This document shows, one piece after another, positions 1 to 64,000 of a stretch of DNA of 64,000 nt. Source of the DNA: a virus; IMG/VR virus record IMGVR_UViG_3300028410_000010, positions 1-64,000 of that record. One strand, 5' to 3'. Position 1 is the stretch's first letter. The number at the start of each line of letters is the position of its first letter. Both the position numbers and the translations under genes were made by a program. The notes beneath the pieces are model-generated. The model searched no databases. It was given only the letters and a program-made list of their open reading frames with translations, and was not told where the DNA came from.

Positions 1-360
1 GGTTTTCATTTTGCACTTACACCTGAGTCTGCACAACATAGATCCCCCGTTAGGCTCTTTCGTGTTACACTTCGTTATGACAGCCCTTTAGAGCTTCCTG
101 ATGTTATGAGATGGGATTTGCAGAATATTGCGAGAGAACTACGCCTACCTAGACAGCAGGTGATAGACATTAAGAAAAAAGCATCCCAAAATGCAAAAGA
201 AGACGGAAGGAGTATGAGGACTCACGAGAATATTTTGCTAGGACATCTCCTAGAAGAACTAGGGTACGATGCAATCGCTTATGACAATAGAGGAGAGGCT
301 GGCGGAAAGGCGCTGATTATCTGGAACCCATCACAAATCATTAAGCAGGAAATCATATAA
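1..360 (+). CDS. C-terminal fragment, ADP-ribosyltransferase-like (ART-PolyVal type) domain
   Basis: The frame is open from base 1, so the gene starts upstream of the window and only about 119 residues are seen. They begin GFHFALTPESAQHR and end with GYDAIAYDNRGE, a short gap, then ALIIWNPSQI. A G-[FY]-x-F start, then a GYDxIxYxN block and a closing (V/I)(F/W)xPSQI is the pattern I associate with ART-like domains of phage polyvalent proteins. Such proteins are often packaged and modify host proteins by mono-ADP-ribosylation; T4 Alt is the functional parallel, not a homologue I can claim. Its stop overlaps the ATG of the next gene (TAATG). The catalytic N-terminal part is missing, so the call is tentative. 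Confidence 0.4.
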   Translation, partial: GFHFALTPESAQHRSPVRLFRVTLRYDSPLELPDVMRWDLQNIARELRLPRQQVIDIKKKASQNAKEDGRSMRTHENILLGHLLEELGYDAIAYDNRGEAGGKALIIWNPSQIIKQEII

Positions 361-1028
361 TGGCACGTCTTTTTATCACACCAAGAGAAGTTGATTTCAT
401 CAACGACATCAACAAAGAGATCTTGAAAGATGTCAATGGACAAAAAATCTACTACTTTTCAATCTCAGAGAAGAAGACACATGTTCATGACATCTATCGA
501 GAAGCGCCTGAGAAGATTTTTGAGCAACCTATTGAGATAGACGCTTGGGTTGCTTGGGAACCTCAAGACGTCAAAACAGATAGATTCGGTCAAGAAGAAG
601 TTTCGAGAATTGAAGTGCTCATACCGAACAGAGATATGATTGACAAGAGAATTAAGCTCTCATCAGGTGACTTTTTCAGTTATGGAACAAAGTTCTTCGA
701 AATAGTCCAGATCAAAGAAACACATCAGATCTACGGTCAAATTGAATACACAGGCGGAGTAAGACTAATAGGGAAGGAATCAAGAAAAAGCAACTTCGCA
801 TCAAAACTTCTGGGACCGACATACGAAGGGCTCTCAGATCCAGATGCTGTACAAGATACGTTCCATCAACAGCGAGGATTTGCTGAAAATGCGAACGGTG
901 TAACTGGCGACGTTCGAGATTTGCAAAAGAAAAACGTACTCGATGAACCGTTGACAGGACCATCAGAAGTGTCACCAAGAGGCACTCTTACAGGATCAGC
1001 GGGTTCATCTTTTTACGAAGATCAATAG
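360..1028 (+). CDS. Putative neck / head-completion protein (gp14-like position)
   Basis: A 222-residue protein with no clear motif. The first 140 residues look like mixed beta structure, with blocks IYREAPEKIFEQPIEIDAWV and SSGDFFSYGTKFFEIVQI. The last 80 residues are polar and glycine/serine rich, probably flexible. It overlaps the previous gene by one base and lies 9 bases before a gp15-like tail terminator. In T4-type phages the neck genes 13 and 14 come just before 15 and 18, so position suggests a neck or head-tail joining role. That assignment rests on synteny and general character, not on recognised residues. Confidence 0.35.
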   Translation: MARLFITPREVDFINDINKEILKDVNGQKIYYFSISEKKTHVHDIYREAPEKIFEQPIEIDAWVAWEPQDVKTDRFGQEEVSRIEVLIPNRDMIDKRIKLSSGDFFSYGTKFFEIVQIKETHQIYGQIEYTGGVRLIGKESRKSNFASKLLGPTYEGLSDPDAVQDTFHQQRGFAENANGVTGDVRDLQKKNVLDEPLTGPSEVSPRGTLTGSAGSSFYEDQ

Positions 1029-1037
1029 GAATAACAC

Positions 1038-2252
1038 ATGGCATCAGATAATCCATACGACGTAACTGAAAAACTTCCTGATGGATATGAAGGCCAAAAT
1101 GTTCCCGAAGATTACTATCTACCCTCTTGTGGGCTTGCAGATATTGACAGAGCACTATTTAACTTGTTTGATAAGAAAATAGGTTTCACAATTTCTAGTA
1201 AACAGTCTTCAAGGGCAGTTCCAGTAATCTTTGCAGGTGCTGAGAAGTTTGCGATGGTTAAAAATCAGCCAGCGAGAGATGAAAACGGTGCATTTGTTTT
1301 GCCTATGATTTCAATAGCAAGAACTGGAATTGATCAGTCTGAGAATATGGGTGGTCTTGGTAGAGGTATTGGTCAGGACTCGGGAGATCTTGTCATAAAA
1401 ACGAGATTGTCCAGTGATGATAGAAAATATCAAGCGATCAAAAACAAGCTTAACCTAAAGAATCAAACTAATGTCACTGCTCCTGTTCATGAAACTCAAA
1501 GGGAAGTGATTGAAGACGGAATAGCAAGAAGAACTGTTGGTACACGTAGAGCAGTGGGTGATAATAGAAATGATAAGCGCCAAGGTGATATGCTTAGAGG
1601 TAACCTCACAGACAACATTATCGAAATAATAACAGTACCATTTCCAGAGTTCTTTAGTGTCAAATACGAAGTTGTATTCTGGACACAATATCAGCAGCAG
1701 ATGAATGAACTACTCGAACAGATGATATCGTCGTATCATGCGCAAGGTAACCAGTTCAGAATAGATACAGAGAAAGGATATTGGTTTGTTGCATTTGTTG
1801 ACGATGCGTTAACTGCAAATGATAACTTTGAAGACTATGCTGAAGATGAACGCATTATTAAATACTCTTTTAGTATTACAACAACAGGTTATCTTGTAGC
1901 TCCGCAACACAATGGACAGAGATCTCCTTTAAGAGTCTTCTGTTCTGCACCAATGATTGAGTTCGGTGTTTCAACAGCATCACCTGGCATAACTGGTCCA
2001 AGGTCAAACGGTGCCGGCTCAGGTGATGTTAACAAGTTCATCTTATCAGATGTTAAAGAATTGGATAAGGGCGGCAATGACGTTGTCGGAAGAAATCACT
2101 CACCCTATGGAAAGGTCGAGCTCATTGAAAACCCTTTTACTGGAAAAAGAGAAAGAAAATTCTTGAGAGTAAAGTCTCGCAATCAGAGAAAGGGTGAAAC
2201 AGTTTTAGGTATAGCACCAATTATTAAAGACATCGAAGACATAACTAACTAA
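1038..2252 (+). CDS. gp15-like tail terminator / sheath stabiliser
   Basis: A 404-residue protein resembling T4 gp15, the ring that caps the tail tube and sheath and joins the tail to the neck. Landmarks in the same order as gp15 are VPVIFAGAEKFAM near residue 61, a LPMISIART block, YEVVFWTQYQQQMNELLEQM near residue 210, and near the end of the conserved part FVDDALTANDN followed by IIKYSFSITTTGYLVAP. It is longer than T4 gp15 (272 residues) because of an arginine-rich insert (about residues 110-190) and a C-terminal extension. The start is preceded by AGGAAT. The tail sheath genes follow directly, as expected for gp15. Confidence 0.68.
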   Translation: MASDNPYDVTEKLPDGYEGQNVPEDYYLPSCGLADIDRALFNLFDKKIGFTISSKQSSRAVPVIFAGAEKFAMVKNQPARDENGAFVLPMISIARTGIDQSENMGGLGRGIGQDSGDLVIKTRLSSDDRKYQAIKNKLNLKNQTNVTAPVHETQREVIEDGIARRTVGTRRAVGDNRNDKRQGDMLRGNLTDNIIEIITVPFPEFFSVKYEVVFWTQYQQQMNELLEQMISSYHAQGNQFRIDTEKGYWFVAFVDDALTANDNFEDYAEDERIIKYSFSITTTGYLVAPQHNGQRSPLRVFCSAPMIEFGVSTASPGITGPRSNGAGSGDVNKFILSDVKELDKGGNDVVGRNHSPYGKVELIENPFTGKRERKFLRVKSRNQRKGETVLGIAPIIKDIEDITN

Positions 2253-2274
2253 ATGACAAGCGTTTTTTGGCTGT

Positions 2275-2301
2275 CAGCTCGATATGTATAAGATAGAGCT
2301 G
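2275..2301 (+). promoter_or_regulatory. Inverted repeat around a TATAAG box upstream of the sheath gene
   Basis: CAGCTC (2275-2280) and GAGCTG (2296-2301) form a perfect 6-bp inverted repeat separated by 15 bases containing TATAAG. A TTGGCT upstream could be a weak -35. It lies in the 84-base gap between the gp15-like and sheath genes. It may be a promoter with an operator or a hairpin in the sheath mRNA leader; the evidence is only the sequence pattern. Confidence 0.3.
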
Positions 2302-2336
2302 GCTTTAGACCTGTGCGCTAAGGAGTAAAATTTCTC

Positions 2337-5300
2337 ATGGCAGAACAGACATTTCGTTCACCAGGATTTTTCGAGCAAGAAATTGATATTTCTACTCGAG
2401 AGCAATCACCTGTCGGTACACCTGCGGGTATTATCGGTACATCACTTAAAGGACCTGCGTTCGTCCCCATAACTGTTGGATCATTTCCAGACTTCCGTAC
2501 GAAGTTCGGAGATCTTGACCCTAAGAAGTTTGGTCCTTACGCGGTTCGTGAATTCCTTAAGCATCGTACAGCGGTTACGTATCTTAGAGTTCTTGGAGCA
2601 GGTGCAAACGATACTTCATCTGATATTGAAGCAACAAGGGCAAAAGGTACTGTCAAAAATGCAGGCTTTAGTCTTACTTCATCAGAAGTCGTTGACGATA
2701 GCTTGGGCCGTCACAACGGAGCTGTACAATTCTTGGTTGCAAAACACTTTGTGTCAGCATCAGAAGCAGTCGGTTACCCATCTTTAACACAGAATGACAG
2801 TGTTGGAACGTCAACAGATAACTTTGCTTCACTTGTTAGAGCAATGGTTTTGATGCCATCGGGCACGAGAATGATGGTTCTCAACGGAACTGGTGAAACT
2901 TTTAGTCATACTGCTAATGACCAAGCAACTGTAACGAGCGCAGGGCTATTCAAGCTTGTTATTTCAAGTTCGACGCCTGCTTTCTCAACGGGCGATGGTT
3001 TGTCAGGGCTTAGAATACTGACAGCATCACTCGACCCTGACAACTCTAATTACATCGGCAAGATTCTCAACACCGATCCTGATAGATTTGTGGAAGAAGA
3101 GCACTTGCTGTATGCGGACTTTACGGTTGAGAATGAACTTGCAACTGTGTCAACAGAATCAGATTCAATTGCAATCACTTCGGGTTCCCTGTTAACCTCT
3201 GAGGTTTCTGGTGATACCGCTGTTATATTCCGCAACCTATTCGGTAGATTCGATACCAGATATACTACACCAACAACTACAAGGTTTATTTCACAGCCTT
3301 ATGGTTCTACAGAATATGACCTGTTTAGATTCGAAGCGCTAGATGATGGAGCATACTCAAACTCCAAGTACAAGATTGCAATTACTGATCTTAAGAAGTC
3401 ATCTAACCCTGCAAACCCATATGGAACGTTCTCTGTATCTGTTCGTAAGTGGGATGATAATGACACTGATCAGCAAGTTCTTGAGAGATATCCTAATGTT
3501 TCTCTAGACCCAAGATCACAGAACTACATTGCAAGAGCAATTGGTGACAAGAAGGCATTCTATAACTTCGACGCTGATAGCGCTGATGATAGACGAATTG
3601 TGATCAGTGGCAAGTACCCGAATCGCTCTAACTACATTCGTGTCATCATGGAACCCGGAGTTGAAAAGCGATCTGTCCCAGACGGAGCACTTCCATTCGG
3701 CTTCCGTGGTATTGAAGCACTAAAAACTTCTGATACACTGACTGACAATCCAGTAGTTGCACTTCCTGGAGAAGGCGATGTATTGTCTCGACGTCTTGCG
3801 TTTGCGGCAGAAGATGCTGCGGGCGGAGTACTTTCCGGATCAATCGTGCCACCACTACCATTTAGATTTAAGGTTACGAAGGGCGCTGTATCTACATCAG
3901 GTGGATTCACAGGCAAGCCAGGAATTGGTGAACTAGTCGACAATAGACTTCATTGGGGTGTAAAGTTTGAAAGACTTCCTAAGTCAGGAACTGTATCAAA
4001 CGCAATTTACAACTCAAATGCTGGATCAAGAGCAAACCCACTTATTGAGTCATACACAAGATTCTTGGGCATTAAGAAGCTAGACGCGCTAGTGACAGGA
4101 TCGGGCGCAGACAAATTTAACAACAACAAGTTTACACTTGCAAAGGTTGCATTTAGCAACGGTGCAGTTGCAGATTTGACAGCTTCTGTTAGAGAACACG
4201 CAAAAGAAATGGCGTACATCAGAAATGGCGTACCTGACGTAACTGGATTTAGAATTACAGATTCAAGTCTAGATAGAATTACTCTTGCGACACTTGTAGC
4301 ACTTACTTCCTCTGCAGAGTTTAACAGGTTCTCAGAGTTTACTAAGTACACAACAGTTCTCGGCGGCGGATTCGATGGATTTAACGTCCTTGACCCTAAT
4401 GCATCAAGAATGAATGATCAAGCAGCATCAAGTGATACAGGTGGCGGCGCCGCTTCAAGCTTTGTTTCACCAGGTCTTTCCTCTAACGTTGGCGGAGTAG
4501 GTCAAAACAACAACGCTGTTAAGTCATATCGCGCTGCGACAGACATCATGACTGATCCGTTCACAGTCAATACAAACATATTGACAATACCGGGCATGAG
4601 AGATAGTTTTGTAACGGACTACGCATCTACTAAGGTAAGAGAGTACGCATTGGCTATGTACATTCTCGACCCAGTTTCTTACGACGAAGATGGAGTTCGA
4701 CTGTTCGATTCATCGACGGCTAAACCTGATGTGAGAAAGACGAAGGAACAGTTTAATGGAAGAGCTATTGACAACAGTTACGTAGCAACATACTTCCCAG
4801 ACGTCTTCATTGATGACCCGGTCAATAAGCGTCGCGTCAAGGTTCCGTCTTCAATTCCTGCACTCGGAGCACTTGCCTTCAACGATAAATCATCTTACCC
4901 TTGGTACGCTCCTGCCGGTTTTAACAGAGCTTCACTTGACTTTGTCACAAATGTTGAAGTTAGGCTCAATAAGGCAGATAGAGATAGTCTGCATGATGCA
5001 CGAATCAACCCTATTGCTACATTCCCAAGACAGGGATACGTTGTTTGGGGACAGAAAACTCTGCAGCAGGCACAATCTGCTCTTGACAGAGTTAACGTAA
5101 GAAGGCTCATGCTTGAGATTAAGAAGCAGGTCATTGATATTGCTCAAAGATTTGTTTTCGAACAAAATACAGCATCGACTAGACAAAGATTTATCAAGCT
5201 AGTCAAGCCACCATTAGGACTCATTCAAACTCAGTCTGGAATCGAAAGATTCGATATTGTGATGGATGAATCAAACAATACATCAGAGGATATTGAGTCA

Positions 5301-5399
5301 AATAGACTAAACGGTCGTATCATAGTTACACCTACGAGAACGTTCGAGTTTGTTGCAGTTGACTTCATTATCACGAATTCGGGTGTATCGTTCAACTAA
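2337..5399 (+). CDS. Tail sheath protein, copy A (gp18-like)
   Basis: A 1020-residue contractile tail sheath subunit. The N-terminus SPGFFEQEIDIS followed by GTPAGIIGTSLKGPAFVP is the typical opening of phage sheath proteins. The C-terminal sheath core has RVNVRRLMLEIKKQVIDIAQ and ends in FEFVAVDFIITNSGVSFN, the strand that links neighbouring subunits. It is much longer than T4 gp18 (659 residues), with large insertions in the middle that should protrude from the sheath surface. Start: SD-like AAGGAG about 12 bases upstream of ATG. A second, clearly homologous sheath gene follows after 36 bases. Confidence 0.93.
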   Translation: MAEQTFRSPGFFEQEIDISTREQSPVGTPAGIIGTSLKGPAFVPITVGSFPDFRTKFGDLDPKKFGPYAVREFLKHRTAVTYLRVLGAGANDTSSDIEATRAKGTVKNAGFSLTSSEVVDDSLGRHNGAVQFLVAKHFVSASEAVGYPSLTQNDSVGTSTDNFASLVRAMVLMPSGTRMMVLNGTGETFSHTANDQATVTSAGLFKLVISSSTPAFSTGDGLSGLRILTASLDPDNSNYIGKILNTDPDRFVEEEHLLYADFTVENELATVSTESDSIAITSGSLLTSEVSGDTAVIFRNLFGRFDTRYTTPTTTRFISQPYGSTEYDLFRFEALDDGAYSNSKYKIAITDLKKSSNPANPYGTFSVSVRKWDDNDTDQQVLERYPNVSLDPRSQNYIARAIGDKKAFYNFDADSADDRRIVISGKYPNRSNYIRVIMEPGVEKRSVPDGALPFGFRGIEALKTSDTLTDNPVVALPGEGDVLSRRLAFAAEDAAGGVLSGSIVPPLPFRFKVTKGAVSTSGGFTGKPGIGELVDNRLHWGVKFERLPKSGTVSNAIYNSNAGSRANPLIESYTRFLGIKKLDALVTGSGADKFNNNKFTLAKVAFSNGAVADLTASVREHAKEMAYIRNGVPDVTGFRITDSSLDRITLATLVALTSSAEFNRFSEFTKYTTVLGGGFDGFNVLDPNASRMNDQAASSDTGGGAASSFVSPGLSSNVGGVGQNNNAVKSYRAATDIMTDPFTVNTNILTIPGMRDSFVTDYASTKVREYALAMYILDPVSYDEDGVRLFDSSTAKPDVRKTKEQFNGRAIDNSYVATYFPDVFIDDPVNKRRVKVPSSIPALGALAFNDKSSYPWYAPAGFNRASLDFVTNVEVRLNKADRDSLHDARINPIATFPRQGYVVWGQKTLQQAQSALDRVNVRRLMLEIKKQVIDIAQRFVFEQNTASTRQRFIKLVKPPLGLIQTQSGIERFDIVMDESNNTSEDIESNRLNGRIIVTPTRTFEFVAVDFIITNSGVSFN

Positions 5400-5435
5400 C
5401 AGATAGTTACTACATGTACACTGGGAGATTTTTAA

Positions 5436-8426
5436 ATGTCTGAACTCACTTATAGAAGTGCGGGCGTTAGCGCAAGAGAAATAGGCCTATCCGGTCCTTC
5501 AAATGTTGAGCCTGTGGGTGTTCCTGCAGGTGTCATCGGGACATCAGTAAAGGGTCCTGCTTTCGTGCCTATTGTTTTTGCAAAATTTAGCGACTTCAAA
5601 GTTGTCTTTGGAGATACCGACGGAGAGAAGTTCGGACCGCTCGCTGTCAATGAGTGGCTTCAGAACTCTCAAGCTGCTACATATCTAAAAGTCCTCGGCG
5701 TCGGTGATGGTAAAAAGAGAACTTCTACTGGTGACAATGCCGGTAAGGTTACTCGTGCGGGCTTCGTCGTAGGTGACGAACAGCCTCAGCCATCAGGTCT
5801 GCTAGGCGCGAACAGATTCGCTGTATCTGATGGTGTTCCGGGTCGAGCACACTTTTTGGGCTGCTACATGTCAGAATCTGCAGGAAGCACAGTCTTCAGT
5901 GCTGCTGGTATTCAAGATAGCTCAAAGGCTCATCCTATTGTTCGAGGCGTCATCTTCGCAGCTTCTGGTGTCGTTCCAACAATGTCGGGTTCTCTAACAG
6001 ACAACAACACAGCACCTGATGGTTCTACACCTGCGACGTCCGCGGGGCCTGCTGGTGCAATCACTGGTACTATTGATCTATCGAGTAGTAAGCAAGAGTT
6101 TGTTGTCATACTTAACGGACACAAGCCAACTAGCCAGTATCCTGGTGTTGTTACTGCATCTTTTGATGTTGACTCTAGCAATTACTTCCCTAATGTCTTA
6201 AACACAGATCCACTCCTTATAGAAGAGACTGGACACTACCTTTACACACACTATGATATTCACCCATCATTCGCAGTTGTTACAGGCACTGGTATCATTG
6301 ACGCTGCAGCAACATTCGGCGGCGCGTCTCTAGAGCCTGTTGGTTTCTTGACAACGACAACACTTACAAGAAACTCTGGTTCATCTGCGGTTCCAAACTT
6401 CGAGAGTTACGAAGATCGCTTTAGAACTCCGGAATCCCCTTTCGTTGTTTCGCAGAACTTTGGTGGGTCTCCGAAGAACCTCTTCAAGATTCACTCACTA
6501 GATGACGGCGAGTATGCAAACGGCAAGTTCAAGATTTCTATCAGAAACATTGCGCCATCTACATCAGAACGTGATCAGTACGGAACATTTGATCTAGTTG
6601 TTAGACGTTGGTCTGATACAGATGAAGATCAATTTGTCCTTGAAAGCTTCTTTAAACTTAGCTTGGATCCATCTAACGATAGATACATTGCAAAGGTAAT
6701 CGGCGATCAGCACTTCTACTTTGACTTCGACAAGAGCGAAGACGGACAAAAGCTGGTTCTTGATGGCAGTTTCCCTAACGTATCAAAGTACATTAGGGTC
6801 GAGATGGCACCATCAGTTAACAATGCTGAAGTCCCTGATGTTTCGCTTCCTGTAGGATTTAGAGGACCTAAGCACCTTGTAACATCAGGTAGTAGTATTT
6901 TAAACCCAGGCACTGAAGATGTGGGAGTACACGTTACGGGTCAGGGCACTTCGATTGAAAGAGCCGTAGAGCTTCCAGTTCCATTCAGAGACAACGTCGC
7001 TGTTGGGACAGGTCCGAAGAAATCAGTCAACGCTAACTTGCATTGGGGAGTTCAGTTTGAGAAGAAGACTGACCTTGCAGAAACTAACAAGACACTCGTC
7101 TCAGATAAGAGCCTTGACAGTTACACACAGTACTACCCACACTACCACACAGTATGGCAGAAGTCTTGGGTTGGTGACAACGAGGGTACAGCAGATTCTG
7201 ACGGTACGGTATATGATGCAGACAGATTTAACAATAACTTGTTCTCACTAGAAAGAGTTCAGGTAGTTACAGGTGCCAACGGCTTAGCAGATCCTAAGCT
7301 ATGGGCATCAGCTTCATACTCAAGGACTGGTGGTATTGTTGCAAATGAAACTAACAAGACACGTGGTTTCAATATTGAGACAGACCTTGCTGACCTAACT
7401 GCTAGACGTTATGCTAAGTTTACCTTCTTTACACAGGGTGGATTCGACGGAGTTAGGATCTTCAATGAGAAGGCTGCAAAACTTACCAATGCCGCCATTG
7501 TAGAAGAGATGTCAGACGCTTCTAGAGGACAAGATGAAGCAGCTACAGTTAGCGCTTATACAAAGGCTCTGGATGTTATTGGTGAGAAATCAGAAGTTGA
7601 TATTAAGCTGCTTGCTATTCCTGGTATTAGACACTCAATCGTCACAGATCAAGCCATTATTACGACAGAAGACCGATTCGACGCAATGTTCATCATGGAC
7701 GTCGAAGAACGTGATACTCTAAATACTGTCGTGACAGGATCAGAACAAGAAGTCTCTGTTGCAAACACTGTGGCATCATTTAGTAACAGAAATCTTGATA
7801 CTTCTTTCGCTGCAGCTTACTTCCCTGATCAGATTGTGGAAGATCCAACAACATTTACAAATGTTAAGGTTCCTCCTTCTGTTGTAGTACTAGGTGCTTT
7901 TGCACTTAACGACTCTCTTGGTCACCCATGGACAGCTCCAGCAGGTTTCGCAAGAGGTGCACTAAACTCTTCAGTAGAATCATCGGTCAACCTTAACCGC
8001 TCAAACCTTGATGAGCTTTACGACGTGGACATTAACCCAATTACTAAGTTCCCAGGATCATCGGGTCCAATAGTATGGGGTCAGAAGACACTTCTTTCAA
8101 CAGCAAGCTCACTTGACAGAGTTAACGTAAGACGCTTGCTAATTGAAGTTAGACGCCAAGTCAAGCAGATTGCAGATCGACTAATCTTTGAGCCAGCTAG
8201 AGCAACAACTCTATCTAAGTTTGAAACACTAGTTCGTCCAAGACTGCAAAGAATTCAAGAGCTTCAGGGTGTTGAAAGATTCAGGGTTAGAATTGATACA
8301 ACAACAACGTCGGCTGCAGACATCGAAAACAAGACGATTCGAGGACAAATCTTTGTACAGCCTACTAAGACAGCAGAGTTCGTCGGAATCGACTTCGTTG
8401 TTACAAACGCAGGTGCTGAGGTATAA
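5436..8426 (+). CDS. Tail sheath protein, copy B (gp18-like paralogue)
   Basis: A 996-residue paralogue of the upstream sheath gene. The N-terminus aligns directly (VGVPAGVIGTSVKGPAFVPI), as do the QYGTFDLVVRRW-type block in the middle and the C-terminal RVNVRRLLIEVRRQVKQIAD and AEFVGIDFVVTNAG. The central domains differ strongly, so the copies are old rather than recent duplicates. An SD-like GGGAG precedes the ATG. The stop is two bases before the next ATG. Both copies keep the N- and C-terminal linker strands, so both could be built into a sheath; which one forms the bulk of it cannot be told from sequence. Confidence 0.92.
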   Translation: MSELTYRSAGVSAREIGLSGPSNVEPVGVPAGVIGTSVKGPAFVPIVFAKFSDFKVVFGDTDGEKFGPLAVNEWLQNSQAATYLKVLGVGDGKKRTSTGDNAGKVTRAGFVVGDEQPQPSGLLGANRFAVSDGVPGRAHFLGCYMSESAGSTVFSAAGIQDSSKAHPIVRGVIFAASGVVPTMSGSLTDNNTAPDGSTPATSAGPAGAITGTIDLSSSKQEFVVILNGHKPTSQYPGVVTASFDVDSSNYFPNVLNTDPLLIEETGHYLYTHYDIHPSFAVVTGTGIIDAAATFGGASLEPVGFLTTTTLTRNSGSSAVPNFESYEDRFRTPESPFVVSQNFGGSPKNLFKIHSLDDGEYANGKFKISIRNIAPSTSERDQYGTFDLVVRRWSDTDEDQFVLESFFKLSLDPSNDRYIAKVIGDQHFYFDFDKSEDGQKLVLDGSFPNVSKYIRVEMAPSVNNAEVPDVSLPVGFRGPKHLVTSGSSILNPGTEDVGVHVTGQGTSIERAVELPVPFRDNVAVGTGPKKSVNANLHWGVQFEKKTDLAETNKTLVSDKSLDSYTQYYPHYHTVWQKSWVGDNEGTADSDGTVYDADRFNNNLFSLERVQVVTGANGLADPKLWASASYSRTGGIVANETNKTRGFNIETDLADLTARRYAKFTFFTQGGFDGVRIFNEKAAKLTNAAIVEEMSDASRGQDEAATVSAYTKALDVIGEKSEVDIKLLAIPGIRHSIVTDQAIITTEDRFDAMFIMDVEERDTLNTVVTGSEQEVSVANTVASFSNRNLDTSFAAAYFPDQIVEDPTTFTNVKVPPSVVVLGAFALNDSLGHPWTAPAGFARGALNSSVESSVNLNRSNLDELYDVDINPITKFPGSSGPIVWGQKTLLSTASSLDRVNVRRLLIEVRRQVKQIADRLIFEPARATTLSKFETLVRPRLQRIQELQGVERFRVRIDTTTTSAADIENKTIRGQIFVQPTKTAEFVGIDFVVTNAGAEV

Positions 8427-8428
8427 TC

Positions 8429-9154
8429 ATGAGGTTGAACAAAGCTACACTGCGCAATTTGATTTTGACAGAGATGAATGCTATAGCACCGTCTGCTAGC
8501 CAAATTGCCAGTGATATTGCTCAACAGTACGGTGACATGATCAGGGACGAGTATTACATTGAGTCCGAACTTGAATCGTTCGTTCACGATGAGCTTATAA
8601 GTTCTGGCTATGCAGATCCTTCCAATTTTGACTTCGACCTTCTAGATGACGTCATGGACGAGCTTGTATTTCAGGGCGTAGTTAATGAGTCAGTATTGAT
8701 TGAATCAGCTCAGATTGGTGTCGCAATTAGATACGCGTCAAAAGTCTTTGGGCAGTACGATGCAAGTGAAATATCAGGCAGAATGATCAAGACACTTGCA
8801 CAGAACATAATTAAAAAATACCCACAACTTAACATTGAAGATGCGATGAAGGCAGTAGAAGTTGCCAAAAAGTCAGGGACAGGAGAACATGATCAGGATC
8901 TAAGACGCAAGATTGCAAAGGTTCTGCCCATGAACCCAACAGAACTCGGTGATATTGCTGGTCTTAAAGGTCACAGTTCGCTCGCAGGAAGAATCACACA
9001 AAAGCTATACAAATCAGGTGATTTTCCGGACAAAGAACCTCAAGAAATATACAAGAGTGTAGTATCGGTCGCACGCGAAATACTTGATAGGCGCAAAGGT
9101 GTCAAGGAGTCGAAAGTGTCTCTTTATAATGTACTTTTCGACTCAAAGAGGTAA
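8429..9154 (+). CDS. Unknown protein with N-terminal LRNLI-type helix, between sheath and tube genes
   Basis: A 241-residue protein I do not recognise. It begins MRLNKATLRNLILTEMNAIA, one member of a set of proteins in this window sharing a short amphipathic N-terminal helix. Residues 20-90 are acidic and helical; the rest is lysine rich (SLAGRITQKLYKSGDFPDKE region). It starts two bases after the sheath stop, so it is translationally coupled, and it sits between sheath and tube genes where T4 has none. A minor tail component or a packaged protein is possible; no function can be assigned. Confidence 0.6.
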   Translation: MRLNKATLRNLILTEMNAIAPSASQIASDIAQQYGDMIRDEYYIESELESFVHDELISSGYADPSNFDFDLLDDVMDELVFQGVVNESVLIESAQIGVAIRYASKVFGQYDASEISGRMIKTLAQNIIKKYPQLNIEDAMKAVEVAKKSGTGEHDQDLRRKIAKVLPMNPTELGDIAGLKGHSSLAGRITQKLYKSGDFPDKEPQEIYKSVVSVAREILDRRKGVKESKVSLYNVLFDSKR

Positions 9155-9159
9155 TAAGT

Positions 9160-9188
9160 TTGTTCTTAATGATATGTAGTAATGTAAT
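9160..9188 (+). promoter_or_regulatory. Putative promoter of the tail tube gene
   Basis: TTGTTC (9160-9165), a 17-base spacer and TGTAAT (9183-9188) lie in the 48-base gap before the tube gene, followed by AGGAG as its ribosome binding site. Fits a sigma70-type promoter with imperfect boxes; not tested. Confidence 0.35.
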
Positions 9189-9202
9189 AGGAGTTTTCTA
9201 AA

Positions 9203-9691
9203 ATGGCAGAGACACTTTCCGTAACAGACATGTTACCCAACAAGTTTGAAGCAAAGCGCAAGTTTAGATGGGTTTTTCAAATTGAAGGAGTCGATTCTTA
9301 CATGATGAAAATTGCTGCAAGACCATCGATTTCAACTGATGAAGTTGAGATTGGATACATTAATGCGACGCGTTACCTTGCAGGCAAAACGAAGTTCGAA
9401 ACAATTGACATTACACTTCATGACCCAATCGCACCATCAGGTGCTCAGCAGGTTATGGAATGGCTAAGATTAATCTATGAATCTGTATCCGCACGTGGTG
9501 GATATGCAGATTTCTACAAGCGCGATGTCCAGCTTAAAATGCTAGATCCCGTTGGTACTGTTGTTGAACTCTGGGACATTAAGGGTGCTTTCCCAACATC
9601 AATTAACTTTGGTGATTTAGATTACGAAAGCAACGACATTTCAGACATAACTTTGACACTTCGATTTGATAACGCAGTCCTACAGTACTAA
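9203..9691 (+). CDS. Tail tube protein (gp19-like)
   Basis: A 162-residue protein matching the T4 gp19 tube family (usual length about 150-165). It opens MAETLSVTDMLPNKFEAKRK and contains FRWVFQIEGVDSYMMKIAARP, then KFETIDITLHDPI, VMEWLRLIYES and a C-terminal DISDITLTLRFDNA, which are typical tube beta-strands. It would form the inner tube through which DNA passes. The strong AGGAG ribosome site and own promoter-like sequence suit a protein needed in many copies. It follows the two sheath genes as in T4-like phages. Confidence 0.9.
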   Translation: MAETLSVTDMLPNKFEAKRKFRWVFQIEGVDSYMMKIAARPSISTDEVEIGYINATRYLAGKTKFETIDITLHDPIAPSGAQQVMEWLRLIYESVSARGGYADFYKRDVQLKMLDPVGTVVELWDIKGAFPTSINFGDLDYESNDISDITLTLRFDNAVLQY

Positions 9692-9709
9692 ATTAACGGA
9701 GATAAAAAG

Positions 9710-10423
9710 ATGAGAATTAAACTTAAAGAGTTTAAGCAAATCGTAAGAGAGGAGATAAAAAAACTAGAAGAGTCTAGTCTAAGTGAAGCTCCTTTTGGTA
9801 GTGTCACATCTGCAGGCCCTTCTCAAAGAGGCGCGCGTCGATTTGACAATCAGTTTGACGATCCTATGGATGTTCCAGAGCCTTCAAACTTTACACCTAC
9901 TACGCTTTCACCACAAGCATCTAGAGATGCAACAAATGCTCTTAAGCAAGCATTGAGAGATCTGTCTGCGTTTAACCCTAAATGGCATAGCTTTATTTGC
10001 AGAAGTAAAGCAGGACAAGAAATGTCAGACATTGTCATAGAACTTGAAAGCACGCTTAAGTCTCTTGTCGGAGAGCTTCACGAAGGTACAAAGTTTACTG
10101 CTGATGAACTTCGTGAGACAATTATGAAAGAAGCGAAGAAGATTGGTTTGGCAGAAGCTCCTTTTGGTGGTGTCACATCTGCAGGTCCTAAGCAAAGAGG
10201 ACCTAAAGGATTTGGTGACAGAAGAGAAAGAGAACGAAACACGATTGGATACGAAAGCAACGACTCAATTGTAATGACAAAAGCTAAGAAGCTTATTTCT
10301 GATTGGCTTTACCTACACAACAGCTTTACTCCAAGAATTAGACGCTCTATGTGCCTCGGAAAAGCTGGTGACAGACTTGCACTATCACTCCAGACATTAG
10401 ACGACATGTTAGCTAAACTCTAA
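9710..10423 (+). CDS. Unknown protein made of two tandem copies of one module
   Basis: 237 residues with an obvious internal duplication. Module 1 has a helix (FKQIVREEIKKLEES), then SEAPFGSVTSAGPSQRG, then a helical domain ending SFICRSKAGQEMSDIV. Module 2 repeats this as ELRETIMKEAKKIGL, AEAPFGGVTSAGPKQRG, and SFTPRIRRSMCLGKAGDRL. The helix is of the type shared by many proteins in this window. Both junctions read L-x-E followed by A (LSE/A and LAE/A), the form of T4-type prohead protease sites (established for T4; inference here). No function known. A strong terminator follows 20 bases after the stop. Confidence 0.65.
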   Translation: MRIKLKEFKQIVREEIKKLEESSLSEAPFGSVTSAGPSQRGARRFDNQFDDPMDVPEPSNFTPTTLSPQASRDATNALKQALRDLSAFNPKWHSFICRSKAGQEMSDIVIELESTLKSLVGELHEGTKFTADELRETIMKEAKKIGLAEAPFGGVTSAGPKQRGPKGFGDRRERERNTIGYESNDSIVMTKAKKLISDWLYLHNSFTPRIRRSMCLGKAGDRLALSLQTLDDMLAKL

Positions 10424-10442
10424 ACTAAAAGCTTATTTGGTG

Positions 10443-10473
10443 AAAAGGCAGACACAATGTGTCTGCCTTTTTC
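10443..10473 (+). terminator. Rho-independent terminator after the tube operon
   Basis: GGCAGACAC and GTGTCTGCC form a perfect 9-bp stem with a 3-base loop, flanked by AAAA and a run of five T. It closes the tail tube transcript and separates it from the chaperone genes downstream. Confidence 0.85.
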
Positions 10474-10537
10474 TATTTGTGATATTTACTTCTAGTAGAC
10501 ATAGAATAGAATTTGTGTAAGTATTGAGAGGTCACAA

Positions 10538-11380
10538 TTGTCAGAAGATAGAAAGAACGAAGTTTTCGGTAGAGATCGATCCGATGGTATTACAAGGCGT
10601 GATGTAATGAAAGACGACTTCGGAATTGACGTTCCAGTTGATCTAGCACCACTACCATCAGAAGGAAGGGTTTACGGAGTAGATAGCCCACTTTATGGTA
10701 AGCATTCTGTAGAAATATCTGCAATGACTGCTGTTCAAGAAGACATCCTGACATCAAGAGCGCTAATCAAGAAGGGCACTGTTATTACAGAACTTCTTAG
10801 ATCTTGCATTTTATCGCCAGGTGTCTCTCCAGACGCGCTCTTGTCTGGAGATCGAAACGCAATAATGGTTGCACATAGAATCACAGGGTACGGGAGCGAA
10901 TACGAAGCATCAATTACATGTGGTAGTTGTGGTGAAGGTGTAGAAGCAGAGTTCGATTTGTCAGCGCTTCCTATTAAGAAACTCAAAATTGACCCTACAG
11001 AAGAAGGCAAGAATGAATTTGAGTTCAAGCTACCACGTTCAGGACACAACGTCCTATTTAAGTTCTTGACAGGTGCTGATGAAAACGATCTTCTACAAGA
11101 GGCAGATCGTAGAAGAAAAACGATGCGCTTTGCAAAAGACACATTAGTAACAGGGCGACTTAGAAGAGCAATAATCTCTGTTGGTGGTATTTCAGATCCT
11201 AACAAGATCAACATATTCATTCGAAACATGCCTGCTAGTGACAGTCGTGCTTTGAGAAAGTTCATGGAAGAAAACGAGCCTGGAATTGACATGAAGGGAT
11301 GGACGGAGTGCCCAGCATGCGGTGAACAACAGGAGGTTAACATGCCCCTTGGGGCCAAGTTTTTTTGGCCTGACTCCTGA
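10538..11380 (+). CDS. gp26-like baseplate hub / tail assembly chaperone with zinc ribbon
   Basis: 280 residues starting at TTG (10538), with SD GAGAGG 6 bases upstream. It resembles the T4_baseplate family (T4 gp26): LPSEGRVYG near the start, then ISAMTAVQEDILTSRALIKK, ITELLRSCI and HRITGYGSEYEASITC. Two CxxC pairs (CGSC near residue 129 and CPAC near residue 262) probably bind zinc. It lies between the tube and tape measure genes, the classical place of tail assembly chaperones, and its end overlaps an out-of-frame ORF across a T7 run (see the slippery site). Terminators flank this gene pair on both sides, so it appears to be an isolated transcription unit. Confidence 0.65.
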   Translation: MSEDRKNEVFGRDRSDGITRRDVMKDDFGIDVPVDLAPLPSEGRVYGVDSPLYGKHSVEISAMTAVQEDILTSRALIKKGTVITELLRSCILSPGVSPDALLSGDRNAIMVAHRITGYGSEYEASITCGSCGEGVEAEFDLSALPIKKLKIDPTEEGKNEFEFKLPRSGHNVLFKFLTGADENDLLQEADRRRKTMRFAKDTLVTGRLRRAIISVGGISDPNKINIFIRNMPASDSRALRKFMEENEPGIDMKGWTECPACGEQQEVNMPLGAKFFWPDS

Positions 11381-11642
11381 AAATAGCAGCGCGTATAGAG
11401 AGAACACACTTGAGCACTGCTTTGTATTGATGTACTATGGCGGATTCTCATACAGTGAAGCGCGAAAACTTCCGATTTCTTATCGTCTTTGGTTTATACG
11501 TAGAATCAACAAGGAATTTGCAAAATCAAATGACGAAGGGAATGGAGAGTCGAGAGGTGCTCATCACAATTCGCCTCAACTCAGGAATTTGCAGGGAAGG
11601 GACAGACAGTTTGTTCCATCTAAAATGACCAGATTCACATAA
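11322..11642 (+). CDS. Overlapping chaperone partner, possibly made by frameshift from the gp26-like gene
   Basis: An open frame that overlaps the 3' end of the gp26-like gene by 59 bases and is +1 (or -2) to it. The convincing protein part is after the overlap: ENTLEHCFVLMYYGGFSYSE and then ARKLPISYRLWFIRRINKEF, like short helical tail-chaperone domains in T4-type phages. It could be translated on its own from GTG 11322 or TTG 11349 (AGGAGG at 11331-11336), or as an extension of gp26 by frameshifting at the T7 run, giving a protein of about 367 residues. The C-terminal 45 residues are polar and probably disordered. Confidence 0.55.
   Translation: MNNRRLTCPLGPSFFGLTPENSSAYRENTLEHCFVLMYYGGFSYSEARKLPISYRLWFIRRINKEFAKSNDEGNGESRGAHHNSPQLRNLQGRDRQFVPSKMTRFT
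11360..11366 (+). promoter_or_regulatory. Candidate programmed frameshift site (T7 run)
   Basis: The gp26-like frame reads AAG TTT TTT TGG here, 12 bases before its stop. A shift of +1 or -2 on the seven T continues into GGC CTG ACT CCT GAA and the downstream helical ORF. The run sits inside a GGCCAA...TTGGCC inverted repeat. Frameshifted chaperone pairs between tube and tape measure genes are established for many tailed phages (-1 in lambda, -2 in Mu); use here is inferred. Confidence 0.45.
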
Positions 11643-11668
11643 TAAAAGCTAAAAACTTTCCTAGATAT

Positions 11669-11695
11669 AACAGGGGCATTCTGTCCCTGTTTTTT
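11669..11695 (+). terminator. Rho-independent terminator after the chaperone genes
   Basis: AACAGGG and CCCTGTT form a 7-bp stem with a 9-base loop, running into six T. It lies 27 bases after the second chaperone ORF and just before the ribosome site (GGAGGTC) of the next gene. Confidence 0.75.
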
Positions 11696-11712
11696 AGTAT
11701 GGAGGTCAAGTT

Positions 11713-11964
11713 ATGTCTGATAAGTTGCAACTTTTGAATGCAGGATTTGCTGCATGGGTTTCTAGAAAGTCGACTAATGTAAAAGTCAAAGGAACAGAGA
11801 AGGAAATTGCAGTAATCGGTGAAGCACTAAGAGCTTCTCGACGCTTTAGAGATACATTGATTAAAGAAGGCGTTAAGCTAGACGAAGTCTTGGAGTGCCT
11901 TGAAGAAAAGAAATCGGCTGCAAGAAAATTTGAATCTACGCTAGGGTATCCTTGGCCGCTTTAA
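11713..11964 (+). CDS. Small helical protein upstream of the tape measure gene
   Basis: 83 residues, unrecognised. Predicted all-helical with LNAGFAAWVSRKS at the start and a lysine/glutamate-rich middle (LDEVLECLEEKKSAARKFES), ending GYPWPL. GGAGGTCAAGTT precedes the ATG. Its position between the tail chaperones and the tape measure gene suggests a tail assembly role, by context only. Confidence 0.55.
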   Translation: MSDKLQLLNAGFAAWVSRKSTNVKVKGTEKEIAVIGEALRASRRFRDTLIKEGVKLDEVLECLEEKKSAARKFESTLGYPWPL

Positions 11965-12028
11965 GTTTTGCCTTTTGAAGAGGTACATAAGTATAGACGT
12001 AAGATTTGATTTGAGGATTTGACGAAAA

Positions 12029-15000
12029 ATGGCAGACAGTATTTCCCAATTTCAGCAGTTTGCTGCACAGTTTGCTAAGCTCCAAAAAGAAATTCTGGAT
12101 ACTTTGCAGCAGCAACAGACTGTTCTACAAGGACAACTTGCAACTGCAGAGGGTATTAAAAAAGCTGTCTCTGGTGGTTCTTCTGCGACTGATTCTGCTA
12201 AAAATGCATTAGATCTTGCTAATAGCTTTCGTGAAATGGGTAAAGAGGTAGACGACACATATAATACGATTACAGATACGCTGAGATCTGCGGGCGATCA
12301 ACTCCTCAATCAAGGTGATCTAATCGGCGCGGCTTCTACATTGCTTAAGGGTATGGGAAAGTTTGTCCCGACGAGGCTTTTTACAGGATTCTTTGCTGTA
12401 GCGTCTAAGGGGTTTACCTTGATTAAAGAGTTAGGTTCTTCGTTTGTCGGGATCATGAAACAAGCAGGAAGCTCAATTTACAGAATGAGTGCTGCGATTA
12501 TATCAATCCCATTCAGTATATTCAGCAATATGATTAAACTGTCTAATGAACAGGCGAAAGCATGGAAGCACGTAACCGAGGCTTACGAGTCTTTTAGAGG
12601 AGAGCTTGGTAACCTAGAAAACGTTGCAGGAAAAGCGCTCGGAGGTGCCTTAGAAGGTGCCAGAAACGGCATGGGTATCATCTCGGGCCTTAACTTCCAC
12701 AGCGTCTTTACAGACTCAGCTGACGCAATTAATTACTTTTCTAAGCAGTTTAGCGGTATGGGATCTCTGATTGATACTTTCGGTCCTGAGATTCAGGCAT
12801 TAGGTGCCGAATTTGTTACACTGACAAAAGGTATGGGTCTTTCGGGTGAACAGACAAAATCCCTAGCAATGTTGTCAAAGTCAATGGGGAACACACTTGG
12901 TGACACATTGAATGAAGTATCTGCATATGCAACACAGATGGAAAAAGCATTCAATGTGTCAAGTAAACAGATAGCTCAAGACCTAACAAAAATGGTGTCT
13001 AATGTCAAGGACTTTGGTAATAACACCATTGAAACACTTACGACCGCTGCTATGCGAGCTAGATCACTTGGCTTAGAAGTCGAAGTGCTTGGAAAGCTGT
13101 CAGATAAATTCTTGAACTTTGAAGATGCTGCTAAAAGTGCGTCAATGCTGTCACAGTCTTTTGGTGTCAACCTTGACACTTTGCAACTCATGAACGGTGC
13201 TGCCAAAGGCGGCGGCAAAGTCTTGGATCAACTCAGAAACTCGATGTTTTCAGCTGGTCGTGACGCCTCAAAGATGTCAACAGCAGAGCTAAGACTTCTA
13301 GCATCAACGTCAGGTCTCTCAGAAGAAGAGGCACGTCTTGCGTTTTCAATGAAGAACCGTGGAAAGTCCATGGAAGATATTCGAAAGCAAGCTAAGAAAG
13401 CTGATCCTCAAGAGAGAATGAACGAGACATTGGCAATGATGGCAGATAACATTCAGAGGATTGTGCGTGTATTTGAACACGAGAGCTTCTTTGACACGTT
13501 TATCTCAGGGTTTCAGAATGGAATCAAAGTATCAGGTCCATTCATGACAATGCTAAGCAATCTACACAAATCGCTTGATCTTGTTCACTTTGCTGGAATG
13601 ACAATTGGAAAAACATTCATGCGAGCTTTCCCTGGAGTTGAAAAGTTTGCAGAAGGATTCAATCAATTGTTTGATCCGGCGAAATATGAAAAGTTTAAGG
13701 CGTCTATTGAAGCAGTTTTCACTACTCTGTTTTTTGGTCTCGGCAGCGGTGCCAACTTTGATGAAGTTGCTAATGGCTTCTGGACGGGACTTAAAACATC
13801 GTTTGGTATATTAGACAAGAAAGTAAACAAGAAGGGTGAGCTTGTAGATTTTGCTGAAGGTGAAGCTGGTCCTTACACTACAATGTATAACGCACTGATT
13901 GAGTCTGGTGATAAGGTTGTTGGATTTATTAAAAGCTCGGCGAACATAATGTTCAAAGCCTTAAAGTTCGCTTTTAATAGTTTGTACGAAAAAGCAAAAC
14001 CCGAAGTTGTTAGGTTCGTACAGAGCATACCCGACATAATTAGCAACAACTCAAAGAAAAGCTCTTCAATGATGGCATCAATGAGTAAGTTTACGTCTTC
14101 TATGTGGAACTCTTTAAAGAAGTCTATTGAAGGATTCCAAAACAACTCTGAGTTACAGCAATCTTTACGTGACACGGGATACGCAATTGTAGATTCACTA
14201 TTTAAAAGCATTATCTCATCAGGTAAAAGTGTAACTAAGATGTTAGGTGAACTCAACAGCTATCTCTTCTCTGACGAAATGATAGTCTTTATGTCTAAGA
14301 AGGCGTCAGAAGTTGGTTCAAAGATAATTACCGGTCTATTCAATGCATTCACTGCAGAAAATGAAAGCGGTGATAACTTGTTTATGACTTATCTTGAAGC
14401 TGCGCTTCTCCAAACGCTTACACTCCTTGAAACATCTGTAGGTTTGATTGCTGTCGCAGGCACATTAGCTTTGTCTCTAATGGATGGTATGAAAGACGCG
14501 TTGTTTAACAATCTGTATGATAAGGTTTTCTCTCCGGTTATACTAAAGTTTACTGAATTTGGAACAGACTTAGTGGCGGGTTTGCTTAAGGGAATGTCAG
14601 GTATGAAGAAGGGCTTCATGGCAACATTTTCAACGAGCGTAGACGGAATTAAATCATTTTTGGGTATTGCGTCGCCATCGAAGATGTTTGAAAGAGACAT
14701 CGGCCAAAACATCGGATTGGGTGTAACAAAGGGTCTGTCAAGCACTTTGATGGATGCACCGAGTATAATAAGCGGAGCAATAGACAGCGAAAGTATTATG
14801 AACTCTGTGCTAGGATCATCAGCGTCAGCAATATCAAATGTACTAGCAGACGTTAGCTCTATCAACAAATCTCTAGGTGACATCCCAGATCTCGATGTGC
14901 CTATTAACCTTGAAAAGATTGGAAAAGTTTTAGGCATCAAAGATAATAAGCTTAAGATAGAGACACCAGGAGTTAACTTGACTCTTAACTTGACTGTTAC

Positions 15001-15061
15001 ACTTGAGTCTGATAAACTAGCGTCTGTGCTTCTAGAAACTAATAAAATAATGCCGAAGTGA
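12029..15061 (+). CDS. Tail tape measure protein
   Basis: 1010 residues, the usual size and place for a tape measure, which sets tail length and is ejected with DNA. The N-terminus is coiled coil (FAKLQKEILDTLQQQQTVLQ). Residues about 95-190 are rich in hydrophobic helices (GFFAVASKGFTLIKELGSSF). Further hydrophobic stretches occur at residues 640-700 and 790-820 (LLETSVGLIAVAGTLALSLM). The C-terminus has FLGIASPSKMFERDIGQNIG followed by GVTKGLSSTL, the SPSK...G..I..G motif frequent at tape-measure ends. No lysozyme or peptidase domain is seen. Confidence 0.82.
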   Translation: MADSISQFQQFAAQFAKLQKEILDTLQQQQTVLQGQLATAEGIKKAVSGGSSATDSAKNALDLANSFREMGKEVDDTYNTITDTLRSAGDQLLNQGDLIGAASTLLKGMGKFVPTRLFTGFFAVASKGFTLIKELGSSFVGIMKQAGSSIYRMSAAIISIPFSIFSNMIKLSNEQAKAWKHVTEAYESFRGELGNLENVAGKALGGALEGARNGMGIISGLNFHSVFTDSADAINYFSKQFSGMGSLIDTFGPEIQALGAEFVTLTKGMGLSGEQTKSLAMLSKSMGNTLGDTLNEVSAYATQMEKAFNVSSKQIAQDLTKMVSNVKDFGNNTIETLTTAAMRARSLGLEVEVLGKLSDKFLNFEDAAKSASMLSQSFGVNLDTLQLMNGAAKGGGKVLDQLRNSMFSAGRDASKMSTAELRLLASTSGLSEEEARLAFSMKNRGKSMEDIRKQAKKADPQERMNETLAMMADNIQRIVRVFEHESFFDTFISGFQNGIKVSGPFMTMLSNLHKSLDLVHFAGMTIGKTFMRAFPGVEKFAEGFNQLFDPAKYEKFKASIEAVFTTLFFGLGSGANFDEVANGFWTGLKTSFGILDKKVNKKGELVDFAEGEAGPYTTMYNALIESGDKVVGFIKSSANIMFKALKFAFNSLYEKAKPEVVRFVQSIPDIISNNSKKSSSMMASMSKFTSSMWNSLKKSIEGFQNNSELQQSLRDTGYAIVDSLFKSIISSGKSVTKMLGELNSYLFSDEMIVFMSKKASEVGSKIITGLFNAFTAENESGDNLFMTYLEAALLQTLTLLETSVGLIAVAGTLALSLMDGMKDALFNNLYDKVFSPVILKFTEFGTDLVAGLLKGMSGMKKGFMATFSTSVDGIKSFLGIASPSKMFERDIGQNIGLGVTKGLSSTLMDAPSIISGAIDSESIMNSVLGSSASAISNVLADVSSINKSLGDIPDLDVPINLEKIGKVLGIKDNKLKIETPGVNLTLNLTVTLESDKLASVLLETNKIMPK

Positions 15062-15064
15062 TAC

Positions 15065-15307
15065 ATGAGCAAAAAAGTACTACTCGAAAAAGTAAAGAAT
15101 AGCAAAGCATACAAGTCAGCTTTAGAAAACGCTGACGAAAAGGATTGTCATGAAATCGAAGCGTCAGTTGCAAAGATTACTGATTTCTTCGAGGAGTTCG
15201 CAAATGGTCTATTTATGATCATGCAGGATCCAGACAAAGCAGCTGAGTTTCGGACTGGTATCATAGATACTATTAACGGTGATGATTCTACTAAGAAAGG
15301 ACAGTAA
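15065..15307 (+). CDS. Small acidic helical protein
   Basis: 80 residues starting three bases after the tape measure stop. Sequence is helical and charged (NADEKDCHEIEASVAKITDF), with LFMIMQDPDKAAEFRTGI near the C-terminus. No family recognised. Tight spacing to tape measure and baseplate genes suggests a tail-related role by context. Confidence 0.5.
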   Translation: MSKKVLLEKVKNSKAYKSALENADEKDCHEIEASVAKITDFFEEFANGLFMIMQDPDKAAEFRTGIIDTINGDDSTKKGQ

Positions 15308-15309
15308 AT

Positions 15310-18300
15310 ATGGGTAACAGAGAAGACGTCATAAATGCAAGGTTGGCACAAGAACCTAAGCAAGACGAAGAAGTTGCCTATATTGTAGACGACCAAGAAG
15401 GTGATGGGTTTAATCCAGGTGTTGATGACTTAAAACAAGTTATTAAAAAGACAATGGGTGACTACTTAAACTGTGTGACTGCTGAGGCTAAAAATGCATA
15501 CGTTATTGATGCAGGCTCATCAGAGATTAAGATGACAGATGAGGGAGGATACCCATCAGCAATTAGAACCGGTGACACAAATGATGCACTCTTTACAAAT
15601 GATCTTGCAGGTTGGGTTCATAACTTTCTAGATCGGAATTCTCCAGACTTTAAGACATCAGACTATCTTGCAAAAGGAAAGACGCCAGATAGTAGTAATA
15701 AAGAAACTGGGAACTCTTTGTTGTCAAGTATTACCGGAGAAGACACACTTGACGGCTCAATTCTTCGTACATCTGTGGATGGTGACACAGTAATTGAGAA
15801 ACAGATTTCACAAGTGCTAAGAAGTAATAGATTTAACCCAACACCTGGCGCAACACCATATGTGGATGAAGGAGAGGTGCCGTCTGTTGCAGCAATCATT
15901 AGAGACACTGTGGGTGTCTCGGAAGGCGGCGTAGAAATTTCATTTGATAAGCTTTCAAAACAAGCCCTAAGCTTAATGCTAATGGCAACAGGCGACTCAG
16001 ACGGATCAAAAGATCCAAGTAACGTTACTGGCCTAAGACCAACAGGAGTTCAGCTCGGCGTCAACCGACTTTCTCGGACAGAAATGAACGTTCGTGAAGC
16101 ATTTGCATCAAATGACGTCGAAAGAACGAGTCTACCATCAGAACTCAATGGCGGCGACCAAGATCCTGACTTCTATTCATACGGTCAGTTAAACAACCAC
16201 TTGGAACCATTCAGTGGCTTTGCACCAGTCTCAATGGTATCTCTCGCAGCAGCACAAGTTGTAGCGCTAATCACGGGATCAGAGACAGTGCTTAGAATGC
16301 TAGATCTCATTGCAAGCAATAACAACAGCGGCGTTCGACTAGAACCTGGACCATATGTGCTTGGCGAGTATGGGCGCCCTGGAGCAGACGGTATTCTCGG
16401 TGCATTAGTCGGACCTGCAGGTCTCGGCCTCATAAATACAGAGAACGACTTCTTTGAAGCTGCAAGGCGTGGCACAAACGTTTTTTTTGGGTTTGACGGG
16501 GATAATATCACTGGAGCATCAAAAAGCACTCTAATCAATATTGCGCAGTCACCAGGATACTATGCTGTACTTGGAAGGAACGTTCTAAGAAGCCTTAACA
16601 CAATCACTAATGGTTCAAGGGATGTTGGCTTTGACTCTGTATCCGAAGGTGTGCAGTCTGTAATCGGTCTTATCGACATTATTCGAAGCTCAAAGATCAT
16701 ATCATTTTACAATGTAATGGCAGGAATCGGTGACCTTGTAATAAAGCATGAGCAGCTCGGATTTAATGTGAGTGTTGGTCAAAAGAATATCGCATCGTAT
16801 GTTGATGCACTACCTGATCGACCTGTCACCAGAGTAATGAAAAATAGAAGTAAAGACGGCACGTCTAAGCTTTCACTTGCCTGGAGAGCCTCATCGGCGC
16901 CTGCAATGTATATCTTGCCTGCGAGCGTCATAGCAGCTGATACTTTACTGGGTGGTAATACGAGACTTCTTGAAGGTACTGTCGGAGATTATCAATCCGG
17001 AAAGTTTAAACTTTCTGAAGTCAACAGGATTTCAGGTGATGATGTCAGAGCGATGGAAGATGCTCTTGAGTCTGAGTACGTTCCTTTTTACTTTCATGAC
17101 TTGAGAACAAATGAGATTACATCGTTTCACGCATTTTTAGGATCGCTCACTGAAGATTATGCACCTGAATATGTTGACACAGACAGTTACGGTAGGATTG
17201 ATTCAGTTAAAACGTACAAGAAGACGAAGCGAACAATCTCGCTATCATTCCACGTAGCATCTACATCAGAAGAAGACTTTGATGCACTATGGTGGCGTGT
17301 TAACAAGCTTATCACACTCTTATATCCACAGTGGAGTCCAGGTAGAAGGCTTACAAATGATGCTACCGGAGAGTCCTTTACTCAGCCTTTCTCACAGATT
17401 CCGACAGCGTCTCCAATGATTAGGATGAGAATCGGTGACTTAATCAAATCAAACTACAGTAAGTTTAACATTGCTCGTTTGTTTGGTCTTGGAAGGCGCG
17501 GATTTAGTTCTGGACAGAATCAAAACGATTTTGAACTATCTTCTGATATTGAAATCTATGTAAATAGAGCACGTAATCTAATTAAGAGGATGTCACAAGA
17601 TCCCGATACAACTAACGGTGGGTTTGAAGTCAGTGAACAAGCAATTCTAAAAGCATCAAGAGGTCATGGCTACTTTGAAGCTGACATACCAGATGTAGCG
17701 GGATTTTTTAAGAAAAAGCAATCTCGTAGAAGAGTAAAGTTACCCGCTGATTTGCCGGTGGTGGTCATTAAGAAAGAAACTAAGAGCCTAAACTCTTCTC
17801 GACTTAACACTTCAAGTGTTTCTAGAACAGTGTATACAGTTCAATTTGCTGACGGTGGTGTCGATGGGCTAAATGGAGTTAATCAACTTGAAGTTACACA
17901 CGGCGATTTGAGAATTGATCCTGAGTATGTGATAGGAGCTTCAGAGCTTAGAGGCGAGATTCTTAATCAACTAGGGAATGCGAACTCAGATAGCGTTCAA
18001 GAAACACAGAGCTTCTTCGCTGCTGAAAATAATGTTGTTATTAAATCTTTTGAGTCTACTATGGGCCGCGGCCTTGCTGGATTTATCACCAGTATGAATT
18101 TTGATTGGTATAAACCTACGTGGGAGACAAATGGAGCTAACAGAAGAGCACCGCAATGGTGCCTCGTTACAATGAACTTTGACGTAATTCACGATATTGC
18201 TCCCGGCCTGGACGCTGATGGGTTTAACAGAGCACCTGTCTACAACGTAGGTTCTATTATGGGTCGCATCTTTGGTGATGTCTATGACTCTAAAGATCAA

Positions 18301-18378
18301 GACACACTTAATGATTTAGTTAAGAACTCACTCTTAGAGCTTACACAGTATGTTAGCAGGATTAAGGAAACTCAGTAA
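15310..18378 (+). CDS. Large baseplate-associated structural protein
   Basis: 1022 residues. The clearest region is about residues 600-680: SFHAFLGSLTEDYAPEYVD, YGRIDSVKTYKKTKRTISLS and FDALWWRVNKLITLLYPQW. I associate the pattern F-x-A-(F/Y)-I/L...GR...Y....R.I.(F/L).F..........W.K.N.L....YP with baseplate or tail-tube-end proteins of T4-like marine phages. The N-terminal 100 residues are acidic and polar. It overlaps the next gene by one base, which encodes a LysM/gp53-like protein. Baseplate is the likely location; the exact T4 equivalent is not assigned. Confidence 0.55.
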   Translation: MGNREDVINARLAQEPKQDEEVAYIVDDQEGDGFNPGVDDLKQVIKKTMGDYLNCVTAEAKNAYVIDAGSSEIKMTDEGGYPSAIRTGDTNDALFTNDLAGWVHNFLDRNSPDFKTSDYLAKGKTPDSSNKETGNSLLSSITGEDTLDGSILRTSVDGDTVIEKQISQVLRSNRFNPTPGATPYVDEGEVPSVAAIIRDTVGVSEGGVEISFDKLSKQALSLMLMATGDSDGSKDPSNVTGLRPTGVQLGVNRLSRTEMNVREAFASNDVERTSLPSELNGGDQDPDFYSYGQLNNHLEPFSGFAPVSMVSLAAAQVVALITGSETVLRMLDLIASNNNSGVRLEPGPYVLGEYGRPGADGILGALVGPAGLGLINTENDFFEAARRGTNVFFGFDGDNITGASKSTLINIAQSPGYYAVLGRNVLRSLNTITNGSRDVGFDSVSEGVQSVIGLIDIIRSSKIISFYNVMAGIGDLVIKHEQLGFNVSVGQKNIASYVDALPDRPVTRVMKNRSKDGTSKLSLAWRASSAPAMYILPASVIAADTLLGGNTRLLEGTVGDYQSGKFKLSEVNRISGDDVRAMEDALESEYVPFYFHDLRTNEITSFHAFLGSLTEDYAPEYVDTDSYGRIDSVKTYKKTKRTISLSFHVASTSEEDFDALWWRVNKLITLLYPQWSPGRRLTNDATGESFTQPFSQIPTASPMIRMRIGDLIKSNYSKFNIARLFGLGRRGFSSGQNQNDFELSSDIEIYVNRARNLIKRMSQDPDTTNGGFEVSEQAILKASRGHGYFEADIPDVAGFFKKKQSRRRVKLPADLPVVVIKKETKSLNSSRLNTSSVSRTVYTVQFADGGVDGLNGVNQLEVTHGDLRIDPEYVIGASELRGEILNQLGNANSDSVQETQSFFAAENNVVIKSFESTMGRGLAGFITSMNFDWYKPTWETNGANRRAPQWCLVTMNFDVIHDIAPGLDADGFNRAPVYNVGSIMGRIFGDVYDSKDQDTLNDLVKNSLLELTQYVSRIKETQ

Positions 18379-18674
18379 TGGCATTTAGAAGATACAATAG
18401 AGCACCAATAATAAAAGGTGGACTGCAGTATGGTACTTCACGTGCTACGTCTGCTATTTACAAAGCTGTGGAGAGAGGTCAGATTACATTTGATACTTAC
18501 ATAATGCAAGAGGGTGAAAGACTAGACACTATAGCTGGAATGAGATACAATGATTCTCGTTTGTGGTGGATCATCGCAGCCGCGTCAGGAATTGGATGGG
18601 CACCTCAAACACCTCCTGGGACTAGACTTAGGATTCCAAGACTTCTAGAAGAAGTTGCAGAGGTTGTTGGATAA
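18378..18674 (+). CDS. LysM-like baseplate wedge protein (gp53-like)
   Basis: 98 residues. The central block TFDTYIMQEGERLDTIAGMR and then YNDSRLWWIIAAASGIGWAP, PPGTRLRIP is a LysM-type fold as in T4 gp53 and tail protein X. The pattern is a start signal (EGERLDTIA), a repeated-use site (Y-x-D-x-x-LWWIIA) and a final G-x-x-LxIP. In virions this protein joins baseplate wedges or the hub. It overlaps both neighbours by one base (ATGA-like junctions), consistent with coupled synthesis of a baseplate complex. Confidence 0.7.
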   Translation: MAFRRYNRAPIIKGGLQYGTSRATSAIYKAVERGQITFDTYIMQEGERLDTIAGMRYNDSRLWWIIAAASGIGWAPQTPPGTRLRIPRLLEEVAEVVG

Positions 18675-21484
18675 TGGCATTTGACTTCCAGCAGCTATCT
18701 GAAGCTGTTTTACAACTTAAAAAATACTACGAGATCGAAGGTCGAGACGATGTTATACGTCAAGCTGTAAACTCTACAACTAGGGATAACAGTGCATCAA
18801 ACAAAGCTATTGATTTCTTTTTGAACGTAATTGAAGGCGGAAAGAGAATTGACGAGATCATCAAAGACATTAAGCAGCTTGACGATAATGATGTAAAAGA
18901 ACTTGGAAACAGTTTGCTAATTTGGTACGAAGCAGATAGGAGTAATCTTCCCCTTGTTGTTAACTACCAACAAGAGACCGGGAAAGAAGGCACGATCAAT
19001 GAAATGGCAGGTGATGTTGTCAATACACATAGATCAAGCGCAAACAAAAGCACAACATCTGTATCTATCATTCAGGTACTTCCGGCAAACATTACGCCTG
19101 CATCTAGATTTTCTGATGCGTGTGCGCTCTTTTTAACAGCGATCCCGACCGTTGAAATGTCGCGTGCGATGCCTCATTTAGACATTAAAATGCTTTCACC
19201 GAATAAACCACTAGACTCATCTGGCAAACTTCAGGGATTGTCAATCAATAAGTTTCTTGTTGGAAACAATCCGATAACTTCTGAGAAGTCGGCAGCAATA
19301 ATTAATGCTTCATCAGTCACACAAAATACTCTTGATGGAGAGCGTGACTTTACGAGTGCAGGAATGGAGATTTTTACTTCTCCACAAACTCTAGTGCCAG
19401 GAAATGACTCATTTGAAACAAACATCGGCAATCGATCATCTCCCATTATTGATAAGTTTCGCCCATTTTTGTCAATTAAAAGCTTTGAATTAGAAGTTGT
19501 ACCTACATTTGGCATGTTATCGTACAAAACAGCTAAGCTTCAACTAGTTTTACACGATAGATCAAGACTTGGAGAGATTGCTGACTTAGTTAGGCCCGAT
19601 CTATATAGCGCTGTTGAACTCTTAATTGAATATGGATGGAGTCACCCTGATAACACTGGAAATAATGCATACGGTCTGCTCATTAACAGTATGAGAACGC
19701 GTGAAAAGTACGGTGTAATGAACTCTTCATTTACATTCGATGATAGCGGACAAGTAAACGTCACAGTTGAGCTCTTTATGAAAGGTGTGACGGACTTTTC
19801 GACTTCAAAGATTGCAGAAACTAAAGAAACCGCTGATCTCGTTAACCAGATTGAAAATCTAACACGTGCTATTTCAAACATAAAGAATAACACGATGAGA
19901 AGTGCAAGTGTTAAAGAAATAAGAGGAACAACACTCTTAGATTCGACTTCTGACACAACATCAGCCTTGAATCTTAGTAAAGATGCCAAAAAAGCTATTG
20001 ACAAATACCTTTCTGACTCAAGAAATGGTGACATAGAGTCTGACGGAAAGCTCTTAAGGGACAGCTTAGTAGGTTTATACGGTACAGACGGGACTGATGG
20101 TGAAGATGGTGCTGTTGGACAGTTAAATTCGACTTTAGATGATTCTTTTAGAAGAAAACTAGCTGCAATTAAGGGAAAAGACACAATAGATCCTCCATTG
20201 TTTTATTTGAATCAATTTTTTGATCAAATTGGGAACCCTCTCGAGTCTGGGTATGTTTCATTTGCTAAATTGTTGCTTTTGTTTGTTGGAGAGCCTCTTG
20301 CATCAACTGCAAAGTTTGACGAAGTCCAGATCTTGTTCTACTCTTTCAATTCTGGAGCCGGAGCAATGAGAACGTCAAATATCGGGTCTTTCCCAATCGA
20401 TATATCGGACTTTTCGACAAATTTCCAGAAAAACATCGAATCACGCGGAAGATTTAACATTACCTTGTCAGAATTTGTCGAATATGTTGCAAATAACTTT
20501 ATTGATGACATTTCTAACGATGCTTATGGAATTTCTAATAACATTGAGTTCGATTTGACTACAAAGTTCAAAAATGGTGAAAGGCAGCCCCCACAAGACG
20601 CAGATGACGACATTACAATTCTAAACTCATCAATTTCTAAGAGAATGAAGGCTCTTGGTATCCCAGATGGTGAATTTTTGATGCCTGAGATCTCAATGTA
20701 CATTGAGACTGTTCCTTTGGGATCAAGTGAGTCTGCAGAGCGATTTGTAGGTGACAGCGGACCTTCTCTTCTTAAGATTCATATAACAGACAAGCAATCT
20801 TCTCCACATTTAGGGTTTAAGAAACTTTTAGACGCGATGTTAGACAAAAACCTCGGCACTTTTGGTGAGCCAAGTGCCGGAAGCAACGTTGAAGACTTGA
20901 CTAAGCAAACTGAGTTGGCGAAATCTGTCTTGCAAGCTGCATCGACTCCGACAGAAGATGGTGGACCAGGCCTGATTGAAGAAATCACTCGTGGAAGTCA
21001 CACATATAAGCTTACAGACACCGCAACACCATCAGGAATCAAAAAGTTCATAGCAAAAAGTGCTCCAACAATCAGATATGGTAATTCTACATCAAATATC
21101 AAACAAATATCAGTACAAAGTTTACAAGATCCAGCTTTGAACACTGTTCATATGCAGAGAGCTGGATTAATTGACACGTCACAGGCTCCAGGAGTGGATG
21201 GTGAGATTGTACCTATGCAAATGCTGCCTACAGAGCTGTCAATGGACACTATGGGTTGCCCGCTTATGAACTTCGGGCAACAATTATTCATAGATCTTGA
21301 CACAGGTACGACTGTAGATAACATATACGGCATAGTAGGCCTCACGCATAAGCTCGAGTCCGGGAATTTTGAATCTTCTTTTAAAATGATCAATATTGAC
21401 GCATACGGAAAATTCCGATCTTCAATAAATTCTATTCAGTCAGCAATCTCTATACTTAATAAAGATATTGCAGATGGAGAATGA
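18674..21484 (+). CDS. Large baseplate structural protein
   Basis: 936 residues. Recognisable blocks are FLSIKSFELEVVPTFGMLSY near residue 265, AVELLIEYGWSHPDNTGNNA near residue 315, and FTFDDSGQVNVTVELFMKGV near residue 355. The C-terminus has DTGTTVDNIYGIVGLTHKLE and NFESSFKM, similar to beta-barrel baseplate hub proteins. The middle contains acidic, disordered-looking stretches. It is the last gene of the tail block; its stop is 31 bases before the family A polymerase. Baseplate hub is the most likely role, from blocks and synteny with the LysM-like gene. Confidence 0.55.
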   Translation: MAFDFQQLSEAVLQLKKYYEIEGRDDVIRQAVNSTTRDNSASNKAIDFFLNVIEGGKRIDEIIKDIKQLDDNDVKELGNSLLIWYEADRSNLPLVVNYQQETGKEGTINEMAGDVVNTHRSSANKSTTSVSIIQVLPANITPASRFSDACALFLTAIPTVEMSRAMPHLDIKMLSPNKPLDSSGKLQGLSINKFLVGNNPITSEKSAAIINASSVTQNTLDGERDFTSAGMEIFTSPQTLVPGNDSFETNIGNRSSPIIDKFRPFLSIKSFELEVVPTFGMLSYKTAKLQLVLHDRSRLGEIADLVRPDLYSAVELLIEYGWSHPDNTGNNAYGLLINSMRTREKYGVMNSSFTFDDSGQVNVTVELFMKGVTDFSTSKIAETKETADLVNQIENLTRAISNIKNNTMRSASVKEIRGTTLLDSTSDTTSALNLSKDAKKAIDKYLSDSRNGDIESDGKLLRDSLVGLYGTDGTDGEDGAVGQLNSTLDDSFRRKLAAIKGKDTIDPPLFYLNQFFDQIGNPLESGYVSFAKLLLLFVGEPLASTAKFDEVQILFYSFNSGAGAMRTSNIGSFPIDISDFSTNFQKNIESRGRFNITLSEFVEYVANNFIDDISNDAYGISNNIEFDLTTKFKNGERQPPQDADDDITILNSSISKRMKALGIPDGEFLMPEISMYIETVPLGSSESAERFVGDSGPSLLKIHITDKQSSPHLGFKKLLDAMLDKNLGTFGEPSAGSNVEDLTKQTELAKSVLQAASTPTEDGGPGLIEEITRGSHTYKLTDTATPSGIKKFIAKSAPTIRYGNSTSNIKQISVQSLQDPALNTVHMQRAGLIDTSQAPGVDGEIVPMQMLPTELSMDTMGCPLMNFGQQLFIDLDTGTTVDNIYGIVGLTHKLESGNFESSFKMINIDAYGKFRSSINSIQSAISILNKDIADGE

Positions 21485-21515
21485 ACAAAAATTATTTGAA
21501 CTGTAATTTTGATAT

Positions 21516-22742
21516 GTGAAAATTTGCATACATAAAAAATTGCTAGGAACTGATCAGCATCTCATTGTTGATCAGCAAGAGAACACATTTACGTGGTCAA
21601 ACAGATCAGAAACTGATCTCTGGACTATCGGTGATAAGTCGTGTCTTCTCTCAATATCAGCACTAAGTGAAGCTATGAGAAAAAAGATCTCACTTTCACC
21701 TGGTGGAAAATGGGATAGACAGTTTTTTGAGATATACGATGTTGATACCATGGATCAAGTTCCGATTAATGTTCCGTGGTCAAAAATCTTACCACCTGAT
21801 GTTTTTAAAGGTTACGTCAAGAGTGTCATCCAGAAAGCACAGGAAGTTTTTGAAGATGAAAATGCTAAAACATATTCTGAAACGCTTAAAAACACTAGAA
21901 ACAGCCTTCTGAATCTTAAAAGAGCATCAATTGACGTATCTTTATGGTCTGCTAATAAGAATGGATCAGATAACGGTCAGAAAAGTACTGTAGAATCTTT
22001 CAGACCGGACGCTGATGGTTTTGCACAACCCATCGTCTACAAAAAGGGTGACGCAACAGGAAGGCTTTCAATAGAATCGGGACCAAAAATCTTGCATCTA
22101 AAGAAAGAATACAGAAATATGATCAAAAGCAGATGGGAAGGAGGCAGAATACTTCAGGCAGACTATGTTTCACTTGAGCCCAGAATTCTGCTATCTCTTG
22201 TTGGAAAAACACCTGATGACGATGTATACACACATGTCATGAATACAGCATTGAAAGATGTCGACATAACACGAAAAGAAGCAAAGATCATTGTAATGGG
22301 CGTCTTGTATGGTATCGGTGATACCAAACTACAGAGCATGCTGGGCTCAACCATTAACGCATCAGTTGTAATGTCAAAAGTCAAGGAGCACTTTAACGTA
22401 AGTGCCCTGGAATACAAGCTAAAAAAAGAATATGACGAGTGTGGATTTGTTAGAAATCATTATGGAAGAATCCTGAATCCATCTAGAAGTGACGGCCCGG
22501 GACTCATCAGCTACCATGTTCAGTCAACTGGAGTCGATCTAGCATTGCAAGGGTTCAATAAGCTAATCAAGCACATCCAGAAGTACAGCATCAAAGTTGC
22601 TCCTATTATGATTATTCACGATGCAATTCTGCTTGATGTACATCCAGAAGTAGATGAATATACTTTAAATGAGATAATTCAACAAGGCACTCAGATAGAG
22701 GGTTTTGACAACAACTTTCCCATGGAAGTCAAAGATGCTTAA
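21516..22742 (+). CDS. Compact family A DNA polymerase
   Basis: 408 residues from GTG 21516. Polymerase landmarks are complete: TGRLSI near residue 181, motif A ADYVSLEPRIL (215-225, catalytic D216), motif B RKEAKIIVMGVLYG (253-266), HVQSTGVD (334-341) and motif C IIHDAILLD (366-374, catalytic D369). Motif C reads HDA where most family members have HDE. No 3'-5' or 5'-3' exonuclease domain is present and the thumb region is short, so it is near the minimum size for the fold. It overlaps an HD-domain gene. A separate DnaE polymerase lies at 43318, so this enzyme may have a special role such as repair, primer removal or synthesis with unusual nucleotides. Confidence 0.85.
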   Translation: MKICIHKKLLGTDQHLIVDQQENTFTWSNRSETDLWTIGDKSCLLSISALSEAMRKKISLSPGGKWDRQFFEIYDVDTMDQVPINVPWSKILPPDVFKGYVKSVIQKAQEVFEDENAKTYSETLKNTRNSLLNLKRASIDVSLWSANKNGSDNGQKSTVESFRPDADGFAQPIVYKKGDATGRLSIESGPKILHLKKEYRNMIKSRWEGGRILQADYVSLEPRILLSLVGKTPDDDVYTHVMNTALKDVDITRKEAKIIVMGVLYGIGDTKLQSMLGSTINASVVMSKVKEHFNVSALEYKLKKEYDECGFVRNHYGRILNPSRSDGPGLISYHVQSTGVDLALQGFNKLIKHIQKYSIKVAPIMIIHDAILLDVHPEVDEYTLNEIIQQGTQIEGFDNNFPMEVKDA

Positions 22743-23337
22743 AGAAGACAAGATTGAAAGTAACTACAACACATTTCTTAAACTGTGTAAAAGTACAAAC
22801 ATTAAGCAGCAACCAGACAGAGCAGAAAAGCTACTTCACCTCTTAGAGCATTTTGGTGATAGGCTTGTGCTTTGCCCTGCATCATCAAAAGAAAGATTTC
22901 ATGCTGCTTATCCTGGCGGACTAGTTGATCACTCACTTAGAGTTTTAGCTAATGCACAAAAGATCTGTAAATCATTTGGTTACAAAATAGACTCTGAATC
23001 CTTGATTATGGCATGCCTTTTCCATGATTTCGGAAAGATCGGCGATTTGACCGATGACTACTACGAATATCAGGACAATGAATGGCGAAGAGATAACCTT
23101 GGAGAGTTCTACAAGATTAACTACGACATGCAGAAGATGCCTAATGCAGAAAGAGGACTTTGGCTGCTGCAGCATTTTGGTGTCTACCTAACACTTGACG
23201 AGTGGATTGCAATCAGAACAAATGATGGACCAATCGCAGAAGAAAACAGGTACTACATGATGCATGAACCGACACTAGCACTTATAGTTCAGACAGCTGA
23301 TCGACATGCTTGTCAAGAAGAGAAAGCTATGAGATAG
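22735..23337 (+). CDS. HD-domain phosphohydrolase
   Basis: 200 residues if started at ATG 22735, which overlaps the polymerase stop; an earlier in-frame ATG at 22705 lies within the polymerase gene and has no better ribosome site. HD-superfamily residues: GGLVDHSLRV (first His), LFHDFGK (His-Asp pair) and a final TADRHA (Asp). The AYPGGLxDHSLRV form resembles YhaM-type and phage HD proteins more than YfbR. Metal-dependent hydrolysis of a nucleotide or RNA phosphodiester is expected. Overlap with the family A polymerase suggests a joint role, as in phages where a dATP-specific HD enzyme (DatZ) accompanies a family A polymerase; that parallel is inference. Confidence 0.75.
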   Translation: MLKEDKIESNYNTFLKLCKSTNIKQQPDRAEKLLHLLEHFGDRLVLCPASSKERFHAAYPGGLVDHSLRVLANAQKICKSFGYKIDSESLIMACLFHDFGKIGDLTDDYYEYQDNEWRRDNLGEFYKINYDMQKMPNAERGLWLLQHFGVYLTLDEWIAIRTNDGPIAEENRYYMMHEPTLALIVQTADRHACQEEKAMR

Positions 23338-23346
23338 TTACTAACT

Positions 23347-24360
23347 ATGCGTATAAAGAAAGAGTCAAGAAGTGCTTCGCCAGGTAAAGCCTTAGGCAAA
23401 CCAATAGTCAAGAATTTTGATCCACCGAGATCAGCTTGGTTATCAGGAGCTGGAGGCTCACCCTCTGCTTCTGTTGATACAACAATGAGTCAAATTTCTC
23501 AACAAAATGTCGGTCAAGAGCCTACTTATACAGGTGAGGGAGAAGACTCCGAAGAGGCAGAATGCGGCTGTAATAGCATGATGCGTTGTAGGTGTCCAAA
23601 AAAGAGTATTGTTTTGGATGAAGCACTTTTAAGAGTCTATATACGTGAAGCTTTTGTACACGAACTTAGTGTTAGTGATGCTACGAAAGGTATTTCACAC
23701 TTTGCACTTGATGTTTGCGGAATTGCAGCAGACTTAACTGGTGTCGGCGCTGGAGTTGGAGCAGCATGTGACGCTACAAATGCTATAGCATATGCAGTTG
23801 AAGGCGAAAATCTTCTAGCAGCATTTTCTCTTGTGTCTACGATACCAGCTATTGGTGATGTACTAGGAAAAGGTGGAAAGATCGCCAACTGGTTGCTGAA
23901 GACGTTTCCAAAGGCATCTAAGCAAGCAACTAAACACGGTCCTAAAGTCATTCAAAAAATTAAGATGGCTAAAGAAACACTGCGTAGAAATGAATCCATG
24001 ATCAATAAACTTTTTGACGAGATTCAAGAGGATCCAAAGCTCGAAAAGTTGCACCCATTCGTTCCAAAAATGCAGAGTGCACTTAACGCATTCATAGGCG
24101 AATCCTTCGAAGAAAAGAGCGCTATGAGTCAGTCAAACAAACAACAAGAAGCCACGTCAAGAAGACTTCAGGCTCTTATTCGTGAAACTGTAATAGATGA
24201 AGATGAAGAAGAAGAAACCGATGATGATCTCGATGAATTTTCTGGCGCCGGTGCAGTAGCCGGAGCAACCTTACCTCTCGGTGCTGCTACCCCATCTTTT
24301 GGAAGAAAGAGGAAGAAAAAAGGTAGCGAAACTAAGGGCTTTAAATATACACATGGATGA
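23347..24360 (+). CDS. Protein with pretoxin-like hydrophobic domain and two IREA-type helices
   Basis: 337 residues. Residues about 105-185 are hydrophobic and small-residue rich: FALDVCGIAADLTGVGAGVG, then NAIAYAVEGENLLAAFSLVS and TIPAIGDVLGKGGKIANWL. This resembles the region found ahead of polymorphic toxin domains (PT-TG type). Just before it is VLDEALLRVYIREAFVHEL and near residue 278 RRLQALIRETVIDE, both of the helix type shared by many proteins here. A CGCNSMMRCRCPKK cluster precedes them. The C-terminus is acidic then basic (GRKRKKKG). No toxin domain is visible. A virion protein ejected into the cell or membrane-active is a reasonable guess. Confidence 0.55.
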   Translation: MRIKKESRSASPGKALGKPIVKNFDPPRSAWLSGAGGSPSASVDTTMSQISQQNVGQEPTYTGEGEDSEEAECGCNSMMRCRCPKKSIVLDEALLRVYIREAFVHELSVSDATKGISHFALDVCGIAADLTGVGAGVGAACDATNAIAYAVEGENLLAAFSLVSTIPAIGDVLGKGGKIANWLLKTFPKASKQATKHGPKVIQKIKMAKETLRRNESMINKLFDEIQEDPKLEKLHPFVPKMQSALNAFIGESFEEKSAMSQSNKQQEATSRRLQALIRETVIDEDEEEETDDDLDEFSGAGAVAGATLPLGAATPSFGRKRKKKGSETKGFKYTHG

Positions 24361-24429
24361 GCATATAGAATATAATTAAGAAAAGGAGTCGACACCTATA
24401 GACAAAAACGAGCATACAAAATTAAAAAC

Positions 24430-24458
24430 TTGAACAATTACAAAAAAAATAAGATAAT
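24430..24458 (+). promoter_or_regulatory. Promoter of the gp32-like gene
   Basis: TTGAAC (24430-24435), 17-base spacer, GATAAT (24453-24458), 39 bases before the ATG, in an A-rich leader. The ribosome site is TTTGGAG at about 24482-24489. A further TATAAT at 24371-24376 has no good -35. This is one of three TTGAAC promoters in the window. Confidence 0.6.
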
Positions 24459-24496
24459 AAGACATCCAATAGAAATTTGGAATTTGGAGACAAAAA

Positions 24497-25306
24497 ATGG
24501 CAGTTGATTTTGAAGCAATCCGCAAGAAGCTAGGACAACTTTCTGGCAACAATAGACGCAAGAACTCTTTCTGGCGTCCTGATACTGACACTGACTACAC
24601 TGTGCGAATTCTACCGTTCAGTGATAATGATGGCCAGCCTTTTAAGGAGCGTCACTTCTACTACAACATTGGTAAGAACCGCGGCTTGCTCGCTCCTTAC
24701 CAGTTCGACAAGCCTGATCCTTTCCAGGAGTTGATTACGAAGCTTCGCGATGAAGGTGCTGCAGGATCTAAGGAATCTTACGAACTTGCAAAGAAGCTCT
24801 ACCCTAAGATGAGAGCATATGCTGCAGTAATTGTCAGAGGCGAAGAGTCAGAAGGTCCGCGTCTATGGTCTTTTGGAAAGACTGTGTATCAGCAACTTCT
24901 AAACATCATGATTGATGAAGATTATGGAGATATTACAGATCCACTTAGTGGCCGAGATATCAAGATCAAGGTGACAAAACCAGAGGGCCAGCAATGGGCT
25001 AAGACTGAGGTCCTTCCTCGAGGAAAGCAGACTAAGTTGTCTGGTGATGCTGAGCAGGTTGAAAAGTGGGTTGAAGAAATTCCATCACTAGACGACATCT
25101 ATCAGCTTAAGTCCTACGACGTGCTTGCCAAGATTATCAATGATTGGCTCAGTGATGACGAAGACTCTGAAGATGACACTGGAACCGAGAGATCTGGAAA
25201 GACTGACGCCAGCGACAGTTCTGACGATGATGACGATTCGAGTGAGTCCACAGGTGAGGCACATGCCAACATCGACGACGCATTCAAGACCCTCATGAAA
25301 GACTAA
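24497..25306 (+). CDS. gp32-like single-stranded DNA-binding protein
   Basis: 269 residues. The N-terminus MAVDFEAIRKKLGQLSG followed by FWRP and DYTVRILPF is typical of T4-type gp32, and RHFYYNIG plus the GLLAPYQF block form the OB-fold core. The C-terminal 60 residues are strongly acidic (DDEDSEDD, SSDDDDDSSE), the tail through which gp32 recruits replication partners, ending in a short amphipathic helix (IDDAFKTLMKD). The zinc-binding Cys/His cluster of T4 gp32 is absent; the protein has no cysteine. It has its own promoter and terminator, suiting a highly expressed protein. Confidence 0.85.
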   Translation: MAVDFEAIRKKLGQLSGNNRRKNSFWRPDTDTDYTVRILPFSDNDGQPFKERHFYYNIGKNRGLLAPYQFDKPDPFQELITKLRDEGAAGSKESYELAKKLYPKMRAYAAVIVRGEESEGPRLWSFGKTVYQQLLNIMIDEDYGDITDPLSGRDIKIKVTKPEGQQWAKTEVLPRGKQTKLSGDAEQVEKWVEEIPSLDDIYQLKSYDVLAKIINDWLSDDEDSEDDTGTERSGKTDASDSSDDDDDSSESTGEAHANIDDAFKTLMKD

Positions 25307-25340
25307 TCGCAGTTCTACTGACAGGCTATAAATGAAATCA

Positions 25341-25380
25341 GGGGACATGGCACAAAATGCCATGTCCCCTTGTACTTTTT
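25341..25380 (+). terminator. Strong terminator after the gp32-like gene
   Basis: GGGGACATGGCA and TGCCATGTCCCC form a perfect 12-bp stem with loop CAAAA, followed by TTGTAC and five T. It ends the SSB transcript 35 bases after the stop codon. Confidence 0.85.
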
Positions 25381-25418
25381 AAACAGATAGAGAATAATAT
25401 AACAAGAGGAGAATCTCA

Positions 25419-26720
25419 ATGGCTAGAAAGAAAAAGAAGGCACTAGAGCAAGAAGATGTCGACATTAAGGACTTTACGTCTTCGCTAATCAAGGATCTAA
25501 ACAGAGAAAGCGGTGACATGGTTGCCTACAACCTTTCACTTGATCAGTCACCGACACATGTTAAGCGATGGATCTCAACTGGTAGTAAGCTTCTTGACTA
25601 TATCGTTTCAAACATTCCAAACGGCGGCCTGCCAGAAGGTAGAATTGTTGAGATTTTTGGTGATCCGAGTATTGGTAAGTCACACGTTGCTGCACAGATC
25701 TGCAGAGGTGCCCAACAGATGGGAGGTCTTGCTGTATACATTGACACTGAAAATGCTACAAGTCCTGAAAACCTCGGCTTGCTAGGTGTCAACATAGCTG
25801 ACAAGTTTGTCTACGTGTCAGAACACTGTACAGAAAATGTTATGAGCATTGCTGAACAAACAATGCTCAAAGCACGTAGTATGAAGAAGGATGTTCCTAT
25901 TATTATTGTCTGGGACTCTGTCGCAGCGTCTTCACCAAAGGCTGAACTCGATGGTGAATATGACGACAACTCCATCGGTCTTCAGGCAAGAACAATCTCA
26001 AAGGGTATGAGAAAGATCACGGGAGCAATTGGCGACAACAACGTCCTGTTCGTAATCTTAAATCAGACACGAACAAAGATTGGCGTAATGTATGGTGATC
26101 CTACGACTACATCGGGAGGAAAAGCTATTCCTTTCCACTCTTCAGTTCGAATTCAATTACTCGGAGGTCAGAAGCTAAAGAATGATTACGATGAGATCGT
26201 AGGCATTAGAGTCCTTGCAAAGACAATTAAGAACAAGGTTGCACCACCCTTTAGAAAAGTCGAATTTGAGATTCACTTTGGATACGGCATCAAAGAGCAC
26301 GAGCAAATCTATGAGATGCTTAAGGGACATGGGCCAGATCTAATCGGTGACCACATTATAGGATTTGGTGGGTCCGGTGCTTGGAAGAAGATGATTGTCA
26401 TTCCTAAATCTAAAGTTGACATTGAAGACTTCAAGTTTGACAAAAAGTCAAATAAGTACAAATGGCCGACAAAGGAAGAGTTTAAGAAGCTACAGCTAGA
26501 TGAAAATGCAATCATCTCGAAGCCGTTCTATTCGAAAGACTTCGACCAGATCATCAGGGATCCAGAAACAGCACCCTGGGTTGATAAGCTGCTTCAGAAG
26601 GTCATGCTAAGAGTCATGCAGGGTAATCCCGACATAAACGCTGAATCTTACATCGAAATGTCTTCACTTGCAGATGAAATTGGAACGGCACTTGTTGACG
26701 ATATAAACCCAGAGGACTGA
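25419..26720 (+). CDS. uvsX: UvsX / RecA-like recombinase
   Basis: 433 residues. Walker A GDPSIGKS (81-88), Walker B PIIIVWDSVAA (160-170), and the RecA-type blocks VYIDTENA and LFVILNQTRTKIGVM. A lysine-rich start is followed by the conserved ISTGSKLLDYIV and GGLPEGRIVEIFG. As in T4, UvsX would form filaments on gp32-covered ssDNA for strand exchange and recombination-dependent replication; its neighbours SSB, exonuclease and helicase fit that role. The C-terminus is acidic. Ribosome site: AAGAGGAGAA before ATG. Confidence 0.88.
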   Translation: MARKKKKALEQEDVDIKDFTSSLIKDLNRESGDMVAYNLSLDQSPTHVKRWISTGSKLLDYIVSNIPNGGLPEGRIVEIFGDPSIGKSHVAAQICRGAQQMGGLAVYIDTENATSPENLGLLGVNIADKFVYVSEHCTENVMSIAEQTMLKARSMKKDVPIIIVWDSVAASSPKAELDGEYDDNSIGLQARTISKGMRKITGAIGDNNVLFVILNQTRTKIGVMYGDPTTTSGGKAIPFHSSVRIQLLGGQKLKNDYDEIVGIRVLAKTIKNKVAPPFRKVEFEIHFGYGIKEHEQIYEMLKGHGPDLIGDHIIGFGGSGAWKKMIVIPKSKVDIEDFKFDKKSNKYKWPTKEEFKKLQLDENAIISKPFYSKDFDQIIRDPETAPWVDKLLQKVMLRVMQGNPDINAESYIEMSSLADEIGTALVDDINPED

Positions 26721-26721
26721 C

Positions 26722-27684
26722 ATGAAAAAAGAGAGACCCATCCTCCTAGTTGACGCGATGAACTTGTTTGTTAGACACTTTGTTGCAAATCCATCAATGA
26801 GTTCAAAAGGTGAGCCTGCGGGCGGCCTTGTTGGATTCTTAAGGAACCTACAGAATGTAGTTAGTGCAACAACTCCGTCTAGAGTCATTGTCATCTGGGA
26901 GGGTGGCGGATCTCAAAGAAAGAGAAAGATATTTCCGGACTACAAGTCTAAAAGGAGGCCTCAAAAACTCAATAGATTCTACGACGAAGATATACCAAAT
27001 ACAGTAGGCAACAGAAACTGGCAGATTGAAACAATCATCAGTACACTACGTCATGTACCAGTCCAGCAGATTTACGTTGACAACTGTGAAGCTGATGATG
27101 TGATCGGTTATCTGTGTAAAAACACTTTTAACGACGTGGAAAAAGTAATCTTGTCATCAGATAAAGATTTTTATCAACTCATCGACAAAAAGACAAAAAT
27201 ATATTCACCTACAAGCAAGAAGTACATTCAGACTGAAGATGTCTTAGAGCGTTTCAATATACATCCTAACAATTTTTGCACTGCAAAAGCATTTTGTGGA
27301 GATCCCTCAGACAACGTGCCTGGTATTAAAAGTGTAGGCTTCAAATCACTAGTCAAAAGATTTCCTCAACTAAGTAATTTGGAAGATGTGTCAGTTAGCG
27401 ATATAGTTAAAGAAGCTAAAGAAAAATGCACAGAAAAGAGTCCCAAGATATTGACACGAATAGCTGAGGGCGAAGAAGTTGCACGGAGAAATTGGAAACT
27501 TATGTACCTCGACATTGGATCACTATCTGGAAGACAGGTTAAAAAGATTGAACACACTTGCAATACTTTTGAGCCTAAATGGGATAAAATAGGATTGTTA
27601 CGAAAATTAGTTAAAAGTGGATTGACAACTTTTGACGGAGAACGTTTCTTTTTCACTTTTTCTTTCGTACTCAAATCTAACTAA
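26722..27684 (+). CDS. 5'-3' exonuclease / RNase H (T4 rnh-like, FEN family)
   Basis: 320 residues starting two bases after uvsX. PIN/FEN landmarks: ILLVDAMNLFVRHF (first Asp), VIVIWEGGGSQRKRK, YVDNCEADDVIGYL (acidic cluster), VILSSDKDFYQLI, and a helix-hairpin-helix with FCGDPSDNVPGIKSVGFKSL. T4 Rnh of the same fold removes RNA primers and nearby DNA; this protein probably does so during lagging-strand maturation. It lies between recombinase and helicase genes. The C-terminal 100 residues are less conserved and helical. Confidence 0.8.
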   Translation: MKKERPILLVDAMNLFVRHFVANPSMSSKGEPAGGLVGFLRNLQNVVSATTPSRVIVIWEGGGSQRKRKIFPDYKSKRRPQKLNRFYDEDIPNTVGNRNWQIETIISTLRHVPVQQIYVDNCEADDVIGYLCKNTFNDVEKVILSSDKDFYQLIDKKTKIYSPTSKKYIQTEDVLERFNIHPNNFCTAKAFCGDPSDNVPGIKSVGFKSLVKRFPQLSNLEDVSVSDIVKEAKEKCTEKSPKILTRIAEGEEVARRNWKLMYLDIGSLSGRQVKKIEHTCNTFEPKWDKIGLLRKLVKSGLTTFDGERFFFTFSFVLKSN

Positions 27685-27693
27685 GAGGTCAAT

Positions 27694-29091
27694 ATGTCCG
27701 AGACACAACAAGTGTCAGCAGTCAATACACATTTCAGTCGCTACGACAAGCCATTTCAAGAGAAGATCTTCCAGGCCCTGTTAATGGACAAAGACTGGGC
27801 AGCACAAATGTTAGAAGTATCTAAGCCAGAATACTTTGAACTCAAGTACCTCCAGTATCTAAGTGAGAAGTACTTTGAGCACTTCAGAAACTTCAGAACC
27901 TTCCCAACACTTTCACTACTTGCATCCGTCGTCAAGGAAGATCTAAGAGGCACAAGCAAAGCTTTGCAAGGTCAAGTCATTGATTATCTCACAAGGATCA
28001 AGTTTAATCCTGAATATGGAGATCTTCCCAAGGTCAAAGAGATGGCACTTGCTTTCTGTAGAAAGCAGGCAATGAAAGAGGCGCTAGAATCTGCGGTCGA
28101 CCTTATTGAGACAGGAAATCATGAGCAGGTTGTAAAGATCATGAAAGAAGCTGTTGCAGTCGGCATCCCAGCATCAGTTGGGCACGACTTCAAAGAAGAC
28201 TTCGAGGCACGATTTGTTAAGATGGATAGAAAAGCATGTCCTACTGGTATTCCACAACTTGACAGACAAGACGTGCTAAATGGTGGACTAGGCAGAGGTG
28301 AAATCGGAGTTGTTACAGCGCCTACAGGTGTTGGTAAGTCGCATTTCTTGGTAAATATGGGTGCACAAGCACTAAGAGCTGGAAAAAACGTTCTACACTA
28401 TACGTTTGAGCTTACCGAAACAGCAGTAGGAATCAGATACGATTCTAACCTTTGCGAAATCGATAGCAACGACGTTCAGGACAACAAAGAAGAAATTAGA
28501 GGAAAGTACGACAATCTTGAAATCGGACGCCTGATCATCAAAGAGTATCCAACAGGATACGCCTCAGTTGTTACTCTTAGATCACACATTGAAAAGCTAA
28601 TGATGAAGGGTTTTAAACCTAGTCTGATCTTGATTGACTACGCTGACATTATGAGATCAACACGACGTTACGATTCAATGCGACATGAGCTCAAGCTCAT
28701 TTATGAAGAGCTACGAAACCTTGCACAAGATCTCAATGTACCAATTTGGACTGCATCGCAAGCTAACAGAGAAGCTGCTAATGCTGATGTTGTAGGCCTT
28801 GAAAACATGGCTGAAGCTTATGGTAAGGCAATGGTAGCAGATGTTGTTATCACGCTGTCGAGAAAGGCGTCTGAAAAATCTACGGGACATGGTAGAATGT
28901 TTGTTGCTAAAAATAGAGCTGGACGAGACGGGTTGCTATTTGATGTTATAATGGACACAGCTCAATCGAGAATAACTGTGGTAAATCCAAATGACATGAA
29001 AACCCTCGGCGGTGCTAGTGAACAAAATGAAGCAGATATGAAATCCACGCTGAAGAAGAAGTGGAATGAAGTTAGAAATCAAAAGAATTGA
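27694..29091 (+). CDS. DnaB-type replicative helicase (gp41-like)
   Basis: 465 residues, the normal length. The N-terminal helical domain (1-150) is followed by the RecA-like core: CPTGIPQLDRQ, Walker A APTGVGKS (209-216), HYTFELTETAVG (H1a), Walker B LILIDYADIM around residue 310, and a Q-containing WTASQANREA motif. A hexameric 5'-3' helicase at the fork is expected. AGAGGTC precedes the ATG. The reading order SSB, recombinase, exonuclease, helicase forms a compact replication operon; a helicase loader or primase is not seen in this window. Confidence 0.85.
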   Translation: MSETQQVSAVNTHFSRYDKPFQEKIFQALLMDKDWAAQMLEVSKPEYFELKYLQYLSEKYFEHFRNFRTFPTLSLLASVVKEDLRGTSKALQGQVIDYLTRIKFNPEYGDLPKVKEMALAFCRKQAMKEALESAVDLIETGNHEQVVKIMKEAVAVGIPASVGHDFKEDFEARFVKMDRKACPTGIPQLDRQDVLNGGLGRGEIGVVTAPTGVGKSHFLVNMGAQALRAGKNVLHYTFELTETAVGIRYDSNLCEIDSNDVQDNKEEIRGKYDNLEIGRLIIKEYPTGYASVVTLRSHIEKLMMKGFKPSLILIDYADIMRSTRRYDSMRHELKLIYEELRNLAQDLNVPIWTASQANREAANADVVGLENMAEAYGKAMVADVVITLSRKASEKSTGHGRMFVAKNRAGRDGLLFDVIMDTAQSRITVVNPNDMKTLGGASEQNEADMKSTLKKKWNEVRNQKN

Positions 29092-29099
29092 GGATTTGA

Positions 29100-31583
29100 A
29101 TGTACACATTAGAAGAAGTTACTAAGGCTTCACTGGAATATTTTGACGGCGACAAGTTGGCAGCATCTGTTTTTCCATCGAAGTATTCATTACCTAAACT
29201 TGATCAGCCAGGAATGCTGCTTGAACTAACTCCAAAAGACATGCATAAACGTCTTACTGGAGAATTTTCTAGAGCAGAGTCAAGCTTCGACAACCCTATG
29301 CCAGAGTCCGTTATTGAAGAGCTTCTCTCTTCATGGACAGTTATACCACAAGGATCACCCCTCTCAGGAATCGGGAACAAAGACCAGATTCAGAGTTTGT
29401 CAAACTGCTTTGTCATTGACACACCGAAAGATTCTTATGGAGGCATCCTCTACACTGATCAGGAACAAGTCCAGATTATGAAGAGGCGTGGTGGCGTAGG
29501 CTTTGACATCTCACCAATCAGACCGAAGAACCTTCCTACGTCTAATGCTGCAAGGACAACAGACGGCATTGCAATTTTCATGGACCGATTCTCTAACTCG
29601 TGCCGCGAAGTTGCACAAGGCGGCCGAAGAGGTGCGTTGATGATTACCATCAACTGCATGCACCCAGAGATCATGACGTTCATTGGGATTAAACGCGACA
29701 GAACTAGAGTGACAGGCGCCAATATCTCTGTAAAGTTTACAGACGAATTCATGGAAGCTGTAATAGCAGACGAAGAGTTTACTCTAAGGTGGCCTGTAAC
29801 AGCATCTATTGAAGACGCAGAATGTGTCAAGGTTGTTAAGGCAAAAGAAGTATGGGATGCCTTTGTAGAGGCTGCTTGGGACTGTGCTGAACCTGGTGCT
29901 TTGTTCTGGGATAGAATTACGGAAATGAGTCCAGCTGATTGCTACAAAGATCTTGGATATGAGACAATCTCAACCAACCCATGTGCTGAAATTCCACTAA
30001 GCAAGTATGATAGCTGTCGCTTAATGGTTGTAAACTTGATTAAGTTCGTTGAAAATCCATACACACCGAAAGCTACGTTTGATTTCCTAAAGTTCCGAAA
30101 GGTTGCAGGACAGGCACAACGTCTTATGGACGATCTAATCTTTCTTGAAACAGAGGCAGTTGATAAGATCATTGCTAAGATCAGATCAGATAACGAACCA
30201 GACGATGTCAAAGAGATCGAGCTCAACCTCTGGAAGAAGATCAAAGCAGCAACTCTCGGAGGTCGAAGAACAGGCCTAGGAATTACTGCTCTTGGTGATA
30301 CACTCGCTGCATTAGGAATAAGATATGGGACTGATACATCGATTGAAGTTACTGAAGAGATCTACAAGACGCTTGCTATTGGTGCATACTCTTCTTCAAT
30401 AGTTCTTGCAAAAGAGCGCGGTTCATTCCCAGTCTATGATAGCAAGCTTGAAGAGGGACATAAGTTTCTGAATAGAATCTGGAGTTCACTCCCTGACGAT
30501 ATAAACGAAATGAGAAAGAAGTATGGTCGACGCAACATCGCCCTACTAACTACAGCACCCGTTGGTTCTGTTTCGTGTCTATCTCAGACAACTTCTGGAA
30601 TTGAGCCAGCTTATCTCATCTCGCATGTCAGAAGAAAGAAGATTGTCGATTCCAACTCTGACGTCGTTCCTGATTTTATAGATGACATGGGTGACAAGTG
30701 GGAAGAGTTTAAGGTTTACCATCACGGAGCAAAGAAATGGATGGAGATCAATAACAAAACAGAGATTGATGATACTTGCCCATATGTAGGAGCAACTTCA
30801 AATGATGTCGATTGGTCAAAGTCTGTTGAGGTCCAAGCTGCAGCACAGCGTTGGGTCTGTCATGGAATCTCTAAGACATGCAATCTTCCAAAGGAGGCAA
30901 AGCCCGAATTGATCAGTGAGGTTTACTTGAAGGCATGGGAACTTGGATGTAAGGGGTTTACCGTCTATAGAGATGGCTCAAGAACTGGCGTACTTATCAG
31001 TGATGATGCAAAGCCCGAAGCAGAAACAAAGTTCTCAGAGAACAATGCACCTAAGAGGCCGCTAACCTTAAGCTGTGATATTCATCAAAAGACAATCAAG
31101 GGAGAAAAGTGGACAATTCTAGTTGGGCTTCTCGATGGAAGACCATACGAGCTTCTAGGTGGCCTCTCTAAATTTGTAGAGATTCCTAAGAAGTATAAGC
31201 ATGGAATTATCGAAAAGCATCCACGTAAATCACGTGCATCAATCTATGACCTAATTATGGATAGTGATGAAGACGAATTGAGAATTAAGGATGTTGTATC
31301 TGCATTTGAGAATCCGAATCACTCTTCATTCACAAGGATCTTGTCTCTGTCACTTAGACACGGCGCGCCAATCAACTATATGGTTGAACAGCTTGAAAAG
31401 GGAGATAGAGATATGGATCTCTTCTCTTTCTCTAAGGTTATCGGAAGAGTCTTGAAGACATACATCCAAGATGGAACAAGACCCGGCGGAACTAAGGATT
31501 GCCCTGAATGCGGTGCACCTGACGCACTCCACTATACAGAAGGCTGTGTGATGTGTTCTGCTTGTGGACACGGAAAATGCTAA
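29100..31583 (+). CDS. nrdJ: Class II (adenosylcobalamin-dependent) ribonucleotide reductase
   Basis: 827 residues in a single chain with no R2 or activase gene nearby, which points to class II. Motifs: LSNCFVIDTP (first redox Cys), NPCAEIPLSKYDSCRLM (thiyl-radical Cys and second redox Cys), LLTTAPVGSVSCL and a C-terminal CPECGAPDALHYTEGC then CSACGHGKC, the Cys-rich tail that passes electrons to the active site. It makes deoxynucleotides without needing oxygen but needs host or environmental B12. A thioredoxin gene follows within 300 bases and probably serves as its reductant. It starts 8 bases after the helicase stop. Confidence 0.85.
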   Translation: MYTLEEVTKASLEYFDGDKLAASVFPSKYSLPKLDQPGMLLELTPKDMHKRLTGEFSRAESSFDNPMPESVIEELLSSWTVIPQGSPLSGIGNKDQIQSLSNCFVIDTPKDSYGGILYTDQEQVQIMKRRGGVGFDISPIRPKNLPTSNAARTTDGIAIFMDRFSNSCREVAQGGRRGALMITINCMHPEIMTFIGIKRDRTRVTGANISVKFTDEFMEAVIADEEFTLRWPVTASIEDAECVKVVKAKEVWDAFVEAAWDCAEPGALFWDRITEMSPADCYKDLGYETISTNPCAEIPLSKYDSCRLMVVNLIKFVENPYTPKATFDFLKFRKVAGQAQRLMDDLIFLETEAVDKIIAKIRSDNEPDDVKEIELNLWKKIKAATLGGRRTGLGITALGDTLAALGIRYGTDTSIEVTEEIYKTLAIGAYSSSIVLAKERGSFPVYDSKLEEGHKFLNRIWSSLPDDINEMRKKYGRRNIALLTTAPVGSVSCLSQTTSGIEPAYLISHVRRKKIVDSNSDVVPDFIDDMGDKWEEFKVYHHGAKKWMEINNKTEIDDTCPYVGATSNDVDWSKSVEVQAAAQRWVCHGISKTCNLPKEAKPELISEVYLKAWELGCKGFTVYRDGSRTGVLISDDAKPEAETKFSENNAPKRPLTLSCDIHQKTIKGEKWTILVGLLDGRPYELLGGLSKFVEIPKKYKHGIIEKHPRKSRASIYDLIMDSDEDELRIKDVVSAFENPNHSSFTRILSLSLRHGAPINYMVEQLEKGDRDMDLFSFSKVIGRVLKTYIQDGTRPGGTKDCPECGAPDALHYTEGCVMCSACGHGKC

Positions 31584-31596
31584 AATGGAGTGAAAC

Positions 31597-31878
31597 ATGC
31601 AGCTTAGAAAACTCAAAAGAATCCTCAAAGAGACCAATTGTGAGATAATCAAACTCGATAAAGTAGTTTTCAGATATTGTAATGGAACATTTGCATTGAA
31701 TGAAAACTACGACATACCTTGGTCAATTGGTTCTTTGAGAACATTTCAATTCAAAACTGAGGCTGAAGTCAAAAAGAGATTTAAAAAGAGCAAACTGTTT
31801 GTAAAGTCCTGTCCGGATGATGATAATGGTCTAACAGTTACAGCATTTGAATGGAGACAGAAAAGTGATAGAAGTTAA
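31597..31878 (+). CDS. Small basic unknown protein overlapping thioredoxin
   Basis: 93 residues beginning MQLRKLKRILKETNCEIIKL, a helix resembling the LR-LI-KE type seen elsewhere in the window but less exact. The rest is mixed beta (VVFRYCNGTFALNENYDIPW) with lysine-rich FKTEAEVKKRFKKSKL. The end overlaps the thioredoxin start, so the two are probably co-translated. No family recognised. Confidence 0.5.
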   Translation: MQLRKLKRILKETNCEIIKLDKVVFRYCNGTFALNENYDIPWSIGSLRTFQFKTEAEVKKRFKKSKLFVKSCPDDDNGLTVTAFEWRQKSDRS

Positions 31879-32179
31879 TGATGATAACTTTAAGAAAGAG
31901 GTTTTAGAGGCGGAAGAGACAGTCATTGTCGACTTCTGGGCTAGCTGGTGTGGACCTTGCAAGACGCTTGCAAAAACTATTGAAAAGCTTGAGAGTGCAC
32001 TACCACCTGGAAAGTACAAATTCGTTAAGATAAACGCTGAGGATGAGCCCGCTCTTGCACAGGCATCAAGGGTATCAGGCCTCCCTACAATCATTGTTTT
32101 TGAAAAAGGCGAAGAAAAAAGAAGAAAAGTAGGTGCCTTGCCGTATAATGTTTTATCAGATTTCTTGGAGGGAAAATGA
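31865..32179 (+). CDS. Thioredoxin
   Basis: 104 residues from GTG 31865, chosen because GGAG lies 8 bases upstream and the length then matches thioredoxin; a TTG at 31847 is the alternative. The active site is FWASWCGPCKTL with both redox cysteines, and the cis-proline loop is SGLPTIIVF. It should reduce disulfides, most likely those of the NrdJ reductase two genes upstream. It overlaps the following ClpP-like gene by four bases (ATGA). Confidence 0.88.
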   Translation: MIEVNDDNFKKEVLEAEETVIVDFWASWCGPCKTLAKTIEKLESALPPGKYKFVKINAEDEPALAQASRVSGLPTIIVFEKGEEKRRKVGALPYNVLSDFLEGK

Positions 32180-32781
32180 GAGTTACAACACAGATTATCG
32201 GCAACGAAATAACAGAGTGTAAATTTAGAAGCGTGCCCCTACTCATGAGAGTTTCAAAGTTCGACGAAGAGTCGGCAAAGAAATTTAGTGAATTCATGTC
32301 GAAGGCTCATGAATCAGGTCAGCCTGTTATTCCCATCGTCATCGATTCTTATGGTGGATATGTTGATAGCTTGATCTCTATGATATCTGATATTCAAAAC
32401 GCTGAGAAGCCTGTTGCCACTATTGCTGTGGGTAAAGCTATGTCATGTGGATCATTTCTGCTATCAATGGGAACAGATGGCTATCGATTCATTGACAAGA
32501 ATGCTCGTGTCATGATACACGAAATATCAGGTGGTTCTAGAGGAAAGCACACAGACATTGTAGCTTCTACAGAAGAAATGAAAAGATTGAATGAACGACT
32601 CTTCAAGATCATGGCAAGAAACTGTGGGAAGCCTGAAGACTTCTTTATCAAGGAAATGTTCAAGCGTGGAAACGCAGACTGGTATTTGTCACCTACAGAA
32701 ACAAAAAATCTAGGTATCGCGAACTTCATTAGAGTACCTAAGATGACGCGAACAGTAACAGTAGAAACAAGGTTTGAATAA
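32176..32781 (+). CDS. clpP: ClpP-family serine protease
   Basis: 201 residues, close to bacterial ClpP length. Blocks: PIVIDSYGGYVDSLISMISD (52-71), AVGKAMSCGSFLLSMG with nucleophile Ser90, ARVMIHEISGG with His115, and DWYLSPTETKNLGIANF with Asp168. The full Ser-His-Asp triad is therefore present. Members of this family in phages act either as prohead proteases or with host Clp ATPases. Its place among metabolic genes, far from the tail block, argues against a scaffold protease but does not exclude it; no capsid gene is in the window. It overlaps both neighbours by a few bases. Confidence 0.78.
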   Translation: MRVTTQIIGNEITECKFRSVPLLMRVSKFDEESAKKFSEFMSKAHESGQPVIPIVIDSYGGYVDSLISMISDIQNAEKPVATIAVGKAMSCGSFLLSMGTDGYRFIDKNARVMIHEISGGSRGKHTDIVASTEEMKRLNERLFKIMARNCGKPEDFFIKEMFKRGNADWYLSPTETKNLGIANFIRVPKMTRTVTVETRFE

Positions 32782-33566
32782 TGAAAATCACACCGAGAAT
32801 AGAATTAGTTAGAATTCATAAATCTGTGGTATCGTCTTACCCAATAAACAGTCTTAGACATTCGTTAACATCGCTTTCTAAGCTTAAAACAGGATGGTTT
32901 GTAGCTGAAGCTGAAAGTGCACTTGTCAATTTAAATTCTGCAGTACTTAAAGAGTGCGGAGATCTTAGGATTACGGATGGGCTTAGAGAATTCAAGACAC
33001 AGGCAGAGCTTCGTGATCGCTATATAAGATGGGTCAAAGCAGGGAAGCCTGACAGGTCATCCAGCAAATACGACTCAAAGACCATGAAAAACGTATTTGT
33101 TGCCGAGCCCGGATTCTCTTTCCACAATTCAGGGCGAGCGATTGATATACACGTTGACATGCTAAAGTTTCCAGGTGTTCCAGCCGACAAGCAACTTGAT
33201 AAATTGTGGGAGTTAGCTGTTCCATTAGGTTGGAGACCAGTTATCAAAGGGCCCTGGGAAGGAAAATCAGAATCTTGGCACTTTGACTATATGGGAATCT
33301 GGTCAAAAACCTATGACGTCCTTGGGTATAAAGAAGCTGCGATGTGTGCGTCTCTAGATATTGGTGTCGGAGATTTCTTAAGAGTAAGAAATCGTGCACT
33401 ACAAGCGCAGTTACATCGATGCGGAATGAACGTAGGATCGATTGACGGCTATCTTGGAAAGAAAACCAAGAAGGGATTAGAAGTTTTGGGACTAAGTGAC
33501 AAGACTGCTGACTACACAACGCTTTACAAGATTGAAACAGCAACAGAATACAAGGAACATTTCTAA
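32781..33566 (+). CDS. Endolysin: M15 (VanY-type) peptidase with peptidoglycan-binding domain
   Basis: 261 residues. The M15 zinc-peptidase motifs are FSFHNSGRAIDIH (His115, Asp122) and ESWHFDYM (catalytic Glu164, His167). A C-terminal PG_binding_1-like repeat reads NRALQAQLHRCGMNVGSIDG and YLGKKTKKGLEVLGL (about 205-240). It should cleave peptide bridges in peptidoglycan, most likely for lysis at the end of infection. No signal peptide or transmembrane segment is seen, so it would need a holin; the candidate membrane genes are 26 kb downstream. It overlaps ThyX by one base. Confidence 0.82.
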   Translation: MKITPRIELVRIHKSVVSSYPINSLRHSLTSLSKLKTGWFVAEAESALVNLNSAVLKECGDLRITDGLREFKTQAELRDRYIRWVKAGKPDRSSSKYDSKTMKNVFVAEPGFSFHNSGRAIDIHVDMLKFPGVPADKQLDKLWELAVPLGWRPVIKGPWEGKSESWHFDYMGIWSKTYDVLGYKEAAMCASLDIGVGDFLRVRNRALQAQLHRCGMNVGSIDGYLGKKTKKGLEVLGLSDKTADYTTLYKIETATEYKEHF

Positions 33567-34255
33567 TGAAGATTGAACTATACGAAGACGGAATTGGTGA
33601 AGTAGAACTTATTAGTCACATGGGCACTGACTTAAGCGTTGTTAACGCTGCTCGAGTTTCTTTTGGTGGACAAAAAGGAGAAGTTGACAGTAAAGATGAA
33701 AAGCTTATCAACTATCTTGCCAAGCACAATCATACGTCACCATTCGAGCACTGCACAGCAACATTTAGATTTACAGTGCCACTTTACGTTAGATCACAGC
33801 ATCATCGTCATAGGACATGGGCATACAACGAGATTAGTAGAAGATACACTGACATTAACATGAGGTTCTATGAACCACAAGAGTTTAGAACACAGCATAA
33901 ATCTAACAGACAGGCATCGAACGAAAATGAATTGATCGACCCTGACATTGTTTCACTCGATAACATAAAAACAAAAGCGTCAGAAGCAGTCCTCGTGCAT
34001 CATATACACAGTCTTGCACTTTTTGAAAAATTGCTTGACGCAGGAGTCTGTCGCGAACAAGCGAGAGGAGTATTACCTCAAAATCTTTATACAGAATATT
34101 ATGGTACAGTAAATTTGCATAACTTGATGCATTTTATTAGATTGAGAACCCATGAAGGTGCCCAGTGGGAAATTCAGAAAGTTGCTGAGGCACTAAACAC
34201 AATTGCATTGACATTGTGGCCAGTATCCGTCGCGGCATTTGCAAATAGGACATAA
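33566..34255 (+). CDS. thyX: Flavin-dependent thymidylate synthase ThyX (canonical copy)
   Basis: 229 residues, the normal ThyX length. The signature is RHRTWAYNEISRRY (81-94); the usual RHRxxS serine is alanine here, while the second Ser and RRY are kept. ARGVLPQNLYTEYYGTVN and GAQWEIQKVAEAL supply the remaining dUMP/FAD contacts. It makes dTMP from dUMP with FAD, NADPH and methylene-tetrahydrofolate. It sits within an operon of overlapping genes. A second, divergent ThyX is found at 38726. Confidence 0.88.
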   Translation: MKIELYEDGIGEVELISHMGTDLSVVNAARVSFGGQKGEVDSKDEKLINYLAKHNHTSPFEHCTATFRFTVPLYVRSQHHRHRTWAYNEISRRYTDINMRFYEPQEFRTQHKSNRQASNENELIDPDIVSLDNIKTKASEAVLVHHIHSLALFEKLLDAGVCREQARGVLPQNLYTEYYGTVNLHNLMHFIRLRTHEGAQWEIQKVAEALNTIALTLWPVSVAAFANRT

Positions 34256-34260
34256 CAATA

Positions 34261-34452
34261 ATGATTAAGCCTGGAACGTTAGTATATGCAAACTCATGTG
34301 ATGAAGTTCTGGGCTTTTGTTTAGTTTTACAACTTGTCAAGACAGAATCTATAGGAGCGCTTTATAAATGTTATGCACACAATAGAACCATAATCTATAG
34401 ATACGAAGAAGAAATCAGTGTGATAAGAACTTATACATCGAGCGAAATATGA
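34261..34452 (+). CDS. Tiny SH3-like barrel protein
   Basis: 63 residues with the pattern of short beta-barrel proteins that recurs in this phage: IKPGTLVYAN at the start, GFCLVLQLVKTES, a YKCYAHNRTIIYRYEEE hairpin and a final SVIRTY strand. It matches the GDLV-type family (see 46884, 47062, 47280, 50686, 50889, 51106), with PGTLV in place of GDLV. Function unknown. It overlaps the next gene by four bases. Confidence 0.55.
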   Translation: MIKPGTLVYANSCDEVLGFCLVLQLVKTESIGALYKCYAHNRTIIYRYEEEISVIRTYTSSEI

Positions 34453-34733
34453 AAAAGCTGGTAACTAATAACCCGCTTGCTAACTGTGAAGAGTTTTTCA
34501 TACCGACAGTTAAGACTAAGTGGCAAGGCATTGTGACTATTTCTTCTCGTGCGACAAGAAAGCCAAATGATGCAGACATTAACTTTAAGAAACTCGCACC
34601 CATCGACATTGAGTCTCCAAAAGGCTGGAAGGTGTATCCAGGAAAGTGGGGTAAGTGGCACGTTTCGCAGTACAAAAAGAATAGCGGTTCGTTAGTAGTC
34701 AATTGGCGACGCCGCATACAAAAAGAGGAATGA
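34449..34733 (+). CDS. Unknown small protein rich in Trp and Lys
   Basis: 94 residues, not recognised. It contains IPTVKTKWQGIVTISSRATR, a KGWKVYPGKWGKWHVSQY segment and a basic end (WRRRIQKEE). ATG overlaps the previous stop, and the next gene begins two bases after its stop. Basic and aromatic content could suit nucleic acid binding, but this is only character. Confidence 0.5.
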   Translation: MKKLVTNNPLANCEEFFIPTVKTKWQGIVTISSRATRKPNDADINFKKLAPIDIESPKGWKVYPGKWGKWHVSQYKKNSGSLVVNWRRRIQKEE

Positions 34734-34734
34734 C

Positions 34735-35001
34735 ATGAACGATAGAGAGAAGCAGCTAAGAGCTGTCCAAGACGAGGCATTTGCACTCTTTTCAAGAAAG
34801 AACAAGGACTACGGAGATGCATTTTCCGACTTTGGTCCTGTCGGTGTCTTGGTTAGGATGGGTGATAAGATTCGTAGAATGTCTGCTATCACAAAAAATG
34901 GTGTCTCGCTTGTTGAAGACGAAAGCCTTCGTGATACGCTGATAGACTTACACAACTACGCTGCAATGGCAGTAATGCTAATGGATGAAGACAGTGAGTA
35001 A
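34735..35001 (+). CDS. DUF1599 / nucleotide-modification-associated (Nmad1-type) protein
   Basis: 88 helical residues with the family's pattern: FSRKNKDYGDAFSDFGPVGV, LVRMGDKIRRMSAI, and a C-terminal DESLRDTLIDLHNYAAMAV. The K-x-x-DYG and ESLRDxxxDxxNYxxxA motifs match the DUF1599 family, named for association with nucleotide modification in phages, and related all-alpha NTP pyrophosphohydrolases (MazG-type). Acidic metal-binding positions (E, D, D, N) are kept. Activity on a (deoxy)nucleoside triphosphate is plausible; substrate unknown. Its neighbours include ThyX and two MazG-like proteins. Confidence 0.6.
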   Translation: MNDREKQLRAVQDEAFALFSRKNKDYGDAFSDFGPVGVLVRMGDKIRRMSAITKNGVSLVEDESLRDTLIDLHNYAAMAVMLMDEDSE

Positions 35002-35365
35002 AAAAGTAGATAACGAAGTAATTAATGCACTAATGGAACTCGTCGACCAGTACGTTGCAAGAGATATTAGTAGAGACACACTAAGAGAAAGGTTGAGCAG
35101 CATCAAGATATACCCATCTAATAAGTTTCACAATGAGCTGTTCCGAATCGTTCACGATATCAAGGAGCCTATCAACTCAAAGGAATTTAATCGTGCGTAC
35201 TTTGCGGAGACACTAAAGAATGATGTACGTGAAAGAGTTAAGCCTTTAGCTGATAGAGTTAAGCCTTTAGCTGATAGGGTCGATGAAATATTTGAAGTTG
35301 ATGTAGTTGTCGATATTGTTTCACACCTTATCAAAAAAGACGCTGTAGATGCTGCTGTCCTTTAA
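34985..35365 (+). CDS. Unknown helical protein with a RVKPLAD tandem repeat
   Basis: 126 residues from ATG 34985 (a GTG at 34994 overlapping the previous stop is equally possible). All-helical by eye. Near residue 84 the heptad RVKPLAD occurs twice in a row, encoded by a perfect 21-bp tandem repeat, then degenerates to RVDEIFE. The C-terminus is hydrophobic (VVVDIVSHLIKKDAVDAAV). No family recognised. Confidence 0.5.
   Translation: MKTVSKKVDNEVINALMELVDQYVARDISRDTLRERLSSIKIYPSNKFHNELFRIVHDIKEPINSKEFNRAYFAETLKNDVRERVKPLADRVKPLADRVDEIFEVDVVVDIVSHLIKKDAVDAAVL
35234..35275 (+). repeat. 21-bp perfect direct repeat, two copies, inside a coding region
   Basis: Copies at 35234-35254 and 35255-35275, adding seven residues to the protein. 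The copies are identical, so the duplication is recent or maintained; it could vary in number between isolates. Confidence 0.85.
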
Positions 35366-35615
35366 AGTGCTAAAAGCAGAAATAGGGATTCACATAATTG
35401 ATCAAACAGCAGGATTTATAGCCTTTAGTTTTCTCAATGTTAAAGTTCCCTTTTTTAAGTACAAGCAAAACATGACACTGCATCTGCTTGTAAAACGTAA
35501 GTACTGGACATTCGGCTATCACGAAGATTGGTACGATGGACCTATTCATTCAATTTCTCTAGGTCCGATTTTTACAATGAATACAATGGACTGCTTTGAC
35601 GACGAGATGGAGTAG
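35349..35615 (+). CDS. Unknown beta-rich small protein
   Basis: 88 residues, overlapping the preceding gene by 17 bases. Mostly beta in appearance: FKVLKAEIGIHIIDQTAGF, FLNVKVPFFKYKQ and TLHLLVKRKYWTFGYHED, with an acidic tail. No good ribosome site is visible, so translational coupling is likely. Function unknown. Confidence 0.45.
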   Translation: MLLSFKVLKAEIGIHIIDQTAGFIAFSFLNVKVPFFKYKQNMTLHLLVKRKYWTFGYHEDWYDGPIHSISLGPIFTMNTMDCFDDEME

Positions 35616-35617
35616 TA

Positions 35618-36448
35618 ATGCCAGAAGGCCCTGAAGTTGCGATCGTAGTAGATCAAATCTCACGATTTGTAGAAGGAAGATCAATCACGAAAGTGCAATA
35701 CGCATCAGGAAGATACTCAAGAGAAAAGAAGCCTTTTGGTGATGAAGATCTTAAGTCTTCTCTTCCAGCTATGATTGAAGCTGTTCGTGCCAAGGGTAAG
35801 TTTATTTACTTTCTCCTCGAAGATGCACCTTACATCTTTAATACGCTTGGGATGACAGGAAACTGGTCCATTGTAAAAGACGGAGAGGAGTTTCCAAAAC
35901 ATGGTCATGCTAGATTCACACTTGACAATAATACAACGCTTGTGTTTTGTGATATGCGAAATTTCGGAACACTAAAGTATGTTTCAGAATCCAAAGCTCT
36001 TCAAAAGAAACTTGACAGTCTTGGTTGGGATCCTTTGCGACAAAGCGTATTGCAAAGCAAAAAGTTCATTACAAAAGCTAAGTTGCGTCAAACAAAGAAG
36101 ACAATTGCAGAAGTACTAATGAATCAGAGTTATTTTGCAGGAGTAGGAAATTATATAAAGGCAGAAGTGCTGTATATGTCAAAGATATCACCTAATCGTC
36201 CTGTCTATGATGTATCAGATAAGGAGTGGGAGCTTTTATGCAAAATCATATGTGATGTAATGTCATCAAGCTACAAATACCGTGGAACCACTATAAAGAA
36301 CTACAGGAGCCCTAACGGAAACGAAGGGTCTTTCCAATTTAAGCTAAAAGTTTACGGTAAGAAAGAAGACCCCGAAGGTAACAAGGTAATCAAAGAAACA
36401 ACAAAAGATAAGCGAACTACCCATTGGGTACCGTCAGTTCAAACTTAA
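35618..36448 (+). CDS. mutM: Formamidopyrimidine-DNA glycosylase with a cysteine-less finger
   Basis: 276 residues. MPEGPEV at the start supplies the catalytic Pro2 and Glu3 after Met removal; VRAKGKFIYF carries the conserved Lys, and FAGVGNYIKAEVLY is the helix-two-turn-helix Asn region. The family's C-terminal zinc finger is present in outline (VYGKKEDPEGNKVIKET to THWVPSVQ), but all four cysteines are replaced. Zincless fingers are known in some Fpg/Nei relatives such as NEIL1, so activity may remain. It should excise oxidised purines from phage DNA. Confidence 0.8.
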   Translation: MPEGPEVAIVVDQISRFVEGRSITKVQYASGRYSREKKPFGDEDLKSSLPAMIEAVRAKGKFIYFLLEDAPYIFNTLGMTGNWSIVKDGEEFPKHGHARFTLDNNTTLVFCDMRNFGTLKYVSESKALQKKLDSLGWDPLRQSVLQSKKFITKAKLRQTKKTIAEVLMNQSYFAGVGNYIKAEVLYMSKISPNRPVYDVSDKEWELLCKIICDVMSSSYKYRGTTIKNYRSPNGNEGSFQFKLKVYGKKEDPEGNKVIKETTKDKRTTHWVPSVQT

Positions 36449-36491
36449 ACAAATAAGACAGAAGAATTAAGATAGTCAAATAGGAGATAGT

Positions 36492-36734
36492 ATGAAGTAT
36501 CATTTCGCAGACGAACTAATTGGGCAACTTAGAGACACATTGCAACTCGCGATCTTGTCGGGAACAGACATCATTGATCATATTCGAATGATCGAAGTTG
36601 AACCGACAGAAGATGGTAAGCTTGCTCTTACTGCAGATTATAGGGAGCTTTTTGAAAAGCAAATTAACTCTATGATGCAAGAAGTCGAAGACCACCAGAC
36701 AAAGATGCTATCAGAAGACAACGAGAGTGAATAA
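36492..36734 (+). CDS. Unknown small acidic protein upstream of MazG-like gene
   Basis: 80 residues with a helical start (ADELIGQLRDTLQLAILSGT) and an acidic coiled end (INSMMQEVEDHQTKMLSEDN). TAGGAGATAGT precedes ATG, giving a clear ribosome site. Stop overlaps the next ATG (TAATG). No family recognised; coupling suggests a link with the MazG-like protein. Confidence 0.5.
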   Translation: MKYHFADELIGQLRDTLQLAILSGTDIIDHIRMIEVEPTEDGKLALTADYRELFEKQINSMMQEVEDHQTKMLSEDNESE

Positions 36735-37150
36735 TGGATCGCTTTGATGAAGATGCGCCAATGCCGGTGCCTCCTGTCCCTGACAGGTTTGAAGAGATGT
36801 TTAGACTTCGTGAAGAGTTTATGCATGCTTTAAGTAGGAATCGACCCGGAGCACAGTCTGAATGGCCTTTGGACTTAAGGTCAAAAGAGTCACAGAGGAA
36901 CTTAAGAGACGTCTCTCTACGTGGCGTAGAAGAGGTCTTTGAAGCACTTAATCATCTAAAGAACTGGAAACCTCATCGCAAGACAGAAATGCCTGACTTT
37001 GATCGTGACAAGTTTCTAGAAGAATGGGTAGATGCTATGAATTACTTCTTCTCTGTGCTTATTCTTGCAGGATTCACACCTCATGAAATATATGAGTCCT
37101 ATGTAGAAAAGGATCGAGTTATCCATGAGCGACTTAGAAGTGACTATTAA
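36734..37150 (+). CDS. MazG/dUTPase-type all-alpha NTP pyrophosphohydrolase-like protein
   Basis: 138 residues. Helix DVSLRGVEEVFEALNHLKNW carries the EExxE-type metal site and FLEEWVDAMNYFFSVLILAG the second acidic helix, followed by FTPHEIYESYVEKDRVIHER, the pattern of all-alpha dUTPase and MazG enzymes. It would hydrolyse a (deoxy)NTP to NMP and pyrophosphate. The N-terminus is proline rich. The downstream gene contains a paralogous domain fused to a HAD nucleotidase, so the two probably work on the same nucleotide pool. Confidence 0.65.
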   Translation: MDRFDEDAPMPVPPVPDRFEEMFRLREEFMHALSRNRPGAQSEWPLDLRSKESQRNLRDVSLRGVEEVFEALNHLKNWKPHRKTEMPDFDRDKFLEEWVDAMNYFFSVLILAGFTPHEIYESYVEKDRVIHERLRSDY

Positions 37151-37188
37151 TTGAACATCCTCTAGTAATGTGTAATAATTACTAGAGG
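37151..37188 (+). promoter_or_regulatory. Promoter with -10 box inside a perfect 11-bp inverted repeat
   Basis: TTGAAC (37151-37156), 16-base spacer and TAATAA (37173-37178). CCTCTAGTAAT (37159-37169) and ATTACTAGAGG (37178-37188) are perfect inverted repeats flanking the -10 region. The stem could be an operator or an mRNA hairpin; the start codon of the next gene follows 5 bases later, so transcription would start in or very near the ribosome site. Confidence 0.55.
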
Positions 37189-37193
37189 ATTAC

Positions 37194-38114
37194 ATGAAAG
37201 ATACTTTTAAAGAAATGCTACTAAAGCAAAAGCGATTTTCCGAGAACTTTATTGATCACGAGAATCTAACTCAAGAAGATAGAGAGAAACTTACGTTGCA
37301 GTTCTCTGCTTCTTTACAAAAGGAAGTTGGCGATATCTTAGATGGCGTCAATTATCGTCACCACCGTGCAAAAGATGAAAGTCCAGAGCTTAGCAAAATC
37401 TTACACGAATCTGTCGACGCCTTCAGGTATCTTCTAGCTATCTTAAACACGTGGGGGATTACTCACGATGACTTTGAAGACGCCTTCAGTGTACGTGATC
37501 TGCATCTAAACACGCGCTTTAATAAAGAGCAGGTCAAGTGGGAAGGGCAGCCCGTTATCATCGTTGATGTTGATGACGTTTTGACGCCCTTTAAAGACGA
37601 ATGCACACGATGGGTTAAGGCAAATACTGACTTCGTTCCTGATGAAGATTCAACTGCTTACTACTCAATCACAGAAGAAATGTACATGAAGTTCATTGAG
37701 GCTAGACGACTCAAATCAATGAGAACAAACATTAGCATCGTAGAAACGATAAACAAACTCTACGACGAAGGATACTGGATCCATCTATTGACAGCGCGAC
37801 CAGCCGATCTCCTTGTATGCAAATACGACACTTACGCCTGGCTTGAAAAGAGTGGTATCAAATGTCATCGAATTAGTTTCTCACCTGAAAAATATTTGTG
37901 GCTAGCAAGAACTGATTACTACAAGAGCGAAAAGGTTGTTTGTGCTATTGATGATTCACCAAAGCATGCAACAGAATACGCAAAGCACGGAGTACATACA
38001 CTATCACCCAGAACATCAGTTAATGCTGATCTAGAAAATGTTGAAAATGTGACAATGTACGATACAGCGGATGGGTTGTACAATTTTGTTAAAAGACTCA
38101 CAAAGAAGGACTAA
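37194..38114 (+). CDS. Fusion: MazG-like domain plus HAD-type (5'-nucleotidase) phosphatase
   Basis: 306 residues. The N-terminal 115 (LQKEVGDILDGVNYRHHR; LHESVDAFRYLLAILNTWGI) resemble the previous MazG-like protein. From residue 120 a HAD domain begins: VIIVDVDDVLTPF (motif I, nucleophile Asp125 and Asp127), LLTARPADLL (motif II) and VVCAIDDSPKHATEYAKHG (motif IV). This looks like a two-step enzyme: NTP to NMP plus PPi, then NMP to nucleoside. The HAD part resembles deoxyribonucleotidases (NT5C type). Such an enzyme could remove an unwanted dNTP completely. It has its own promoter. Confidence 0.7.
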   Translation: MKDTFKEMLLKQKRFSENFIDHENLTQEDREKLTLQFSASLQKEVGDILDGVNYRHHRAKDESPELSKILHESVDAFRYLLAILNTWGITHDDFEDAFSVRDLHLNTRFNKEQVKWEGQPVIIVDVDDVLTPFKDECTRWVKANTDFVPDEDSTAYYSITEEMYMKFIEARRLKSMRTNISIVETINKLYDEGYWIHLLTARPADLLVCKYDTYAWLEKSGIKCHRISFSPEKYLWLARTDYYKSEKVVCAIDDSPKHATEYAKHGVHTLSPRTSVNADLENVENVTMYDTADGLYNFVKRLTKKD

Positions 38115-38117
38115 ACT

Positions 38118-38502
38118 ATGTGTAAGCGACAAAGAAAAAGATATAAAAAACAATTGACTTCGTCTTAGAATTTACATCACCTCTTGTCAGGGCCTTGTAT
38201 AAAAACGGCTACTTGACTGACAAAATTCTAAGCGGACGTCATAAAGAAATGATCAAGCTCGTTGAGTCTAATTCACAGAGATTTCTTGCTATTTCAACAT
38301 GGACAGACGATAATGGCGTTGATGCAGTGAACTCCTAGGTTCATTTGTAGACACTAGCAGTGATTATAGCAGTCTCGTCCAAGACCAACTAGACTCAGCT
38401 GACTTTTATGATATTGTCATTGTAAAGAGCACAGGGTTCCGATTTAAACTAAAGGGCAAGCCAGAGATCATCTCATATCAACTTAAAGCTTTGAGCGATT
38501 AA
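38118..38502 (+). pseudogene. Small gene broken by two single-base frameshifts (or sequencing errors)
   Basis: A coherent protein can be read only by changing frame twice. From ATG 38118 (ribosome site AAGAAGGA) the frame reads MCKRQRKRYKKQ and stops; adding one A in the A6 run near 38146 continues into DFVLEFTSPLVRALYKNGYL and TDKILSGRHKEM; adding one base near 38324 continues LLGSFVDTSSDYSSLVQDQ to GKPEIISYQLKALSD and a stop that overlaps the next ATG. Both defects look like one-base losses. It may be decaying, or the assembly may carry indels. Product unknown. Confidence 0.55.
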
Positions 38503-38672
38503 TGACCAAAAATATTATTGACTCTCTAGAATCCATAAATGTGTGGCAATCCGAGAAGCATCTTCATGGTGCTGACAATTGTGAACACTACTTATTCTTC
38601 GAATGGTCGAAGGTGCTAAGGGTAATTAAGCAAGCGTCATCTGAGCCAGATAGCTACTGGAATGATGTCTAG
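38502..38672 (+). CDS. Unknown 56-residue protein
   Basis: Starts in a TAATG overlap with the end of the broken gene. Sequence is acidic with several aromatics (SINVWQSEKHLHGADNCEHY; EPDSYWNDV). The overlap shows that the upstream reading frame was translated at some time. No family recognised. Confidence 0.45.
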   Translation: MTKNIIDSLESINVWQSEKHLHGADNCEHYLFFEWSKVLRVIKQASSEPDSYWNDV

Positions 38673-38679
38673 AAATAGT

Positions 38680-38708
38680 TTGAACATTTACGTCAAAAGT
38701 TGTAATAT
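38680..38708 (+). promoter_or_regulatory. Promoter of the second ThyX operon
   Basis: TTGAAC (38680-38685), 17-base spacer, TAATAT (38703-38708), 18 bases before the ATG, with GAGGAATAAAGG as ribosome site. The same TTGAAC -35 occurs at 24430 and 37151. Confidence 0.65.
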
Positions 38709-38725
38709 TTAGTGAGGAATAAAGG

Positions 38726-39709
38726 ATGCCACAAGACAAAAAATTAAAGCCCGTAGAATTTCCCATGGCGATTCGCTTTGACGAAAAGCCAACAACTGAG
38801 TTCAAGAACGATCTTGACTCTTTAAATGTAGTTTTGCTCGACTATCCTGATCCTGAGCGTGTCAGGCGAATGGTCTATCAGTTTATCAATGCTACATGGG
38901 AAGACGCACCAGGAATGCACAACCCGGACGATGTCCCAGCATGGAAGGGACATGAAGCACTCGAACTCGCTCTCAATTACAAAGCACTTCCGACTGTTAT
39001 GGAGACTTTGGACTTTACCTTCCGCATTGAAGGCATCGATCTACAGACAGTCACCCATCTCATCAGACACAGAACGTTCTCATTCAGCGCTCAGTGTACT
39101 GGAGATCGTTGGCAGTCACATAGCAATGCGCTAGTTCCAGGTCCTGTCCAGAACAGTCCAGAACTCTACGAGCGTTGGAAGAAGCACGTTGAAGATGCAA
39201 AGGAGTTGTACTGTGATATGATTGATTCTCGTAAGATTTCAATCATGGATGCAAGGACAATCCTTCCTAGAGCTATTGAGACACACTACTACGCCCGATG
39301 CAACCTAAAGGATATGCTCAACTTCCTTCGTCAGCGTTTTGATAAGCAGATTCAGCCTACAACAGACAATGTGATGGCATACCAGATGTTTATTGCTGTC
39401 GCTAAGTTGTTCCCAGAGATTACATCATGCATCAATCCGCATGCAGCTTCTCGCCACTACATTGCAACAGCTCGTACTGGAAAGGCTACGAATCTGTACT
39501 GGCCCGATGCCGACTCCGATAAGTTTGACTGGCACCCAGAAGACTTCATCTACAACTGCTACAGAAATGAAGTTAACGGAACAGACCCAGAACTTGGTAA
39601 GCCCGAGAACTTTAGATTCGACCAACTAATGGAAGGTTATGACAAGGAAGTGAAAGACATTCGAGAAGAATATTCTGCATGGAAAACTGACGTTGGGTGG
39701 GTAGAATGA
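38726..39709 (+). CDS. Divergent second ThyX-family enzyme
   Basis: 327 residues, about 100 longer than ThyX. LIRHRTFSFSAQCTGDRW (112-129) matches RHRxxS but the rest of the signature (NExSxRY) is replaced by SAQCTGDRW. ARTILPRAIETHYYARCNLK and MLNFLRQRFDKQIQPTTDNV follow the ThyX fold, though the usual AQWEI becomes IQPTT. The N- and C-terminal extensions (YCRNEV, WHPEDFIYNCYR) are absent from the canonical copy at 33566. It may methylate or hydroxymethylate another pyrimidine nucleotide, or act on dUMP in a complex. It shares a promoter with a deoxyribosyltransferase-like gene. Confidence 0.7.
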   Translation: MPQDKKLKPVEFPMAIRFDEKPTTEFKNDLDSLNVVLLDYPDPERVRRMVYQFINATWEDAPGMHNPDDVPAWKGHEALELALNYKALPTVMETLDFTFRIEGIDLQTVTHLIRHRTFSFSAQCTGDRWQSHSNALVPGPVQNSPELYERWKKHVEDAKELYCDMIDSRKISIMDARTILPRAIETHYYARCNLKDMLNFLRQRFDKQIQPTTDNVMAYQMFIAVAKLFPEITSCINPHAASRHYIATARTGKATNLYWPDADSDKFDWHPEDFIYNCYRNEVNGTDPELGKPENFRFDQLMEGYDKEVKDIREEYSAWKTDVGWVE

Positions 39710-39734
39710 CAAATACAATAAAGGGAGAATACGA

Positions 39735-40178
39735 ATGAAGAAGTGTTACATAGCAAGCGGTTGGTTTAGTCCAGAGTGGCTCGAAGAGCTTGAGGCAATC
39801 AAGAAAGTTCTTGACGACAATGGGTTGAATTACTTCTCGCCACGTGATGAAGCTGTTGCACCTGCTGATGCATCCCTTTCGCTGCAAGACAAGATCTTCA
39901 GTGGCAACATCAAGGGCATGCAAGATTCAGACTGGATGATCTGCAACACTCGAAACAAGGACATGGGTTCAATCTTCGAGGCAGGGTATTTCCATTGCCT
40001 AGATCGACCAATCGTTTACTTCTGTGCAGGTTTACCTGAAGGCGCTAAGTTTAACCTTATGTTGTCGGCATCTGGTGTCACAGTCTGTACATCACTTGAA
40101 GATCTTGATGCCTATATCAAGCGCTCTTTAGCAGATGGATCACTTGCTGTTGAGATGTATGAAGGCAACATTGAGTAA
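39735..40178 (+). CDS. Nucleoside 2-deoxyribosyltransferase-like protein
   Basis: 147 residues, the normal length. CYIASGWFSPEWLEELEAIK is the N-terminal strand and loop, YFSPRDEAVAP the substrate loop, SDWMICNTRNKDMGSIFEAG carries the nucleophilic Glu (D-x-G-S-x-x-E-x-G), and RPIVYFCAGL a later strand. The enzyme transfers deoxyribose between bases or hydrolyses nucleoside 5'-phosphates (DNPH/Rcl-like relatives). Following directly after a divergent ThyX, it may supply or remove an unusual nucleotide. Confidence 0.72.
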   Translation: MKKCYIASGWFSPEWLEELEAIKKVLDDNGLNYFSPRDEAVAPADASLSLQDKIFSGNIKGMQDSDWMICNTRNKDMGSIFEAGYFHCLDRPIVYFCAGLPEGAKFNLMLSASGVTVCTSLEDLDAYIKRSLADGSLAVEMYEGNIE

Positions 40179-40199
40179 TCTTTGATCATACATGAAAAG

Positions 40200-40230
40200 G
40201 GCTATCTTTGACAAATAGTTAGAGATAGCC
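40200..40230 (+). terminator. Hairpin, possible terminator
   Basis: GGCTATCT (40200-40207) and AGATAGCC (40223-40230) form a perfect 8-bp stem, followed by TGCTTTGTTT. The T-rich tract is interrupted, so termination may be partial. TTGACA in the loop is a possible -35 without a good -10. Confidence 0.5.
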
Positions 40231-40253
40231 TGCTTTGTTTAGAGGAAAGATAA

Positions 40254-40415
40254 ATGGACACCAAAAATGACGCGCTTTTGAATAACGCCCCCATGGTTAC
40301 TAAGGGCCCTTTGAAGGAAAAACGCAAGAAGAAGCGAAGAAGAAAAGACTGGGACCCTTCGGAATGTATGGTCAACCCAGCAGGTTGTTGGTGTCAAGCT
40401 TGTAACATTAAGTAG
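40254..40415 (+). CDS. 53-residue basic, cysteine-containing protein
   Basis: ATG 40254 with AGAGGAAAG 5-8 bases upstream, stop at 40413-40415. The centre is very basic (KEKRKKKRRRKDW) and the end holds four cysteines in ECMVNPAGCWCQACNIK, a possible small zinc site. Ends 8 bases before the next ATG, so it belongs to the operon. Could bind RNA or DNA; function unknown. Confidence 0.55.
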   Translation: MDTKNDALLNNAPMVTKGPLKEKRKKKRRRKDWDPSECMVNPAGCWCQACNIK

Positions 40416-40423
40416 AGGGAAAA

Positions 40424-41506
40424 ATGAAAATTGCAATCACTGGTGAAAAAGGTTTCATCGCTCAAGGACTAATTAAAGAAATCAAAAAACGAGGCCATGA
40501 GTTCGTTTCTTTGTGTACTGAAGAAGCTGCTAAACATCTTATCTGGCGGGTCAAAGGCGAACCACATCAGCCCTCTATGTTTATGGAGCCTTGCGTACAC
40601 AAGAATACAATCGTGGAATGGAGAAAAGCACTTACACATTTCGAGGTTGATCTTGTTATACACAATGCTGCAGTTGTAGGTACAGACGTCGTTGCACTGT
40701 CTGCTGCTGAGGCAACTCTTACAAACGTGAACGGAACTTACAACATTGTTAGAGCATGCGAAGCAGAAGGGATCTTAGTAAGCTACATGGGAACGACAGT
40801 AATCTATGACACTCCAAATTACCAACACACACTCATCACAGAGAAAAGCACGGTAAAGCCTACAACTTACTACGGTCAGCTAAAACAAACAGGTGACATG
40901 ATCGTAAGAGAATCGAAAGGCAAAACAAACATCATCAGGCCTCTCTTTGCATATGGCGGCGAAGGCGACATGAACTCTCTAATTGCCAAGTCTATTTACG
41001 GAGCAATGATAGGAAGAGAAGAAATCGATATGTTTCTCGATCCAACCAAGTACAAAGACTATCTTCATGTCAAGGATTATTGTACTGCTGTGTTAATGGC
41101 AGCTGAACAAAATCTGTGGGGTCAAGATTTCATTGTCGCCGCTGAAGATCCTAGAGTTACTGGTGAGATTATTGACACAGTTGATCAAGTATTAGCAGCC
41201 AGTATGAGATCACACACAGTATCATTTAAAGACTGGCCGCCATTTATCAAAATAATTGATCAGCTTAAAGTACCGTCAGAAATAGTCAGATGGAATCCAA
41301 AAACTGACTACCTTGGAAACCATAGGTTGTCATCAAAAAGCTTCAGAAAGACCTCTGGATGGTCGCCAACGGTTAATCTTGAATCAGGTATTGAAGATGT
41401 TGTAGAGACAATACTCTCTAAAATTTGTGGCGGATCACACTACAATCCGCTTAAGTATCTAGAAGCTGCTGATGAACTCAATATCGACTTGACCAAGTTT
41501 TATTGA
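40424..41506 (+). CDS. NAD-dependent epimerase/dehydratase (extended SDR), copy 1
   Basis: 360 residues. Rossmann start MKIAITGEKGFIAQGLIKEI (glycine motif slightly altered, GxxGFIA), LVIHNAAVVGTD, and catalytic YYGQLKQ (YxxxK), with SYMGTTVIYD giving the Ser/Thr. DYLHVKDYCTAVLMA is the usual substrate-domain block. Probable NDP-sugar epimerase or dehydratase. A second SDR is at 52460; together they suggest sugar modification of virion proteins or DNA, or of the host surface. Confidence 0.75.
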   Translation: MKIAITGEKGFIAQGLIKEIKKRGHEFVSLCTEEAAKHLIWRVKGEPHQPSMFMEPCVHKNTIVEWRKALTHFEVDLVIHNAAVVGTDVVALSAAEATLTNVNGTYNIVRACEAEGILVSYMGTTVIYDTPNYQHTLITEKSTVKPTTYYGQLKQTGDMIVRESKGKTNIIRPLFAYGGEGDMNSLIAKSIYGAMIGREEIDMFLDPTKYKDYLHVKDYCTAVLMAAEQNLWGQDFIVAAEDPRVTGEIIDTVDQVLAASMRSHTVSFKDWPPFIKIIDQLKVPSEIVRWNPKTDYLGNHRLSSKSFRKTSGWSPTVNLESGIEDVVETILSKICGGSHYNPLKYLEAADELNIDLTKFY

Positions 41507-41521
41507 GTTAGGTTACTTAGC

Positions 41522-41558
41522 TGCTCCGTGTGATAATTACATTGTATGGAGCATTTTT
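41522..41558 (+). promoter_or_regulatory. Inverted repeat around GATAAT, ending in T5
   Basis: TGCTCC (41522-41527) and GGAGCA (41548-41553) flank TGTGATAAT, an extended -10-like box; T5 follows. It can be read as a promoter inside an inverted repeat, as at 37151, or as a terminator with a long loop. The next ATG is at 41561. Confidence 0.4.
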
Positions 41559-41560
41559 AA

Positions 41561-41965
41561 ATGAAACTCTCGACGTCAGTAATTAGAAAGCTTATCAAAG
41601 AAGAACTTGACAATTTGGTAGCAAGACAGTCAGACTCACCACAGTCTATCACACGAAAATTATCTGCTGGAATCAAGCAAGGTGAAACGGCAGTTAGTAC
41701 ATCAAATAAGGGCGAAGTCTTAATTTATCCTTTAGGCGCTTTTGGAAACGAAGTCTTAATATTGAAGCCCGACGGATCTTGGATTGCAAAAGGGTTCATG
41801 GGCGAAGGCGCTGTAAAAGACCTACCTGCAGAGCTTAGAGCAGCTCAAGAGATGGCAGAAGAAGAAGCGGGTCCGAAAAAAGTTAAAAAAATGAAAGACT
41901 ACGAAGACGGAATTCACACTGGTGTTTCAAGCCTTGTTGACATATTTGATGAAGAGGAAGACTAA
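41561..41965 (+). CDS. Unknown protein with N-terminal LIKEEL helix
   Basis: 134 residues beginning MKLSTSVIRKLIKEELDNLV, a clear member of the shared N-terminal helix group. The rest has a beta region (EVLIYPLGAFGNEVLILKPD, SWIAKGFMGEGAV) and an acidic/basic helical tail. First of three consecutive genes with this helix. No family recognised; a packaged protein is possible. Confidence 0.55.
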   Translation: MKLSTSVIRKLIKEELDNLVARQSDSPQSITRKLSAGIKQGETAVSTSNKGEVLIYPLGAFGNEVLILKPDGSWIAKGFMGEGAVKDLPAELRAAQEMAEEEAGPKKVKKMKDYEDGIHTGVSSLVDIFDEEED

Positions 41966-41966
41966 G

Positions 41967-42218
41967 ATGAAAACCAAGTTTCAAAAGCTCATTCGAGAAG
42001 AAATAGCTAACATTCTTAAAGAGAGCACCTACCCGCTACACGATGAGATTGCACAAGAAGTTGGGCTATATGACGCAATGGAAAGATTTGTCGATGAGAC
42101 AATTACATTGGAAAAATTCCCGACTGACGAAGACGCATATGATGCACTAGAAGATCTCATGATGGAACACATAAAGAAGCTAAGATCGTCCCTTTCTGAA
42201 CCTTCGTTTGCACGATAA
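41967..42218 (+). CDS. Small protein with LIREEI helix, paralogue of the next gene
   Basis: 83 residues from ATG 41967 (AGGAAGACTAAG precedes). MKTKFQKLIREEIANILKES is the shared helix; then YPLHDEIAQEVGLYDAMERF, nearly identical in pattern to the next gene's YPLYDEIAEEVGLYTALEAF. Acidic overall. The pair arose by duplication. Function unknown. Confidence 0.6.
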   Translation: MKTKFQKLIREEIANILKESTYPLHDEIAQEVGLYDAMERFVDETITLEKFPTDEDAYDALEDLMMEHIKKLRSSLSEPSFAR

Positions 42219-42231
42219 TAAGCAGGAAAAC

Positions 42232-42459
42232 ATGAAGACACTAAATAGAAAAAGAATTCGCGGCCTAATCGCAGAAGTCATATCAGAAGTAGACGGCGTT
42301 TACCCATTGTACGATGAGATCGCAGAAGAAGTTGGCCTTTACACAGCACTTGAAGCATTTCTAGTCGATGTAGAAAAAACTGAAGGTGTCTCTGGTAGAG
42401 ATGCTACTGACATACTATCTGATGTTGTTACTGAATTTACTGATGGATACAACGCCTAA
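42232..42459 (+). CDS. Small protein with LIAEVI helix, paralogue of the previous gene
   Basis: 75 residues from ATG 42232 (AGGAAAAC 3-10 bases upstream). Starts MKTLNRKRIRGLIAEVISEV, then YPLYDEIAEEVGLYTALEAF and an acidic helical end. Shares the DEIAxEVGLYxAxExF core with its neighbour but has diverged after it. Confidence 0.6.
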   Translation: MKTLNRKRIRGLIAEVISEVDGVYPLYDEIAEEVGLYTALEAFLVDVEKTEGVSGRDATDILSDVVTEFTDGYNA

Positions 42460-42478
42460 TCCTGTGTAGAACTTTGAC

Positions 42479-42507
42479 TTGTAAAAAGTTTTGTTGTACG
42501 TTATAGT
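42479..42507 (+). promoter_or_regulatory. Promoter upstream of the dnaE leader region
   Basis: TTGTAA (42479-42484), 17-base spacer, TATAGT (42502-42507). Similar TTGTAA promoters lie at 49590 and 54076. It would transcribe the small leader ORFs, the structured segment and dnaE. Confidence 0.55.
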
Positions 42508-42548
42508 ATAACGAACTCATTCAAAGGAACATAAATTGAAGTGCAATT

Positions 42549-42695
42549 GTGTATAGTGTCGCCGTCACCATTGCAGTGCTCGGATACATACTAACAGCAT
42601 TAGCTTTGTCTTGCCGCTATTTTGCGAATTCAAAAGTAAGCAAGATATTTGAGTCTGTTCCTGTACCAGAGCTTATTTTACTGACGAGAATTTAA
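42549..42695 (+). CDS. Possible 48-residue membrane protein
   Basis: A frame from GTG 42549 encodes a hydrophobic helix (YSVAVTIAVLGYILTALALS) followed by a short cytoplasmic-looking tail (CRYFANSKVSKIFESV). One transmembrane segment is clear, but the start codon has no close ribosome site; AAAGGAAC at 42523 is better placed for the five-codon TTG frame at 42537. Weak candidate. Confidence 0.35.
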   Translation: MYSVAVTIAVLGYILTALALSCRYFANSKVSKIFESVPVPELILLTRI

Positions 42696-42726
42696 GAAGA
42701 TATTTGGATTGCCGAATACACTTACT

Positions 42727-42930
42727 ATGGTCGCCATTACAAAGTTAATTCGACCACCTAACCGATTCGTCGGCTGGGTAACAAATGAAGGTAAGGGCCT
42801 TAAAACGCATGTCGAACAGAAGATGTTAGACGATGCAATTTATTCATACAAAAGTCGCGAAGGAAGGCTGGCAGTTCTCAATGATGCAGTGAGAGCTGAG
42901 AAAGCTAAAGCAAATCTGTCACATGAGTAG
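42727..42930 (+). CDS. Short ORF sharing the DnaE N-terminus (LIRPPNRFVG)
   Basis: 67 residues from ATG 42727. Residues LIRPPNRFVG are identical to the start of DnaE because of a 34-bp DNA repeat; after that the sequence diverges to WVTNEGKGLKTHVEQKM and a charged helical end. It may be a decayed partial duplicate of dnaE, or a peptide that uses the DnaE N-terminal segment to bind a DnaE partner. Confidence 0.45.
   Translation: MVAITKLIRPPNRFVGWVTNEGKGLKTHVEQKMLDDAIYSYKSREGRLAVLNDAVRAEKAKANLSHE
42740..42773 (+). repeat. 34-bp direct repeat, copy 1 (second copy 43322-43355)
   Basis: The 34 bases encoding KLIRPPNRFVG are identical in both places, 582 bases apart. Identity at the DNA level, including third codon positions, indicates a recent or gene-converted duplication, while the sequence outside differs. 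Confidence 0.9.
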
Positions 42931-42977
42931 AGTAAATTATCATTTTTGTTATTGAGGAGAAACACCCAATCAGGATA

Positions 42978-43163
42978 GCAGGCAGCTTCACTAAGCAAGT
43001 AATCTAATAACGTAAGATGATGAAAGCTGAAGAAGGGGGCGACAACTTTAAACGTGCAGACCATTAAATGCTGGCCCGATATACAAAGACGGAGGATAGC
43101 CGTCCACGGGAGTTGATCTAAAGTGGTAGAGGGGTCGTAACCCTCTCCGTAGGTTCTGCCTGC
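42978..43163 (+). ncRNA. Candidate structured RNA between the two dnaE-start copies
   Basis: No convincing gene covers 42931-43216. GCAGGCAG (42978-42985) can pair perfectly with CTGCCTGC (43156-43163), closing a 186-base domain. Inside are GACGG/CCGTC (43088-43092 with 43100-43104, 7-base loop) and GAGGG/CCCTC (43129-43133 with 43141-43145, 7-base loop), plus possible AGCTT/AAGCT and GGGC/GCCC pairings. Local G+C is higher than the surroundings. It could be a self-splicing intron relic, a riboswitch-like leader of dnaE or an independent small RNA. I could not place the conserved core of a group I or II intron. Confidence 0.4.
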
Positions 43164-43216
43164 CTTCAATAACATTCTTCTTTGTATATACTTTTCGATT
43201 ACAAAGAGGAAACAAA

Positions 43217-43285
43217 ATGTGTAATTGTGTACTAGTTGATGGTACAATATACAAGAACAAAAATAAGCTAGTCGGCCGTCCTTAA
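43217..43285 (+). CDS. 22-residue leader peptide upstream of dnaE
   Basis: ATG 43217 with strong GAGGAAAC 4-11 bases upstream encodes MCNCVLVDGTIYKNKNKLVG and stops after RP. A similar start (AAAGGAAC..., then TGCAATTGTGTA) lies at 42523-42553, before the first copy of the dnaE-start repeat. The ribosome site is better than that of many real genes here, so translation is likely; role unknown, perhaps regulatory. Confidence 0.4.
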   Translation: MCNCVLVDGTIYKNKNKLVGRP

Positions 43286-43317
43286 AAGCTGCTAGAGTAA
43301 TGACAGCTAGGAGTATA

Positions 43318-46300
43318 ATGTCAAAGTTAATTCGACCACCTAACCGATTCGTCGGTCTACACGCTCACGATGGATTCTCTACATACGATGGTTTAGGATA
43401 TCCATCAGATCACGTCGAATTCGTTCTTAACAACGAAATGGACGCTTGGTCGATTACAAATCACGGAAATGCAAACTCTCATGCTCACGCAAGGAAAGAG
43501 TATGAAAAGAGAAGAAAGAAAGGTCAGAAGTTCCGTCAGTTGTATGGCGTAGAGTTTTACTTTGTCCCCTCTCTGACACAGTGGCGATTAGATTATGAAG
43601 CTCACAAAGCACAAAAGGCTGCAGCAAAGGCGAAAACTTCTAATGAGGAAGAGGAAGGACACGTCATTGAGTCTGAGGAAGAGACAAGATCGTCCGGAAA
43701 GCCAGATTGGCAGCGATACTATCACCTAGTTGTCTTGGCCAAGAATCAAGAAGGTCTTCACAATATTTACAGGCTCGTCAAGAAGTCTTTCAAGCATGGA
43801 TTCTATCGCTTCCCTCGTATTGACTATGACATGCTCAAAGAACATAGCGAAGGTCTTATCGTAAGTACAGCATGCGTCGGTGGCGCAGCTTCTGGTTTGA
43901 TCTACAAGGAGTTTCCTGATAAGAAGTTCGATGAGCTTCACCCTGATCTTCTAACTGGCCAAGCTGCTGTCAATGTCATGAATCGCCTCGAAAACATGAC
44001 AGACCGATTTGTCGACGCTGTTGGTCAAGAAAACTTCTTTCTCGAGATGCAGTTCAACAGCCTCCCAGCCCAGCATCTAACAAATGCTGCACTAATCAAG
44101 CTTGCTGAGAAGACTAGTATTCCACTTGTGGCCACTGCTGACTCTCACTATCCAGCACCTGAATTGTGGCAAGCACGAGAACTCTATAGACGCCTTGGTT
44201 GGAAGCGAAAAGATGACGAGGGTCTTCCGAAGAAAGAAGATCTAAAGTGTGAACTCTATCCTAAAAATGCACAACAGATGTGGGATGAGTACCTTGCACA
44301 TAAAGACAAGTACCCATTCTATGAAGGCACCGAAGCAATTGTTCGTGACTCAATTGAGCGAACACACGACATTTGCTGGGATATGTGCTCTGACACATGG
44401 ATTGACACTGAAGCAAAGCTACCTAACTTTTCTACCAAAGAAGAGTCAGCCTTCAATCAGCTTGCAAAACTCGTTAAGGAAGGGTTGATCAAGGAAGGTT
44501 TTGCTAAAAACGCAGAGTATATCAAGCGCGCTCACTATGAGTTGTCTGACATCAAGCACCTTGGGTTTGAAAACTATTTCTTGGTCATGTATCAGGTCTT
44601 TAACCTTGCTGCTAAATCAACGCTCTTTGGATGTGGTCGAGGATCAGGTGCTGGTTCACTTGTCAACTATCTTCTCGGTGTTACACAGGTGGATCCACTG
44701 AAATACGGTTTACTTTGGGAGCGATTCCTTGGTCGACACCGTACTTCTTGGCCTGACATCGACTCTGATGTTGGCGACCGCGACGTCTTGATTAACGCTG
44801 CACGTGAACTTTACGGCAACGACGCAGTCATTCCTGTGTCTAACTTCAATACTTTGAAACTCAAGTCATTACTAAAGGACATTTCTTCATTCTACGATAT
44901 TCCTGCTTCTGAGGTCTTTGATCTTACTCGTGGCCTACAGGAAGAGGTCATGCCTCAAGCTAAGGACTCCAACACTGAGAAGTCGGTGTTCGTTCTCAAG
45001 CACGCAGATTGTATGAAGTATTCTAAGAAGTACCGTGCATTCATGGATGAGTACCCAGAGGTTAAGCAACACATTGCTGCTCTTTTCATGCAGAACAAGA
45101 GTCTGGGTCGTCACGCTGGTGGTGTCATTATCGCTCCACCTGAGCAGCTTGAAAGAACGATGCCGATCATCTCTGTTCGCGGTGAACTACAAACACCTTG
45201 GACAGAAGGTATGAACTTCCGTAACCTTGAAGACAACGGATTCATTAAGTTTGACTTCCTTGGGTTGACGCTCATGGAAGACGTTAGAAACTGTATTCGT
45301 CGAATCTTAATCAAGGAAGGTAATCCCAAGCCGACGTTTGATGAAGTAAAAGCCTACTTTGACAAGCACTTAAATTGCAGAACAAACGATCCCGATGATC
45401 TGCATGTCTTCAAGACAGCATATCATCAGCAAGACTTTGCGCCAGGCCTCTTCCAATTTACTGCTGAAGGTGCTCGTGAATTCTGTCGACAGGTCAAGCC
45501 AACAGATGCAACCGAGCTAGGCGCAATTACTGCAATCTACCGACCCGGTCCACTCCAGGCTAACGTGCACACCGACTATGTTGCAACAAAAAAACAGCTG
45601 CTAGAAGGTGTTGCAATTACTTATGATCACCCAATTATTGAGAAAATCCTAAGTCCGACCCTCGGATATATCTCCTTCCAAGAGCAGTTCATGCTACTTG
45701 CACAAGAGCTAGCTGGATTCTCACCTGCGGAATCTGACAAACTTCGTAAGACTCTTGTTAAGAAGTCACTTGATACAATGGGTAAGAAGGGCGATGAGCG
45801 TGCTGCTGCTAGAGACCAGTTTGTCAAGGGCGCCAAGAAACTCCATGACATTCCAGAGCATATCTCAGAAGAACTCTGGAAAAAGATCGAATTCTTCAGC
45901 GTCTATGGATTTAACAAGTCTCACGCCATTGCATATGCAATTGACTCTTACTTCGGCGCGTGGCTCTTCACTTATCATCCAGAGCAGTGGATTGCAACAA
46001 TCTTGCAGTCTGAGAACAACAGTCCGACAGGTCTATCAAAGGCAATTGTTGAACTTAAGCGTCTCGGCTATGAAATTGCTCCGATCGACATTAATCACTC
46101 TGGATTTGAATGGGAGTACTCATACGAAATCAATGCCTTCGTACCTCCGCTTTCTTCTATCAAGAGAGTTGGTAAGACTGCAGCTGCTGAGATCCTAGAA
46201 TCTCGTCCATTCAAGAGTCTTGAAGATCTATTGTTTGATGACCAAGGCAAGTGGTATCACTCTAAGATGAACAAGGGATCATTTGATTCACTCTGCAAAA

Positions 46301-46884
46301 TCGAAGCGTTCAACTCACTTGCTGAATTCAAAGACGGTACTTTTGAAAATCACCGACAACTACATGCGCTCTTGATGGACAATTGGAACGTATTGCGAAA
46401 AGGAAAGAAGGGTAAGTCTGCTGCGGGTATTAAGCGTGATATCAAGAACGGTAAGGCAGTCCCAGACATTCTCCCAGATCTAATCAAGTCAGTCGAGTTC
46501 GATGAAGATTGGACTCGAACCGAGAAGATCACATTCAACGCTGACCTTAGAAGTGCCATTAGTAATGAACAGTTGTTCCCAGAAGGGTTTTTGGAAAGGC
46601 TTGAAGAGAAGGATATTCCTCCGTTGACAGAAATCCCAGGTGGCGTCGAAGCAGTTGCATGGTTCCTATGTCGAGAAGTTCAAGTTAAAAAGACCAAGAA
46701 CGGCAAGACGTATCACAGAATCAGAGCACAAGATGGCGACAACAATCTTGTTTGGCTCAAGGTTTGGGGTAATCTCAAAGAAGAGATCCCAAGGTTCAGT
46801 GTTTGGATGTGTCAAGCTAAGGGCGACGACAAGTGGGGTCCATCGACCACAGCATGGAAGATTCGTCCACTGGATCTAGACTGA
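43318..46884 (+). CDS. dnaE: DNA polymerase III alpha subunit (family C)
   Basis: 1188 residues from ATG 43318 (TAGGAG 5 bases upstream); ATG 43300 is an alternative. The PHP domain begins LHAHDGFSTYDGLGYPSDHV and carries a charged insert (about residues 105-135, SNEEEEGHVIESEEE). The polymerase core has FGCGRGSGAGSLVNYLLGVT, WPDIDSDVGDRD near residue 480 (catalytic Asp pair) and SLGRHAGGVIIAP, with GAITAIYRPGPL and FNKSHAIAYAIDSYFGAWLF further on. The C-terminus has an OB-like segment (WFLCREVQVKKTKNG). It is the likely replicative polymerase. Family C polymerases are uncommon in T4-like phages, which use family B. Confidence 0.9.
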   Translation: MSKLIRPPNRFVGLHAHDGFSTYDGLGYPSDHVEFVLNNEMDAWSITNHGNANSHAHARKEYEKRRKKGQKFRQLYGVEFYFVPSLTQWRLDYEAHKAQKAAAKAKTSNEEEEGHVIESEEETRSSGKPDWQRYYHLVVLAKNQEGLHNIYRLVKKSFKHGFYRFPRIDYDMLKEHSEGLIVSTACVGGAASGLIYKEFPDKKFDELHPDLLTGQAAVNVMNRLENMTDRFVDAVGQENFFLEMQFNSLPAQHLTNAALIKLAEKTSIPLVATADSHYPAPELWQARELYRRLGWKRKDDEGLPKKEDLKCELYPKNAQQMWDEYLAHKDKYPFYEGTEAIVRDSIERTHDICWDMCSDTWIDTEAKLPNFSTKEESAFNQLAKLVKEGLIKEGFAKNAEYIKRAHYELSDIKHLGFENYFLVMYQVFNLAAKSTLFGCGRGSGAGSLVNYLLGVTQVDPLKYGLLWERFLGRHRTSWPDIDSDVGDRDVLINAARELYGNDAVIPVSNFNTLKLKSLLKDISSFYDIPASEVFDLTRGLQEEVMPQAKDSNTEKSVFVLKHADCMKYSKKYRAFMDEYPEVKQHIAALFMQNKSLGRHAGGVIIAPPEQLERTMPIISVRGELQTPWTEGMNFRNLEDNGFIKFDFLGLTLMEDVRNCIRRILIKEGNPKPTFDEVKAYFDKHLNCRTNDPDDLHVFKTAYHQQDFAPGLFQFTAEGAREFCRQVKPTDATELGAITAIYRPGPLQANVHTDYVATKKQLLEGVAITYDHPIIEKILSPTLGYISFQEQFMLLAQELAGFSPAESDKLRKTLVKKSLDTMGKKGDERAAARDQFVKGAKKLHDIPEHISEELWKKIEFFSVYGFNKSHAIAYAIDSYFGAWLFTYHPEQWIATILQSENNSPTGLSKAIVELKRLGYEIAPIDINHSGFEWEYSYEINAFVPPLSSIKRVGKTAAAEILESRPFKSLEDLLFDDQGKWYHSKMNKGSFDSLCKIEAFNSLAEFKDGTFENHRQLHALLMDNWNVLRKGKKGKSAAGIKRDIKNGKAVPDILPDLIKSVEFDEDWTRTEKITFNADLRSAISNEQLFPEGFLERLEEKDIPPLTEIPGGVEAVAWFLCREVQVKKTKNGKTYHRIRAQDGDNNLVWLKVWGNLKEEIPRFSVWMCQAKGDDKWGPSTTAWKIRPLDLD
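43322..43355 (+). repeat. 34-bp direct repeat, copy 2 (within dnaE start)
   Basis: Second copy of the sequence at 42740-42773. It begins at the second codon of dnaE, so it encodes the DnaE N-terminus SKLIRPPNRFVG. Confidence 0.9.
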
Positions 46885-47081
46885 TGTATAGATACATGCG
46901 AGGTGATCTAGTCCGACATAGGGCCACACGAAGCCTCGGAATCGTGATGAATGTGAGATGCTCAGAAATTACATACATCACAACAACAAAAGTCATTGAT
47001 TCAGAAACACTCACGATACACACCAGATTTTTTCAGGACTATGAATTAGTTGAGGGATTGCATGAAACGAAACTGCCTTAA
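46884..47081 (+). CDS. Small SH3-like barrel protein (GDLV family)
   Basis: 65 residues from ATG 46884, which overlaps the dnaE stop (TGATG). MRGDLVRHRATRSLGIVMNV, then strands around ITYITTTKVIDSETLTIHT and a final FQDYELVEG. The GDLV-x(5-12)-GIV pattern is that of short KOW/SH3-like barrels. First of three consecutive members (46884, 47062, 47280). Function unknown; coupling to dnaE could be only positional. Confidence 0.6.
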   Translation: MYRYMRGDLVRHRATRSLGIVMNVRCSEITYITTTKVIDSETLTIHTRFFQDYELVEGLHETKLP

Positions 47082-47283
47082 CTCCGGTGACTTAGTTAAG
47101 ATAACTGTCTATGCTAAAGGTTACAGTGAACACTTTAAAGTTGACACAGTCGGTCTAGTCATCTCATTTAACACTAGATCATCTTGTGTTGTCTATACAA
47201 TGTTAGCACCTGATGGTTGTATTATAAAGCGAACAGACATAAATGCTAAGCTAATACAATCAATGAAGCAGGTAGTAGTATGA
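47062..47283 (+). CDS. Small SH3-like barrel protein (GDLV family)
   Basis: 73 residues from ATG 47062 (GAGGGA 4-9 bases upstream), overlapping the previous gene. SGDLVKITVYAKGYSE, VDTVGLVISFNTRSSCVVYT and LAPDGCIIKRTDINAKLIQS show the family order: GDLV strand, G-L/I-V strand, Y-x-x-L-x-x-DG hairpin, closing strand. Confidence 0.62.
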   Translation: MKRNCLNSGDLVKITVYAKGYSEHFKVDTVGLVISFNTRSSCVVYTMLAPDGCIIKRTDINAKLIQSMKQVVV

Positions 47284-47504
47284 GTAATGTAGGTCGTGGT
47301 GACCTGGTAGAAATTCGTGTCTGGAAAGCAACGGGACATTTTGGTTCGCTCAAGAACAAAACAGTAGGCATCATAACTGATGCCCAAATTCCAGCACCTT
47401 ATTCCGAAGGATTGTGCTACAAGATATACACACCACTTGGTTTACTATATCGTGATTCAGATTGTTTAGAAATAATTCAAAGGGACAAAACGACATGGGT
47501 TTGA
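47280..47504 (+). CDS. Small SH3-like barrel protein (GDLV family)
   Basis: 74 residues, start overlapping the previous stop (ATGA). GRGDLVEIRVWKATGHFGSL, NKTVGIITDAQIP, YKIYTPLGLLYRDSDCLEII. Same layout as its two upstream neighbours but diverged in sequence, so the trio came from older duplications. Its end overlaps the start of the PurA/PurZ-like gene. Confidence 0.62.
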   Translation: MSNVGRGDLVEIRVWKATGHFGSLKNKTVGIITDAQIPAPYSEGLCYKIYTPLGLLYRDSDCLEIIQRDKTTWV

Positions 47505-48568
47505 TCGTTGACATCGTTACAGGTTTAGCTTGGGGCGATGAAGGAAAAGGAAAGATAGCAGCAGGACTAGCATCAACAGGTGACTATGACATGGTCGCGA
47601 GATGGAGCGGAGGTTCAAATGCAGGGCACACAATTCATGTGCCCGGAAAAGATGGAGAAGAAAAGGTATACAAAACACATATTGTCCCTTGCGGTGTACT
47701 CTTCGGCATCAAGAGTGTGATTGGTCCTGGTTGTGTTGTTAATGTTGAGAAACTGATGCGAGAGATCTCCCTATTAGAGAAGGCAGGACATAACGGTTCA
47801 CTTGTCAAAGTATCTCCTCGTGCTCATATCGTTACGAATGATCACATTAGAGAAGATTCTGGAGAGTTCAAGGAAAGATTGGGTACTACAGGTAACGGTA
47901 TTGCACCAGCGTATAGGGACAAATATGGACGAACAGGAAAACTTGCAAAAGACTACCTCCCTGCACACATGATTTGGGATGAAGTACTCGGAAAGAAGGT
48001 GTTATGTGAAGGAGCACAAGGATGTTGGCTTGATGTAGACTACGGAAACTATCCATATGTTACATCTTCAAATACAACACCCGCTGGTGCACTATCTTTA
48101 GGCTTCTCACACTATTCAATACGTGATGTCTACGGTGTTGCTAAGATGTATGACACAAGAGTCGGAATCGATCCTAGTTTCGATCCAGAGCCGGAGAATC
48201 ACGCTCGTTTTAAAAAAGATCTCGCCGTAGCAGGTAAAGAGATTGGCGTAACAACTGGAAGGGCACGAGATACAAACTTTCTCAATGTTGACAAACTTAT
48301 CAAAGCAATCAATATTACTGGATCAAACAAAATCTACATCAATAAGCTTGACGTATTTTCGACAGCAGTAAAATTGAGCTATTTAAACGCCACTATGGGG
48401 CACAAAGAAGAGTGGCCATTCTTTTATAACGGTGTGTTGCGCCGATATGATTCAGAAGAAGCCATGTTACAGTCAATCACAAGTGCTATTCGAAAAAATG
48501 CAGCGTTCCCTATTGATCACATAGAGTTTCTAGACAGTCCGTCATGGACACAACGAGGTACTTTTTAA
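47495..48568 (+). CDS. Adenylosuccinate synthetase-like enzyme (PurA or PurZ type)
   Basis: 357 residues from ATG 47495 (AAAGGGA about 10 bases upstream). P-loop-like GDEGKGK (14-20, with Asp15), RWSGGSNAGHTIH (catalytic His45), APAYRDKYGRTG, CEGAQGCWLDVDYGNYPYVT and VYGVAKMYDTRVG are all diagnostic. It is shorter than bacterial PurA (about 430), near the archaeal size. Phage relatives called PurZ join Asp to dGMP to begin synthesis of 2-aminoadenine nucleotides. From memory, classical PurZ replaces the loop Asp with Ser; here Asp is kept, so it is either a true PurA or a PurZ0-type enzyme. It is adjacent to a guanine-pathway enzyme. Confidence 0.85.
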   Translation: MGLIVDIVTGLAWGDEGKGKIAAGLASTGDYDMVARWSGGSNAGHTIHVPGKDGEEKVYKTHIVPCGVLFGIKSVIGPGCVVNVEKLMREISLLEKAGHNGSLVKVSPRAHIVTNDHIREDSGEFKERLGTTGNGIAPAYRDKYGRTGKLAKDYLPAHMIWDEVLGKKVLCEGAQGCWLDVDYGNYPYVTSSNTTPAGALSLGFSHYSIRDVYGVAKMYDTRVGIDPSFDPEPENHARFKKDLAVAGKEIGVTTGRARDTNFLNVDKLIKAINITGSNKIYINKLDVFSTAVKLSYLNATMGHKEEWPFFYNGVLRRYDSEEAMLQSITSAIRKNAAFPIDHIEFLDSPSWTQRGTF

Positions 48569-49582
48569 ATGAGACTTGACCTACAAAAACCGGAGTTGCT
48601 CTGTTTCGACGACATTCTCATTCGACCGCAATACTCTAAGATCCCATCTAGGAGCTTGATTAGCTTATATTCATTCTGTGGCGGTCTTGATCTTTCACTG
48701 CCTATTATTTCAAGTCCGATGGACACTGTAACTGAAGATGTTATGTGTAATGATATGACAAGGTCCGGCGGAATCGGCGTCATTCACAGATATAACTCTA
48801 TCGAAGATCAGGTCGAAATAGCAAAGAAAGCACACAACAAAGTCATAGCGATCGGCGTATCAGGTGACTATATCGAGCGCGTCGATGCACATATCCAGGA
48901 GGGTGCTAACAAGTTTTGTATTGATGTAGCCCATGGACACACAGAAATGATGAAAAAAGCGCTCTATGAACTACGCAAGCAGTACGGATTGGGCATCCAC
49001 ATAATGGCAGGCAATGTAGCCACGAAGAAAGGTTTCGACGACTTGTCAGACTGGGGCGCAAACAGTATTCGAGTCGGAATCGGCGGTGGAAGTATTTGTA
49101 GTACTCGACTCCAGACAGGACACGGAATGCCAACATTGTCTTCAATTCTTGAGTGTGCAACCTCGACAAGACCGGCAGCTTTGATTGCCGACGGCGGCCT
49201 AAGAAACGCAGGAGACATCTCTAAGGCCCTTGCAGCAGGTGCTGATGCTGTTATGCTGGGTAGTATGTTAGCTGGGACAGCATCTACTCCTGGTGAGGCT
49301 TACATGTATAAAGGCCAGCTCATGAAGGTTTATCGAGGTATGGCCAGTAAAGATGCGCAAATTGATTGGAGAGGTAAAGCTGCGTCTCTTGAAGGTATTA
49401 CAACAAGAATCCCATTTAAAACTGACAGCGTAGAAACTATCCTGGGAGAAGTAGAATCCAGAGTTAAAAGTGCACTAAGCTACTCAGGATGTATTAGTAT
49501 CGAAGAGTTTCAAGCTAAATGTGTGTTATTAAGAGTCTCTGGAAATTCACTTAGAGAATCACACACACACATTTTAAAGTAG
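48569..49582 (+). CDS. IMP dehydrogenase / GMP reductase family enzyme without CBS domains
   Basis: 337 residues starting right after the PurA/PurZ-like stop. LCFDDILIRPQYSKIPSRS, LPIISSPMDTVTEDVM, GIGGGSICSTRLQTGHGMP (catalytic Cys177), LIADGGLRNAGDISKALAAG, VYRGMASKD and the terminal ESHTH. The CBS pair of most IMPDHs is missing. TGxGxP after the Cys loop and lack of an obvious Arg-Tyr pair in the flap recall GMP reductase; the ESHTH end recalls IMPDH. Either it feeds guanylate (dGMP for a PurZ) or converts GMP to IMP for a PurA. Confidence 0.8.
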   Translation: MRLDLQKPELLCFDDILIRPQYSKIPSRSLISLYSFCGGLDLSLPIISSPMDTVTEDVMCNDMTRSGGIGVIHRYNSIEDQVEIAKKAHNKVIAIGVSGDYIERVDAHIQEGANKFCIDVAHGHTEMMKKALYELRKQYGLGIHIMAGNVATKKGFDDLSDWGANSIRVGIGGGSICSTRLQTGHGMPTLSSILECATSTRPAALIADGGLRNAGDISKALAAGADAVMLGSMLAGTASTPGEAYMYKGQLMKVYRGMASKDAQIDWRGKAASLEGITTRIPFKTDSVETILGEVESRVKSALSYSGCISIEEFQAKCVLLRVSGNSLRESHTHILK

Positions 49583-49589
49583 TCTTCGA

Positions 49590-49619
49590 TTGTAAATAAC
49601 CATCAAATTGTGGTACAAT
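49590..49619 (+). promoter_or_regulatory. Promoter of the methyltransferase operon
   Basis: TTGTAA (49590-49595), 18-base spacer, TACAAT (49614-49619), followed by GTAAGGAGAC as ribosome site of the mini-ORF. Belongs with the other TTGTAA promoters at 42479 and 54076. Confidence 0.55.
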
Positions 49620-49644
49620 TGTCTTGTCTAGTAAGGAGACAATT

Positions 49645-49680
49645 ATGGGCGCCGGCGCCTTTCATTGTGACAAAGGGTGA
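49645..49680 (+). CDS. 11-residue mini-ORF with strong ribosome site
   Basis: ATG 49645, AAGGAGAC 4-11 bases upstream, encodes MGAGAFHCDKG and stops 3 bases before the next ATG. The first codons (GGCGCCGGCGCC) are an unusual GC-rich palindrome in this AT-rich genome. It may be a leader that controls or couples translation of the membrane protein downstream. Confidence 0.4.
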   Translation: MGAGAFHCDKG

Positions 49681-49683
49681 CTG

Positions 49684-49908
49684 ATGGCTAATTTCTTGAT
49701 AGGTCTGATCGTTGTAGCTGGCATTGTCAGCTCAGCAATTTTAGTGTTTTCAATTCCAGGATTTGCTACAATGTTGTACCAAAAGTATCGAAGAATACAG
49801 ATGGACAATGAGAAGTTCTATCGAGAACGCCTCAAAACTGAGATAATTCAACAGCAGTTACTGAATGAACAGTTGTACAATCCAAGTGAGAAAAAGAATG
49901 ACAATTAA
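49684..49908 (+). CDS. Small membrane protein with cytoplasmic coiled coil
   Basis: 74 residues: one N-terminal transmembrane helix (FLIGLIVVAGIVSSAILVFS) and a charged coil (RRIQMDNEKFYRERLKTEII; QQQLLNEQLYNP). The architecture resembles small i-spanin-like or membrane scaffold proteins, but partners are not obvious here. The end overlaps the methyltransferase start. Confidence 0.5.
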   Translation: MANFLIGLIVVAGIVSSAILVFSIPGFATMLYQKYRRIQMDNEKFYRERLKTEIIQQQLLNEQLYNPSEKKNDN

Positions 49909-50689
49909 ATGGACAGGATCTAAAAAGTGGCTTCTACCAGTTTTCAGAAGTATGGACGTGTGCTACGAGCCTTTTGCAGGAAGTGCATCTGTCTCGCTAA
50001 CGCATGCAAAGGAGGCATACTTAAACGATACCTGTTTGCCTTTGATTAACATGTACAAAGAGCTTGCACTTCGTAAGAACGATTACTTGACTGAAGTTCG
50101 TGATCTATTCGATAGCATTCAAGGTGATCCTGATCCACGGGCTAAATTCTACGAGGTTCGCAATAACTTTAAGAGCACTGGCGAGCAAGATCCAGTTGCC
50201 TTCTTAGCTATTCTTTACGCAGGATTTAATGGGTTATGGCGGGCCAGCAAGAATGGCTGTAACGTGCCTTATGGAGGCCCTAGGAGGTTTCCATTTGATA
50301 AGCTGTTAATTACCCCATCTGATAAAATAAAAGCAGCCACATGCCTTTCCTGGGAACATTCGCTACCTGATCTTGAAGACGAAGATGCTGTTATTTATGC
50401 AGATGCACCGTACTCATCTACGTTTACAAGCTATACTCCAGCTGGGTGGACCATCACAGATGATATTAAGCTAGTGAAAGCACTTGGAAAGAGAAAAAAC
50501 CCTGTCATTATCTCTTGTCTCAAGACAGACGCTAACGAAAGAAATCTGAAGGCGCATGGATTTGATTTTGTTACACTTGGTAAACTCTATTCAAATGGAC
50601 AGAAGAAAGCTAAGCGTGTTGAAGAAATCTTGGCATTTAACGACAGAGGCATCAACTTTATCAAATTTAGTGAACTCCAAACGTCATGA
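49898..50689 (+). CDS. D12-class DNA adenine methyltransferase (Dam-like)
   Basis: 263 residues from ATG 49898, which overlaps the previous gene and begins MTIKWTGSKKWLL like Dam proteins. Motif I is CYEPFAGSASVSL (22-34), binding S-adenosylmethionine; motif IV is DAPY (169-172) where most have DPPY. FLAILYAGFNGLWRASKNG is the conserved middle block and FNxxxxxxxN-like regions follow. It should methylate adenine, probably in a short palindrome such as GATC, to protect phage DNA or time replication. The DAPY variant might reflect a changed target base. Confidence 0.82.
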   Translation: MTIKWTGSKKWLLPVFRSMDVCYEPFAGSASVSLTHAKEAYLNDTCLPLINMYKELALRKNDYLTEVRDLFDSIQGDPDPRAKFYEVRNNFKSTGEQDPVAFLAILYAGFNGLWRASKNGCNVPYGGPRRFPFDKLLITPSDKIKAATCLSWEHSLPDLEDEDAVIYADAPYSSTFTSYTPAGWTITDDIKLVKALGKRKNPVIISCLKTDANERNLKAHGFDFVTLGKLYSNGQKKAKRVEEILAFNDRGINFIKFSELQTS

Positions 50690-50892
50690 AATTGTCTGTT
50701 GACCTTCAAGCAAACGATATCGTAAGGTTCTACTTTGTGACATCGAACCAAGTCGTCATCGGTCTTATTACCGCCCGATACAAGGACGAAGCTGGAATGA
50801 TCTACTACGATATCTTGATTGACGGAAGTGTATACAAGAGATATTTGTACAAAGTGACTCTCTTAAGTCGCGTAAAGGAAGAAGCACAATGA
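50686..50892 (+). CDS. Small SH3-like barrel protein
   Basis: 68 residues overlapping the methyltransferase stop. LQANDIVRFYFVTSNQVVIG, LITARYKDEAGMIYYDILID and a final KVTLLSR strand; NDIV replaces GDLV. Same order of strands as the GDLV proteins at 46884-47504. Function unknown. Confidence 0.55.
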   Translation: MKLSVDLQANDIVRFYFVTSNQVVIGLITARYKDEAGMIYYDILIDGSVYKRYLYKVTLLSRVKEEAQ

Positions 50893-51104
50893 TGTACAAG
50901 AAAGGCGACCTCGTATCTCTGGGACATCCAGATCATCAGAAACACATCGTCAGCAATGACCTTATGCTGGTGGTATCTGTGAATAAAGGTAACAAACATC
51001 AAAAGTACAGATGTTTGCTTACAGATGGACGTGTCCTGGACTTTTTTCTACAAAATGCAGAGCTTATTTTAAGAATAGTTCGCAGAATTGATTCAAAGGA
51101 GTAA
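50889..51104 (+). CDS. Small SH3-like barrel protein (GDLV family)
   Basis: 71 residues, ATGA overlap with the previous gene. MMYKKGDLVSLGHPDHQKHI, DLMLVVSVNKGN, YRCLLTDGRVLDFFLQNAEL. Clear GDLV opening and Y-x-x-L-x-DG hairpin. Stop is one base before the next ATG. Confidence 0.6.
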   Translation: MMYKKGDLVSLGHPDHQKHIVSNDLMLVVSVNKGNKHQKYRCLLTDGRVLDFFLQNAELILRIVRRIDSKE

Positions 51105-51105
51105 A

Positions 51106-51465
51106 ATGTTTAAGATAGGTGACTACGTTAAGTTTATAGACAGAGATACAAAGCATGTCTTCTCAGTAGACGAAATCAGAATAACTCGCAAGGGAGTATT
51201 CTACGATTTGATCGGTCTAGCAGGAGAAACTCACAATGTATCTCACAAGAATATTCATGAAATGTACGTAAAATCTTTGTTTAAATACCAGATTGGAGAC
51301 ACAGTTACAACACAAGTTTCTCTCAAGATAGAGGAAATTCAAGATCAGCGGGTCGACGGCAACGTTCATTTTCAGTATCGTTGCAAAATTGAAAATAAAG
51401 GTTTTCCACTCGCTAACGCATTTCTTGATGAATCTGTTATAACAGAAATGAAAAGTGACGATTGA
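51106..51465 (+). CDS. Double SH3-like barrel protein
   Basis: 119 residues from ATG 51106 (AAGGAG 4-9 bases upstream). Two barrels in tandem: FKIGDYVKFIDRDTKHVFSV ... FYDLIGLAGETHNVSHKNI, then FKYQIGDTVTTQVSLKIEE ... FQYRCKIENKGFPLANAFLD. Thus this member has two copies of the unit found singly in the other proteins, showing duplication within the family. Confidence 0.6.
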   Translation: MFKIGDYVKFIDRDTKHVFSVDEIRITRKGVFYDLIGLAGETHNVSHKNIHEMYVKSLFKYQIGDTVTTQVSLKIEEIQDQRVDGNVHFQYRCKIENKGFPLANAFLDESVITEMKSDD

Positions 51466-51494
51466 TTAAAGATTCCATCAAAAGTGTGTATGAT
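51466..51494 (+). promoter_or_regulatory. Putative promoter of the kinase-TS gene
   Basis: TTAAAG (51466-51471), 17-base spacer, TATGAT (51489-51494), followed by AAGGATG as ribosome site. Weak -35, fair -10. Confidence 0.35.
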
Positions 51495-51512
51495 GTAGCA
51501 TAAGGATGTAAA

Positions 51513-52436
51513 ATGATCAGATTTCATACAAGTCAATTAATCTTAGAAGGACCAGATTGTTCTGGTAAATCTTCTTTGTACAGTCAGATACACAGAGAGT
51601 CATCGTTCCGATGGAACATTCAAGATCGTTCAACGCTATCGATGTTAGTTTACGGTCAAATGTATAGTAGGAACTTAACTCAACATGCACGTAATTTTTG
51701 GACAGAGCTATCATGTTTGAATAATCGTGTCGTTTTTGTCCTTCCGCCCTGGGAGACAGTCAAGGCTAGATTCCAAAAACGCGGCGATGATTTCCAAACA
51801 GAAGAATCGCTTTCTCGACTCTACACTTTGTTCGAAGATCAAGAGTGGATATCAAATCTACCTAATGTCATTCACGTCGAAAATGATACGAAAAGTGTCG
51901 AAGAAACAACACATGACATTGTAGCTTGGAACAAGACAAAAGAAGAGTGTGACTTAGATGACATTGCAAGTGAAGTACTAAGATACGTGTCAAACATCCC
52001 AAGCACATCAGCAAAAGACTGCGAAGTTCCATTGAGTTTCACCTTCTTTGAAGATCTTGATTTTCCAGAAGCTGATCCTGAAATTCTTGATGACGATGTA
52101 GAAGGGGACTACTTCAAGGGTATACTTGAAAAGATGACTACAAAGATGACAAATGAGCTTAATGGTAAGAATGAGTATAACGAGAAACAAACTTCTACAT
52201 CTCGACGTTTTATATACACTGACGACACATGCATTTCACTCATTCATATTCTGTTTAGAGACAACATTATGGATGTAAACGTGAACTTGCGATCTTCAAA
52301 CGTTGCAAAGACATTTCGCAAGGATCTTGAGTTCATTTATTACCTCGCAAGTGTAGTTCATGAGAAATACAATCTAGGTTCTCCTGTAGAAGCTAAGTTT
52401 AGTTTTAGCTTAAACTCTGCACATCTGGTGCGGTAA
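51513..52436 (+). CDS. Thymidylate-kinase-like P-loop domain fused to a thymidylate-synthase-like domain
   Basis: 307 residues. The N-terminus LILEGPDCSGKSSLYSQ (Walker A 13-21) and RVVFVLPPWETVKARFQKRG resemble thymidylate kinase. After an acidic linker (about 150-220), the C-terminal part CISLIHILFRDNIMDVNVNL then RSSNVAKTFRKDLEFIYYLA and FSLNSAHLV resembles the half of thymidylate synthase that binds dUMP (RSSNV, N-SAH), without a visible catalytic Cys loop. This may make, phosphorylate or handle a modified pyrimidine nucleotide. The TS-like reading is by eye and needs a profile search. Confidence 0.6.
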   Translation: MIRFHTSQLILEGPDCSGKSSLYSQIHRESSFRWNIQDRSTLSMLVYGQMYSRNLTQHARNFWTELSCLNNRVVFVLPPWETVKARFQKRGDDFQTEESLSRLYTLFEDQEWISNLPNVIHVENDTKSVEETTHDIVAWNKTKEECDLDDIASEVLRYVSNIPSTSAKDCEVPLSFTFFEDLDFPEADPEILDDDVEGDYFKGILEKMTTKMTNELNGKNEYNEKQTSTSRRFIYTDDTCISLIHILFRDNIMDVNVNLRSSNVAKTFRKDLEFIYYLASVVHEKYNLGSPVEAKFSFSLNSAHLVR

Positions 52437-52459
52437 AATACTTCTAGTAGGAGATAAAA

Positions 52460-53500
52460 ATGCGTTGTTTAGTAACAGGAGGTGCTGGATTTATCGGATC
52501 TAGCCTTGTAAAAGAACTTGTCAAAGAGGGATGGGATGTAGAGGTTGTCGATGATCTTTCATCAGGCTCTTACGAGTTGTTAAGCCCTTTAAAGACTATT
52601 TATGTAGGATCAGATGACTGGCTTGATAGTCTTACTAATCGAACAGGTGCTGCAGAAGGTATCCCAAAGAACGAAGCTGTTGTGCCATTTTTTCAAAATG
52701 ATTTTGCAGATAAAAGTGTACTTAGAAGAATTCAAAAGTCTAGATACGACGTCATTTTTCATCAAGCAGCCATTCCAAGCGTATCATATTCTGTAGAAAG
52801 CCCTGTAAAGAGCAATATGATCAATCTACACCGATCACTCTTACTCTTTAAAGCAGCGGCAGATAGCAAGACGCCTGTTGTTTGGGCATCTTCTAGCGCT
52901 GTGTATGGTGGTGCTTCAATTCTACCTACAGTCGAAAGCCAAAAGGGCCACTCTCTACCTAAATCTCCATATGCGATGCAAAAGTATCATCTTGAAGATT
53001 ATAGTAAGTTGTATGCAGACTTATACGAGCTCAAAAGCATAGGCCTAAGGTATTTTAACGTTTTCGGGCCTGGTCAATTGGCCGGAAGTGCATATGCGAC
53101 TGCAGTATCAGCCTGGTGTCACGCAATTAAACACGGGCTTGAACTAAGGAGTGATGGAGATGGAGAACAGACACGAGATATGTGTTATATCGACAATGTC
53201 GTGCATGCTAATATTCAGGCTGCACAACTATTATTAAGCTCTAGTAATAAAGATCTTAAGACTGGCAGGTGTTACAATATTGCTTGCGGAAAGAGTGTAA
53301 GCAACAATCAAATACTTGAAGCACTTAAGAATCAGCACGGTGATAAAGTAAAAATCAACCATGCACCTAGAAGAATCGGAGATGTTAGGCATACCCTCGC
53401 AGACATCTCAAGAGCACAAGAGGAATTGGATTATAAAGTTAAAGTCCACTTCTGGGAAGGGCTAGAACTTACTATTAAGTGGTGGGAAGACTATGCGTAA
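52460..53500 (+). CDS. UDP-glucose 4-epimerase-like enzyme (extended SDR), copy 2
   Basis: 346 residues. MRCLVTGGAGFIGSSLVKEL (TGxxGxxG), DVEVVDDLSSG, VIFHQAAIPSVSYSVESP, VWASSSAVYGG, catalytic SPYAMQKYHLE (YxxxK) and RYFNVFGPGQLAGSAYATAV are diagnostic of GalE-type epimerases. It should interconvert NDP-sugars with NAD bound. AGGAGATAAA precedes the ATG. It overlaps thymidine kinase by 8 bases. With the SDR at 40424 it points to glycan synthesis or glycosylation by the phage. Confidence 0.85.
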   Translation: MRCLVTGGAGFIGSSLVKELVKEGWDVEVVDDLSSGSYELLSPLKTIYVGSDDWLDSLTNRTGAAEGIPKNEAVVPFFQNDFADKSVLRRIQKSRYDVIFHQAAIPSVSYSVESPVKSNMINLHRSLLLFKAAADSKTPVVWASSSAVYGGASILPTVESQKGHSLPKSPYAMQKYHLEDYSKLYADLYELKSIGLRYFNVFGPGQLAGSAYATAVSAWCHAIKHGLELRSDGDGEQTRDMCYIDNVVHANIQAAQLLLSSSNKDLKTGRCYNIACGKSVSNNQILEALKNQHGDKVKINHAPRRIGDVRHTLADISRAQEELDYKVKVHFWEGLELTIKWWEDYA

Positions 53501-54068
53501 TCCAGAATTTATCCTCTTCACAGGTCCGATGTTTAGTGGTAAAACTACTCGACTTTTAGCTCAGATCGATAGATACAAGTATCAAAAAAAGCGAACAGTA
53601 GCTTTTAAGCCTATCATGGATGATCGCTATTCAAAAACAAACATAAAGACGCACATAGGTCTAACGCTTGACGACGTCGAAGTAGTCACAGTCGAAACTG
53701 CTAAGGATATTTATAGATTCTTGATAGATTCTGACGTTGATTATGATGTAATTGCTGTTGACGAAGCATTTATGATAGATGATGTAGCAGAAACACTAAT
53801 ACGTCTTTTTAGACTTGGTAAGACAATAATTGTGTCTTCCTTGGAGATGTCAGCGTCTTGTAAAGCATTTGATGAAGTTGCAAAGATAATGCCCTGGGCA
53901 ACACGAATTGAAAAGTGTCCAGCTGTTTGTGTAGAGTGTCAGGCAGACGCATTTTATACTCAGAGGAAGGTAGAAGAAGGAGAAGAGATACAAGTGGGCG
54001 GCGCCGACCTATATGAACCACGTTGCTGGAACTGCCACAGCTACACAAATGAAAGAGACATGTGGTAA
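53493..54068 (+). CDS. tdk: Thymidine kinase (type II)
   Basis: 191 residues. Walker A GPMFSGKTTRLL (10-21), AFKPIMDDRY, AVDEAFMID (usual DEAQF has F for Q), and two cysteine pairs (CPAVCVEC and CWNC) for the structural zinc. It phosphorylates thymidine, and perhaps deoxyuridine or modified nucleosides, to the monophosphate. The DEAF variant may widen the substrate range. It overlaps the epimerase. Confidence 0.85.
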   Translation: MRNPEFILFTGPMFSGKTTRLLAQIDRYKYQKKRTVAFKPIMDDRYSKTNIKTHIGLTLDDVEVVTVETAKDIYRFLIDSDVDYDVIAVDEAFMIDDVAETLIRLFRLGKTIIVSSLEMSASCKAFDEVAKIMPWATRIEKCPAVCVECQADAFYTQRKVEEGEEIQVGGADLYEPRCWNCHSYTNERDMW

Positions 54069-54075
54069 CTGTGAT

Positions 54076-54104
54076 TTGTAAAAGTCACAAAAATAGTATA
54101 AAAT
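54076..54104 (+). promoter_or_regulatory. Promoter of the DHH operon
   Basis: TTGTAA (54076-54081), 17-base spacer, TAAAAT (54099-54104), then GAAGGAGATTTTTCG before ATG 54125. Among the better promoter matches in the window. Confidence 0.6.
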
Positions 54105-54124
54105 GATTCGAAGGAGATTTTTCG

Positions 54125-55024
54125 ATGGATCCAAATAATGTAGATATTGTCATTTATCACGGTGGTTGCTCTGATGGCTTCGGTGCTGCTTTTGCTGCGT
54201 GGAAGCTTCTTGGAAGTAGAGCAAAGTATGTTCCTGGAAAGTTTGGAACACCGCCACCTGATGTGACTGGGAAAAATGTTGTGATCGTTGACTTCTCTTA
54301 CGATAATGCAACGACTAAGGCTATGATTGAGGATGCTAAAGAGCTTCTTGTTTTAGATCATCATAAGTCTGCAATGATTGAGTTGCATGACATTAGCCAG
54401 ACACACTTTGATATGAACAAATCAGGAGCAATCTTAGGTTGGGAGTTTTTCCACCCTGGTAAAGAGCCGCCTAAGTTCTTGTCATACATTCAAGACAGAG
54501 ACTTATGGAATTGGGAACTCCCATACAGTAAAGAATTTAGTGCTGCTTTCGACATGGTAGAAATGAAGTTTGAAGACTATGACGCATATACAGACAACTC
54601 TGTATTTGATGATGCAGTAAAAAGAGGAAGTTATATCCTTGCACACAAGAGAACATTTATCAATAAGATTATGGGTCGAGCAGCAAAAAGAAAGATCCAG
54701 GGAAGATCTGCTCTAGTAGTAAACTCTTCACACTGGATGTCAGAATTCGGAATGCATTTAGCAAAGTTTACTGATGTGGCTGTGGTTTGGTTTCTTGATC
54801 ACAAGGATAGTTCATACCACGTAAGCTTCCGTTCTGTTACACCTGACACTGACGTCTCCGAGATCGCAAAGGTCTTCGGCGGCGGTGGTCATAGATCGGC
54901 AGCAGGCTGTCGTTGGCCAGGAAACAAAAGCATTGAGGAGATATTTGATGAGCCCGGAAAAGAACCAGAAGATGAGACAGATGATCTTGGAAGCGTCGAC
55001 AACCTTGAAGGGACGCCTACCTGA
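54125..55024 (+). CDS. DHH-family phosphoesterase
   Basis: 299 residues. HGGCSDGFGAAFAAW (Asp17), VIVDFSYDNA (Asp56), LVLDHHKSAM (DHH 78-80) and a C-terminal DHHA1 part with KVFGGGGHRSAAGC. The fold includes RecJ, pApase/NrnA and related enzymes; length and GGGGH end best match small-oligonucleotide or cyclic-dinucleotide hydrolases. It could recycle DNA or RNA fragments into mononucleotides or degrade signalling nucleotides used in anti-phage defence (inference). The last 40 residues are acidic. Confidence 0.8.
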   Translation: MDPNNVDIVIYHGGCSDGFGAAFAAWKLLGSRAKYVPGKFGTPPPDVTGKNVVIVDFSYDNATTKAMIEDAKELLVLDHHKSAMIELHDISQTHFDMNKSGAILGWEFFHPGKEPPKFLSYIQDRDLWNWELPYSKEFSAAFDMVEMKFEDYDAYTDNSVFDDAVKRGSYILAHKRTFINKIMGRAAKRKIQGRSALVVNSSHWMSEFGMHLAKFTDVAVVWFLDHKDSSYHVSFRSVTPDTDVSEIAKVFGGGGHRSAAGCRWPGNKSIEEIFDEPGKEPEDETDDLGSVDNLEGTPT

Positions 55025-55175
55025 GCATCCTAGCCACCCTGATGGCAGAAATGCATATGCACATGTACCTAGTGTGATAATCTCTCTACTAGGTGCATCG
55101 TACAAAGATCTTCCGGATGAGAAATTTGAATGCATTGAGAATATTGTAAAGTTCTGCAAGGAGAACCCTTTCTAA
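54948..55175 (+). CDS. Small protein overlapping the DHH gene
   Basis: 75 residues from ATG 54948 with GAGGAG 7 bases upstream, in a different frame inside the DHH gene end. MSPEKNQKMRQMILEASTTL, GRNAYAHVPSVIISLLGASY and FECIENIVKFCKENPF: helical, unrecognised. The 77-base overlap means the DHH acidic tail and this protein's start share DNA. The good ribosome site supports it as real. Confidence 0.55.
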   Translation: MSPEKNQKMRQMILEASTTLKGRLPEHPSHPDGRNAYAHVPSVIISLLGASYKDLPDEKFECIENIVKFCKENPF

Positions 55176-55357
55176 TGAATTTCAATCACTTAGAAGAAAC
55201 AGGGTTCTCCTACATCGAACACTTCATCAGAGCATCAAGATTTGCAGGTATTCTGCTTTTCGCTTCGATGAAGTGTTTTGTGCATGCAGTTCTTCCATTC
55301 TTGTTAACAGAGATAGTCCAGGATACTGTCAAGTCTCTTAAGCAAGCACTATACTAA
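55175..55357 (+). CDS. DUF6356-like small protein
   Basis: 60 residues, ATG overlapping the previous stop (TAATG). The pattern NFNHLEETGFSYIEHFIRAS, RFAGILLFASMKCFVHAVLP and FLLTEIVQDTVKSL matches the DUF6356 proteins I recall (G-x-SY-x-EH, then HAxxPFLF and T). One hydrophobic helix. Function unknown; found in bacteria and phages. Confidence 0.6.
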   Translation: MNFNHLEETGFSYIEHFIRASRFAGILLFASMKCFVHAVLPFLLTEIVQDTVKSLKQALY

Positions 55358-55371
55358 ACTAGAAGTTAAAC

Positions 55372-55776
55372 ATGAGACCAGAATGGAATGAAGTTTGGAT
55401 GAAAGTTGCTGAGCAAATTAGCAGAAGATCATCTGATCAGAAAACAAAAGTGGGCGCTATAATTGTAACACTTGATAATACTCAAGTTTTATCTGTGGGA
55501 TACAACGGCGACGAAAAGGGAGGAAGTAACAAACGTGCCTCTTTTGAGACGGGAAAGTCTGGGTTTATTCATGCAGAAGAGAATGCACTTATCAAGTGCG
55601 ACTTCAACAACCCGAAGAAGAAGAAGATGTATGTTACTCTTAGTCCCTGCATAATGTGTGCAAAGAGAATTATCAATGCTAATATAGACATAGTATACTT
55701 CAAGAAAGAATACGTCGATACGTCCGGCATTGAGTTACTAAAAGATGCGGGAATCGAAATTATACAAATCAAGTGA
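55372..55776 (+). CDS. dCMP deaminase
   Basis: 134 residues. Zinc deaminase motifs FIHAEENALI (His67, Glu69) and LSPCIMCAKRII (Cys93, Cys96); RRSSDQKTKVGAIIV is the usual N-terminal block and GYNGDEKGG the substrate loop. Converts dCMP to dUMP, the substrate of the ThyX enzymes. Shorter than T4 Cd. It closes the nucleotide-metabolism part of the window. Confidence 0.85.
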   Translation: MRPEWNEVWMKVAEQISRRSSDQKTKVGAIIVTLDNTQVLSVGYNGDEKGGSNKRASFETGKSGFIHAEENALIKCDFNNPKKKKMYVTLSPCIMCAKRIINANIDIVYFKKEYVDTSGIELLKDAGIEIIQIK

Positions 55777-55817
55777 GTGTGAGATAAGTATAGGCGTACC
55801 TTGCAAGGACACGTCAC

Positions 55818-56780
55818 ATGACTAATCGTCAAAAAACAAATCACGCCCTCGACGAAGGTTGCGCGTATATAAATGAGATTCTAGAGAAGAGAGTGTTATC
55901 AGAAAACTCCGTTGCTTCTTTTCTTTTGAAAGAAGAATTCTCAAAAGATGAATTCTCAAAGTTAGTACAAAGTTTAAGTCAATTCGCAGATAGAGTGCCT
56001 CCTGAAATGGAAAATACGAGGCTCGCTGTCCAGAAAGCAGTTAAAAATGCGCGATTTGTCTTTAGAGCTCTTATCAGGGGTAAAACTAGTAAACGCTCGT
56101 TTGCTATCATGACTTCTAAAGTAGCAGGTCTTTTAAGCGCTATTGGTAACACTGTTGAAGTAATTAAACAGAACCAAGAGCTCCAGCAGCTTCAAAGTAG
56201 AGTGACATCAGAGTCTGCCTTTATTAAAGAAGAAAAATCAATCGGTGATATTCTTGACAAAGAAGGCCTAAGAGATCTCAACATCCAAATCAAGAAGTCT
56301 TTTACACCTGATGACTTCCTATCACGTTTATTTGGAAAGCGTAATAATTGGTTTGGACTTACACCTAAAAAGCTTAGAGGTGATATTCTGAACCTAACAG
56401 GAACAGGATTAGAGCAGTTTATGGATGTTGTACCTGACTCTCTTGCTTCAGCACTATCTGATGAAGATGCTGAGTATGTTGTTGATACAGCAATGGGCGA
56501 TGAAGATGGAGACGAAGACGAGGAAGTTTCGACATCATCTGATACACGCACAAGTGATACACAGCCCGAATCAATCAAAACATTGTCACGATCTGAAATA
56601 GAAGCGGCGCTCGAATCAAAGTATGGTGAAAACAAAGTCCCAATGGGAATTGTCAACGCCGTACTTGACGTGCTTAAGACCAAAGGCATTCAGGTCGAAC
56701 AGAAGGTCAACGATGAAGAAAAAATTGTCTTAGAACAATGGCGCAGAATGGCGGGCATCACAGGAGGCCTAAATGACTAA
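55818..56780 (+). CDS. Unknown helical protein, possible virion component
   Basis: 320 residues, unrecognised. Helical throughout: FSKDEFSKLVQSLSQFADRV, a coiled VIKQNQELQQLQSRV and KSFTPDDFLSRLFGKRNNWF. An acidic, Ser/Thr-rich stretch (about residues 225-255) precedes the C-terminal domain, which ends EQWRRMAGITGGLND. The E-x-WRRMAGI ending is one I associate with many uncultured marine phage proteins. It overlaps the next gene. No promoter seen in the 41-base gap upstream. Confidence 0.55.
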   Translation: MTNRQKTNHALDEGCAYINEILEKRVLSENSVASFLLKEEFSKDEFSKLVQSLSQFADRVPPEMENTRLAVQKAVKNARFVFRALIRGKTSKRSFAIMTSKVAGLLSAIGNTVEVIKQNQELQQLQSRVTSESAFIKEEKSIGDILDKEGLRDLNIQIKKSFTPDDFLSRLFGKRNNWFGLTPKKLRGDILNLTGTGLEQFMDVVPDSLASALSDEDAEYVVDTAMGDEDGDEDEEVSTSSDTRTSDTQPESIKTLSRSEIEAALESKYGENKVPMGIVNAVLDVLKTKGIQVEQKVNDEEKIVLEQWRRMAGITGGLND

Positions 56781-57045
56781 TGTACTTGATGAAAAGATGC
56801 TAATAACTCTCATGCGTGAAGCATATCAAAAGCATCTTCAGAATCTACAAGAATTCGATACATCAGGATTTGGTGATGACAAGCATACTGTGCTTGATGT
56901 CGGACTTAAGATCAGACACAACAAGACGAACCTGCTTTACACAATATCCCAACTAGGTATAGATGACATTGTGCTCATGACACCAGATGGTGAAGAATTT
57001 ACGGTCTCGAGAAAAGAACTCGAAAAGGAATATAAACTTGACTGA
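56773..57045 (+). CDS. Small protein with LMREAY helix
   Basis: 90 residues overlapping both neighbours. MTNVLDEKMLITLMREAYQK is a variant of the shared N-terminal helix. The rest is beta (HTVLDVGLKIRHNKTNLLYT, DIVLMTPDGEEFTVS). No family recognised. Confidence 0.55.
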   Translation: MTNVLDEKMLITLMREAYQKHLQNLQEFDTSGFGDDKHTVLDVGLKIRHNKTNLLYTISQLGIDDIVLMTPDGEEFTVSRKELEKEYKLD

Positions 57046-57736
57046 TCTAAAAGAAACACAGCGAAAAGTATTAGAAGGAATACAGAAAGATCTTGGCATA
57101 AAGCGAGAGTCTTCATCTAGTACTCTAAACGAATCGTATGTGGCACTTGCAAAAACTTATAACTTGCCTACAGAGCTTCTTTCAAAAAAAGCTAAGCATG
57201 CACACAAGAAGCTGTATGAGAATTACACAGAGCAACTTACAAGAATAAGTGCAGAGCTCGACACTGTAGATAGAAAGAGCGACTTCAGAACCTATAGATC
57301 TTTAAAGCAAAATGAGATCTTCTACATGAACGCAGTCTACTTGCACGAACTGTACTTTGCAAACATTAGTGATGTGCACAGTGAAGTTACAATGGACTCA
57401 CTATCTTACATGAGGCTAGAACGAGACTTTGGTAATTTTGACAACTGGCAATACGATCTTGTAGCTAATGCAATGTCTGGTGCTTCTGGTTGGGCTGTGT
57501 GTGCTTATAGTACATTTTTGCAGAGATACATTAACTTCTTTGTAGAATCTCACGATACATCAATTCCAGTTGGTTGTTACCCGGTCGTAGTTATCGATGT
57601 TTGGGAACATGCATACTTTAGAGATTACCTAGATGACAGAAGATCTTACATCTACTCAATGATGAAAGAGCTTGACTGGGTAGTAATCGAAGAAAGATTT
57701 AAGAAAGCAGATCGAATCGGGCAGGCAATCAAATGA
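57038..57736 (+). CDS. Fe/Mn superoxide dismutase-like protein
   Basis: 232 residues from TTG 57038 (AAAAGGAA 8-15 bases upstream), overlapping the previous stop. Sequence follows Fe/Mn-SOD: KKAKHAHKKLYENYTEQL (first His), NEIFYMNAVYLHELYFANI (His103), GASGWAVCAYSTFLQRYINF and VVVIDVWEHAYFRDY (Asp187, His191), then the W-containing end. All four metal ligands seem present. It would remove superoxide or, if inactive, act as a structural scaffold. It stands among probable virion genes rather than metabolic genes, so packaging is possible. Confidence 0.75.
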   Translation: MTDLKETQRKVLEGIQKDLGIKRESSSSTLNESYVALAKTYNLPTELLSKKAKHAHKKLYENYTEQLTRISAELDTVDRKSDFRTYRSLKQNEIFYMNAVYLHELYFANISDVHSEVTMDSLSYMRLERDFGNFDNWQYDLVANAMSGASGWAVCAYSTFLQRYINFFVESHDTSIPVGCYPVVVIDVWEHAYFRDYLDDRRSYIYSMMKELDWVVIEERFKKADRIGQAIK

Positions 57737-58056
57737 ACAAGACAAGAAAGCTTCTCAGAGAATCAATTAAAGAAGTACTACAGGAGATGATCGACGATGA
57801 TCCAATGTACTTTAGTAGTAATTTCAGCAGAAGCGACACAAGTGCATTTGGTGAAACACCACTAAGCCTAAAGACTGATCTTGAAAAGTACATTCAGAGT
57901 ACGCGTAGAGATCGGAGCCAAGACGCTATCCCAAGAGATGCTGATCCTGCAGATGTTTTGGAGGATTTAGTATTTAGAGACTATCAGTTGTACAAAAGCC
58001 TAATTAGAAATATGCCAGAAGAAAACGCAATTGAATTAATTCGACAGACGTTGTAG
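57733..58056 (+). CDS. Small protein with SIKEVL helix
   Basis: 107 residues. ATGA overlap with the SOD gene. MNKTRKLLRESIKEVLQEMI is the shared helix; then a polar Ser/Arg-rich middle (FSRSDTSAFGETPLSLK) and an acidic helical end (EENAIELIRQTL). Unknown. Confidence 0.55.
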   Translation: MNKTRKLLRESIKEVLQEMIDDDPMYFSSNFSRSDTSAFGETPLSLKTDLEKYIQSTRRDRSQDAIPRDADPADVLEDLVFRDYQLYKSLIRNMPEENAIELIRQTL

Positions 58057-58079
58057 AACTTAAAAGAGGAGTATCAACT

Positions 58080-58328
58080 ATGAAAATTACCAAAGGTAGG
58101 CTTCGCGCTCTAATTAGAGAGTCGTTGAACTCTTATATTGAAGAAGCTGACGAAGATGCAGAATCTCGTGCACCCGAAAATTGGTGGAAAGAAACTCTAG
58201 ATACAGTTCAAAAAACTCCAGGCATAGATGACGAAGATCACGCAAGAGAAATTGCAGGTAAAATCTGGGATGAAGAACTTGACGATGATGAAAGATCGGA
58301 CGTTCGAAAAGAATTCGGAGAAAAGTAA
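58080..58328 (+). CDS. Small acidic protein with LIRESL helix
   Basis: 82 residues, GAGGAG 7-12 bases before ATG. MKITKGRLRALIRESLNSYI, then an acidic body (EEADEDAES, WDEELDDDERSDVRKEFG) with DEDHAREIAGKIWDEEL, which resembles a YPDDE-like short helical domain. Overlaps the next ATG. Unknown. Confidence 0.55.
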   Translation: MKITKGRLRALIRESLNSYIEEADEDAESRAPENWWKETLDTVQKTPGIDDEDHAREIAGKIWDEELDDDERSDVRKEFGEK

Positions 58329-58609
58329 TGAAAATTAAGAAAAGCACGCTCAAAAGAATTATTAGAGAAGAGCTGTCACGCTCAATTGGAAGAGACAGCT
58401 TTGCATTAGTTCCACAAGAGTATTCTCCTGATTTGTATGACGAATATGAAGAGTATGACGATGAAACAGGAAGCGACTGCGGTTGTGGTTGCCCAAGTTG
58501 TGGTGGAGAAGAGATCTTAGCAGACGAAGATGATTACGATTGTGGAAAAAGTGCATTTTCGTACGAAATGCTAGCGTCAGGGCAAGAGATTGAGGAAGAC
58601 ACCTACTAA
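58328..58609 (+). CDS. Small protein with IIREEL helix and Cys cluster
   Basis: 93 residues, TAATG overlap at both ends. MKIKKSTLKRIIREELSRSI, then acidic tyrosine-rich YDEYEEYDDETGSDCGCGCP and SCGGEEI: a C-x-C-x-C-x(2)-C cluster that could bind metal. Unknown. Confidence 0.55.
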   Translation: MKIKKSTLKRIIREELSRSIGRDSFALVPQEYSPDLYDEYEEYDDETGSDCGCGCPSCGGEEILADEDDYDCGKSAFSYEMLASGQEIEEDTY

Positions 58610-59142
58610 TGAAACTATCAAAGAACACATTACGAACTCTCATCTTTGAAGAGCTTGCAAACATTAGTGGAAAAGCACGCTTGTCAGATGACTCTGTTGA
58701 TGATCAAATCGACTCACTACTAATTAGATTTGAAAATGAATCAATTGATGAAGAACTCAAAGAAGAGGGTTACTTATACAGTCTGGCCACCCTCATAGAG
58801 GCACCCGAAGACGATGTCGAAGAAGAGAGCGAAGAAGGAGGTGATGTACCTAATAGCTCTGATGTCGAAGCGGATGCAGAGGGTGTGCCAGACAAACCAC
58901 CTATCGACATTGATGAGTTTGCTCGTAGAGTTGCTCGACTTGTTCAAAATTATCGAAACCTCCTGGACATTGAGACAGTAATCTTAAACAGATCAATTAA
59001 CTTTGTTGAAGAAAACTATGGTCCTGGATTTGTAGATGCACTAGAAGAGACACTCGATACACAGTTCGATCTATCACTTGAGCCTTCTGATAATGAGCCT
59101 CGTAGACCCGCAGCTGCAGGAGCTGGTCCGGGAGGTATCTAA
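58609..59142 (+). CDS. Acidic protein with LIFEEL helix
   Basis: 177 residues. MKLSKNTLRTLIFEELANIS opens it; the middle is acidic and low-complexity (EDDVEEESEEGGDVPNSSD), then DIDEFARRVARLVQNYRNL LDIETVILNRSI-type helices and LEETLDTQFDLSLEPSDNEP. The C-terminal domain DEFARRVARLVxNYRxLLDIE is common, in my memory, in similar marine phage proteins. Third of three consecutive genes with near-identical N-terminal helices. Confidence 0.55.
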   Translation: MKLSKNTLRTLIFEELANISGKARLSDDSVDDQIDSLLIRFENESIDEELKEEGYLYSLATLIEAPEDDVEEESEEGGDVPNSSDVEADAEGVPDKPPIDIDEFARRVARLVQNYRNLLDIETVILNRSINFVEENYGPGFVDALEETLDTQFDLSLEPSDNEPRRPAAAGAGPGGI

Positions 59143-59450
59143 TGAGAAAGAAGAGAACAAGAGCATCGATTCTTGCTGGGGAAATTACAAAGAAAAAGAC
59201 AGTTCACGTCGAGATGACAAAAACGACTCATACACGCCTAAGAGTTAAACTGCTTCAAAATGGTGAACTCTCAATTCAGTCTGTGTTTGAAGAAGTTGCT
59301 CAGAGGATTGGCCTTGAAGATCCATACATGATGCGTCTTTTAGCTAAGGTTAAGACAGAAAAAAGAAACAAAGTTGTCAAACAATTGGAAGAAAGCGAAG
59401 TTGAAGATCTATTTAGTCTATTGGAGGCACAATCGCCGCTTAAAGATTAA
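59142..59450 (+). CDS. Possible ribbon-helix-helix-like protein
   Basis: 102 residues. A basic start (RKKRTRASILAGEITKKKTV) is followed by VHVEMTKTTHTRLRVKLLQN, GELSIQSVFEEVAQRIGLED, a strand plus two helices in the order of RHH DNA-binding proteins. It may be a regulator of late genes or an architectural protein. Overlaps the previous stop by one base. Confidence 0.45.
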   Translation: MRKKRTRASILAGEITKKKTVHVEMTKTTHTRLRVKLLQNGELSIQSVFEEVAQRIGLEDPYMMRLLAKVKTEKRNKVVKQLEESEVEDLFSLLEAQSPLKD

Positions 59451-59464
59451 GGAGTACTAATGCA

Positions 59465-59701
59465 ATGTCAGAACTTTCACCAAAAGCAAAAAACCTGGTA
59501 GACAACAAGAATGGATCTTGGCTGGACAGAACGGTAGGAAAGGTCATCTCTCGGAAGCTAACTGTGTTTCTAGTAGGGACTTTCTTTTTTGGCATGGGAC
59601 TTGGATTAACTCCAGATCACTGGATGACACTTGCTGTTGCGTATGTTGGTACACAAGGTTTTATTGATTCAATAGTAGCATATAGAGAGACGGAAAAATG
59701 A
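59465..59701 (+). CDS. Two-TM membrane protein, holin candidate
   Basis: 78 residues with two hydrophobic segments, LTVFLVGTFFFGMGLGL (about 32-48) and HWMTLAVAYVGTQGFID (about 52-68), a short charged N-terminus and a short C-terminus. Size and topology suit a class II holin. It overlaps the next membrane gene. No endolysin is adjacent (the M15 enzyme is at 32781). Confidence 0.5.
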   Translation: MSELSPKAKNLVDNKNGSWLDRTVGKVISRKLTVFLVGTFFFGMGLGLTPDHWMTLAVAYVGTQGFIDSIVAYRETEK

Positions 59702-60111
59702 TTACATTGTTAGCGATTAAAAGTACTATCTATAAAACATTTGTCTGGATGAAGCAGTACAGCGAATTTGTTTTAGGCGCAGTTATTCTAGCCTTAGTAA
59801 TACTCTTAATGGGAAAGAAAAGAGCACCTGATTTTTCAAAGTGGATTAGCGAACTAAGAGATAAACATGAAAAAGAGCTTCTTGCAATTAAAGTATCAGA
59901 AGAAACAGAGCAAAGAGAAATTAGAGAAGTTGAACTTAGAACCACTAAAGCACTCAAAGAAGTCGAAGAAAAGTACAAAAAAGAAAAGCGTACACTAGAC
60001 AGGGCAGCAAAAAAAGAAATTACAAAAGCAATAAAAGAAAACAACAATAATCCAAATTACATTACAAGAAGAATAGCTGAGCTTACGGGAGTAACTGTTG
60101 TCATTGACTAA
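59698..60111 (+). CDS. Membrane-anchored coiled-coil protein, inner-membrane spanin-like
   Basis: 137 residues. One N-terminal transmembrane helix (FVLGAVILALVILLMG, about 22-37) followed by a long charged coiled coil to the C-terminus (KHEKELLAIKVSEETEQREI, KEVEEKYKKEKRTLDRAAKK). This is the architecture of an i-spanin. ATGA overlap with the holin-like gene and 14-base overlap with the next gene. Confidence 0.5.
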   Translation: MITLLAIKSTIYKTFVWMKQYSEFVLGAVILALVILLMGKKRAPDFSKWISELRDKHEKELLAIKVSEETEQREIREVELRTTKALKEVEEKYKKEKRTLDRAAKKEITKAIKENNNNPNYITRRIAELTGVTVVID

Positions 60112-60541
60112 ACTCTTACTCTTAGCTGTAGCATTACTTTTGCCATTTAATGCTTTTGGTGCTGAAGTTATAACTACCGTTGAGGAGGGTGAAATAGTAC
60201 CCTTCACGGGCACTCTACTTAGCACCGAAGCCGCAGCAAAAATTATGACCCAACTAGATTTTTCTGAAGAAGCCTGTAAACTTGAGATGACAAGAGCAGT
60301 AGAATCTATCAAGATAGTAAAAGACGGAGAGATAGATTCGCTAAAAATTAAGCTCGATACTGCTGAAACACTGTGTCAGCAGAGAATTGAAATCAGAGAT
60401 GAACAGATCGATTTCTTGTCAAAGGAACTGATGTCTCAAAAGAAGCCAAATACAGCACTTTGGTTTGCTGGCGGAACAATAGCAGGCATCGGTCTAACAG
60501 TACTTTCAGGATGGGCAATCGGCCAGGCAGCTAGTCAGTGA
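60098..60541 (+). CDS. Secreted/membrane coiled-coil protein, possible spanin partner
   Basis: 147 residues from TTG 60098. Signal peptide LTKLLLLAVALLLPFNAFGA, with cleavage likely after AFGA; no lipobox Cys, so not a lipoprotein. Then VPFTGTLLSTEAAAKI, a coiled coil (VKDGEIDSLKIKLDTAETLC) and a C-terminal transmembrane helix (ALWFAGGTIAGIGLTVLSGW). It could connect the periplasm to a membrane and work with the two preceding genes in lysis. Confidence 0.5.
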   Translation: MSLTKLLLLAVALLLPFNAFGAEVITTVEEGEIVPFTGTLLSTEAAAKIMTQLDFSEEACKLEMTRAVESIKIVKDGEIDSLKIKLDTAETLCQQRIEIRDEQIDFLSKELMSQKKPNTALWFAGGTIAGIGLTVLSGWAIGQAASQ

Positions 60542-60611
60542 ATAGTTAAATTGCTATTTGAAGTTCTTCTCGATATGTATGGATAGCAACAAGACAAGTT
60601 GAGGTTTTAAT

Positions 60612-61829
60612 ATGGCTGTAACAGTTAGCAAAGATGCAATAGTAGATTTGCTCATAGAGACAATTACAAGTGCCGATTCGAAAGAAAAGCCGGCGCCTGC
60701 TGTTGTTTCTGAGCCGAAAGCATCAAAGCCACCTGTCGAAGCGTCAGAAACAATGCAACCCGAAGGTATATTTGAGTTGCCTCCTGTGGAAGACACAGAA
60801 TATGAGCCTCACAATGTTGCTGCATTGTCAAGGGCAGCATTTGCACTTGCCAAGTTAGTTCCACCAAAGCAAGTTGAAAAGTTTTTTAGAAAACTTAAAG
60901 ATCTATCACAGGACGCAGTCGCCTGGCAAAAAGAAGAGGATATGAACATGAATGTTTACGAGCAGCGTTTGCGCGCGAAAATTAGGCACCTAATCAAAGA
61001 AGCGAACGGTGATTCTTTCGCTGGCATGCTAGATGACTTTGAAGAGGATGAACCAAGACTCAAGCCCGGAGAAGAAGGTCCATATTCAGAAGAAGAGGCT
61101 GGACAGAAGAGTGCATCAGATGCGCTTCGTGCTAAGTCTAATGCGGCAGTTCCAAAGTCCTGGTCAGATATTAAGCTTAAAAAGAAGCGCAAGCAGTTTG
61201 ATTGGCTTGACGATGACACATACGAAGAGTGGGAGAAGCCAGGATACAAGGCAGAGCCGATCGGTGATCCAGGTGATTATGGAAACCCACTTACACTTGA
61301 TGCAATCGCAGGCGAAGTTGAAGGTCTAAATACACCATCAGCTGTTAGACAATTCCTAGAAGATCCACGTAAGCTTAACTTAATGGACAAGGTTATGTTC
61401 CTTGTAAACATGCCAGAAAAGCAACGTGAAAAAATCATGATTAGTACAGCCGCAGATTTTATTACTAAGCTAGAAGACGGTAAGCTTAAAACGCCGCTTA
61501 ATCACAACGACCCAGTCATCAGGACAGTCATTGATCACTATGTCGGAGAACTTGAAGCAGAGGGCATTATCGAACCAGAAGATGCTACTACACTCAAGAA
61601 CAGAACAGAGTACGTTGCCGAACTGGATTCCTTTAAGTCATATGCAGGAAGCTATTTTGACAACAATTTCGATGAGCTCATGAAGTACGAGCCCTTCAGG
61701 CTTGCATTGAAGAAGGTCTGGTCGAAGATGATGAGAAGCAATCCAGAACTTCAGGACTACGTTGCAAAGAGAAAAGAGAAAGACCTCGAGCGCGTAAGAA
61801 AGAAGAAGGCAGCACGAAAGAGTAAGTAA
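60612..61829 (+). CDS. Unknown 405-residue protein with internal HLIKEA helix
   Basis: Unrecognised. A polar N-terminal part (PAPAVVSEPKASKPPVEASE) leads to a helical block LSRAAFALAKLVPPKQVEKF, then YEQRLRAKIRHLIKEANGDS near residue 116, the shared helix in internal position with the form I-K-E/A. An acidic linker and basic KSWSDIKLKKKRKQFDW follow. The C-terminal 170 residues are helical (NLMDKVMFLVNMPEKQREKI) and end in a basic tail (RVRKKKAARKSK). A virion or scaffold-type protein is possible. Confidence 0.55.
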   Translation: MAVTVSKDAIVDLLIETITSADSKEKPAPAVVSEPKASKPPVEASETMQPEGIFELPPVEDTEYEPHNVAALSRAAFALAKLVPPKQVEKFFRKLKDLSQDAVAWQKEEDMNMNVYEQRLRAKIRHLIKEANGDSFAGMLDDFEEDEPRLKPGEEGPYSEEEAGQKSASDALRAKSNAAVPKSWSDIKLKKKRKQFDWLDDDTYEEWEKPGYKAEPIGDPGDYGNPLTLDAIAGEVEGLNTPSAVRQFLEDPRKLNLMDKVMFLVNMPEKQREKIMISTAADFITKLEDGKLKTPLNHNDPVIRTVIDHYVGELEAEGIIEPEDATTLKNRTEYVAELDSFKSYAGSYFDNNFDELMKYEPFRLALKKVWSKMMRSNPELQDYVAKRKEKDLERVRKKKAARKSK

Positions 61830-61846
61830 AAACGAAGGCAGGAAAA

Positions 61847-62266
61847 GTGAAATTGTCAGAAGCGGTCAACATAAAACCTGACGAGCGCGAGCACCTAAAT
61901 CTGCCTTCGTTTTCGTACATCGACTCTATTTTACCTAAAGCACAAAGTTCGGCTCATACAGACGATCTTCCTATTAGTGTAAATGAAGAGAAATGGTCTG
62001 TCAAAGACACGGGTGACTCTAAAAGGTTATCCCGTGTCTTTGACTTTCAAGATTCAAGAATGAAAGCCGCATTCTTCCTTGAAATAATTGACTACGAAGA
62101 CAACATTCACCATAATGCAAAAATTACTATGTTTGAAAGTAGAGTCAAAGTAGAAGTTTGGACGAGAGACATCGATGACATTACAGAGATCGATCTCGAC
62201 TATGCAGAAGAAGTTGATTCTATATTTGAAGATGTAGTCTATCACTTTGAGAGGACAAATGACTGA
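61847..62266 (+). CDS. Pterin-4a-carbinolamine dehydratase-like fold protein
   Basis: 139 residues. From residue 50: KWSVKDTGDSKRLSRVFDFQ, AFFLEIIDYEDNIHHNAKIT and VKVEVWTRDIDDITEIDLDY. This follows the PCD/DCoH pattern (W, L-x-R-x-F-x-F, HH followed by a strand, V-x-V-x-x-T-x-D, DxD). The two adjacent His are kept, but the usual HHP motif reads HHN. It may be an active dehydratase or reuse the fold. Overlaps the next gene. Confidence 0.55.
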   Translation: MKLSEAVNIKPDEREHLNLPSFSYIDSILPKAQSSAHTDDLPISVNEEKWSVKDTGDSKRLSRVFDFQDSRMKAAFFLEIIDYEDNIHHNAKITMFESRVKVEVWTRDIDDITEIDLDYAEEVDSIFEDVVYHFERTND

Positions 62267-62636
62267 TATTTTGATGTCCGATTCGATTAAGAATATCGTT
62301 GATCCTTCGCAGTTTGAGCCAAAGAAAAAGAAGAAGGCTTTAGAAACTACCGCAGATTCACCCGACATGCTTGTGAATATGAAGACTGGACAGTTCATAG
62401 GTCAGCCGGAGGCTATGATGTGGGATCGTTCAGGTAGAATCGTACAAGTAGCTTTAAGTGTATTACAGGAAGATGTCCAGAAGGTACTAGAAGGGAATGT
62501 AGTTGTTTCTATGGGATTTCGCCCAAATAAAGACGCAAAAACCTTCTGGCTTACTTCAGAGATATTTAAGGGAATCTCACATAGCATTGAGTTTAAGAAG
62601 GGCAGTTGTTTAATGACTGTCAACGTTCACTACTAG
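62259..62636 (+). CDS. Unknown conserved-looking protein
   Basis: 125 residues from ATG 62259 (GAGAGGACAA upstream). Polar, lysine-rich start (FEPKKKKKALETT), then DMLVNMKTGQFIGQPEAMMW, IVQVALSVLQEDVQKVL and a C-terminal beta part (WLTSEIFKGISHSIEFKKGS). No family recognised. Confidence 0.5.
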   Translation: MTDILMSDSIKNIVDPSQFEPKKKKKALETTADSPDMLVNMKTGQFIGQPEAMMWDRSGRIVQVALSVLQEDVQKVLEGNVVVSMGFRPNKDAKTFWLTSEIFKGISHSIEFKKGSCLMTVNVHY

Positions 62637-62673
62637 CAAGATACGTACTACTATACACTTAGGAGTTTCAACC

Positions 62674-62841
62674 ATGTCTAACGGATTTGATAAGTTCATG
62701 GATGACATTTGTAAACGTGAAGACGTTTCAAAGAAGAGAGTCAAAACATTGTCCGAGGAGCAGGAAGAGAGCCCTCAGAGAAAATACAATCGTCTTTACA
62801 GAGAGCGCCCGCAGAACAAAACTGTGTGGAGAAAAAAATAA
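62674..62841 (+). CDS. 55-residue basic protein
   Basis: ATG 62674 with TAGGAG 8-13 bases upstream; MSNGFDKFMDDICKREDVSK, then a charged stretch and YNRLYRERPQNKTVWRKK. Stop overlaps the next ATG (TAATG). Small basic C-terminus suits nucleic-acid or protein binding; a late-gene regulator is possible but not shown. Confidence 0.5.
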   Translation: MSNGFDKFMDDICKREDVSKKRVKTLSEEQEESPQRKYNRLYRERPQNKTVWRKK

Positions 62842-63569
62842 TGGCAAAGATTACAACGTCGTCAAATCTAAAAGAGTTCTTGAAGATTATTGTCGAAGAA
62901 AGCGTTCATAGCGCACGAAAAAAATCTACTTCTTCTGCAGAAAGCGAAAGAATGTTCCAGACAGACTTAGCTGGAAGCTTAGGTAAGCTAAAGAAGTCTG
63001 GCAAGAAAGATACGGATGTCCACGATGAAGCGGATGATGATCTACTTGGAGACGAAGAAGACGGGGATAAAAAGAAAGCACGCAAGAAAGAGAAACTTGA
63101 AGTCGAACCCGAAGAAAAAGAAAATCCCAAGAAGTCATCTAGGCCTGCAGAAGAAATTACGTTTACGATGATTAAAGATAGAGTCAACACAATCCGATCA
63201 GGTAGATCACTTAGAGATCAAGAGATCAGAGGGGAACTGAAGACGTACTTTGGTGAGCTTAGTGATGATGAGCAGTCAGCACTTTATGCATTTCTTGATG
63301 GAATTGCGCAAGTATTAACTGCTGGAATCGACGGTTCCGAGGCCGATGAGCCTTCTGATGAACCTTACAATGTTAAGATGTCGTCTGACGCTAAATCAAG
63401 AAATAGTAAGAAGTCCGATGATTCCTCGCAAAAGAAGAAAAAGAAAGTCTCCCAGTCTCCACAGAGTTCCGGAAGCTCTTCAGGTGTAGAAAACACTGCA
63501 CCTCCTATTGATGTAGGAAGAAAGCAAAGGACTGAAGCACTGCGTAGACGTCTAAAAGAACTAATGTAG
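62841..63569 (+). CDS. Acidic/basic protein with IIVEES helix and IRSGRSLRD domain
   Basis: 242 residues from ATG 62841 (TGGAGA 8-13 bases upstream). NLKEFLKIIVEESVHSARKK is a variant of the shared helix near the start. A long charged linker (acidic DEADDDLLGDEEDGDKKK, then basic) leads to a globular helical domain: ITFTMIKDRVNTIRSGRSLR, DQEIRGELKTYFGELSDDEQ and ALYAFLDGIAQVLT. The end is basic and Ser-rich. The domain recurs, in my memory, in other marine phages. Unknown function. Confidence 0.55.
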   Translation: MAKITTSSNLKEFLKIIVEESVHSARKKSTSSAESERMFQTDLAGSLGKLKKSGKKDTDVHDEADDDLLGDEEDGDKKKARKKEKLEVEPEEKENPKKSSRPAEEITFTMIKDRVNTIRSGRSLRDQEIRGELKTYFGELSDDEQSALYAFLDGIAQVLTAGIDGSEADEPSDEPYNVKMSSDAKSRNSKKSDDSSQKKKKKVSQSPQSSGSSSGVENTAPPIDVGRKQRTEALRRRLKELM

Positions 63570-63583
63570 TATTAAGCTATTTC

Positions 63584-63619
63584 TTGACAGCTTGATTTTT
63601 GAGTATACTTTTGAATACT
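63584..63619 (+). promoter_or_regulatory. Putative promoter before the last gene
   Basis: TTGACA (63584-63589) is 14 bases from TATACT (63604-63609), too short for a good pair; TTGATT (63592-63597) with a 16-base spacer and AATACT (63614-63619) is an alternative. One of these probably drives the partial gene. Confidence 0.3.
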
Positions 63620-63640
63620 TAACGCTGTAGGAATGCGCAT

Positions 63641-64000
63641 ATGAAAGACAATCTACGAGAATTTATACGTGAAGCTGTCATGAAACCTTTTATCACCTCA
63701 CGTGGTAAAAGTGTTGACTATGGCTCACAGAAGCACATTGACGACTTGCAAGGCTCTCTTGATGAACTAATTAGAATTAGAAATCGACAAGGTCGCACAT
63801 CAAAGTCAAGGTATATCTACGCACGTGCAGTAGAAGAGTTGAGAAAGAAACTTCGTGTTGCAAAGCGTTATGGACTGAAAAACAACCTTATCGAAGAAAA
63901 TCGACTTAGAAAGGCAATTAGAATGATTGCCGAGGGTGGTCTCAAGGCACCTGATCTAACAAGAGACACAGTCTTGACCCCAGAAGTAGTAGCACAGGCA
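63641..64000 (+). CDS. Partial protein with IREA helix, runs off the window
   Basis: 120 residues seen; the frame stays open at base 64000. It begins MKDNLREFIREAVMKPF, a member of the shared helix group, with a second similar element later: ENRLRKAIRMIAEGGLKAP. The two elements contain I-R-E/A and I-A-E/G, the form of T4-type prohead protease sites. The rest of the visible part is basic and helical (YARAVEELRKKLRVAKRYG). GTAGGAAT precedes the start. Confidence 0.6.
   Translation, partial: MKDNLREFIREAVMKPFITSRGKSVDYGSQKHIDDLQGSLDELIRIRNRQGRTSKSRYIYARAVEELRKKLRVAKRYGLKNNLIEENRLRKAIRMIAEGGLKAPDLTRDTVLTPEVVAQA

Follow-up and report, generated by a model that had tools for sequence, protein, structure and literature searches.

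The window that we analyzed is a stretch of 64,000 nucleotides of an uncultivated phage, taken from a virus record in IMG/VR (IMGVR_UViG_3300028410_000010), which has 92,315 bases in all. It contains two adjacent genes that appear to act on purine nucleotides. The first of these (P0001; 47495-48568, + strand) begins with an ATG at 47495 and encodes 357 amino acids, including the motifs GDEGKGK and NAGHTIH. It belongs to the adenylosuccinate synthetase family, PF00709 (E = 9e-72, 242 bits, which meets Pfam's cut-off for the family), and on the basis of this match, its active-site residues, its place in a tree, and its predicted fold, we identify it as a viral PurA. Its stop codon (TAA, 48566-48568) is followed immediately by the ATG of the second gene (P0002; 48569-49582, + strand), which has a likely ribosome binding site, GAGGT, 5' of its start. 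P0002 encodes 337 amino acids of the family that includes IMP dehydrogenase (IMPDH) and GMP reductase (GMPR) (PF00478; E = 1.4e-87, 294 bits); it has no CBS domains, and its Cys177 lies within GGGSICSTR. Given its family, the alignment of its flap, and its tree, it is probably a GMP reductase. An earlier, sequence-only reading of this DNA had described a PurA- or PurZ-like gene followed by a CBS-less IMPDH- or GMPR-like gene at 47495-49582, and we recovered both open reading frames at these positions, with the same lengths, motifs, and cysteine.

P0001 sits between P0002 and a gene for a DnaE-type DNA polymerase III alpha subunit (43300-46884, + strand; 1194 amino acids; 538 bits to TIGR00594). 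The window also encodes the large chain of ribonucleotide reductase (29100-31583, + strand; 827 amino acids; PF02867, E = 8e-91) and, downstream of the pair, a D12-class N6-adenine DNA methyltransferase (49865-50689, + strand; PF02086, E = 1.6e-21), which we mention only as context; counts of GATC and GANTC were uninformative. Short open reading frames on both sides of the pair (46833-47504 and 50686-51465) look paralogous by eye and share a GDLVxI...G.V pattern.

The sequence-only reading proposed that P0001 might be PurZ, or else a PurZ0-type enzyme, which would convert dGMP to a precursor of 2-aminoadenine. These enzymes can be told apart from PurA at one loop position: Ser replaces Asp13 (E. 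coli numbering) in 100% of 147 phage PurZ and PurZ0 proteins, and the Asp is retained in 99% of PurA proteins (PMC12884076). We fetched the PurZ or PurZ0 genes of phiVC8, S-2L, ZP6, Bm1, K300, BpsS-140, and Goodman along with E. coli purA, and we aligned P0001 with E. coli PurA and five of the PurZ/PurZ0 proteins (from phiVC8, S-2L, Bm1, BpsS-140, and Goodman). The alignment is supported by the fact that its columns recover the contact residues that have been named for the S-2L enzyme (S23, R146, T205, V241, R280, and Q308; PMC8342488). All five of the aligned PurZ/PurZ0 proteins have Ser at position 13, while P0001 has Asp15, and this Asp is invariant among 45 viral sequences. The sequence-only reading had counted the loop Asp against its own proposal; it was correct to do so, and the residue turns out to be decisive. 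When we checked the other residues of the active site, P0001 had kept every PurA residue that we tested: D15, H45, Q175, R256, R258, K284, and D286 correspond to Asp13, His41, Gln224, Arg303, Arg305, Lys331, and Asp333 of E. coli PurA. Lys284 and Asp286 are GTP-binding residues of the PurA type; the four aligned PurZ proteins have Phe at 331 and Asn or Gln at 333. PurZ0 does not fit any better than PurZ, because it too has Ser at the defining position (PMC12884076): in PurZ0 of Microbacterium phage Goodman, positions 13 and 303 are Ser and Lys, and the loop in the structure of PurZ0 from Gordonia phage Archimedes (7vf6) reads GSEAKG. Position 303 is Lys or Leu in phiVC8, S-2L, Archimedes, and Goodman and Arg in P0001, but it is a poorer guide than position 13, as Arg is found both in PurA and in the PurZ of Bm1.

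The tree that the sequence-only reading had called for also places P0001 with cellular PurA and apart from PurZ and PurZ0. In a maximum-likelihood tree of 53 proteins (LG+C20+F+G4), PurZ and PurZ0 together form one side of a branch with support of 97/94, and P0001 lies outside. It falls within a clade of 18 viral PurA sequences (100/99), which groups with the bacterial PurAs and several from archaea (100/99), while that of Pyrococcus falls outside. The AlphaFold model of P0001 (pLDDT 90.6) has PurA as its nearest folds: most PurA structures matched it with E = 2e-26 to 2e-21, as compared to 3e-18 to 2e-14 for the PurZ and PurZ0 structures, a weaker range that also includes two PurA structures from Legionella. 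P0001 resembles E. coli PurA in its fold, in its side of the tree, and in all of the active-site and GTP-binding residues tested, but it belongs to a distinct viral clade, shares 35% identity with the E. coli protein in our alignment, and is shorter (357 versus 432 amino acids), without the internal segment that follows Arg146. It has in common with the PurZ of phiVC8 and S-2L and the PurZ0 of Archimedes and Goodman that it is phage encoded, that it belongs to the same superfamily, and that it is of the short form. The curated cut-offs of NCBIfam do not decide the identity of P0001 or of P0002. P0001 scores 105.9 bits against the PurZ model (NF038379), below its cut-off of 300, and 233 bits against the PurA equivalog, which is below that model's cut-off of 402; the protein is shorter and has diverged.

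The genomic context was the other reason to suspect 2-aminoadenine, and here the sequence-only reading was partly right. The window does encode a compact family A polymerase-like protein (21516-22742; 408 amino acids), an HD protein (22705-23337), and two MazG-like proteins (36734-37150 and 37194-38114). But the HD protein belongs to PF01966 and not to PF12917, the YfbR-like family of DatZ, and its likeness to DatZ of S-2L is confined to the surroundings of the HD motif (E = 0.013). We saw no resemblance between the first MazG-like protein and MazZ of S-2L, and we found no match to DUF550 or DUF5664 for the MazG-like proteins of the window. No YfbR-like DatZ (PF12917) is present in this record or in 31 contigs that carry this PurA. 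Other observations that could be cited for PurZ are that it shares the family PF00709 with P0001, that PHROG 1211 is named 2-aminooxy adenylosuccinate synthetase, and that the window has HD, MazG-like, and nucleoside 2-deoxyribosyltransferase (NDT)-like genes elsewhere (the NDT-family protein is at 39735-40178). In PurZ0 phages, the accompanying proteins are DutZ and DmtZ, the latter of which is NDT-like. Nevertheless, the Asp at the defining site, the separation in the tree, the low score against the PurZ model, and the missing DatZ lead us to reject both PurZ and PurZ0, and we consider it very improbable that P0001 acts on dGMP. More generally, phage genes of the PurA family are easily mistaken for PurZ, as the PurZ-like name of PHROG 1211 illustrates, so checking for Asp or Ser at this site and looking at the partner gene are useful rules for annotation. 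We also note that the compact family A polymerase-like protein co-occurs with a full DnaE and that the HD reading frame overlaps the end of the polymerase's.

Viral PurAs of this type are widespread. A scan of viral contigs with P0001 as a single sequence gave no matches, but a scan with an alignment of four relatives yielded at least 540 confirmed viral relatives, these coming from the first 600 stretches. All 80 of these that we examined contain GD[E/C/T]GKG[K/R] and TTGRxR, as do the relatives L041, L050, L051, L057, and L083. In the phage collection that we searched, the best-ranked match for P0001 was from the huge phage LR756501 (37.5% identical), and the remaining matches listed were PurZ proteins or came from records that were unannotated or looked bacterial. 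This clade is abundant in environmental virus contigs and has hardly been seen in that collection. The PurA of LR756501, an uncultured phage of 735 kb, is encoded at 345344-346345 of LR756501.1; it is found near Bacteroidota in the tree (84/86), away from the viral clade, and appears to be a separate acquisition. A contig that was binned as a bacterium (JAUSGQ010000020.1) encodes a PurA from within the viral clade, so the contig is probably viral.

What does P0002 do? In IMPDH, the hydrolysis step requires a mobile flap with Arg418 and Tyr419, and the loss of Arg418 slows hydrolysis about a thousandfold, while GMPR relies on Cys186, Thr188, and Glu289 (PMC2525682). The segment of the flap with Arg-Tyr is a gap in P0002 and in all of the aligned relatives of its type, and it is likewise missing from canonical GMPRs. 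C177, T179, and E275 of P0002 correspond to the three E. coli GMPR residues and are invariant in 32 sequences, but IMPDH has these residues as well, so by themselves they do not discriminate. P0002 resembles the GuaC enzymes (E. coli GuaC and human GMPR2) in its lack of CBS domains, its short flap without Arg-Tyr, and its Cys, Thr, and Glu; it differs in that it does not have their GGVAEYRAxEG flap motif. In our tree, it belongs to a separate third subfamily, loosely associated with Legionella 3r2g, and not among known GMP reductases. 3r2g, which is its closest solved relative (41% identical in the fold alignment), is also free of CBS domains and of the Arg-Tyr segment. We found no assay of 3r2g, which was deposited as an IMPDH, or of any member of P0002's subfamily. 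Proteins of PF00478 are already known from phages (XacN1, phiYS40, and Cr30), and P0002 is about 30-33% identical to these. Judging from its sequence, we think that P0002 is probably a GMP reductase rather than an IMP dehydrogenase.

The partners of viral PurA in other contigs also bear on this question. We looked at 50 long viral contigs that carry this PurA, and 41 of them (82%) also have a PF00478 gene. As a control, we used 21 contigs that were picked by their relatives of the window's ribonucleotide reductase: 5 of these have PF00478 (24%), and 1 has PF00709. The difference in the frequency of PF00478 has p = 5e-6 by Fisher's test, or p = 0.0014 if records shorter than about 40 kb are set aside, but the contigs are related to each other, so both values are too small. 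Most of the partners belong to three subfamilies that are apparent from the sequence of the flap: the window's own type (GMASKDAQxDWRGxxSLEG), a second type with GMASKDVVEDY, and a GuaC type with GMSS...YRAxEG, which is the partner in some relatives only. We placed five GuaC-type partners in the tree, and these joined E. coli GuaC and human GMPR2 in a group with support of 100/100. Within one cluster of PurAs (single-linked at 70% identity), the partner has the VVEDY flap in 33 loci and is a GuaC-type GMPR in 7. That different subfamilies are swapped beside the same PurA suggests that the partners have one activity in common, and the only known activity among these subfamilies is GMP reductase. 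GMP reductase may be the shared activity, perhaps of the window's own type as well.

Putting these together, we think that the pair is probably a module with which the phage reroutes guanine nucleotides to adenine nucleotides. The sequence-only reading had offered this as a fallback, from GMP through IMP to AMP, and it is now the best-supported explanation, so the misleading hint of a genome with modified bases gives way to a metabolic module that can be tested. What we observe is gene content, and we infer each reaction from it. P0002 would convert GMP to IMP, and P0001, given its complete set of PurA active-site residues, would use GTP to join IMP and aspartate into adenylosuccinate. The host's PurB would then release AMP; since PurB is absent from this record and from all 50 of the 50 PurA contigs, adenylosuccinate must be split by the host's enzyme. 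Kinases from the host and the phage's ribonucleotide reductase would presumably take AMP on to dATP for ordinary adenine DNA. In this way, the phage would take over the IMP branch point during infection. We did not find a phage PurA paired with a GMPR in the open literature, which is weak evidence of absence.

Alternatively, P0002 could be an IMP dehydrogenase, in which case the phage would hold both branches from IMP (PurA towards AMP, and IMPDH towards XMP and then, by way of the host's GuaA, GMP) and would relieve both purine bottlenecks instead of turning guanine into adenine nucleotides. Overall, P0002 is more similar to IMPDH than to GuaC, even though the tree gives it a separate subfamily: it scores 247 bits against IMPDH and 188 bits against canonical GMPR (below all of the curated cut-offs); its best sequence match is 3r2g; and its 50 nearest folds are all named as IMPDH, although the structure search could not tell IMPDH and GMPR apart, and the flap is modelled with low confidence. 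Also, a near-invariant Trp-Arg (267-268) lies earlier in the flap and might stand in for the Arg-Tyr dyad. The scores, the folds, the Trp-Arg, and the many records that have a P0002-type gene but no PurA all weaken the case for rerouting. On the other hand, the Arg-Tyr segment is absent from every aligned relative of P0002's type, GuaC-type GMPRs adjoin viral PurA in other contigs, and none of 34 records has a GuaA above the cut-off (although the host's GuaA could serve). We regard an IMPDH as possible, if rather unlikely.

It could also be that each gene is an auxiliary gene in its own right, that the two share no pathway, and that chance or gene movement placed them side by side. Of 34 long records with a P0002-type gene, 27 show no PurA, so this enzyme also serves phages that lack PurA, and the two genes can lie as much as several kb apart in other contigs. 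But chance does not easily account for the excess of PF00478 over the control contigs, nor for three different partner subfamilies beside viral PurA, and we find this explanation improbable. If we return to rerouting as our preferred explanation, we can speculate further. The PurA clade, specific to phages and shared by many uncultivated ones, may have been joined several times to different IMPDH/GMPR subfamilies, giving a guanine-to-adenine module that overrides the host's control of purine synthesis, for instance by draining GTP or by escaping the inhibition of host PurA by (p)ppGpp. We are doubtful enough about this broader idea to offer it only as a conjecture.

Clustering of 81 loci with a P0002-type gene showed that 60 have a DnaE of this family and 59 have a gene that is dUTPase-like, as labelled from its sequence. 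The window also encodes two proteins of the ThyX family (33566-34255 and 38726-39709), and the second of these is more divergent from the Pfam model. Beyond the window, the record contains a GroEL-like gene (L084:8971-10581) and an ATPase, MoxR-like by eye, that adjoins a VWA-like protein (L085:8855-11435). Finally, nine open reading frames in the window (at 8429, 9710, 41561, 42208, 57733, 58080, 58328, 58609, and 63641) have a common N-terminal motif similar to MKhxKxxLRxLIREEL, which we take to be reminiscent of the capsid-targeting sequences of T4.
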